Virus record (IMG/VR): IMGVR_UViG_3300037558_000962
Span: 1-28,560 of that record
Strand: one strand, 5' to 3'
Source: a virus
Length of the DNA stretch: 28,560 nucleotides
Made by a program: the position numbers and the translations under genes
Shown here: positions 1 through 28,560 of the stretch, piece by piece
How the letters are laid out: every line of letters starts with the position of its first letter
Position numbering within the stretch: position 1 is the first letter of the stretch
Notes under the pieces: model-generated
The model's database searches: none
The model's input: the letters and a program-made list of their open reading frames with translations, nothing else
What the model was told of the DNA's origin: nothing

Positions 1-93
1 GAGCTGGATGACCTCACCACTGAGGCGAGTAAGATATTCAACCGCGAAGAAGACGAGGATAGCGTCCGCTTGACCCTTAACCTTAACAAGTAA
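1..93 (+). CDS. C-terminal end of an unknown protein (partial)
   Basis: An open frame enters at base 1 and ends with TAA at 91-93, giving 30 residues of an acidic tail (NREEDEDSV followed by LTLNLNK). The start lies outside the window, so neither length nor function can be judged. It is read in the same direction as the following gene and is separated from it by only two bases, so the two are probably cotranscribed. Its last codons also carry the leader motif described at 73-87. Confidence 0.6.
   Translation, partial: ELDDLTTEASKIFNREEDEDSVRLTLNLNK
73..87 (+). promoter_or_regulatory. Leader motif copy A (ACCCTTAACCTTAAC)
   Basis: First of three related sequences just upstream of start codons in this block (others at 453-468 and 678-693). 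It lies inside the end of the preceding gene and stops eight bases before the ATG at 96. Consensus by eye is ACCCT, K, AACCT, K, AAC. Its function is unknown. Confidence 0.3.
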
Positions 94-95
94 CC

Positions 96-419
96 ATGAC
101 TAAAGAACAGATAATAAGGGAGCACTCATCTCCCAGCCTCCTCCAAGAGGTCGAGTCCCTCCTCGATGAGGCCATCACTGGTGAGTGGGAGAGCATCACA
201 GATTTCAACGAGGCATTCGATTGGATCGACGAGAAGGCTGACACGACAGACGAGTGGTCCTATCTAAGGACGCCCTGTCGGAAGGTCGGGATTGCGTTGG
301 GCTATTATGTCCCCATGACGCCCGAGGAGGTAGCCTCTTCGATGACTACGGCTCGGTTCCCTTGGGCCTTTAAGCTAGAGGGCATCCCTTACCAATGGGT
401 GACCCAGGAAAAGAATTGA
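96..419 (+). CDS. Hypothetical protein, 107 aa
   Basis: A 107-residue soluble, acidic protein. I recognise no family and see no signal peptide, membrane segment or metal-binding cluster. It has several Trp residues and an N-terminal part that looks mostly helical, with many Glu and Asp. The ATG starts two bases after the TAA of the preceding gene, so translation may be coupled. There is no Shine-Dalgarno sequence, but A stands at -3. It is probably one of the small early or accessory genes of the phage. I am confident that it is coding because frame length, spacing and composition fit its neighbours. I assign no function. Confidence 0.7.
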   Translation: MTKEQIIREHSSPSLLQEVESLLDEAITGEWESITDFNEAFDWIDEKADTTDEWSYLRTPCRKVGIALGYYVPMTPEEVASSMTTARFPWAFKLEGIPYQWVTQEKN

Positions 420-452
420 CAAATGATTTCAACTAACTAGACTTACCGCTGA

Positions 453-468
453 ACCCTGTAACCTGAAC
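453..468 (+). promoter_or_regulatory. Leader motif copy B (ACCCTGTAACCTGAAC)
   Basis: Second copy of the leader motif, in the 50-base gap between 419 and 470. It ends one base before the ATG at 470. Being in non-coding sequence, this copy argues that the motif is not merely shared protein coding. Function unknown. Confidence 0.35.
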
Positions 469-469
469 T

Positions 470-691
470 ATGAAAAAAACAATAAGCCGAACTGCCCAGA
501 TTCACGGGCGGGGATCGCAACCCTACCGTTGGGTTTCTCGGCTCACAGTGGGAGAAAAAGACGCCGTGATAAGAGGGGAACTAGTCCTCATACGTGATCA
601 CCACCCCCTGTCAGGATGTGATTACAAAAAAGTTGTGTATGATCGACGATCAAAAAGATTCGGCCACCGAAACTACAACCCTGAACCTTGA
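470..691 (+). CDS. Hypothetical protein, 73 aa, basic
   Basis: A small, strongly basic protein of 73 residues (Lys, Arg and His throughout, N-terminus MKKTISRTAQ). It may bind nucleic acid, but no known fold or motif is recognisable. The ATG lies one base after leader motif copy B, with A at -3 and no Shine-Dalgarno sequence. Its TGA is followed three bases later by another ATG (695). Coding status is likely rather than certain, because a second frame overlaps its 3' half. That overlapping frame is better explained by a gene starting at 750. Confidence 0.55.
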   Translation: MKKTISRTAQIHGRGSQPYRWVSRLTVGEKDAVIRGELVLIRDHHPLSGCDYKKVVYDRRSKRFGHRNYNPEP

Positions 692-693
692 AC
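678..693 (+). promoter_or_regulatory. Leader motif copy C (ACCCTGAACCTTGAAC)
   Basis: Third copy of the leader motif. It overlaps the end of the 470-691 gene and ends one base before the ATG at 695. Copies B and C have the same one-base distance to an ATG. Confidence 0.35.
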
Positions 694-694
694 C

Positions 695-763
695 ATGGCC
701 CCTGACTCCGAGTGCGGGGGCCACATTCAGGATTCATTCCGATCAATCTATGAATACAAATAA
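695..763 (+). CDS. Possible 22-aa leader peptide
   Basis: A very short frame (MAPDSECGGH at the N-terminus, IYEYK at the C-terminus). It starts three bases after the preceding TGA, directly behind leader motif copy C, and ends at TAA 761-763 inside the beginning of the next gene. Position and leader suggest that ribosomes could initiate here and couple to the ATG at 750. At 22 codons, chance is a serious alternative. Confidence 0.25.
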   Translation: MAPDSECGGHIQDSFRSIYEYK

Positions 764-1223
764 TATAAGACCCGTCTTCACCGACGAATTGATGACGCTT
801 AAAGATCTCCGGCACTGGGCTGGGGTCCATGGCTTCAAAGCTAGGGCTTACCCTAATTTGGGAGCCATCCATGTGTGGCCTGAGGGCCGCAAAGATCTGG
901 TCTACGTGGCCTCGTCCACGACAGATGCATTCAATTTAATCCGCGACTATATCGTGCTGGAGTTCAAGCGTGCTCTCGATGTGGTGATGACTAAGCACCT
1001 ACCTGACTGGGCTCAGGGGGATGATGTCAGGGAGGCGTTCATGCTCTTGGCGCAGGAGTTCCACGGCAACTGGCAAAAGAAACTGGAGGCCCTCTGGCTG
1101 CTTGGGCACAACCCATTCTGGAGAGACGATGAACGGGACCACGTGGCTACCCTTCAGAAGATCCGCAACCACGCGGATGGGTTTGGATTCATTGCCGAGT
1201 TGAGAAAGGAGATGTGGTCATGA
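750..1223 (+). CDS. Hypothetical protein, 157 aa
   Basis: A 157-residue protein of unknown family, start MNTNNIRPVF. The frame is open from 594, but the extra 52 residues overlap the previous gene and read like shadow sequence (Thr/Pro/Cys-rich), so I take the ATG at 750. The N-terminal half has LKDLRHWAG and a GAIHVWPEGRKD segment. The C-terminal half is Trp-rich and helical. No catalytic motif is evident. The stop TGA overlaps the next ATG (ATGA at 1220-1223), which indicates translational coupling. G+C in third codon positions is high, as in the whole left end. Confidence 0.65.
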   Translation: MNTNNIRPVFTDELMTLKDLRHWAGVHGFKARAYPNLGAIHVWPEGRKDLVYVASSTTDAFNLIRDYIVLEFKRALDVVMTKHLPDWAQGDDVREAFMLLAQEFHGNWQKKLEALWLLGHNPFWRDDERDHVATLQKIRNHADGFGFIAELRKEMWS

Positions 1224-1384
1224 TCAGTGACCTGTTAGCAGACGGGCCTCGGTATGGACAGATGACCGAGGCAGAACTAGAGGCAGAGATAGATGCCTAT
1301 CACCAATGGCTGGACGCAAGATGCGCCGAAGCTCAAGACCATATGGATCAAACTTATGAAGACGAAACCAATAATAGACCCTAA
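1220..1384 (+). CDS. Small acidic protein, 54 aa
   Basis: A 54-codon frame starting at the ATG that overlaps the preceding TGA by ATGA and ending at TAA 1382-1384. The product is acidic and helical (a Glu-rich stretch EAELEAEIDAY near residue 18-27, then HMDQTYEDET). No family is recognised. The ATGA overlap, matching strand and natural composition support a real gene. It overlaps the start of the next gene by 29 bases. Confidence 0.5.
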   Translation: MISDLLADGPRYGQMTEAELEAEIDAYHQWLDARCAEAQDHMDQTYEDETNNRP

Positions 1385-1745
1385 GCTCATAGCCGCGTTT
1401 GAAAATTTCAACCGCGCTAAGATCTTAACATTCAACCAAGCCGCCGTAGCTATGGTGATTGCCTGCAAACCATCATGCACCTTCCAAGAAATCTACTCGA
1501 TCTTGGGTGGGGAAGACGATCCCAACGGCCCGACGAAGGCAGGCGTCACGGCGCGGTCGTTGCAGAAAAAGAACCTTATCACCATATCAATGGACATCAG
1601 GTTCGTGGAGACAGGTAAAGGTAAACGAGCCGTGGCATTTAACAGGTGCTACGCTACGCCCTATCTTAAAGATGTTCTTCAGATCATTAACAATGATTTT
1701 AATGGCCTGTCATTCATCCAAGTAAACACCGGAAGCCATGAGTAA
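1356..1745 (+). CDS. Hypothetical protein, 129 aa, winged-helix-like
   Basis: A 129-residue protein, start MKTKPIIDPK. The frame is open from an earlier ATG at 1293, but that start lies well inside the 1220-1384 gene, so 1356 is preferred. The central part (TFNQAAVAMVIACKPSCTFQEIYSILGGEDD..., then VTARSLQKKNLITI) reads like a winged helix-turn-helix: helix, helix, then a recognition-like helix that ends in a beta wing. If so, it would bind DNA and could be a small transcriptional regulator. This is inference from pattern only. It overlaps the next gene by eight bases. Confidence 0.55.
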   Translation: MKTKPIIDPKLIAAFENFNRAKILTFNQAAVAMVIACKPSCTFQEIYSILGGEDDPNGPTKAGVTARSLQKKNLITISMDIRFVETGKGKRAVAFNRCYATPYLKDVLQIINNDFNGLSFIQVNTGSHE

Positions 1746-1941
1746 ACTAATCCGAGCCACAGGCAGCGATGCATTCTGGGCTAACCTCGATCGTGCTAGG
1801 CAGTCCATGCACCGCCAAGAGATGGAACGATTGCAGGCGCAGATCGACCGAGCCGAGGGTAAATTCACATGGGATGAATTAGCCAGTCAGTATCGCGTGC
1901 AAAATAAACCTTGCGCTAACAAAAGAATTGGACAAACCTAG
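1738..1941 (+). CDS. Hypothetical protein, 67 aa
   Basis: A short, charged, helical protein, start MSKLIRATGS. Residues 19-45 (RQSMHRQEMERLQAQIDRAEG) could form one amphipathic helix or a short coiled coil. The tail is basic. It starts inside the last codons of the preceding gene (overlap of eight bases), which is typical of coupled phage genes. No family is recognised. A G+C-rich hairpin follows 33 bases after its stop. Confidence 0.5.
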   Translation: MSKLIRATGSDAFWANLDRARQSMHRQEMERLQAQIDRAEGKFTWDELASQYRVQNKPCANKRIGQT

Positions 1942-1974
1942 GTCGGGCCTTGACTAAGCCTTGATTTATAATCA

Positions 1975-1992
1975 GGCCCCCTTCGGGGGGCT
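1975..1992 (+). terminator. GC-rich UUCG hairpin, possible attenuator
   Basis: GGCCCCC pairs with GGGGGCT (one G-U pair) around a TTCG tetraloop, an exceptionally stable hairpin in the gap 1942-2008. No T-run follows on either strand, so it is not a standard Rho-independent terminator. It could be an attenuator, an RNA-processing signal or a 3' end stabiliser. It argues for starting the next gene at 2009 rather than at the TTG at 1961. Confidence 0.35.
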
Positions 1993-2008
1993 ACCTCAAT
2001 ACAATAAT

Positions 2009-2260
2009 ATGCTGGTAAAAAAAATAGAGCGTGGGCTTTACGATGTTCTCGACAAGGACTTCAACCATTACCGTGTTGAGGACTCATCAAGAGAGCACCC
2101 CCAGCACGAAGTTCCCTCGGGTAGCAAGGGCTCTGATTGGAAGTGGGGGATCTGGGAACAGAGTGGTGGAGAATGGATTTATCTGGACGGAAATCCCTCG
2201 ATGGCCGAATGCCTAGAGGTAATAAACACATGGGCTATGGCTCAAGAATACCTAAAATAA
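2009..2260 (+). CDS. Hypothetical protein, 83 aa
   Basis: An 83-residue protein, start MLVKKIERGL. The frame is also open from a TTG at 1961, but that would translate through the hairpin at 1975-1992, so the ATG at 2009 is chosen. The mix of short hydrophobic strands and Trp/Gly (WKWGIWEQSGGEWIYLDG) suggests a small beta-rich domain followed by a helix. I recognise no family. Its TAA is directly followed by the ATG of the helicase gene at 2261 with no gap, so the two are probably one transcript. Confidence 0.55.
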   Translation: MLVKKIERGLYDVLDKDFNHYRVEDSSREHPQHEVPSGSKGSDWKWGIWEQSGGEWIYLDGNPSMAECLEVINTWAMAQEYLK

Positions 2261-3625
2261 ATGAAACAATTGTATACACCCCAGCAAAGGGCACACGACT
2301 TCTTTGTAAACCGCCTCCTATCAGGGGGTAACACCCTCGACTCATCTCAGATGGGCACGGGTAAGACTGTAGTCGGGGCTCAGGTAGCCTCGTCAGTGAT
2401 CAAGCAATCACCCACCATCAATCGGGTAGCTGTGATCTGTCCCAAAGCCGTCATCCCCTCATGGTCCTCGGAGTTAAAGGAGTGTGGGCTGGAGCCTGTG
2501 TTCATCCACAACGTGGAAAAGCTTAGGACTGGGAAGACTGAGCACGTATGCCGCCTCGGTAAGAAGAACTTCGGATGGGATCTGTCGAAAGATACACTCG
2601 TTCTGGTCGATGAGATCCACAAATGCAAGGGGCCATGGTCCCTCAATGCAAACCTGCTGGTGGCTCTGGTCCGTCAGGGATTCCGGATCCATGGTATGTC
2701 AGGCACGCCTTGTGAGTCACCCATTGAGATGAGACCCCTCGGTTATATGCTGGACCTACACTCTAACGATCAGGCGAGGAACAATCTACGCTCTTACTTC
2801 GGCTGGCTTAAAAAGATGGGCTGCTACAAAGGACACTGGGGTGGTTGGGAGATTTCAGAACCACGTAAAGCTCAGAAGAAAATCCGCAAATCTATTTACG
2901 ACATCAGCACTAAGGGTCTGACCGTGTCAGATTTCCCTGATTCTTTTAGGGATAACCGTGTCATCGTGGATCCAATTGAGTTCAAAAACAACACCAAGAT
3001 AATTAAGAGTTACAAGAACATGAAGATATCGGAAGAGGATATGGTCGAGTATGTAGCAACAGGTAAGCTGCCTGACTTTGACGATGACGATGACACACCT
3101 ATCATCGTGAAGATTCTAAAAGCTAGGCAAGAGAGTGAGGCTTACAAAGTTGTGGACATTGCAGAGATGGCGCAAGATGCTGTGGCTGAAGGACATAGCG
3201 TAGTTGTGTTCCTGAATTTCACCGAGTCTTTGCGTGAAGTAGCAGCTCTTTTAGACTGTGAGTTTATCGATGGCTCTGTCCCAGCAGAGGAAAGGGAAGA
3301 GATCATTCAATCTTTCCAAGCTGATGAGACACATTGCATTGTAGTGAATGCCGCCACAGGGGGCACAGGTATATCCCTCCACGACATCAAAGGAGACAGG
3401 CCCCGATTGTCCCTCATCAGCCCGAGCTTCAACGCCAAGGAGTTCGCCCAAGTTCTGGGCCGGATCCACCGTAACGGGGCTAAGTCAGACGCCCTTCAAA
3501 AGGTTCTACTGTCACACAATTCTATCGAAGAGTATGTCATGAAAGCTATAGCTAAAAAGCTAGAGGCAATGGACACGATTCACCACTCTAACATTTGCAC
3601 TTTAACAACTACCTCTTACTCATGA
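2261..3625 (+). CDS. SNF2/DEAD-like superfamily 2 helicase
   Basis: A 454-residue superfamily 2 helicase or DNA translocase. Seen in the sequence: a PQQRAHDFF entry motif near residue 7; Walker A MGTGKT at 31-36; motif Ia region VICPKAVIPSW at 58-69; DEIH (motif II) at 117-120; SGT (motif III) at 147-149; an acidic insert (DFDDDDDTP) before the second RecA-like domain; a motif V-like NAATGGTGISL; and QVLGRIHR (motif VI with arginine finger) at 397-404. Motifs and length fit the compact phage SNF2-like helicases, which remodel or unwind DNA using ATP in replication or recombination. It abuts the previous gene and overlaps the next by ATGA. No nuclease or DNA-binding domain is fused. The exact role is not determinable. 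Confidence 0.9.
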   Translation: MKQLYTPQQRAHDFFVNRLLSGGNTLDSSQMGTGKTVVGAQVASSVIKQSPTINRVAVICPKAVIPSWSSELKECGLEPVFIHNVEKLRTGKTEHVCRLGKKNFGWDLSKDTLVLVDEIHKCKGPWSLNANLLVALVRQGFRIHGMSGTPCESPIEMRPLGYMLDLHSNDQARNNLRSYFGWLKKMGCYKGHWGGWEISEPRKAQKKIRKSIYDISTKGLTVSDFPDSFRDNRVIVDPIEFKNNTKIIKSYKNMKISEEDMVEYVATGKLPDFDDDDDTPIIVKILKARQESEAYKVVDIAEMAQDAVAEGHSVVVFLNFTESLREVAALLDCEFIDGSVPAEEREEIIQSFQADETHCIVVNAATGGTGISLHDIKGDRPRLSLISPSFNAKEFAQVLGRIHRNGAKSDALQKVLLSHNSIEEYVMKAIAKKLEAMDTIHHSNICTLTTTSYS

Positions 3626-3945
3626 AAGAACCCACAAATACTCAGACTAAAACACTGCATATCAATGACACTAAACTGTCATTGAAGGCCCGTGTTGATG
3701 ACTCCGATGTCAATCCTTCCGGATGGTCCATCATCGCATTCACACACAGCGCCTCGATTAGATGCGTGCGAGCCCATCAAGTAAAACATATGGATCGATT
3801 CATCCATGCTATCGCGGCTATCTGCTACGACACATCACAGCATGAGGAGATGCTGCATTACGAGGAAACTCTAGCTATCTATGATGCCCTAATGGAAATA
3901 ACCAACAACACATTCGCTATACATGACCAAGGAAAACAAAATTAA
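3622..3945 (+). CDS. Hypothetical protein, 107 aa
   Basis: A 107-residue protein, start MKEPTNTQTK. The chosen ATG overlaps the helicase TGA (ATGA at 3622-3625). An upstream ATG at 3595 would overlap by 31 bases and is less likely. The first half reads as beta strands (TLHINDTKLSLKARV), the second as helices rich in His and Met. No family recognised. Its position directly behind the helicase suggests a linked role, but nothing in the sequence shows what that is. Confidence 0.55.
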   Translation: MKEPTNTQTKTLHINDTKLSLKARVDDSDVNPSGWSIIAFTHSASIRCVRAHQVKHMDRFIHAIAAICYDTSQHEEMLHYEETLAIYDALMEITNNTFAIHDQGKQN

Positions 3946-4159
3946 AATGCTCCATGATTCCCGAATCCAGATCCGGAATCTTGATGCTAAATGGGTGGCC
4001 AAGAAGCGTGAGATATACGCCAACTTAAAAGACACCCTAGACTTGGAGCCTAAGCACGACAACACCCTATGGGATTACTTGGTGCATGGATTAGAATTCT
4101 TACGTCATGACATAGATGAAGCCCTAGAAAACAAAACCAAACAAACCCGTGATAAATAA
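3923..4159 (+). CDS. Hypothetical helical protein, 78 aa
   Basis: A small, charged, probably all-helical protein (KMLHDSRIQIRNLDAKWVAKK...). Two starts are possible: the ATG at 3923, overlapping the previous gene by 23 bases, or the ATG at 3947, one base after the previous stop and behind an A-rich leader that contains AAGGA. The second fits the leader style of the following genes; the first is listed as the longer form. The 3' end carries the first copy of the 17-base A/C repeat. No function assigned. Confidence 0.55.
   Translation: MTKENKIKMLHDSRIQIRNLDAKWVAKKREIYANLKDTLDLEPKHDNTLWDYLVHGLEFLRHDIDEALENKTKQTRDK
4129..4145 (+). repeat. A/C-rich 17-base leader repeat, copy 1
   Basis: AAACAAAACCAAACAAA, identical to 4426-4442. 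It ends exactly three bases before the GTG at 4149, as copy 2 does before the ATG at 4446. This is best read as an unstructured ribosome-loading leader that replaces a Shine-Dalgarno sequence. Confidence 0.6.
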
Positions 4160-4427
4160 AACAAAAGATAAAGGCAACAGAGTTATGTGTGCTTGTGCTT
4201 ATTGCGGTAAAAATAAACCAGCAGCTATATTGGGTGTTTGGACTACGGATGACAGATACAGCACTCACGTATGCAACTACGGAGTTTGTAAATCTTGCGC
4301 CAAGAAACCAGATAAGAAACAAACAGCAGAGATTTGTGAATACAGACTACTAAAAAACTACCCCGAGCTTGAGAGTAAACTCTCTCAAGACACGGTTCTT
4401 TTAATCGAAACTATGTTCGATGCTTAA
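4149..4427 (+). CDS. Small zinc-ribbon-like protein, 92 aa
   Basis: A 92-residue protein with two cysteine clusters: C14, C16 and C19 (CACAYC) and C42, C47 and C50 (CxxxxCKSC). Two CxxC-type pairs about 30 residues apart are the usual layout of a zinc ribbon or treble-clef domain, so the protein probably binds zinc and may contact nucleic acid or protein. A GTG start is chosen because the 17-base leader repeat sits at the same three-base distance here as at the next gene. The alternative ATG at 4185 would remove 12 residues but keep the cysteines. No named family recognised. Confidence 0.65.
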   Translation: MINKTKDKGNRVMCACAYCGKNKPAAILGVWTTDDRYSTHVCNYGVCKSCAKKPDKKQTAEICEYRLLKNYPELESKLSQDTVLLIETMFDA

Positions 4428-4442
4428 ACAAAACCAAACAAA
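4426..4442 (+). repeat. A/C-rich 17-base leader repeat, copy 2
   Basis: Exact copy of 4129-4145. It overlaps the TAA of the previous gene and ends three bases before the ATG at 4446. Confidence 0.6.
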
Positions 4443-4445
4443 ACA

Positions 4446-4631
4446 ATGGATAAAATAATTAGTGAAACCTTAGAGAAAGAAAAGTATCTAAGCGAACGAG
4501 ATGTCATGAGGCTCGCCATCCTCCGCGATGAGAAGCTCGTGCTTACTGGCAAGATCGAAAGGCTTGTGGTGATCCGAGATGAAATTAATCAGGAGATCAA
4601 GGAGATCAGGGAAGGAGTGCTAGATGAGTGA
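4446..4631 (+). CDS. Coiled-coil protein, 61 aa
   Basis: A 61-residue, almost fully helical, charged peptide (SERDVMRLAILRDEKLVLTGKIERLVVIRDEINQE...) with hydrophobic residues spaced as in a coiled coil, so it probably oligomerises or binds a partner. It starts three bases after leader repeat copy 2. Its end overlaps the small membrane peptide gene at 4624. Such a pair (soluble coiled coil plus single-pass peptide) could act together, but no lysis or exclusion function can be shown. Confidence 0.6.
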   Translation: MDKIISETLEKEKYLSERDVMRLAILRDEKLVLTGKIERLVVIRDEINQEIKEIREGVLDE

Positions 4632-4722
4632 TTGGCTATTCGATATGGAACGGGTGATTGGCCTAGGAATATTAGCCTTGCTTGCTGTAATCACATACCT
4701 ATTCTGTCATTATGACTCATGA
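4624..4722 (+). CDS. Single-pass membrane peptide, 32 aa
   Basis: A 32-codon frame from ATG 4624 to TGA 4720-4722. The product begins MSDWLFDMERV, followed by one uninterrupted hydrophobic segment, residues 11-28 (IGLGILALLAVITYLF), and a short polar tail with Cys and His. A clean transmembrane helix in so short a frame is unlikely by chance. It overlaps the genes on both sides (8 and 11 bases), as expected of coupled phage genes. It could be a small holin-like, exclusion or membrane-anchoring peptide. The family is unknown. Confidence 0.5.
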   Translation: MSDWLFDMERVIGLGILALLAVITYLFCHYDS

Positions 4723-5029
4723 AGAACTATTGGCGTTACATACTGCTACCAGCGAGCGTTGTCGTAGCATTATGGAGTCAAAGAACAAGGACTACACGGG
4801 AGGCTCAGAAGCGTGCGACCCGTTCGCCAACTTCCGTGCGTCCGAAACCGTAGGCATTCACCCTATCAAAGGGATCCTGCTTCGGATGCAGGATAAGATT
4901 CAGCGGATCAATTCGTTTGCGAACGACGGTAAGCTATCAGTCAAAGAAGAATCAGTCAACGATGCCTGCGAGGACATCGTTAACTATGCGATTCTTATTA
5001 AGGCTATTGCTTCCGAGGATCAGGGTTAG
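4712..5029 (+). CDS. DUF1599 / Nmad1-like protein (MazG-like fold)
   Basis: A 105-residue protein with the signature order of the DUF1599 family (also named nucleotide modification associated domain 1): KNKDYTGG at 24-31, DPFANF at 36-41, ILLRMQDKIQRI at about 55-66 and ESVNDACEDIVNYAIL at about 80-95. The family belongs to the helical NTP pyrophosphatase-like (MazG/dUTPase-type) world and is common in phages. A role in nucleotide-pool control or DNA-base modification has been proposed for it. It covers the full family length. It ends the plus-strand block; its TAG overlaps the stop of the giant minus-strand gene. Confidence 0.75.
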   Translation: MTHEELLALHTATSERCRSIMESKNKDYTGGSEACDPFANFRASETVGIHPIKGILLRMQDKIQRINSFANDGKLSVKEESVNDACEDIVNYAILIKAIASEDQG

Positions 5030-8000
5030 TCCCCCGTCGGAATGTAAAGATCATACTTGTCTCGGGCATTGAGGTAGTCTGAGTATCTTAGCTGGAGCTT
5101 GCTATCAGTAATCATTCTCCGCTTCATGGGATCGGACATGACGGGTCTCATGATTAACTCTAATCGATTAAGTCGGAGCCTTTCTTTACTTACCCCAAAA
5201 GATTTAGCATCTTTCTCTATTGAAAATAGACTCTTGCCAAGTTTTTCTGCACCGATCACAGCTCTAGAGAAGTCATTAGCTTGGTAGATTCTTACCTTAG
5301 CGAACTTGTCATACTCATCCTTCACATCACTCGGGCTCATGGTTTCTTTTTCAAGAGACATCCTGTTGTTCCGGTAATCCTCCATATGGTTTCGGAGATA
5401 CCTCCGGAATGTCTTATCCACGTCAAGCTTATATGGTTTAACAGGCAGAACCTCTTTCCAAATTAGACCCAGTGGGCTGGTGAACCACGCCTCAGATTTG
5501 TCTGCGAAGACAGCATCAAAAGAATCTTTAGCTGCCCTAAATGTTCTCGGTTCGTAGGCCCTTTTCCAGACCTGCTCCAGTAATGTGAAGGCACCCCAGT
5601 CTTCACCCTCTTGAACAAGCTTTCGACCATACTCATCCTCATTAAACATCACATCAGTGAGGGCACCAAACAGGATTTGCTCGGATGCAAATGGTTTAAG
5701 TAAACCATCTACCCATAGAGTTTTTGAAACGGCACCACCAATGTCTCCTTTGAGTAGGGCTTCCAGTCCTCTTACGAATGGTTCTTGATAAGCCGCGAAA
5801 GGGTTTAAGAAAGTTAAGTCCGTCCCATATATTTCTCCGTCTTCTGTTTTATAAAAACATATACCCGCAGAGCGCATCCACTTTGGCAGACCTCCTCGGA
5901 TCATATCCATCTCATCCTCGTCATCGAATCCAAACAGTAGTAGTTGACTACCCTTTGTGAGGGCTAACGATGCAGCCGTAGTTGTTAACGCTCCGAGTGC
6001 TCTTCGTTTACCCCTCTTCCTGATGACTGGGTTTTTACTAGCCATCTCTTTTTTAGCTTGGAAGATCCCGTTGATAAATACTCGGGGAACATCCGCAGCA
6101 AATCGAATATATGGGGCAATCACTACACCCATAGAACTGCGCGAGAACGTCTTAATTATTGGTAAGGCTCGGCTATATGATTGGGTTGTGTCCTTAACAA
6201 TCTCAGCAGCCATCTGTTTAAGTCCTGATGATGGCGTATTGTTTGGACCTGAAATCATTTTGCTAAGTGGGTCACTTGGGGGTGCCTGTTTAGCTGCTTC
6301 AACCAGTGTATCTAATTCAAAGTTGTATAGACCTATCTTAAAGAAACCATCAGCCGCTGAAGCAAGCCGACCACCCAACTTCATCAAGGCATCTGATGCA
6401 CCTTTGGCTCGCTTGGCTCCAGTCTTAGTAAGTTCCCAACCGTCGAGCCCATACTTAGCTAACAGATCAGCAGCTCCCTCAGGAATAGATCCCTTAGATT
6501 TCGTATTAATCTGGTTAGCCATTTGTTGATGGAGCTCACCAGCTTTCTTTAGATCTGCTTCAAGATCAGCATAAGTAGTTCGGCCAGCTAAAAGGTTTTG
6601 GATCTGCGTTACTTCCAACTCATCCCCGAAAACATCCATGGTTTTTAGTTCAGTCAGGTGCCAGTTTAAATCAGCCAAAGAACCTCGTGCCGCTTGAACC
6701 ATTAGAGATTGGTTGCTGTTTATGTCAGCCTCACCCATAACAGAACCTATCGCAGCAAGTCCACCAGCAGCTTCCTCAAACAGAAGTTTTCCACCACCCC
6801 AGTAGCCCTGCATTGGTCCGAAATACATGGCATTACCTACCATGTTTCGGAAATAAAATCCTACAGATCCTAATGTCTTTAGAGCGAGAGAGTATCCCGT
6901 TGCCTTTCTGATAAAAGAACCTATACGAGTTTCAAACTCAACACGCTCGTTGTTAATGTCACGCATTTCTTTCGGGTCACTAAACAGATCTTCAAATTGT
7001 TCTGCAATATCTCCCTTGAAATACATCCCCTTGATAGGCGCGAGATCTTCCTCGCCCGTGTCAGCTTTTAGCTGAGACCAATCTTCATACTTTTCTGGAT
7101 CTTTATCATACTGTTCTTTGGTAACTAACCAAGGATCGGCAGATTCTAATCCAAGCTTTTTGATCTTGTTGAAGAACGACTGGTTGGCCAGCATACTAGC
7201 CGTATGGAGAATAGAGTGCCCAAGATTTGTAGAGCCTGCTTCTTCTCCGAACTCTCCGAGTAATTCTCTGACGGGATCGGGAATGTTCTTCTTCTCGTTG
7301 ATAGTCTGGGCTATCTTATTTAAAGCTTTGTCGTTGAACGAATCTTGAAGGACGATGTCTTGAGTAGATGAGCCTTGCTTAATCCTAAGTTGTCGGCGGG
7401 CTTCACCATGCTGGTATCCTTTGATAAATGATCGCATCATTTTACGACCAACGGAAGCGTGATGCTCAGGGTTATTAACCAGATCCTCTTCGACCATCTG
7501 TCGGGCCTCATTGTATCCGACACCATGCTTCTGCATTAAGGCATCAACATCTTGTAGAGCTTTCTGTTTCGCAAAATACAACACAGCTTTGTCCCGTGTC
7601 TCTTCATATACATCGTCCTCTAAAACTTTAGCCGCGAAGTCATTGTCCTCAAACATCCTATACCTTCTTGTGATATAGATTCCACGATCAAAGTTGAACG
7701 CCAAGTTAAGATCTGCTACATCCATGGATCCTCCAAAAACATCGACACCTTTCTTCGATAGCTGATCCTGAAGTTGACGCATCTCTACTATCAAGGCATA
7801 CATCTTTGGTGAAACCGTAAGGAGATTTTTCAATGCGTTGTTCCGCACGTTAAGTTCAGCAGCTCTGTTCTTATTTCTGAACATCATGATCTTACTCGCC
7901 TTAGCTTTCGCGGCTGCATCAATAGCAGCTTTGCGATCTGCTTGATCCATTATCTTCATCGCTTTCGCAAGGTCTGAAGCATGATCAGAATCTACTTCTT

Positions 8001-11000
8001 CCTCTTGAGCGAATGTTAATTGAGAGCCATTGGTTGAACCAGATGCATGGGCAATCAACGTAGGAGGTATAGGCTGACCTAACCTTTTTTCTTCCTGCAC
8101 CAAGAGACGGTCATGCTTCTTTTGATATATTTCTACAATAGACTTAGTCTCTCTGATGAATGCATTCGTTTGATTAAAGAAACGAACAACTCTTTTGTCT
8201 GCTCTCCGTTGGAATGTTCTGATCCAGAACCTTTTGAATTTAGTTCCAAAGGTTCCGTCCTTAGCTTTGATGTCATACTCATGTAGCTCCATCAAAGGAA
8301 CGTCGAGCAGCTCAAGCCACTGACCGATCTCAACCTCCTGCATATCCACCTCGTTGAGGAAGTCGGGGATCTTAGCATCAGCCCCGAACCTAGACTCAAG
8401 GTCTAGATTACGCCTTCTTTCTCTAGACGATCTACTATCCTCGCCAACGCTTCCTCGTAAATCTCTTCTTCGGATGTTTGCTGTGGATACAGTGAAGGAT
8501 CCTGCATTGCTTCCGGTGATTGATCGGTATACGTCATTGGCTGCGGTTGCGTAGTCGGGGGCTTCTTCATCTTTTCCGGAACCGAATTCCGTGTGGACTG
8601 CTTTTTCATAATACCATAATATTGCTTGTGCTTCTGCTGGAATCATTTTGATTCCATTGTTTTGTTCTAATTTGTCCATTGCATTATACATGGACAACCT
8701 CATGAATCTTCTGTGACTACCATTTTGTGGGGCTTCAACAAGCTCATGCCCATCAACAATCTTTTCTAATTGATTAGTTGCTTTCCTTAGTTCGTTATCA
8801 AGAGGAGAAATCTTTTCCATCTTCTCCCCCTTTTTAAGGGTTACCCACGACTTAGTCTTCTCATCATAATACTTTGATCTATTGGCTGGAGAAGTGTAAT
8901 AATTTTTCAAAGCCATTACGACTTCAACAGAACGCTTTCGTTTCCTACCTAACTTGGCTAACTTAAACAACTCTCCTTTAGGATCTTTAGTTAAGTATGC
9001 GGCAACGGCATCGTCAAACCGCTTGTTCGTTTTTCTTTGCTGGGCAGGGGTAGCCACTTTCATTTGTGTCCCCGCTGTTCTACCGAAGGTTCTCATAAAC
9101 CAGAGATCCATGGTTATAGAATTAAATTTACCGTTAAGGTTGTGGTAGAATGATCCTAATTTAGGGCCGAAGATAAGGGCGAAGGGGACGGTTTCATCTA
9201 TGAGTTCTCCTTTGAGGAGGTCAGACGCATCTTGTTTAGTAAAATCGAGCTCAGAAACTAAAGCTTCTTTCAACTCCTTAACCGTTCCAGATCTAGCAAG
9301 AAATTTTTGCATCTGTTCCCAAGTATACTTGGAAACCAAACCATCCATTAGCTTGAGTTGATTTGTAATTGCAGATGTTCTAGTGCCTCTTACCCAGTTG
9401 TTTCCAGTGTCCGGATTCTTAGTTTCAGCAGGGGCAAATTTTCCAGTCTTCTTCCAGTTCTGATAGATAGCCCACGAGTCCTCAGTTTGTGCGGCAACTT
9501 TGTTACCGTTAGATGTTACCGCTAATAAAGTTTTGAAGACAAAGTTATCTTCGGGTTTTTTAATATCTGGGTCTAGCTCCTCAAAGATATCCACAGACAT
9601 CTGAACTCTTTCCTCATACCAAGAAACGAAATCAGGATACTCATTCAATGCGCGTTGGAGAACTCCATAAAGTCTCCCACCCATCCTATCAATCTTATCC
9701 TGATTCTTTGGATCCCAATGAATCCGATCTTTCGGATCCATCATCTCAAAGAATTTCATTCCAATCATATGTGGCCGACTACCTTTCGGACCTGCATCAA
9801 TGTTCTTTGTTCCATGGAGCATGGCATCATCGATAAGATCTTGCCCTTTATGAACTGGGGCGAGGCGAACATCAGCTCCGAACCTAGACTCTAGGTCTAT
9901 AATGCTATCTTTACTGGAATCAAACCTCTTTGAGAGGGGGATGATCTCTCCTTTTTTATCGCGGGTAATCGGCTCCCGTGATTTGATTTGGTTTCGGTTA
10001 GGGACAATAAACTCAGACCCCATCTCACCTGATGATGTTCGGCCACCTATACCTCTTACGGCATCGTATTTAATACGACCATCACGCATCAATATGTATA
10101 GGGCCTTCTTAAAAAAGTCACTACCGGCTGCCATGTCTTTTGGATCGATTTTATCCGTGTCGGAGCGTTCGCTTCCTGTTTTTTTCCTGAAATACGCGGG
10201 CGAGAACCATATAGTTGCATCAACCATCTCAGAGTTTCTCGCTTTAGCGAAACCTGCGCGAGGGGACTTGAAGTATTCATAATTTTCTGGCTTTGCGTCA
10301 CGGATTCCTGATTCCTTGTATGCGTTGTTAACGGTATGCTGGTATTTGATCTCTGCTTCAACCAGTTTCTGTTCCTCTGGAGTTAACTCCATCCCCCCCT
10401 CTGATGGAGAGGCCATGAGAAATGGGGTGAACGCTTTTCCTGCGACCAACTCTGATCTCTGTTCTAGGTCTTCTGGCTTTACATCATTATTCTGTGCATC
10501 AACTAAATTTATTTTTTTACTTACCGACCAAGAATCTCTTGTTGGGACACCAGTTCCCTCGGCCATGAAGTAGCCCTGAGCAAAATTCAATTCCCCAGCA
10601 GAAGGTTGCAGTGCTCTCCCGTCTTTGTAATAACCAATCCTAGCTCCTTTATACATATACCCCTGAGACTCAGCAGCGGCATCAACCATTTTCTGAACGG
10701 TCTCCATGTCACCCGCTTCTATTGCTGCCATGTATTGCAAATCAACATCAGCTCCGAACCTAGACTCAAGGTCCAAGGTAGCCTCGTCATCAGAAGAATC
10801 GTCAGGAGCCAGCATCCGGTAGCCAACAGCTTGCTTAACTAGAGCGTCTACAATCTGTTCTCCGTTACGTGTATTGTAAGTTACGCTACGTGGAGCTGGA
10901 CGGTAGGCTAACTCCATAGCACGTAGCTCGCGAACAACATTGTTAACGGCGTCACGCATTTCAGGAGATAAATCTTTACGAGTTCTGTGGTAAGTGAGCT

Positions 11001-14000
11001 TACTGAGAAACGCTTTAAGGTATTGGATAAAGCTTGCAAGCAAGCTAGGGTTAGTCTGCAAGAAAGCTATCTGCTCGTTGGTGGTCATCCCACGCATGGC
11101 CATACTGGCATGAGCTGCAAAGGCTTCGTTGGCTAACCTGTATTTCTCAACAGAAGATACTTCAGCATCTTCACTCCGCATACGAGCAATAGCTTCTGCT
11201 TGCTCACTCTCCGGATAGTATTCTTTAATGATCCGAATAAAGTCAGTGTCATCCATAGACTGAATAACAGCAAGGACTTGCTCGTCAGTTAAGATTTGGT
11301 TCGCGGCAGCGTGCCCCATCTCTTCGTTTAACAGAGCACCTAACAAATGTGTTTGTCTGTCTGGATCAATCTCGCTATCAGAAACTAACTGCGATAGTTT
11401 AACGGCAGCTCGTTTAGGGTTGAAGACTAGCACACCAGTCTCACCATCTATCTTGACAACAACAGATGATGTCTCATCTGTAGACATAACAATTTCAGGG
11501 GGGAGATAATCCCGAACCCACTCTGTAAACTGTTCAGCTTTTGCTTCTAACCTAGCTTCAGCAAGGATACTAGATTTACCACCATAAGCGTCAGCAATTT
11601 TGGCACGTTCTGTCTGTGTTTGAAACAGTCTTGTTGCAACGTGATTCGTGATCCCTGCTTGTGTTAGGGCACCACCAACCCTGACTGATGACATAGCATT
11701 GGCGATACTTTTCTGTAATGCAGTAGGTGGCAGTTTAGCTCGGCCAAAGGTTACAATTTTAGCAACGACTCGTAGAATTTTTTCTAGTAATGATGGCCCA
11801 AGAAACCCACGGAACTCTTGGCTGGTCAAGGTGTAGGCAATAAACTCTTCTACATTAGCTGTTCCGTTTAAGAATACTTCGTCTTTTAACTCTTCAGCTT
11901 TTACTCTGGCTTCGGCTCTGTGTGCTTCAAGTTCCGCGAAGCGTGTGTTGTGCTCAGGAGTTCTCAACTCTACAGGCATCGCCACAAAGTCTACACTAAA
12001 CGCGTGTGCATATTCATGAAGCAGGGTTCCGGCTATACCACTCTCACCTGTGGCACCCCGTGGATTAATTGTGATTATAGGCTGTCCAGTCTCGGCGTCA
12101 TATTCTCCAGAGAATCCTTGATCAGATGATTCTATCTTGAAGACGATGGTCTTAACAAACTCTGGGTTATCTAAAATAACTTTGGCCAGTGGTCTTAAAA
12201 ACTCAGGCTTACCATTTTCTTTTATCAACCGAATAGCTTCCAAGACAGACTCGACATCACCATCAACCAAACCTAGATCCTCAATTTCTTGTAGGTTTGT
12301 AGCTTCGATAACTGCATCAGACTCTTCAGTAGTAATGGAGTTTTGTCTAAAGGTAGTTATATGATGTGACACTAACTGGAAGAATTCGTCTACGCTACTA
12401 TCACTGAAGTCTTGTGCGACATCCCCATATGCCTTGACCATCTCCTCTTTTATGAAGGCAAGAAGATCTGCATCTGTAGATACGTCAGGGTGGAGTGATG
12501 GTGAAGACAAGCCAATTGCTTGGAGAGCAACAATCATATTGTATGCTTCCGGATTAGTTTCTGAGATCTTATTTACATAGGTCAGAAACTCTAGCGTAGA
12601 GTCGCTCGCTACATTGTTACCTTTAACTAGGTGCTGTAGTAGTAAGTCAACAAGAGCGGACGCGCTTTTGTTTTGTACTGACGAGTTCTCACCTAAAACT
12701 TTTTCATCTATGAACGCGATTAGATCTCCTCTAAGCTCCTGATCTTTTTCAAGAGCTGTAGCAATTGTAGCTAGGTTAGATCGTAAATATCTACCAGTTG
12801 CCGTTTTCGGAAGAACTGGAAGTGGGGTAGGTGTTTCAGCTAATCCATTCCCTGCTGACGCATTCTTGTCAGCATCAAAATTAGGGTTTTTATCTATTCT
12901 CTCCCCCTGTTTGACGAGGTCACCAAGGTTAAGAACCTGTTGTTCTTTGCGAGACCGAGCCATGTCTTGGAAGTATCCCAAAGAAAAGTCGCGGAGCTTT
13001 GCCATATTAAATGGTGCCTGTGTCGCGTTATCGTTGGAAGGATTTTGCTGTGCAGTCTCGTAGACTTTCTTCTTTATTGAAAGACCGAGAGACATAGCAG
13101 CCGCAGTGTAATACCTACTCCTGCTCTGAGCACTGCCAACCATTATCCGCTTCTTATCAGGTCCAGTAGGTGGATCGCCTGCTTCGATAAATTGTTTTAG
13201 AGTTTTAAAATCTTCCGCTAAAGCAAGCAACTCCCGTAGAGTTATGTTTGGATCCGACCCAGTTCCCTCAACAGATGGGAAAGGATTCTTAACTTTGATA
13301 TCCAGCCTATCTTCTGGAGTTGTTTCTTGAAGCTGCTCAACATCTTGGAGTAGTCCTTTAACTCTTGAATAATTAAAATTATTCTTACGAATATTTCTGA
13401 AGTCTGCCCATGCCGAAACTAGACCACCTCTAACTGGAACTAGGATGTCAACCACATACGCTTGGTTAGATCCTTCTCGTTTTTCTATTACAAAAGAAGG
13501 GTTAACTTCAGAGCCTGCTATGGTCGAAGCTTCATATACTTCTTCTGAAACAGGAATAAGGATGTGACTCTTTAAGAAAGTCATCATCTGTTGTGGGTCA
13601 TTGTTAAATATCCCGTTACCTTCTTCATCTAAGTAAACGTATTTCTGATCAGCCGAAAATAAATCAGGTAACTTGTCCTTAGATGTTACATTCTTTTTGA
13701 AGACAGGATACTTCTCCTCAATTAAGTTACTCAATCTCTTAGATAAAGCCCTGAAGTTATCATCCCCTGTTTTGTCTAGCGTTAGTCCAAGAGCTTGTAA
13801 GTGTTCCTGAATTATAGAGACAGGGAAACCTCCGTTAACTAAATCTTCTAGCTGTGCTTCGTCATGCTCTGTGATATCCTCGTCAGCAATATCGTCTTCA
13901 ACTTTTAACGACCTAGCTGCTTTACTAAGAGCGGCATACCTACGGGGGTCGATTAATTCGCCGGAGTTTAAACCATCTTCAATTGCTTGCTCTGCTTTCT

Positions 14001-17000
14001 TCCTAGCTTCGCTATCTTTGGGTAGTTGAGCAGCTTGTTCTACCGCTTGTTCCCATTTACCCCTAGCAAGTTTAAGCGACAACATAGCGTTGTTATACTT
14101 TTGCTCTGGTGTTTTATATTGGTGCTGTCCCACCGGAGCTGAGTTTGCTTCAGCATCTCCTGTCTCAGGATCTACTCCACCCTGCTCATTAACCGCTCTC
14201 CTAGACTCTGAGGTCCAGCGGCTATTTCCAATCATACTCTTCTGCTTCTCTTCAGGAGACTCTTGATTCTCAAAAGTTTTATCTGTGTCAGGGTTAGCTG
14301 AAATCTTTTCTTTTAGTTTACTAACCTCCCGTTCAACATCTTTTTTAGCCTGCTCTAGTGAGATGATACTCTCTTCTTCGATATACTTGTTTACTTCTGC
14401 TGCACTCTTTGTGTCCCAAGTTCCGGCGGCACGTTCTTTATCAATCGCCGCATTTAGTATAATGTTAGCGCGATCAGTAAGATCAGAACTTAGTTGCGGT
14501 TTCTTATTCTTTGCATAACCAGCTAGGCTTATCACAAATTCAGGCTGCGGTCCTTCTTCAGGATCCACAGCGGGTGCTTCGCTTTCACTAGGCTCGGGTG
14601 CTGGGGTTTCTCCCTGCTTCTTAGCTTCAGCTTTCTGTTTAGCTTCAGCGTTTAACTTCTTTAAAACTTTTTGTGCGGCCTCCGCAGTTTGTGGAGCCAG
14701 TGTTTTTAGCTGAGCTCTTTGTTGGGCAAGTTCTGGGTTTGCTTTCGTAGCCTCCGCGACTCGTTCGTCAAAGTCAGCCATCACAGAACTCTCTAATGAA
14801 GCTAGTCCACGCCTGTCTGTAACAGCATTGCCTAGAACAGGCACCTTTCTAACAAGAGCACCACCTACTGTAGCAGTCCCACCAAGAACAGCTCCTAGTT
14901 TAAAGGCGTGCCAAGCTTGACCAAGCGTTTCACTCAGAGATGATTCTTTATTTTGCCAAGCATCTTCAACCATTTGATTTATGATTGTATCAAGTGCTTC
15001 TTCAGTGCCTTCACCAACCACGGCTCCTGCAAATGCTAGGCCCTTAGAGCTTCCATATTTTTTAAAGGTTTTTGTAATTGATTGGGCCATCAAACTTTTC
15101 AAACCTTCTACAGAAGAAACAGATCCACTAAGTCTGTCGGTAACAGTCTTGAGTTGTTTGAAGCTCATACCTTTAAGGAAGGCACTTTCAACACCACCGA
15201 GCTTCCCACCAAACATTTGCCCAAAGCTGGCAGTTATAAGACCCGTTACGGTTCCACCCATGAGAGCAGTTCCGTATGCAGTTGAATGAGCTTCTTGTTT
15301 TACTCTAGCTTCATTCCAATCGTCAGCCCACTCACCGTCTTTAAAATACTTGGCTGTAAGCTCCTTCTCTAAGGAAGAGAAAACAGAACCATACGTAGCC
15401 CCGCCGGATCTAACTGCTGCTGGAATAAACGTGCCCACTGCTTTGACACCTACATGCTTTGCTAGTTGGGAATTGTAGCTCTTGATAGCTCCTATTAATT
15501 CACGCGGCTTTAACCCTTTTAAGACACCAGCTTTTTTAATTCTTTTAGCTACCGCCGCCAGAGTTTCTTCCTTTAGCTCCCCTGTTGCTGCGTTTCGATA
15601 GACCCGTTGGCTAAGACTATATTTACCCAGACCTCCAGTTAAAGTATTCTTCATCGTATTACCGATGAGTGTCCGTGCCACAACAGCTCTTCCTAAGATA
15701 CCCCTAGCAGCAGCACCGCCAGCAGATTTAGCTGCGAAATACCCACCAGATACTGAAAGGCTACCGCCGAACGTAACTCCGGCTAACCCTACAGCACCCG
15801 CCGTCACGACCATGTCTGCTACCATAGGAGCAAGAGCTTCTGAGAGGTCTTGCCCGAAGCCCATCTCCACACCGTAGATGTTTGCTAATTCTCTATTAAG
15901 ATTAATTTGTTTAGCATTCTCAACGATCCCATCGCGACCCCAGTCAGTGTCAAGAAGAGCACCAGCACCGTAGAATAAACCCGTGACACTATGCCACGCG
16001 CTCATACCAAACCCACGCCACTTAACACTTACGTCATTATCACGAATAAAATTTTCTAGGATCTCATGGTTATTTAAACCCTGCTGCTTACCCTCTGCTT
16101 TAGCTGATTGCCAGTCATCACCCATTGTTTCTGCAAGGACTTCATCAGTGCTTGAGAAATTGCTTTCTAGATTTGCTACACGCTTAACATCTTCAACCTC
16201 AATGTCTCGATCAGATAGACCAAATTCTGACAAGGCTGTTCTAAATTCAACGGGTTTAACATTAAGTGCATTATGGACTAATACCCCATAATATTTTGTC
16301 CTGCGAATATTGCTTGCTAGGTCATCTTCGTCAAACTCTCGGCCATCATAACCAAAAGCAGAGTCTTGAATACCGTCAGCATTAATCTTCTCAATGTAAC
16401 TTTCAACGGCCTGTTCAAATACAGGCCCAGATCTTTGTGTTATCTTTGAAAGCTGATCAAGGACTTGCTTTTTAACCACCTCATTTTTTTCTAATGCAAG
16501 GTCTTGCTGACTCTCAAATAGTTTTTGAGCCCTTAGAAGTTCTTCTTCATCTTCGTCAAACGTAAGAAAGTTAAATCCAATACGTGCATTACGTAGGGCA
16601 TCTCCTAACAGATCCTGTCCGCTATGCACAGTGTTAGCCCAAAAACCATATTCATCCTTCTTTCTTTTCGCTAGAGCTAGGCCCGTCATCTTCCCCCTCA
16701 AGTCTAGGAAATCTCTACCGTCACCTTCGTTAATGATGGCATTAATTTCTTGTAGTGCCGCATTACCTTCAGCTAATTCATGCTTAGGAATATCCCCATA
16801 CACACCACCCGCAGGCTCTTGTAATTTTTTTAACGCAAGAAAGTCCGATGCTTTTACCCCATATTTTTTGGAATTAGCTACAATGTTTTCAAAAGTATCG
16901 CCATCCTTTAAACGACCACCTACGAAAATTCTACTCCCATCTTCATCGAAATAAACACCAGCATCAATTTGGCCTGTCCCGTATAAGTTCGTGACAAAGT

Positions 17001-17439
17001 TTTTTCTAGCCTTCTTTACTTCCTTAGTAATATCATCAAGGTCATCAACGCTAAAACCTTCTGGTATTTGGTTCTCATAAACAGCGTTGTTAAAATCATT
17101 AATGTCAGCGAATCTTTCCTCGCTCATCTCCATCGCCTCTGGATCAAAGTGGGTGCTTAGAAATTTAAGATCATCCCCTAGAGAATTTTTGTTTTGTATC
17201 CCAACTAGTTTTTTTTGAATCTCTTCAGCATTATCTTGATTAAGAATTCCCTTGCCTACTAAAACAGAAGCTAAAGTGGACTGGATCCCTTGTTCAACTT
17301 CTTCATCATACTTCCCTATGGCTGTAAATTCTTCTCGTTGATTGTCAAAATAATTAGACCAAGATTCTACTGGGTCGTTATATTTATTATCGGGGTTTGC
17401 GGACCATACAGAGTATGGCGTTAGTTCTATTTCGTTCAT
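5026..17439 (-). CDS. Giant multidomain polyvalent-type phage protein, 4137 aa
   Basis: A single uninterrupted frame of 4137 codons, start MNEIELTPYS (A at -3). Order of segments: 1-480 charged helical; about 480-870 Gly/Ala-rich with several membrane-prone stretches; about 890-1060 charged and Pro/Glu-rich linker; HEYAH zincin motif at 1808-1812 with EE at 1864-1865; second zincin-like segment with EEMGH at 2039-2043; DLESRFGAD at 2223, 2515 and 3013; between the first two, a polyvalent ADP-ribosyltransferase-type module (AGD at 2242-2244, NQIKS at 2483-2487); between the last two, a GPKLGSF...MDLWF motif resembling HhH-GPD glycosylases (D2778); then a 1100-residue C-terminal region with hydrophobic patches, possibly LPD38-like. 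Such proteins are thought to be packaged and ejected with phage DNA. It follows the coiled-coil gene at 17488-18612. Transcription ends head-on against the left block, overlapping stops. Confidence 0.85.
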   Translation of the reverse strand: MNEIELTPYSVWSANPDNKYNDPVESWSNYFDNQREEFTAIGKYDEEVEQGIQSTLASVLVGKGILNQDNAEEIQKKLVGIQNKNSLGDDLKFLSTHFDPEAMEMSEERFADINDFNNAVYENQIPEGFSVDDLDDITKEVKKARKNFVTNLYGTGQIDAGVYFDEDGSRIFVGGRLKDGDTFENIVANSKKYGVKASDFLALKKLQEPAGGVYGDIPKHELAEGNAALQEINAIINEGDGRDFLDLRGKMTGLALAKRKKDEYGFWANTVHSGQDLLGDALRNARIGFNFLTFDEDEEELLRAQKLFESQQDLALEKNEVVKKQVLDQLSKITQRSGPVFEQAVESYIEKINADGIQDSAFGYDGREFDEDDLASNIRRTKYYGVLVHNALNVKPVEFRTALSEFGLSDRDIEVEDVKRVANLESNFSSTDEVLAETMGDDWQSAKAEGKQQGLNNHEILENFIRDNDVSVKWRGFGMSAWHSVTGLFYGAGALLDTDWGRDGIVENAKQINLNRELANIYGVEMGFGQDLSEALAPMVADMVVTAGAVGLAGVTFGGSLSVSGGYFAAKSAGGAAARGILGRAVVARTLIGNTMKNTLTGGLGKYSLSQRVYRNAATGELKEETLAAVAKRIKKAGVLKGLKPRELIGAIKSYNSQLAKHVGVKAVGTFIPAAVRSGGATYGSVFSSLEKELTAKYFKDGEWADDWNEARVKQEAHSTAYGTALMGGTVTGLITASFGQMFGGKLGGVESAFLKGMSFKQLKTVTDRLSGSVSSVEGLKSLMAQSITKTFKKYGSSKGLAFAGAVVGEGTEEALDTIINQMVEDAWQNKESSLSETLGQAWHAFKLGAVLGGTATVGGALVRKVPVLGNAVTDRRGLASLESSVMADFDERVAEATKANPELAQQRAQLKTLAPQTAEAAQKVLKKLNAEAKQKAEAKKQGETPAPEPSESEAPAVDPEEGPQPEFVISLAGYAKNKKPQLSSDLTDRANIILNAAIDKERAAGTWDTKSAAEVNKYIEEESIISLEQAKKDVEREVSKLKEKISANPDTDKTFENQESPEEKQKSMIGNSRWTSESRRAVNEQGGVDPETGDAEANSAPVGQHQYKTPEQKYNNAMLSLKLARGKWEQAVEQAAQLPKDSEARKKAEQAIEDGLNSGELIDPRRYAALSKAARSLKVEDDIADEDITEHDEAQLEDLVNGGFPVSIIQEHLQALGLTLDKTGDDNFRALSKRLSNLIEEKYPVFKKNVTSKDKLPDLFSADQKYVYLDEEGNGIFNNDPQQMMTFLKSHILIPVSEEVYEASTIAGSEVNPSFVIEKREGSNQAYVVDILVPVRGGLVSAWADFRNIRKNNFNYSRVKGLLQDVEQLQETTPEDRLDIKVKNPFPSVEGTGSDPNITLRELLALAEDFKTLKQFIEAGDPPTGPDKKRIMVGSAQSRSRYYTAAAMSLGLSIKKKVYETAQQNPSNDNATQAPFNMAKLRDFSLGYFQDMARSRKEQQVLNLGDLVKQGERIDKNPNFDADKNASAGNGLAETPTPLPVLPKTATGRYLRSNLATIATALEKDQELRGDLIAFIDEKVLGENSSVQNKSASALVDLLLQHLVKGNNVASDSTLEFLTYVNKISETNPEAYNMIVALQAIGLSSPSLHPDVSTDADLLAFIKEEMVKAYGDVAQDFSDSSVDEFFQLVSHHITTFRQNSITTEESDAVIEATNLQEIEDLGLVDGDVESVLEAIRLIKENGKPEFLRPLAKVILDNPEFVKTIVFKIESSDQGFSGEYDAETGQPIITINPRGATGESGIAGTLLHEYAHAFSVDFVAMPVELRTPEHNTRFAELEAHRAEARVKAEELKDEVFLNGTANVEEFIAYTLTSQEFRGFLGPSLLEKILRVVAKIVTFGRAKLPPTALQKSIANAMSSVRVGGALTQAGITNHVATRLFQTQTERAKIADAYGGKSSILAEARLEAKAEQFTEWVRDYLPPEIVMSTDETSSVVVKIDGETGVLVFNPKRAAVKLSQLVSDSEIDPDRQTHLLGALLNEEMGHAAANQILTDEQVLAVIQSMDDTDFIRIIKEYYPESEQAEAIARMRSEDAEVSSVEKYRLANEAFAAHASMAMRGMTTNEQIAFLQTNPSLLASFIQYLKAFLSKLTYHRTRKDLSPEMRDAVNNVVRELRAMELAYRPAPRSVTYNTRNGEQIVDALVKQAVGYRMLAPDDSSDDEATLDLESRFGADVDLQYMAAIEAGDMETVQKMVDAAAESQGYMYKGARIGYYKDGRALQPSAGELNFAQGYFMAEGTGVPTRDSWSVSKKINLVDAQNNDVKPEDLEQRSELVAGKAFTPFLMASPSEGGMELTPEEQKLVEAEIKYQHTVNNAYKESGIRDAKPENYEYFKSPRAGFAKARNSEMVDATIWFSPAYFRKKTGSERSDTDKIDPKDMAAGSDFFKKALYILMRDGRIKYDAVRGIGGRTSSGEMGSEFIVPNRNQIKSREPITRDKKGEIIPLSKRFDSSKDSIIDLESRFGADVRLAPVHKGQDLIDDAMLHGTKNIDAGPKGSRPHMIGMKFFEMMDPKDRIHWDPKNQDKIDRMGGRLYGVLQRALNEYPDFVSWYEERVQMSVDIFEELDPDIKKPEDNFVFKTLLAVTSNGNKVAAQTEDSWAIYQNWKKTGKFAPAETKNPDTGNNWVRGTRTSAITNQLKLMDGLVSKYTWEQMQKFLARSGTVKELKEALVSELDFTKQDASDLLKGELIDETVPFALIFGPKLGSFYHNLNGKFNSITMDLWFMRTFGRTAGTQMKVATPAQQRKTNKRFDDAVAAYLTKDPKGELFKLAKLGRKRKRSVEVVMALKNYYTSPANRSKYYDEKTKSWVTLKKGEKMEKISPLDNELRKATNQLEKIVDGHELVEAPQNGSHRRFMRLSMYNAMDKLEQNNGIKMIPAEAQAILWYYEKAVHTEFGSGKDEEAPDYATAANDVYRSITGSNAGSFTVSTANIRRRDLRGSVGEDSRSSRERRRNLDLESRFGADAKIPDFLNEVDMQEVEIGQWLELLDVPLMELHEYDIKAKDGTFGTKFKRFWIRTFQRRADKRVVRFFNQTNAFIRETKSIVEIYQKKHDRLLVQEEKRLGQPIPPTLIAHASGSTNGSQLTFAQEEEVDSDHASDLAKAMKIMDQADRKAAIDAAAKAKASKIMMFRNKNRAAELNVRNNALKNLLTVSPKMYALIVEMRQLQDQLSKKGVDVFGGSMDVADLNLAFNFDRGIYITRRYRMFEDNDFAAKVLEDDVYEETRDKAVLYFAKQKALQDVDALMQKHGVGYNEARQMVEEDLVNNPEHHASVGRKMMRSFIKGYQHGEARRQLRIKQGSSTQDIVLQDSFNDKALNKIAQTINEKKNIPDPVRELLGEFGEEAGSTNLGHSILHTASMLANQSFFNKIKKLGLESADPWLVTKEQYDKDPEKYEDWSQLKADTGEEDLAPIKGMYFKGDIAEQFEDLFSDPKEMRDINNERVEFETRIGSFIRKATGYSLALKTLGSVGFYFRNMVGNAMYFGPMQGYWGGGKLLFEEAAGGLAAIGSVMGEADINSNQSLMVQAARGSLADLNWHLTELKTMDVFGDELEVTQIQNLLAGRTTYADLEADLKKAGELHQQMANQINTKSKGSIPEGAADLLAKYGLDGWELTKTGAKRAKGASDALMKLGGRLASAADGFFKIGLYNFELDTLVEAAKQAPPSDPLSKMISGPNNTPSSGLKQMAAEIVKDTTQSYSRALPIIKTFSRSSMGVVIAPYIRFAADVPRVFINGIFQAKKEMASKNPVIRKRGKRRALGALTTTAASLALTKGSQLLLFGFDDEDEMDMIRGGLPKWMRSAGICFYKTEDGEIYGTDLTFLNPFAAYQEPFVRGLEALLKGDIGGAVSKTLWVDGLLKPFASEQILFGALTDVMFNEDEYGRKLVQEGEDWGAFTLLEQVWKRAYEPRTFRAAKDSFDAVFADKSEAWFTSPLGLIWKEVLPVKPYKLDVDKTFRRYLRNHMEDYRNNRMSLEKETMSPSDVKDEYDKFAKVRIYQANDFSRAVIGAEKLGKSLFSIEKDAKSFGVSKERLRLNRLELIMRPVMSDPMKRRMITDSKLQLRYSDYLNARDKYDLYIPTGD
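8377..8406 (-). repeat. DLESRFGAD linker repeat, copy 3 (residues 3013-3021)
   Basis: Third copy of the 27-base sequence encoding DLESRFGAD, at the border between the glycosylase-like module and the long C-terminal region. It differs from copies 1 and 2 at few bases. In the +1 phase this copy carries a TAG (8403-8405) that ends a protein-like frame. Confidence 0.9.
8403..8609 (-). CDS. Possible out-of-phase 68-aa ORF inside the giant gene
   Basis: In the +1 phase of the giant gene, an ATG frame of 68 codons runs from 8609 to a TAG at 8405-8403, the edge of linker repeat copy 3. Its product looks protein-like: Lys-rich N-terminus, Pro/Gln/Thr-rich middle (KKPPTTQPQP), then an amphipathic acidic helix (EEEIYEEALARIVDRLEKEG). 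The giant frame over the same bases is Ser/Arg-rich and looks less natural from about residue 2976 to 3011. It may be a nested gene, a frameshift product, the fossil end of a gene fused into the giant, or chance. There is no Shine-Dalgarno sequence. Confidence 0.25.
   Translation of the reverse strand: MKKQSTRNSVPEKMKKPPTTQPQPMTYTDQSPEAMQDPSLYPQQTSEEEIYEEALARIVDRLEKEGVI
9871..9899 (-). repeat. DLESRFGAD linker repeat, copy 2 (residues 2515-2523)
   Basis: Second copy, between the ADP-ribosyltransferase-type module and the glycosylase-like module. At DNA level this copy contains a perfect inverted repeat, ACCTAGA-C-TCTAGGT (plus strand 9882-9896). Confidence 0.9.
10747..10775 (-). repeat. DLESRFGAD linker repeat, copy 1 (residues 2223-2231)
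   Basis: First copy, behind the zincin-like segments and an acidic Asp/Ser-rich stretch (DDSSDDEAT), and directly before the ADP-ribosyltransferase-type module. All 27 bases match copy 3 except one. Confidence 0.9.
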
Positions 17440-17487
17440 TGTGCTTGAGTCTGACTTAGCAGAAGCTTGATTGTTTATATAGGGCCT

Positions 17488-18612
17488 TTATCCCATCGCG
17501 TTTTTGAGCATCAGTTTTTCTGCTGGCGTCATTTCTTTGGGCTTTTCATTTTTAAATGCCCTGATCTGCCGTCTAATTTCTTGCTGTTGCTCTAAGAAAG
17601 ATTGTTTTTCCTCAACTTTTTCCATGTCCACCCTATATTGCTTACCATTAAACTCAAAGATTTTACGAGCAACGAATTCTAAAAATACGTTTTGTTGCTC
17701 CTTTCGGTTTTTTGCTGGGAACGCTTTCTTTCTAGCCCCCTCCTTTCGCGCAGGGCCTTGCTCAGCGGCCATCTTAGCCAAATACGCTTCACCGGCTTCA
17801 TCAATATTTGACGCGTATATTGCCAACGCGTCATCAAGATCACGGGTTGCTGCCTCAAAATTTTCTTCATTCCTGTCACGAAGTTCTTCTTCCGCTTCAC
17901 CCTGAGCCTTAAGCCGAGCAGCATCAAGTCTAGCCTCATCACGTTGTTTCTGAAGATCCACAGTAGCACGGCCTTCTGCGGCCATTATGTTAGCAAGGTT
18001 TCTGAAATAAACTCCCTCGGCTTCTTCTCGGTCGGGGGTATCATTCAATACGTCTTGAGCTCTTTTGAAAAACTCTTGCCCTTCAGCAGATCTAATTGCG
18101 CTGGCGGCAGTTAATGTATATTGTCTTATGTTACGTTCACGGGCTTCTTCCCGCCGTAGTTTCGTTTCTGCCTCTGCTTTTTCTTGTTGTTCTTTCTGCG
18201 ATTTAAAACGAAGAGTATCCAAAGCACTTCTACCTATGCTTGGATAAGCCGCATTCAACTGTGGATTCTCAAGGAGAAACGTATTAACTGATGTGATTTT
18301 TTCCTCCGTCGATAAAGAGTTATCCTCTAGCACAGAAGGCAGTTTCCAAGTAGCCTGACGTAAAGCTTCTCGTGCCTTGTCTTGCTCCTCTATCTGAGTC
18401 TTAGATGCTTTAAAGTTTTGTTTCGCTGTTTTATAAGCAAGATCTTCACTACGCTCTTTCCGTTGAATAGCCCGATTCCTATCTAATACATCTAGCTGTG
18501 GCGTTATTTTTTGAGCCCTTCTTGCTTGTATGGAGGCAAACTCATCTGAGTTAAGTAAACCGTAAGAATTTTTAAGTCCGGCAATATCTTTTGAATAATC
18601 AAGTTCAGACAT
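17488..18612 (-). CDS. Charged coiled-coil protein, 374 aa, probable internal virion protein
   Basis: A 374-residue, mostly helical, highly charged protein, start MSELDYSKDI (A at -3). Long stretches rich in Glu, Lys, Arg, Ala and Gln, at about residues 135-160 and 215-290, have coiled-coil character. A less charged centre contains WKLPSVLEDNS and the C-terminus ends EKLMLKNAMG. There is no signal peptide or membrane segment. I recognise no named family. Composition and position between the terminase and the giant protein resemble the helical internal or ejection proteins of podoviruses. That role is inferred, not shown. It lies 18 bases from the upstream gene and 48 from the giant gene, in one probable operon. 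Confidence 0.75.
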   Translation of the reverse strand: MSELDYSKDIAGLKNSYGLLNSDEFASIQARRAQKITPQLDVLDRNRAIQRKERSEDLAYKTAKQNFKASKTQIEEQDKAREALRQATWKLPSVLEDNSLSTEEKITSVNTFLLENPQLNAAYPSIGRSALDTLRFKSQKEQQEKAEAETKLRREEARERNIRQYTLTAASAIRSAEGQEFFKRAQDVLNDTPDREEAEGVYFRNLANIMAAEGRATVDLQKQRDEARLDAARLKAQGEAEEELRDRNEENFEAATRDLDDALAIYASNIDEAGEAYLAKMAAEQGPARKEGARKKAFPAKNRKEQQNVFLEFVARKIFEFNGKQYRVDMEKVEEKQSFLEQQQEIRRQIRAFKNEKPKEMTPAEKLMLKNAMG

Positions 18613-18630
18613 ATTAAATAAAATTTAACG

Positions 18631-19395
18631 CTATTCTCCTTTAAATTGTTCCCGCACTCTTCTTTTGGCGGCTGCGGTATTCGCGGCAGCAATTGCTTGA
18701 GCTTCACGATCTTGTTCCTCCATAGCTTTTTTCATAAGGGTAGAGCGTTTTGTCGCAAGTATACCTGAAAGACCGACTCCACCCCTGACGATGTCACTAG
18801 CAACGTCACCATAGCCACGTTTTCTTACCACATCGGCTGTCCTCATGGCCCGCCTCAGCCCACGGCGGGGTGAGTAAACATTCTTAGTCGCACCTAGTTT
18901 ACCTACTTGTAATTTTGAAGGTGATTTACGAACGACAGGCTTATTAAAAAACTTTTGGCGATCTTTAGACAACGCTTGATATTTAAAATCAGAAGCCCTC
19001 TCGTCGCGCTTAGCGGTTTCTTGCTGAGCATTGTCCATAGCGTAAAAGTTTTTATCCCTCACCTTATTTCGGAGACGGGCATAATCGTATGACTCTTGTG
19101 CGTATGGACTTTGGTTCATGGTGGGCTTCAACCCATCACCACGCCCGATCTTGGGCACCTTCAAAGTTCTGTCACTATTCAAAGCACCCCGAGTAGATCT
19201 AACACCTGAGCCCTGTGTCCCTAGTCCAAGCTTCGGTGAATCATCTCCCGGCAAGGGGGGCAACTTTTTTTCCTCGGCATCAAGCTCTTCAGACGTGGGC
19301 ATTTGGTAGAGTTCCATTTGTTCCTTCGGAACACCCACTTTTGCGAGGATCTTTCTCCTTTGTTCAGCTTTCTGTTTCTCCGACATCTGCGACAT
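18631..19395 (-). CDS. Basic low-complexity protein, 254 aa, possible virion protein
   Basis: A 254-residue, very basic protein, start MSQMSEKQKA; a second Met at residue 4 is also possible. The N-terminal 60 residues are charged and Pro-rich (LPPLPGDD). The middle is Gly/Ser/Arg/Lys-rich without an obvious fold, with Tyr-Asp repeats (YAQESYDYARLRNK). The C-terminal third carries RRGLRRAMRTADVVRKRGYG and ends in an Ala-rich helix. Such a chain is likely partly disordered and may bind DNA or the partner virion proteins. It sits 32 bases after the terminase and 18 before the coiled-coil gene. No family recognised. Confidence 0.7.
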   Translation of the reverse strand: MSQMSEKQKAEQRRKILAKVGVPKEQMELYQMPTSEELDAEEKKLPPLPGDDSPKLGLGTQGSGVRSTRGALNSDRTLKVPKIGRGDGLKPTMNQSPYAQESYDYARLRNKVRDKNFYAMDNAQQETAKRDERASDFKYQALSKDRQKFFNKPVVRKSPSKLQVGKLGATKNVYSPRRGLRRAMRTADVVRKRGYGDVASDIVRGGVGLSGILATKRSTLMKKAMEEQDREAQAIAAANTAAAKRRVREQFKGE

Positions 19396-19427
19396 ACTTT
19401 AGATTTTATCTCTTTACGGCTACAATG

Positions 19428-21215
19428 TCAATCGAGTAGCGTAGTCTCGGAATTGTTTAGAGCTCCTTGTAAAGATTTAATTGTAGTTCTTTTTGGAAGA
19501 AACCCATGCTCTGATTTTTCTGGGGGATCCACGGCCACTAAACCCAACCGTTGGCGGGCACAATCCAAGGCTAGAAACGCTGCATCTGCAAGGTCAGGGC
19601 TCCTACCGAACCTTGCTTTGAACTCTGGTTTAGATTCGATCTTCATACGGAGAGTCCCGCTTTTAACCATATCATAATTCCTAGCAGTCATTTCTTGAGC
19701 CAACTCAGAATCAATCCCAAATATTTGCTTTGTCCGCATCAATTCTTTTCCGACAAACCACAACTCTGACACACGGTTGACATACAACTCTGTACCTATT
19801 TTAGAACTGTTCGCACTAACGCGTTTATCACTAGCTTTTCCACCAAAAGAAATACGCATAAATTTGTTTGACCACTCACCTGCCAGCACATCACAGAATG
19901 GAGCACCCGCACCCGTGGCATCAACACTTAGATTCTCTGGTAGCACCCCGTGCTTCTTACATTCTTTCTGGACCTGCTCAACGATTTGGTAGGTTCGTGG
20001 AACAGCCTTATTTGTGGCATCGTCATTTAAATGAATGATTTTTCCGAACTCTATAACATACTGACCAGTAGTGTCATACCCACATCTCGCTAACGCCAAG
20101 CAAGTGCGATCACCCCCATTGGTGAAGCTCGGGTCGAGGCCCGCTAACATTACCGGATTTCCCTGCCAGTTTACTTTTCCCAAAGAACCAGAAGACGTGA
20201 GTTCGTTCTCCGAATAAATGCCCGTGGCCTCATCACTGTCAAAGAACACCGCTCGGACCATTCGCATATACCCCCTACTCTCAACACCCAACAATGCTTT
20301 GTCTTCGTCAAGTTTTTCTTGGGTCGGGAGCCATGGATAGATCACTTCTCCGGCTAAAATATTGGGAGACCGTTCACCATCTAAGCGGATATATTTTCCA
20401 TTCCATTTCGTATCCCACTCATCTTCGGTATTAGCATCAATAGAATCCCAATTATTTTTAGGTGTAGCCCATTCGCCAAAAGCATCAAATCGGCTGTTTG
20501 GGTTACTCATCCCAACCATTTGGAAATACGGGTTTTTTGATAAGTTACTGAGACCCGCGTTTAAGATGGCCGATGAGAGCTCCGAGAGCTCGTCCGCTAA
20601 AAGTAGCACCCTGCGTTGTTTTATTCCAATGAATTTGCCGATTGCTTCTTTTGTTTTAGACTTCTCCGCAGCGATCAAAGATAACCCTGCTCGTTCGATC
20701 AGTGTTCCCTTCTCATTGATGTAGGAGGCATTGCCTATTGAATCCCGAATCTTGATTGGTGCTCCGTCAATCACGGATAGCAAAGACATGACTGAACCCC
20801 AAATCCTCTTTCGTGCCTCCCGCAACGTGGTTGATGTCATGAGAACCAGTGTGTCCGCAGGCTGGCTCAACCAGTTAATAATCCCCCATGCAGCCATTGT
20901 GTGAGATTTACCAGAAGACGCGGATCCACCTACAGCCAGATATCTATTTTCTATGGCTTCACGAATCATATACGTGGCCCATGGGTGGCGAATCATTAAA
21001 GGCTCCGGCAAATCTTCGTGGTTCCACAGTTCATCACAACACCTCCAGAAATAATATTCTTTAGCTGCTGCAGATTCATGGTTTGCAAAACCAAATAGTA
21101 AGGCAGTTATAGTATTAGTCGGGGGAATTTGAAAACCACCCACGTCCATCTTCTTTGTTTTAGGATCCACTCTAGGCTCCAGTAACTGCTTGCGCCTTTG
21201 ATCGTTTAAAGCCAT
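19428..21215 (-). CDS. terL: Terminase large subunit
   Basis: A 595-residue phage DNA-packaging motor with both expected domains. ATPase: Walker A GGSASSGKS at 96-104, Walker B LLLADE at 204-209 (D208, E209), and a motif III-like VGMSNPNSR at about 234-242. RNase H-like nuclease: D361 (AGLDPS), D432 (SVDATG), and D541 and D544 (SPDLADAA). It powers genome packaging into the prohead and cuts the concatemer. The frame is open 30 bases further upstream, but I start at the ATG at 21215 (MALNDQRRKQ), which leaves 19 bases to the divergent gene; the longer form would overlap it. It heads the minus-strand block. No portal gene follows, which is unusual. Confidence 0.93.
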   Translation of the reverse strand: MALNDQRRKQLLEPRVDPKTKKMDVGGFQIPPTNTITALLFGFANHESAAAKEYYFWRCCDELWNHEDLPEPLMIRHPWATYMIREAIENRYLAVGGSASSGKSHTMAAWGIINWLSQPADTLVLMTSTTLREARKRIWGSVMSLLSVIDGAPIKIRDSIGNASYINEKGTLIERAGLSLIAAEKSKTKEAIGKFIGIKQRRVLLLADELSELSSAILNAGLSNLSKNPYFQMVGMSNPNSRFDAFGEWATPKNNWDSIDANTEDEWDTKWNGKYIRLDGERSPNILAGEVIYPWLPTQEKLDEDKALLGVESRGYMRMVRAVFFDSDEATGIYSENELTSSGSLGKVNWQGNPVMLAGLDPSFTNGGDRTCLALARCGYDTTGQYVIEFGKIIHLNDDATNKAVPRTYQIVEQVQKECKKHGVLPENLSVDATGAGAPFCDVLAGEWSNKFMRISFGGKASDKRVSANSSKIGTELYVNRVSELWFVGKELMRTKQIFGIDSELAQEMTARNYDMVKSGTLRMKIESKPEFKARFGRSPDLADAAFLALDCARQRLGLVAVDPPEKSEHGFLPKRTTIKSLQGALNNSETTLLD

Positions 21216-21218
21216 AAT
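21190..21218 (+). promoter_or_regulatory. Possible rightward promoter
   Basis: TTGCGC and CATAAT with a 17-base spacer, placing a start near 21225, ten bases before the ATG at 21235. The -10 matches 5 of 6 consensus bases, the -35 only 3. The assignment assumes a sigma-70-like host enzyme. Confidence 0.25.
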
Positions 21219-21226
21219 TCTTGGAC

Positions 21227-21255
21227 ACAATAGGATGAGTTTCAATTCAAATCAA
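21227..21255 (-). promoter_or_regulatory. Possible leftward promoter for the terminase operon
   Basis: On the minus strand TTGATT and TATTGT are separated by 17 bases (4 of 6 matches each), reading into the terminase start at 21215. It lies within the first codons of the divergent gene, because the gap between the two starts is only 19 bases. Confidence 0.2.
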
Positions 21256-21807
21256 GACATACAGGAGCGAGCTGTAGAACTCTACAATTTAGATTGGAAG
21301 AATACTGCCATCGCTAAAGAACTTGATGTCCACCCCGCGACTGTTCGCAGGTGGTTTAAAAAACGTGGCATACCTGCAAGGAAACAAGGTTTAGTTGCAC
21401 CCGAAAAGGTTGAGGAATCAGGAGACAAGTTAGCAAAAGACATTGATAACAACCTCAACAACATGACAGATGAGGCAATCTTGCGAGCTAAACATGATGC
21501 TCGCGTAGAAGAAGATGAATCAATGTTAGAGATTGCTGAATCTCAAAGCAGTCCCGCTGAAAAATATCAGCATTATATTGCGGCGGCGGGAATTAAATTG
21601 CTGCGCGATAGTATGAAAAATCTTAAAGGTCCAAAGTCCGTAAGAGAGTTATCCGAATTGGATCAATTAATTAGAAGAAATTTAGGGCTTAATTCTAAGA
21701 CAGGTGGGGGTGGTAGTAGGATGCAAATTGATATTTCCATCCTCAACAACAAGAAAGCAGACAGAGGTTCTGGAACTATCATAGATGTTGAACCAAATGA
21801 TCAATGA
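21235..21807 (+). CDS. terS: HTH protein, probable small terminase subunit
   Basis: A 190-residue protein with an N-terminal homeodomain-like helix-turn-helix at about 8-45 (ERAVELYNLDWKNTAIAKEL, then HPATVRRWFKKRGI). The centre is acidic and helical, and a segment at about 100-145 is helical (KYQHYIAAAGIKLLRDSMKN). HTH plus a helical oligomerisation region next to the large terminase is the usual design of small terminase subunits, which recognise phage DNA and start packaging. Here the two genes diverge instead of being in tandem. A simple transcription regulator is the main alternative. The ATG is 19 bases from the terminase start. It overlaps the next gene by 23 bases. Confidence 0.65.
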   Translation: MSFNSNQDIQERAVELYNLDWKNTAIAKELDVHPATVRRWFKKRGIPARKQGLVAPEKVEESGDKLAKDIDNNLNNMTDEAILRAKHDARVEEDESMLEIAESQSSPAEKYQHYIAAAGIKLLRDSMKNLKGPKSVRELSELDQLIRRNLGLNSKTGGGGSRMQIDISILNNKKADRGSGTIIDVEPNDQ

Positions 21808-22147
21808 TTTTAACAACTACTCTGGTGAGTATGATCCTAAAAAAGATCCTTACCGTGATCGATCAAAGACTAAAACGGATTTTGAGTTCTTAAGCGAACC
21901 AATCACCGAGGACTGTTTTGCAGAAGTAATATTCTTCAGCATGTTTGAAAGTGCCCTAGTTGGTGTAATTGAACACGCTAATGGGGATCCGGCTGCTTGT
22001 TATTCTCAATCTGTGGTGCTTGAAATTTTAAAGGAAGAGCAAGGTTTATCTGAAGAAGGTGCCCGAACAGCTATTAATCAACTTATCGAAACAGATCTGG
22101 GGCCTTCGTCCCCTTGTTTCCTAGACACGTCTATCATAGAGAAATGA
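21785..22147 (+). CDS. Hypothetical acidic protein, 120 aa
   Basis: A 120-residue acidic protein. N-terminal part polar and likely disordered (SGEYDPKKDPYRDRSKTK). The rest is helical, with a hydrophobic helix CFAEVIFFSMFESALVGVIEH and a C-terminal LSEEGARTAINQLIE that resembles a small helical bundle. No family recognised. Two starts are possible, ATG 21785 or ATG 21797; both overlap the previous gene and the second follows a GAACCAA leader. The TGA overlaps the next ATG, so translation is coupled. Confidence 0.6.
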   Translation: MLNQMINDFNNYSGEYDPKKDPYRDRSKTKTDFEFLSEPITEDCFAEVIFFSMFESALVGVIEHANGDPAACYSQSVVLEILKEEQGLSEEGARTAINQLIETDLGPSSPCFLDTSIIEK

Positions 22148-22377
22148 ATTTATTTAAAGACCGGCTCTTAATTAAGAATCCTAAAGTAATAATTAGAAAA
22201 GAAGATGCAGTAAAAAATGACTTTTACTTTGAAGTCAAAAAATTGCAGGGTCTTTTTTACCGTGTTAACCCTAGCAATGGTAAGGAAGTATTTTTCTTAC
22301 AAGCACTCCCAAAAAATGTATTCGTGTATGTTCCGGAAGAGGGCCATGGTTTAATTATTACATTAAATTTATTTTGA
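22144..22377 (+). CDS. Hypothetical protein, 77 aa
   Basis: A 77-residue basic protein, start MNLFKDRLLI. The chosen ATG overlaps the previous stop (ATGA at 22144-22147). The upstream ATG at 22114 would overlap by 34 bases. Alternating hydrophobic segments (FYFEVKKLQGLFYRV, VFFLQALPKNVFVYV) suggest a small beta-barrel or beta-sandwich fold. No family recognised. It lies directly before the resolvase gene, whose TTG overlaps its TGA, so it belongs to the recombination and replication operon. Confidence 0.55.
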   Translation: MNLFKDRLLIKNPKVIIRKEDAVKNDFYFEVKKLQGLFYRVNPSNGKEVFFLQALPKNVFVYVPEEGHGLIITLNLF

Positions 22378-22874
22378 TTGTTGGTGTTGATAACGGATTA
22401 GATGGGGGCTTGTGTGCTATATCAGATCATGACGGATCTGTAATAGCCAAAATAGCGATGCCCACAATATGGGTGGCTAAAAAAAGAGAAGTAGACACGG
22501 CTCAAATAAAGAAGTGGTTGAACTTTTTAAACACACCATTTCTCCTAGCTGTGGAAGAACCATTAGCTCACGCTAAAAGTTCACAAGCCGTGAGATCCAT
22601 GGCTCTAAGTTTCGGCAAAATTCTGGGCATGGCTGAAACGTCTACCTTCGACATTTCACGAGTAAGTGTCCACAAGTGGCAAAAAACTATTTTGGGCTTT
22701 GTTCCAAAGGGTATGACTAAACAAGCCGCATTATACAAAGCTCAACAAATAGCTCCGGAAGAAAACTGGTTGAAGAATAAGCGGTGCCGTAAACCGCATG
22801 ACGGAATGATCGACGCCTTTCTAATCGCTAGATATATTTGGGAGGGAAAAAGATTGAAGAAAGTTCTTGAGTAA
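22374..22874 (+). CDS. RuvC-like Holliday junction resolvase (RNase H fold)
   Basis: A 166-residue RuvC-type nuclease. Acidic residues appear in the expected order: D6 in MIVGVDNG, E61 or E62 at the end of a strand (LLAVEEP), and H142, D143 and D147 in KPHDGMIDAFLIARY. The segment VSVHKWQKTILG at 98-108 matches the pre-catalytic region of phage RuvC-like enzymes. The product would cut branched DNA before packaging or during recombination. The start is a TTG whose last bases overlap the previous TGA (TTGA), the same coupling as the ATGA overlaps elsewhere. Length is normal for the family. Confidence 0.85.
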   Translation: MIVGVDNGLDGGLCAISDHDGSVIAKIAMPTIWVAKKREVDTAQIKKWLNFLNTPFLLAVEEPLAHAKSSQAVRSMALSFGKILGMAETSTFDISRVSVHKWQKTILGFVPKGMTKQAALYKAQQIAPEENWLKNKRCRKPHDGMIDAFLIARYIWEGKRLKKVLE

Positions 22875-22900
22875 CTTTTTAGGTCTGACATGGTCTGCCC

Positions 22901-24019
22901 ATGCAACAACCTAACCACTCTGAGCGGGGGCACGCAGAGTTTTCTCCTTCTTCTTTAAAATATTGTGCCGGATGCGCTGGATATACTGGCCGTAGCGGCA
23001 CTAATGCCGCAGCCGAAATGGGCACGCGTATTCACGAGGCCATTGAAATCTTGGATCCATCCAACTTACAGTCGGATGAAGAGGTCAGCATATACAAAGA
23101 GATAGTTTCAGATCAAGAGGAATACCTTAAGAACTACAGAGAGAATAGGCGTGTCACAGCAGAACAGGCCGAGATTCAATTGGACGTAGCTTTGAATGGC
23201 ACGTCTACCTACGGGACTTGCGATTACTTAATTGTCTTTGACAATGTTGATGCTTGCCTAATCGATTACAAGACAGGCATAAGTCTTATTGATTCTCCAG
23301 AAAATAATTACCAAGCTAAGGCATATACAATCGGAGTATTCCAGAAGTATCCGGAACTTACTACAGTAGACTTTGTGTTTTTTATACCACAAAGGAATGA
23401 GATTTTAACACACGTATTTTACCGAGAAGATCTGGAGGATTTAATTGAGGCGCTGTCTAAAGTAATTCTAAAAGCTGAAAAGGTTCGACCTAAATGGGAA
23501 TCCGGAACCCCGAATCTTGAAGAACTCTCCCCCAATGTTAATTGTAGATTCTGCAAATACGAAGATGTTTGCCCTGCTTTGGGCGGCATTGTAGTTGAGG
23601 TAGCTAAAAAGCTAGACCCTACTCTTCCTGATGTAGATTTAGATTCCGTTGAAGATCCAGCAGTAATTGAACAGCTTTGGTTGATTCAAAAAATGGTTAC
23701 TAACTGGGCAGATAGATTTAAAAAGCGTGCCGTATCCCTAGCTCAAGACGGCGTTGAATTTCCTACACTACAGCTTAAAACAATGGCTGGCCGAAAAAGT
23801 ATAACAGATCACAAAAAGTTCTTTGAAGTCGCAAAAGAGTATGGCATGACTATCGAGGAAATAATGGAGCAGGTATCAATCCCCCTAGCTAAGGTTAGTA
23901 ATTGTGTTGGCGCAAAGGCCGACAAGGGTTTGAAACGCAAAGCAAGTATGCAGTTTACTGAAGCTTGTGATGCAGCAGGCATCATTACAAAATCACCCCC
24001 GCGTCACACATTGTCGTAG
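22901..24019 (+). CDS. Cas4/RecB-like PD-(D/E)XK nuclease with Fe-S cluster (DUF2800-like)
   Basis: A 372-residue nuclease. Seen: H45-E46 in GTRIHEAIE, D108 in GTCDYL, D122-Y-K124 (the DxK of the PD-(D/E)XK core), Q138xxxY142 (NNYQAKAY), and cysteines C22/C25 plus C215, C218 and C224 (CRFCKYEDVC). One N-terminal and three C-terminal cysteines are the layout of the 4Fe-4S cluster in Cas4- and AddB-type nucleases. In phages this DUF2800-like family sits beside ssDNA-binding and PolA genes, as here, and probably resects DNA ends in recombination. The C-terminal 100 residues are helical and charged. It is full length. Confidence 0.85.
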   Translation: MQQPNHSERGHAEFSPSSLKYCAGCAGYTGRSGTNAAAEMGTRIHEAIEILDPSNLQSDEEVSIYKEIVSDQEEYLKNYRENRRVTAEQAEIQLDVALNGTSTYGTCDYLIVFDNVDACLIDYKTGISLIDSPENNYQAKAYTIGVFQKYPELTTVDFVFFIPQRNEILTHVFYREDLEDLIEALSKVILKAEKVRPKWESGTPNLEELSPNVNCRFCKYEDVCPALGGIVVEVAKKLDPTLPDVDLDSVEDPAVIEQLWLIQKMVTNWADRFKKRAVSLAQDGVEFPTLQLKTMAGRKSITDHKKFFEVAKEYGMTIEEIMEQVSIPLAKVSNCVGAKADKGLKRKASMQFTEACDAAGIITKSPPRHTLS

Positions 24020-24024
24020 GGATT

Positions 24025-24063
24025 AAACAGAAACAAGAAAAACAGAAAAACAGAAACAAGAAA
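24025..24063 (+). repeat. Two direct copies of AAACAGAAACAAGAAA in a leader
   Basis: The 16-base sequence occurs at 24025-24040 and 24048-24063, the second ending one base before the ATG at 24065. The 45-base gap is almost only A, C and G on this strand and has no Shine-Dalgarno match, as with the repeated leaders at 4129 and 4426. Confidence 0.6.
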
Positions 24064-24064
24064 C

Positions 24065-24721
24065 ATGAGTAAGTTAATTAAAGAAGAAAAGGCACTGGCT
24101 GTAGTAAACCCATTTAGTGCTAACATTGATTCCTCAGATATTGATATTCCGAGGATTAACATCGTCCAAAAAACGTCAGACATTTTTGGGCCTGACGGGG
24201 AACCCGCACCATATGGTTCCGTTGTAATTGATAAGACCTACATCATTGGTGCTCCAGAAGAAGATATTAGGGTCATCCCCCTGATTGCTGCTAAAGCATG
24301 GCGTGAGGATATTAAATTTGACTCAGATGAAGTTCCACGCATTGCATGGAATGAAGAAGAGAGAAAAGATCTCGCTAATGATTCTTCATACGATCTTTTA
24401 GAATTTGCAGAAATTACACTGCTGTTTAAAGGAGATCCAAAAGGAGATGAGCCAGAAAAATATCCACTACCTATTGGAAAAGATTTCTACGCGATTGGTA
24501 AGATCAATACTGCAAAGGATGCTTATCGACAAACCTTTAAACGTCTATACACATTTGCACAATTTAACCGGAAGACTCCGCTCCACACTCGTGAGTGGAA
24601 TTTCAAAAGCACTCTATTAAGTCGTGGTAAATACTCATGGTATGCGCCAATGCTAGGTGTGTCTGCTGATAATTCCTCAGATGATGTTGTAGAATTTGTA
24701 GAAGGGTTTTTAGGACAATGA
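24065..24721 (+). CDS. Candidate phage ssDNA-binding protein, 218 aa
   Basis: A 218-residue protein of beta-rich appearance. Its N-terminal part has IPRINIVQKTSD with an acidic loop, then GSVVIDKTYIIG and IRVIPLIAAKAWRED. The C-terminal third has aromatic, basic stretches (YRQTFKRLYTFAQFNRK) and ends acidic (DDVVEFVEGFLG). Many ssDNA-binding proteins have an aromatic core and an acidic tail. Phages with a DUF2800 nuclease followed by a PolA often carry an ssDNA-binding protein (DUF2815) between them. Position and composition support that role, but I see no decisive motif. It overlaps the next gene by ATGA. Confidence 0.5.
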   Translation: MSKLIKEEKALAVVNPFSANIDSSDIDIPRINIVQKTSDIFGPDGEPAPYGSVVIDKTYIIGAPEEDIRVIPLIAAKAWREDIKFDSDEVPRIAWNEEERKDLANDSSYDLLEFAEITLLFKGDPKGDEPEKYPLPIGKDFYAIGKINTAKDAYRQTFKRLYTFAQFNRKTPLHTREWNFKSTLLSRGKYSWYAPMLGVSADNSSDDVVEFVEGFLGQ

Positions 24722-24903
24722 GTTTAGATCCAAGACAGGTCTTCCAAGGAGAGGTCGATCAATTAAATGATAGCATTGCAAAATTAGAACAACTTTTAGT
24801 TGATACTAATCAAGCAATTGAAGCCAATAGAATTCTACTTGCTGGGTTAAATGAAAACCTTAGCAACACGCCAGAGCAATCTGAATTTGAAGTTGTAGAA
24901 TAA
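24718..24903 (+). CDS. Small coiled-coil protein, 61 aa
   Basis: A 61-residue acidic peptide, start MSLDPRQVFQ, overlapping the previous gene by ATGA. Residues 12-50 (EVDQLNDSIAKLEQLLVDTN..., then EANRILLAGLNENL) form a likely coiled coil. The tail is acidic. It is probably a partner or oligomerisation factor of the replication proteins around it. No family recognised. Confidence 0.6.
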   Translation: MSLDPRQVFQGEVDQLNDSIAKLEQLLVDTNQAIEANRILLAGLNENLSNTPEQSEFEVVE

Positions 24904-25043
24904 ACAATTTGGTATTGCGGCGGTCTTATCTTTTGACTGGTCAAGTTCATCACCTCAAGAGTAACCGCATAAAAGCTCTTGGTTAAATGCCCTGTCCCCC
25001 TGTTGTAGTGTGTGTTAGGGGGGCGGGGCTACTTTTTAATTAT
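24904..25043 (+). other. 140-base structured leader upstream of polA
   Basis: The longest non-coding gap in the right block. CAAGAG (24956-24961) pairs with CTCTTG (24976-24981) around a 14-base loop. The loop contains CCGCA (24965-24969), complementary to TGCGG at 24916-24920, so a pseudoknot is possible. A stronger hairpin follows at 24989-25029. It may be an RNA control element of the polymerase gene. No known riboswitch class is recognised. Confidence 0.35.
24989..25037 (+). terminator. Strong hairpin with T-run, terminator or attenuator
   Basis: GCCCTGTCCCCCT pairs over 13 bases, two of them G-U, with AGGGGGGCGGGGC (25017-25029). The loop is 15 bases. A TACTTTTT tail follows (T-run 25033-25037). 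This looks like a Rho-independent terminator. The polA ATG is only 15 bases after the stem, so polA has no room for its own promoter behind it. It must be read through, or the hairpin acts as an attenuator or processing site. Confidence 0.6.
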
Positions 25044-26831
25044 ATGTCTCAAAAAATTTTTGCTTTGGACTTTGAGTCCTACTACGACAAGGAGTGTAGT
25101 ATAAAAACCTACGGTCCTGTTGGGTATTTTGCACACCCACAATTCGATGCTTACATGGTTTCCGTGGTGGGCAATGAGGGAACTAGTTATGTTGGGCACC
25201 CCAAAGAATTTAACTGGTCCTTACTAAATGATAACATTGTATTATCCCACAACGCCTCATTCGATGAGACATTGTTTCTGTATGGTGTATCTCAAAACTG
25301 GTGGGATAACTGTGAACCCGCAGAGTGGCACTGCACCGCAGATCTAGCTGCATATTGTAAACTGCCCAGATCTCTCAAAGGATCAACTGGGGTCTTATTT
25401 GATATTAAGGTTGATAAGAGCACTCGCGACAATATGTCTGGTAAGAAGTGGTCTGAAATGGATGAGGAATTTAAAGAAGAAGTCAGCGAGTATGCTTTAA
25501 AAGATAGCGTGCTCTGCCTGAAATTGTGGGAAAGTCTCTCGGATAAGTGGCCTGAATCAGAAAGACAAATTAGTATAGTCAATCGCAAGATTGTGCAAAC
25601 AGGTATACCTATTGATACAGCTCTTCTTGAAGAGCAACTTGTTACTATTAAAGAATCTCTATTTGAAGCAGAAGAAAATATCCCATGGGTTGGTGATAAA
25701 CCGCTATTAAGTCGAGCCGCTTTTGATGCTCAATGTAGACTGGTGGGGTTAGAACCGCCAACTAGTTTAGCTCAAACAGATGAGGAAGCTCAGAAATGGT
25801 TAGAAGAAAATGGGCAGAACCATAAATGGATTATGGCTGTCAAAGATTGGCGAAGAATTAACGCTTTAAAAAAGAAACTAGAGAGCTTTGATTATGCAAC
25901 ACTCCCAGATAAAAGATTTTATGGTGGGTGTATGTATTTTGGAGCACACACTGGGCGGTTTAGTGGGTCTGGTGGTAATTTAAATTTACAAAATTTACCT
26001 AGAAGCGCTTTATTTGGCGTAAACTTGCGGCATTTAATTTGCCCAGAAAAAAACCATAGACTTGTAGTTGTTGATTTGTCGCAGATTGAAGTCCGGACAT
26101 TATGTTGGTTAGCAAGGGACAAAGAAATGCTATCGGAAATAGCCTTAACCTCAGACATCTATGAGGCTTTTGCAATACGTTTCGGTTTGTGGTCTGAAAC
26201 TGAAGGAGTTCTTAAGAAGGAGAATCCACAACTACGGCACGATGTGAAAACCATGGTGCTAGGTTGTGGTTATGGAGCGGGGGTTTCTCGTTTTGCGAGT
26301 ATGTCAAACATCCCAGAAACCGAGGCTGCTGTGCGCGTTCAGAGGTATAGATCGAAAATGTTTAAAGTAAAAAACCTGTGGAACGAATACAATGAAGATA
26401 TTGCTGGGGCGAATGAAGCAAATAAAACACTACATACAGAGTTAACAGTTGAATTACCAAACGGAAGAGTTTTGAACTATGGTGTGATTAGAGAAGGGTA
26501 TGGCAAAAGTAACCGAGGCCCGAAAGAATATTTAGCTAAAGTCATTAGAAATGGGCGGAACGTAGATGTTCGACTGTGGGGTGGCCTCGTAGCTGAGAAT
26601 GCCTCACAAGCATTAGCGAGAGATATTTTTTCAGATATGCTTCTACGAGTGGATAAAGCAGGTTATAAAATAATTATGCATGTCCACGATGAGCTTGTCA
26701 TAGAGACCCCAGAAAAAGAAGCCGAGCACACTTTAAAAGAAGTAACCTCAATTATGTCCACGCCACCTGAATGGATCCCAGATATTCCACTTGATGCCGA
26801 GGGCTCAATTTTAACACGCTACGAAAAATAA
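25044..26831 (+). CDS. polA: Family A DNA polymerase with 3'-5' exonuclease
   Basis: A 595-residue replicative polymerase. Exonuclease (DnaQ-like): D9 and E11 (ALDFES), D74 (NASFDE), and Y150xxxD154. Polymerase: motif A VVVDLSQIEVR with D344 and E349, motif B R398, K402, L406 and Y410 (the RxxxK ... YG helix), and motif C HVHDE with D549. Motif A has Leu in place of the usual Tyr after the Asp. L406 aligns with E. coli Pol I F762. No 5'-nuclease domain. The ORF continues upstream to an ATG at 24987, but that would run through the hairpin, so 25044 (MSQKIFALDF) is preferred. The primase-helicase gene follows two bases after the stop. Confidence 0.93.
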   Translation: MSQKIFALDFESYYDKECSIKTYGPVGYFAHPQFDAYMVSVVGNEGTSYVGHPKEFNWSLLNDNIVLSHNASFDETLFLYGVSQNWWDNCEPAEWHCTADLAAYCKLPRSLKGSTGVLFDIKVDKSTRDNMSGKKWSEMDEEFKEEVSEYALKDSVLCLKLWESLSDKWPESERQISIVNRKIVQTGIPIDTALLEEQLVTIKESLFEAEENIPWVGDKPLLSRAAFDAQCRLVGLEPPTSLAQTDEEAQKWLEENGQNHKWIMAVKDWRRINALKKKLESFDYATLPDKRFYGGCMYFGAHTGRFSGSGGNLNLQNLPRSALFGVNLRHLICPEKNHRLVVVDLSQIEVRTLCWLARDKEMLSEIALTSDIYEAFAIRFGLWSETEGVLKKENPQLRHDVKTMVLGCGYGAGVSRFASMSNIPETEAAVRVQRYRSKMFKVKNLWNEYNEDIAGANEANKTLHTELTVELPNGRVLNYGVIREGYGKSNRGPKEYLAKVIRNGRNVDVRLWGGLVAENASQALARDIFSDMLLRVDKAGYKIIMHVHDELVIETPEKEAEHTLKEVTSIMSTPPEWIPDIPLDAEGSILTRYEK

Positions 26832-26833
26832 AA

Positions 26834-28560
26834 ATGAAATACAAATACATTAAAAACTTGAAAGATAAGCGGTGCAAAAGCACTGATGACCCCTCTGTAA
26901 TTAAGTTAGCTGATAAGCCTTCTTTCTCAACTAAAGCTAAATACCGTGAATGGTGTGCTAAGAAAGATACAGAGCATTGTTTTTATTCCTTGTTTGAAGG
27001 CTTGACCCCGACCTCAAGAATTGAGGGGGAAAACAAAATAGCAAAAATCTACGGACTAGTTTTGGATTTTGATGCCCCACCTGATTGGAATAATATCGAT
27101 GACATCATTAAATCAAAATGTGATAAAGCACTACCTACATGGAGGACAAGGACACAAAGTGGTTATATCAGATTAGTGATGGAGTTTGAAGAACCTCTTT
27201 CTATCCACCACACGTTAGTATCCGCATTTTTTAAACAGCTTAAATCGGTCTTACAGTTTAACAAAATCTTAGCTGGGTATGATTCTAAATCAGAACAAGC
27301 ATCTCAATATTTTGAGCTTGGCTCTGACTGGGTAAACATGGGTGGGTTTATCCCCAGCACAATAGTGCAAACAGCTTTATTCAAAGCGGCAAAAGAAAAA
27401 CCTCCTGAGTCTAAAGACACATCCATCCCAATAGAAATTATCAGTAAAGAAGTCCAAGAAAGATTTCCAGATAGGTGGATCGGTGATTTTGAAGTGGGTT
27501 CCCGTGGCCCTTTGTTTTGGTTAGACGATGATATTGAGCGAGAAGGATGTCAGGTGTTTGAAGATGGGATGGTTGTATACTCTGATCGTGATAAAGGTTG
27601 GATGACATGGCGTGATATTTTTGGCCCTGCTTTTGTAAAAGATTTTGAAGAACAAAAGATGGGTAATCTTTTGGATGAGTATTGGTTTAATGGTAAACAG
27701 TTCTTTAAACAATTAGATGGGACTGCAAAAACTATACCAAGAGATCAGCTTGTTCTAGAGCTAAGGCAAAGAGGATTTAAGAACAAACCTAAAAAAGGCG
27801 AGTTTGTTTCCGAAGTAGACTCAGCCATAATTCTGGTAAGTAATCAAAATCGTATAGATGAAATTGCCCCTGTTGTTTTCAGACGTAACAAAAGAATTGT
27901 CCCGTTTAATGGGATGCAGATTCTTAACAGTGCTACCGTAGAACCAATTCATCCGGCAGAAGATGGGGACATTTTAGAATGGCCATTCTTAAATAAATTT
28001 TTTGATCAGTTCTTTGTAGATTCAAAAGACATTAGAACTAAGTATTACTTTTTCGCTTGGCTACAAAGATTTTATACAGCTTTCTTAAATAACAGAGAAG
28101 ACCAAGGGCAAGCGTGTATTCTTGTTGGCCCCGCTAAACGAGGGAAGACACTAATGTCTAATAAAATTATCGCAGCACTCGTGGGTGGTTTTGCTGATGC
28201 TAGTGACTACCTGTCTGGGGGAACAAAATTTAATAAAGATTTAGGCCGAGCTGCTTGCTGGGTGATTGATGATACTGTTTCAGCAGCTTCTTTCCAAGAT
28301 CAACGTAAGGCTACAGAACTAATTAAAAGAGGGGTAGCAAACCCAAAGATTCAATTCATGGCTAAATACGCAGACGCTGTCACGCTCCCATGGGCGGGTC
28401 GAATTATATTGAGTCTGAATGATGACCCTAACTCTATGAGCGTCCTACCTACTATGGATTCTAGTAATAGAGATAAGATAATGGCTTTTAAAGTAGCCCA
28501 AGCGCCTTTTAAATTTCCACCTAAACGAGAACTTGAAGCAACTATTGACGAGGAGTTACC
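26834..28560 (+). CDS. Primase-helicase (AEP primase plus superfamily 3 helicase), partial
   Basis: The frame starts at ATG 26834, two bases after the polA stop, and is still open at the window end (575 codons seen). N-terminal archaeo-eukaryotic-type primase signs: hhhDhD at 75-80 (D78, D80), SGYIRL at 109-114 (motif II-like), and D150 before SKSEQASQYF. C-terminal helicase: Walker A GPAKRGKT at 432-439, Walker B WVIDD at 476-480, and N529 as sensor in SLNDD. This combination resembles the NrS-1-type primase-polymerase/helicase (DUF5906 helicase). It would prime and unwind DNA for the polymerase beside it. Start has an A-only leader (A at -3). Length beyond residue 575 is unknown. Confidence 0.85.
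   Translation, partial: MKYKYIKNLKDKRCKSTDDPSVIKLADKPSFSTKAKYREWCAKKDTEHCFYSLFEGLTPTSRIEGENKIAKIYGLVLDFDAPPDWNNIDDIIKSKCDKALPTWRTRTQSGYIRLVMEFEEPLSIHHTLVSAFFKQLKSVLQFNKILAGYDSKSEQASQYFELGSDWVNMGGFIPSTIVQTALFKAAKEKPPESKDTSIPIEIISKEVQERFPDRWIGDFEVGSRGPLFWLDDDIEREGCQVFEDGMVVYSDRDKGWMTWRDIFGPAFVKDFEEQKMGNLLDEYWFNGKQFFKQLDGTAKTIPRDQLVLELRQRGFKNKPKKGEFVSEVDSAIILVSNQNRIDEIAPVVFRRNKRIVPFNGMQILNSATVEPIHPAEDGDILEWPFLNKFFDQFFVDSKDIRTKYYFFAWLQRFYTAFLNNREDQGQACILVGPAKRGKTLMSNKIIAALVGGFADASDYLSGGTKFNKDLGRAACWVIDDTVSAASFQDQRKATELIKRGVANPKIQFMAKYADAVTLPWAGRIILSLNDDPNSMSVLPTMDSSNRDKIMAFKVAQAPFKFPPKRELEATIDEEL

Follow-up and report, generated by a model that had tools for sequence, protein, structure and literature searches.

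What kind of protein is encoded by a single gene that takes up 43% of a virus fragment? The window, that is, the whole stretch of DNA analyzed, is a fragment of 28,560 bases, and its largest gene is one minus-strand ORF at positions 5026–17439 that starts with ATG, contains no internal stop, and encodes 4137 amino acids (hereafter, the giant; all features described below lie on the same strand unless stated otherwise). A first-pass annotation had proposed that its product is an injected polyvalent protein. The long stop-free frame is conserved in relatives: contig L002 encodes a near-copy of residues 1–543 (98% identity), and full-length relatives of 3030–5134 aa adjoin the gene for the terminase large subunit (TerL), as in the window, in 29 other contigs, so the frame is not a chance ORF. 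The giant is conserved across a large uncultured marine phage family.

Our set comprised 29 further full-length giants, found through TerL relatives and a module search, to which 56 loci were added later. More than 100 TerL relatives were present in IMG/VR; neither DNA similar to the window nor TerL relatives were found in 50,697 phage records. The sole match in bacterial and archaeal genomes was a 7-kb contig binned as Opitutia (L226), which is possibly a misbinned phage and too weak a hint to name a host. Scans of the single window giant against Pfam and PHROG gave no significant family; the domain assignments therefore rest on relatives, profiles, and predicted folds.

Comparison with the relatives revealed three conserved blocks: residues 1–880 (positions 14800–17439; 30-row alignment A7), about 1060–2220, and 3021–4137 (positions 5029–8379; 27-row alignment A6). 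Membrane-prone stretches had been noted in the first pass; by hydropathy, the strongest of the whole giant (residues 534–563) lies inside the N-terminal block. PDB relatives of the N-terminal and C-terminal blocks were not found by profile.

The middle block contains a metallopeptidase domain at residues 1723–1925 (positions 11665–12273), which bears out the metallopeptidase motif read earlier from the sequence. Its metal-binding motif, HEYAH, occupies residues 1808–1812 (12004–12018), and the candidate third ligand is E1865 (11845–11847), a Glu that is invariant across 27 aligned rows; H1808, H1812, and E1865 together give the gluzincin-type pattern of HExxH and a downstream Glu. In alignment A5, E170, H173, and E226 were invariant and H169 was conserved at >90%, the first His of HExxH being lost in two homologues (L118 and L123). 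A profile of residues 1640–2220 matched 9sfn_G, described as “Internal virion protein” (E 4e-12), and 8vb2_A, the tetrameric ejection protein of PhiM1 (E 4e-9), both across HExxH...E. The predicted model of the region (pLDDT 77, pTM 0.44) gave no Foldseek match with E < 0.001, and the Z scores come from a second-look aligner: in VIA, the top 3 of 987 chains were N4 gp50 (two entries, Z 9.7 and 9.6) and 8vb2 (Z 9.4, rmsd 2.9), with unrelated rows at Z 7.0.

It is well supported that the closest solved relatives of this domain are two ejected proteins, N4 gp50 and PhiM1 gp48. N4 gp50, the virion RNA polymerase of that phage, which acts with gp51 and gp52 in the Schitoviridae ejectosome, is ejected and carries an HExxH domain (PMC12633501); it resembles the giant in the fold of this domain (C1, Z 9.7), in its great size, and in having 0–1 Cys. 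PhiM1 gp48 (PDB 8vb2) is a packaged ejectosome protein (PMC11440229) whose metallopeptidase-like domain is homologous to that of the giant. There are also differences. The window giant has a seam-bearing cargo slot, unlike N4 gp50, and is three times longer than PhiM1 gp48 or T7 gp16, with multiple enzyme modules. An RNA polymerase module was not detected in it by Pfam or PHROG with the single sequence.

A second domain follows at residues 1985–2176 (positions 10912–11487), with NEEMGH at 2038–2043. It had been described as a second zincin-like segment, and it may be one: HExxH is found at this place in some relatives (L128, L130, L173, L181, L197, and L217–L220), the window has EExxH instead, and a structure search with the domain returned helical look-alikes only. 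Some lineages (e.g., L217–L220, L197, and L181) carry HExxH in the second domain together with a first domain that has EExxH or is undetected, and EExxH recurs in both domains across lineages.

Between the second and third conserved blocks lies a stretch of 41–2075 aa with no conserved content. It is empty in several relatives, holds two modules in the window, and in other relatives carries DUF7178, ART-PolyVal, GNAT, and methyltransferase modules. The middle of the giant is almost certainly a swappable cargo slot. The claim of a new domain order was thus an understatement, since the order is not fixed; in the 59-kb relative L008 it is reversed with respect to the window, with the HhH-like module preceding the related frame module. 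The earlier interpretation was right in kind and incomplete: what is notable is a slot with an exchangeable payload, bordered by seams, in an ejectosome-type protein.

The seams are short repeated peptides. DLESRFGAD occurs three times in the window giant and borders both modules, at residues 2223–2231 (seam 1, positions 10747–10773), 2515–2523 (seam 2, 9871–9897), and 3013–3021 (seam 3, 8377–8403). Seam 3 is the start of the C-terminal block, and the last copy in the relatives falls at the homologous position. Seams are alike within one protein and different between phages: LQSRYGA-type peptides occur five times in L008, LETRFG-type four times in L110, and LGSGLGP-type six times in L117; L218–L220 have a VRETQAG-type and L175 a GTSFGD-type spelling. 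The pattern was defined after seeing the data, and shuffle and cross-giant controls came later. By this pattern, 21 slots with 19,051 residues in total contain 49 seams; shuffling the slots gave 7.1, and the 69,302 residues outside them contain 29. Among 44 nonredundant giants, the protein's own junction recurred 1.34 times per slot and the junctions of other giants 0.41 times (0 of 20,000 permutations as high), and inner seams were closer to the C-block seam of the protein that carries them (0.84 vs. 0.63, p 2e-4). No repeated seam was found in several distant giants with slots of 400–650 aa. In a different group of polyvalent giants (L135–L140), NYSIG stands at module borders, and these proteins are also without Cys.

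In two pairs of giants that are 97–98% identical, the members differ by one seam-to-seam cassette. In L219, an additional module stretches from PVRETQAGSL to IRYTQAGSL, whereas L218 carries only one PVRETQAGSL at this place. The second pair, L179 and L180 (98% identity), is set apart by a single ART-frame module between SGITG seams, with an identical 13-bp core at both ends. In the pair L189/L203, the difference sits at a seamless place.

Codons at identical seam residues agreed in 36% of cases, against 32% expected from codon usage. This near-agreement with expectation indicates selection on the peptide and not on the DNA, and in most relatives the seams appear to be kept as peptide. The window is the exception: its seam codons match at 14 of 18 places, in 27-bp near-identical repeats, a sign of recent copying. 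Within the viral collection, only the L114 phage (contig 3300030109_002021) carried the exact seam DNA of the window, which is therefore no widespread mobile site. That the seams are pure scars of DNA recombination was largely rejected on codon divergence, except in the window itself. It is likely that the seam acts at the protein level.

The second domain offers a possible link to the seams. Within the 27-row alignment, its ExxH is present in all giants that have seams, and loss of the motif coincided with loss of the seam in three independent lineages of the window's clade (sign test 0.25); several empty-slot lineages outside this clade retain the motif. The association is suggestive and underpowered, and we did not rely on it.

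Processing by MPTase domains has been proposed for polyvalent proteins (Iyer et al., 2017, PMC5512222), and the seam may be a cleavage site that releases the modules in the host, for which we put the chances a little under even. In most seams, the second residue after a Ser/Thr is hydrophobic, which would suit a gluzincin cutting before that residue, although this is only a prediction. The strongest alternative keeps the same ejected protein and leaves the seams uncut: they would be linkers for docking or folding, or traces of insertion through recombination microhomology, and the modules would act while attached to a membrane-bound body. The near-identical DNA of the three window seams and the 13-bp repeat shared by the ends of the L179 cassette are what insertion traces would look like, and N4 gp50, which shares the metallopeptidase domain, undergoes no processing on packaging or ejection (PMC5512222). 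Two observations speak against this alternative: in most of the other giants the peptide was kept while codon divergence at the seams came close to what codon usage predicts, and inner seams covary with the seam at the C block of the protein they belong to (p 2e-4, as above). We regard it as a serious alternative, with a probability somewhat below one half.

The cargo itself bears on whether the giant is an effector carrier. Module 1 (residues 2236–2515, positions 9895–10734) had been read as an ADP-ribosyltransferase (ART) type module. It shares an N-terminal hairpin and a C-terminal frame, QIKS..P.T.D..G..IPLS.RF, with the ART-PolyVal modules of L140 (E 5e-17) and L141 (E 2e-9), in which the frame encloses the Pfam ART-PolyVal core. 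The window module has the frame and gave no match to the ART core (H-Y-D), its center being longer than in L140 and L141; the first-pass reading is thus partly supported. The long-centered form also occurs in L179 (33% identity) and L190 (32%).

Module 2 (residues 2525–3005, positions 8425–9867) has an invariant K2760 and D2778 (alignments A3/A4). Modules with 52–54% identity to it occur in L007, L008, L107, and L114; the identity is about 30% for parts of giants of a podovirus-like kind, among them the giant of Limnohabitans phage DC33. Pfam DUF7178 was matched in relatives of the module. Its AF2 model (pLDDT 85.9, pTM 0.79) had as the first six rows in VIA DUF2419, the phage PUGT (gp46), and AGOG-type glycosylases (Z 6.7–9.2, at a low identity of 8–13%), the next rows being at 4.9. 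These matches are all, we assume, of the HhH-GPD type. Foldseek with the model gave no significant E value (all >0.1), and a profile of the module found no PDB relatives. A predicted fold of the HhH-GPD type is moderately supported; the glycosylase-like module of the first pass keeps its fold class and lacks a significant Foldseek E value. Phage DC33 (L003) is filed under Inoviridae, although in gene content it is similar to tailed phages of a podovirus-like kind.

Polyvalent proteins (PMC5512222) are encoded near virion genes and combine MPTase with ART-type modules and further effectors, as the giant family does, and the window giant itself carries an MPTase and an HhH-like module and adjoins TerL. 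A text search of PMC5512222 found neither a seam motif nor a Cys rule. An ordinary structural or tail-core component, with inserted domains that are purely architectural and deliver no effector, would fit the large conserved N and C blocks and the empty slots of some giants, which show that the cargo is dispensable. Structural parts would not be expected to consist of enzyme families (DUF7178, ART-PolyVal, GNAT, and methyltransferase) that change between near-identical phages, nor to keep the invariant Lys/Asp pair of the HhH-like module, and we consider such a component improbable.

The amino acid composition of the giant points to passage out of the virion. It has 1 Cys in 4137 residues, where 66 were expected from the window's other genes (Poisson P about 2e-27; the expectation was taken from these genes minus the two small neighbors, 69 Cys in 4331 residues). 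In 30 giants we counted 9 Cys in 118,595 residues, against 513 in 47,032 (1.09%) in 79 TerL homologues; the 56 further loci, some of which are near-duplicates or truncated, had 13 in 213,252. We then counted Cys in known ejected proteins. T7 gp15 and gp16 have none, like the nearly Cys-free giant, and gp14 has one; N4 gp50 (3500 aa), gp51, and gp52 and P22 gp7, gp20, and gp16 have none, which gives 1 Cys in about 7,860 residues for the ejection proteins of the three phages (L142, L143, L145, and L146). Most, not all, of the other virion proteins of T7, N4, and P22 contain some Cys. The likely reason for the loss would be unfolded passage through the oxidizing periplasm. We found no earlier statement of this rule in the literature searched, whose scope took in few subscription papers, and it is absent from a 2022 review of ejection proteins. 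Two of the rare cysteines of the family stand together in one cargo module of L108 (residues 2968 and 2975; weak DUF5591 match), perhaps as a metal or catalytic pair.

The gene order agrees with N4. On the minus strand, TerL (19428–21245; phrog_2, E 3e-11) is followed by genes for proteins of 254 aa (18631–19395) and 374 aa (17488–18612) and then by the giant, so that the order small–medium–giant is that of N4 gp52–gp51–gp50. Both small proteins and their homologues have no Cys. By position and composition, we propose them as analogues of gp52 (outer-membrane channel) and gp51 (periplasmic tunnel), respectively; homology of the 254-aa and 374-aa proteins to gp52 and gp51 was not found, and the likeness consists of the order and the Cys-free state. 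The plus strand of both flanks encodes replication genes (PolA, a primase-like protein, a PD-(D/E)XK exonuclease, a RuvC-like resolvase, and an SNF2-type helicase), and in L008 tail-fiber and virion genes lie elsewhere on the same strand as the giant. A nonvirion role, as an early or toxin-like product of the infected cell, is very improbable for a gene that shares its strand with TerL and two small Cys-free genes, opposite the replication genes, and whose product resembles ejected proteins in fold and Cys content.

Fold kinship, Cys depletion, and gene order make it very probable that the giant is an ejected virion protein, and its kinship with the ejected N4 gp50 and PhiM1 gp48 lends good support to the injected polyvalent protein suggested in the first pass. 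It is best read as the inner-membrane or cytoplasmic partner of a podovirus-type ejectosome. For the reading as a whole, by which the protein is ejected and has a cargo slot bordered by seams, the cleavage step excluded, we estimate a probability of about 75%.

A possible mechanism can be outlined. The 254-aa protein, the 374-aa protein, and the giant would form an ejectosome packed in the head and released ahead of, or together with, the DNA. In the giant, the N-terminal, metallopeptidase, and C-terminal blocks would make up the ejection and membrane machine, and enzyme modules would enter the slot as cassettes, each with one seam copy. The giant would be threaded out and would refold with its body at the inner membrane, presenting the cargo in the cytoplasm. 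The seams could be recognition sites for a partner that varies with their spelling, the best candidate being a peptidase of the same chain, which would probably cut them either within the head or once in the host cytoplasm. Host DNA, RNA, protein, or nucleotides could then be the targets of the freed modules, and the giant may serve in counter-defense or takeover. Put more generally, and tentatively, this phage family would have an injection payload that can be exchanged. Its carrier would be a giant ejected polyprotein with one dedicated slot and a self-recognized seam; effector cassettes would be added or lost from seam to seam and released after entry by the carrier's own peptidase. More widely, a near-absence of Cys would mark phage proteins that pass in threaded form through the tail and the periplasm.

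New here are the conserved blocks that frame one cargo slot with seam-bordered modules. They give a testable form, in cut sites and the route of module exchange, to an open question about polyvalent proteins, and they connect these proteins with the ejectosome proteins solved for N4 and PhiM1. The Cys rule provides a one-line sequence test for ejected proteins of uncultured phages, and the seams help to delimit effector domains, many without a family name, in a large group of marine phages.

A duplication was seen in the Pseudoalteromonas phage vB_Pun_Y3 (L005, positions 8579–21953), in which residues 1–319 of one large protein duplicate residues 3098–3416 of the preceding one with 100% identity; this is either a direct repeat of great length or an error of assembly.

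Follow-up and report, generated by a model that had tools for sequence, protein, structure and literature searches.

A nonapeptide repeated at module borders of a giant phage protein as a candidate recognition peptide

The stretch of DNA analyzed here, referred to as the window, covers 28,560 nucleotides (positions 1 to 28,560) of the IMG/VR virus record IMGVR_UViG_3300037558_000962. It contains a giant open reading frame (5026..17439, minus strand) that encodes a polyvalent-type protein of 4137 residues, located on the same strand as, and downstream of, the gene for the terminase large subunit (19428..21245, minus strand). The terminase served as the query defining the phage family, a marine one, and recovered 80 relatives at 66–100% identity; orthologues of the giant protein were present in 22 related records. 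The giant follows the terminase in the window and sits among virion genes in DC33-like phages; this position is what bears on possible packaging in the head and injection. Along the minus strand, the protein comprises a fixed N part (residues 1 to ~2215, 10795..17439; 24–36% identity to family orthologues), cargo module 1 (residues 2232–2514, 9898..10746), cargo module 2 (residues 2524–3012, 8404..9870), and a fixed C-terminal block (residues 3013–4137, 5029..8403) with up to 49% identity to orthologues. A zincin motif, HEYAH, was found in the N part at residue 1808 (12004..12018, minus strand). HExxH was retained at the same place in 20 of the 23 family giants, including those with an empty cargo slot, which supports the zincin label given to this part in an earlier note on this DNA. 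The MPTase-PolyVal profile PF18818 matched nothing, not even the controls, so its negative carries no information; the window protein was also without a Pfam match. A degenerate second zincin-like motif, LLNEEMGHAA, was seen at 11311-11325 (minus strand), with the first His changed to Glu. Its counterpart is NEEIGH in two relatives (G017 and G018) and HELGH in G014.

The nonapeptide DLESRFGAD was observed in exactly three copies, all within the giant ORF and on the minus strand. Copy 1 (residue 2223, 10747..10773) lies between the N part and the ART-type module, copy 2 (residue 2515, 9871..9897) between cargo modules 1 and 2, and copy 3 (residue 3013, 8377..8403) opens the C block as its conserved beginning. 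The earlier note had these residues and the spacings of 292 and 498 right, and its span of 8377-10775 begins correctly but ends two nucleotides too high, as copy 1 ends at 10773. It had also judged the motif unlikely by chance, and we agree: dinucleotide shuffles of the window never yielded its DNA, and a scan of the ORF for repeated 5-mer words found no comparable series besides DLESRFGAD. Among viral contigs, no other phage giant has the exact peptide, while variants occur in relatives. One hit in another phage, where a small DUF1320-like head protein carries DLESRFGADEL N-terminally (L006:1522-1548), was judged a coincidence. The DNA of the three copies is identical at 25–26 of 27 nucleotides, and the flanking sequences do not match. 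Codons were identical in 23 of 27 comparisons, against 9.9 expected (P ~1e-5, codon-usage simulation). Given this near-identity, the window copies are recent DNA duplicates in this genome. The DNA of copy 2 also forms a perfect 15-nt palindrome, ACCTAGAGTCTAGGT (ACCTAGA-G-TCTAGGT), which has one mismatch in copies 1 and 3.

To locate the module borders, the giant was compared by BLAST with 138 phage contigs selected by the head motif of module 1. Matches to other phages' giants began at residues 2228–2233 and ended at 2513–2515. The window giant aligned with its orthologues to about 2205–2238 and, in the nearer relatives, resumed from 3000–3016, corresponding to copies 1 and 3. The ends of the matches and the breaks in the orthologue alignments coincide with the copies, so the borders are genuine. 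Module 2 is mobile and was matched at ~2577–2974 in other giants, including those of two spring phages and of Limnohabitans phage DC33, for which no exact repeated word was found. The ORF is thus a single phage-encoded multidomain protein whose modules are separately homologous to different proteins. Pfam and PHROGs annotation run directly on the giant gave no usable match. Module 1 is homologous to an ART-PolyVal-associated module found in many phage giants, some with PF18760 matches, while its own Pfam search gave no convincing match; the "ART-type" label therefore stands through its homologues and the ART-PolyVal Pfam hit in relatives, and not through a hit of its own. The "glycosylase-like" label for the other module is unsupported, because neither Pfam nor comparison with PDB folds gave a match (fold searches of both structure models, no PDB match at E <= 0.001). 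In the AlphaFold model, copies 2 and 3 lie in segments with pLDDT < 50 flanking a folded, mainly helical module (predicted helical fold ~2559–2977). Copy 1 forms the N-cap where the first helix of module 1 starts, so there is no plain flexible linker there.

The family comparison drew on the complete giants of 22 relatives. They share the N part with the zincin motif and the C-terminal block, and the cargo slot between these ranges from 17 to about 1250 residues: 17–36 in five relatives (G040, G026, G021, G030, and G031), about 210–270 in three (G017, G018, and G025), and 667–1247 in others. The C block of the relatives opens with DLESQFGSD, DLESQFGAD, ESQFGQD, or SQFSKD, including in those with an empty slot. 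Since the word is carried at the start of the C block even with nothing in the slot, copy 3 is ancestral, and the word is more than a leftover of module insertion. Copies 1 and 2 were probably added later at the cargo borders. Variants of the word were found at slot borders in several relatives: LESRFGA twice in G019 (LESRFGAG/LESRFGAD), LETR/LETQ three times in G028 (LETRIGS/LETRFGAG/LETQFGAS), LQSRxGA three times in G023 (LQSRWGAD/LQSRFGAD/LQSRYGAG), LQSRxG three times in G022 (LQSRLGS/LQSRQGAD/LQSRYGAN), and two copies each in G027 (LQSRVGSD/LQSRYGAN) and G020 (DVESTFGAD/DLESQFGVD). Some slot borders are bare, with no word at the N-side slot junction in G017, G018, G019, G020, G024, and G025. 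One module of G022, 54% identical to window module 2, lies between LQSRQGAD and LQSRYGAN, whereas the window has DLESRFGAD there; the cargo is the same and the local word differs. At the word residues shared with relatives, codons were identical in 15 of 59 comparisons, against 18.4 expected. With the relatives' copies written in unrelated codons, it is the peptide that is conserved, and not the DNA. This was seen in the relatives and in other lineages, and not within the window alone, where the copies are DNA duplicates.

The border-word pattern is general among phage giants, with other lineages repeating words of their own. NYSI was found at borders three to five times in one lineage of giants (records with several words include L038, L041, L050, L066, and L015), and other phage lineages have, among others, an RFDD-like word seven times, [RK][FY]S[VIL] five to seven times, and [RK][FY]S[DN]R four to five times. 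One homologous border carries RYQPREV, FEQA, NYSI, or DLESRFGAD depending on the lineage. The words of the other lineages were chosen by eye, so set-wide tests carry more weight. Recurrence of 4-mers (47 of 69 vs 33.2 expected) proved too noisy, and we therefore adopted 5-mers, with zones set by the heads and tails of ART modules and ART targets excluded. A border 5-mer recurred elsewhere in the giant in 32 of 80 giants (9.3 expected) and in 14 of 39 giants of an independent set of bacterial-genome loci (4.5 expected). Away from ART borders, 23 of 36 word copies were near the ends of inter-lineage homology, against 10.7 expected. Taking all short multi-copy words together, 185 codons were identical vs 189 expected, with serine-box switches included. 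Meanwhile, a few long words are recent DNA copies, including those of the window, G014 (10/10 codons), L044 (8/8), and, alike, L145. In the bacterial-genome locus L224, a stretch starting DIRFSIGHAGVIDGLV occurs twice, ~250 residues apart and once right after an ART tail, another recent word duplication. The words were not found in the other clearly real genes of 16 records read whole; RYSI was present in two ORFs of 579–594 residues among these records. No repeated word was seen in the archaeal-virus giant of vir555, and targeted searches of open-licence papers found no description of border words.

Based on these sequence comparisons, we propose that DLESRFGAD is the border word of its lineage, a recognition peptide marking the edges of the cargo slot that is read and cut by a protease; we give this reading about an even chance. 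The giant would consist of a fixed N part with the zincin motif, a slot with zero to several exchangeable modules, and a C block opening with the word. With each gain of modules, most of the new borders would come to bear a copy of the word, and the copies would be alike within a lineage and different between lineages. One protease would then read the word and cut the giant between modules, such that effectors packaged as one chain would be freed as separate proteins. The view of the word as a repeated processing site is partly supported: it is non-random, marks the borders of modules, and is preserved at the peptide level, which is how such a site would be expected to look, and the same candidate recognition peptide is repeated at successive junctions, as in a processed polyprotein. 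That the peptide stays alike at successive borders within a lineage, differs between lineages, and persists despite codon drift is best explained by a single reader of all borders. For that role a protease is the most economical choice, since the modules on either side of the borders are effector-type and polyvalent proteins have been predicted to be processed by embedded zincins. We infer packaging, ejection with the DNA, a single recognizing factor, and cutting, as well as which protease is involved, perhaps the zincin of the N part in this giant.

The earlier note had also suggested cleavage by the zincin of the protein itself or by a host protease; the former is not supported as a general rule. 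No HExxH was found in the full NYSI-lineage giants G001, G002, G006, and G016, though the words are present; therefore, a zincin acting in cis is not the universal protease, and the reader in that lineage must be something else. Likewise, Iyer et al. 2017 describe the virion RNA polymerase of N4, which is a polyvalent protein and has an MPTase domain, as packaged unprocessed; the same paper predicts zincin processing of polyvalent proteins and cites cleavage of P1 DdrB (PMC5512222). The words differ too much between lineages for any single protease specificity to be recognized. A prohead protease was considered and set aside, as the S78 family was absent from the 16 records and the words were absent from their other clearly real genes.

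An unlikely alternative is that the word is an intragenic recombination linker, a short DNA homology serving in-frame insertion, deletion, or exchange of modules. The near-identical DNA and codons of the window copies would fit this, as would the recent DNA copying in G014, L044, and L145, and the palindrome in copy 2; relatives also differ precisely by the modules between words, and module insertion leaves direct repeats. However, the peptide is kept with codons at chance level in family relatives and most other lineages, which indicates that DNA homology is not the thing being maintained, and the word is found even where the slot is empty. Exchange at the DNA level does occur at the words, as seen in the window and in a few further giants, yet it leaves the conservation unexplained. 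Slightly less likely is a docking or packaging motif, with one handle per module that a scaffold, portal, chaperone, or ejection factor would bind without cutting. Peptide-level conservation, the single copy per border, lineage specificity, the missing universal protease, and the helical, not open, copy 1 would all suit such a handle, but separation accounts more naturally for the strict border position, borders inside the cargo slot included, and the words are absent from the other clearly real genes of the 16 records. Finally, we consider it very unlikely that the word is a functionless trace of modules duplicated or moved with a bit of linker, since, despite the recent DNA copies in the window and some words being merely the tail of duplicated ART modules, codons have diverged around an identical peptide in many giants and words recur at non-ART borders once ART heads and tails are excluded.

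Under the protease reading, phage giants may be true injected polyproteins in which the lineage word co-evolves with its reader and a module becomes usable once it bears the local word, a broader claim that we hold at somewhat short of even odds. In the polyproteins of eukaryotic RNA viruses, a short recognition peptide is repeated at junctions, is lineage-specific, and differs between families, and cleavage by a viral protease within the chain is proven. The phage giants share the repeated junction peptide, whereas their cargo set is variable and their cutting is a prediction. Substrates of prohead proteases of the T4, phiKZ, and SPN3US type are reported to be head-packaged proteins that a phage-encoded enzyme cleaves at a short consensus; the giants differ in that the 16 tested records lack an S78 protease and the words are absent from other clearly real genes. 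For lambdoid phages, short conserved boundary, or linker, sequences have been proposed between functional modules, where they could guide exchange. In contrast, the words described here lie inside one gene, in frame, and are mostly conserved as peptide. Like the window giant, the polyvalent proteins of Iyer et al. 2017 are giant multidomain phage proteins that combine a motif of zincin type with modules of ART type and others, for which processing by an embedded metallopeptidase and the polyprotein analogy were already proposed; the repeated border peptide, the cargo slot, and empty-slot relatives are not described in the passages searched, nor do the terms "linker" or "interdomain" appear in the paper's text (PMC5512222).

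Whether and how injected giants are cut has been an open question since polyvalent proteins were described, and the words predict exact sites. They also allow giants to be parsed into modules without domain knowledge, and co-variation with the words offers a way of reaching whatever reads or cuts them. The comparison separates two often-confused mechanisms, DNA-homology exchange and peptide selection, both of which were seen, though the lineages and time scales differ. The repeated tags suggest that giants are marked for piecewise cutting or recognition and make that idea testable; if true, one injected chain would become several effectors.

Among individual records, G010 (L173-L174) has a giant ORF of 6099 residues that fills almost half of its 37.5-kb record and contains seven copies of an LFSSP-type border word. 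Sulfitobacter phage phiGT1, a cultured phage, has an ART-like gene outside any giant. The record of Limnohabitans phage DC33 (L008, PQ492659.1) names Inoviridae for a 39-kb genome whose nearest relatives are podovirus-like, which is probably a metadata error.
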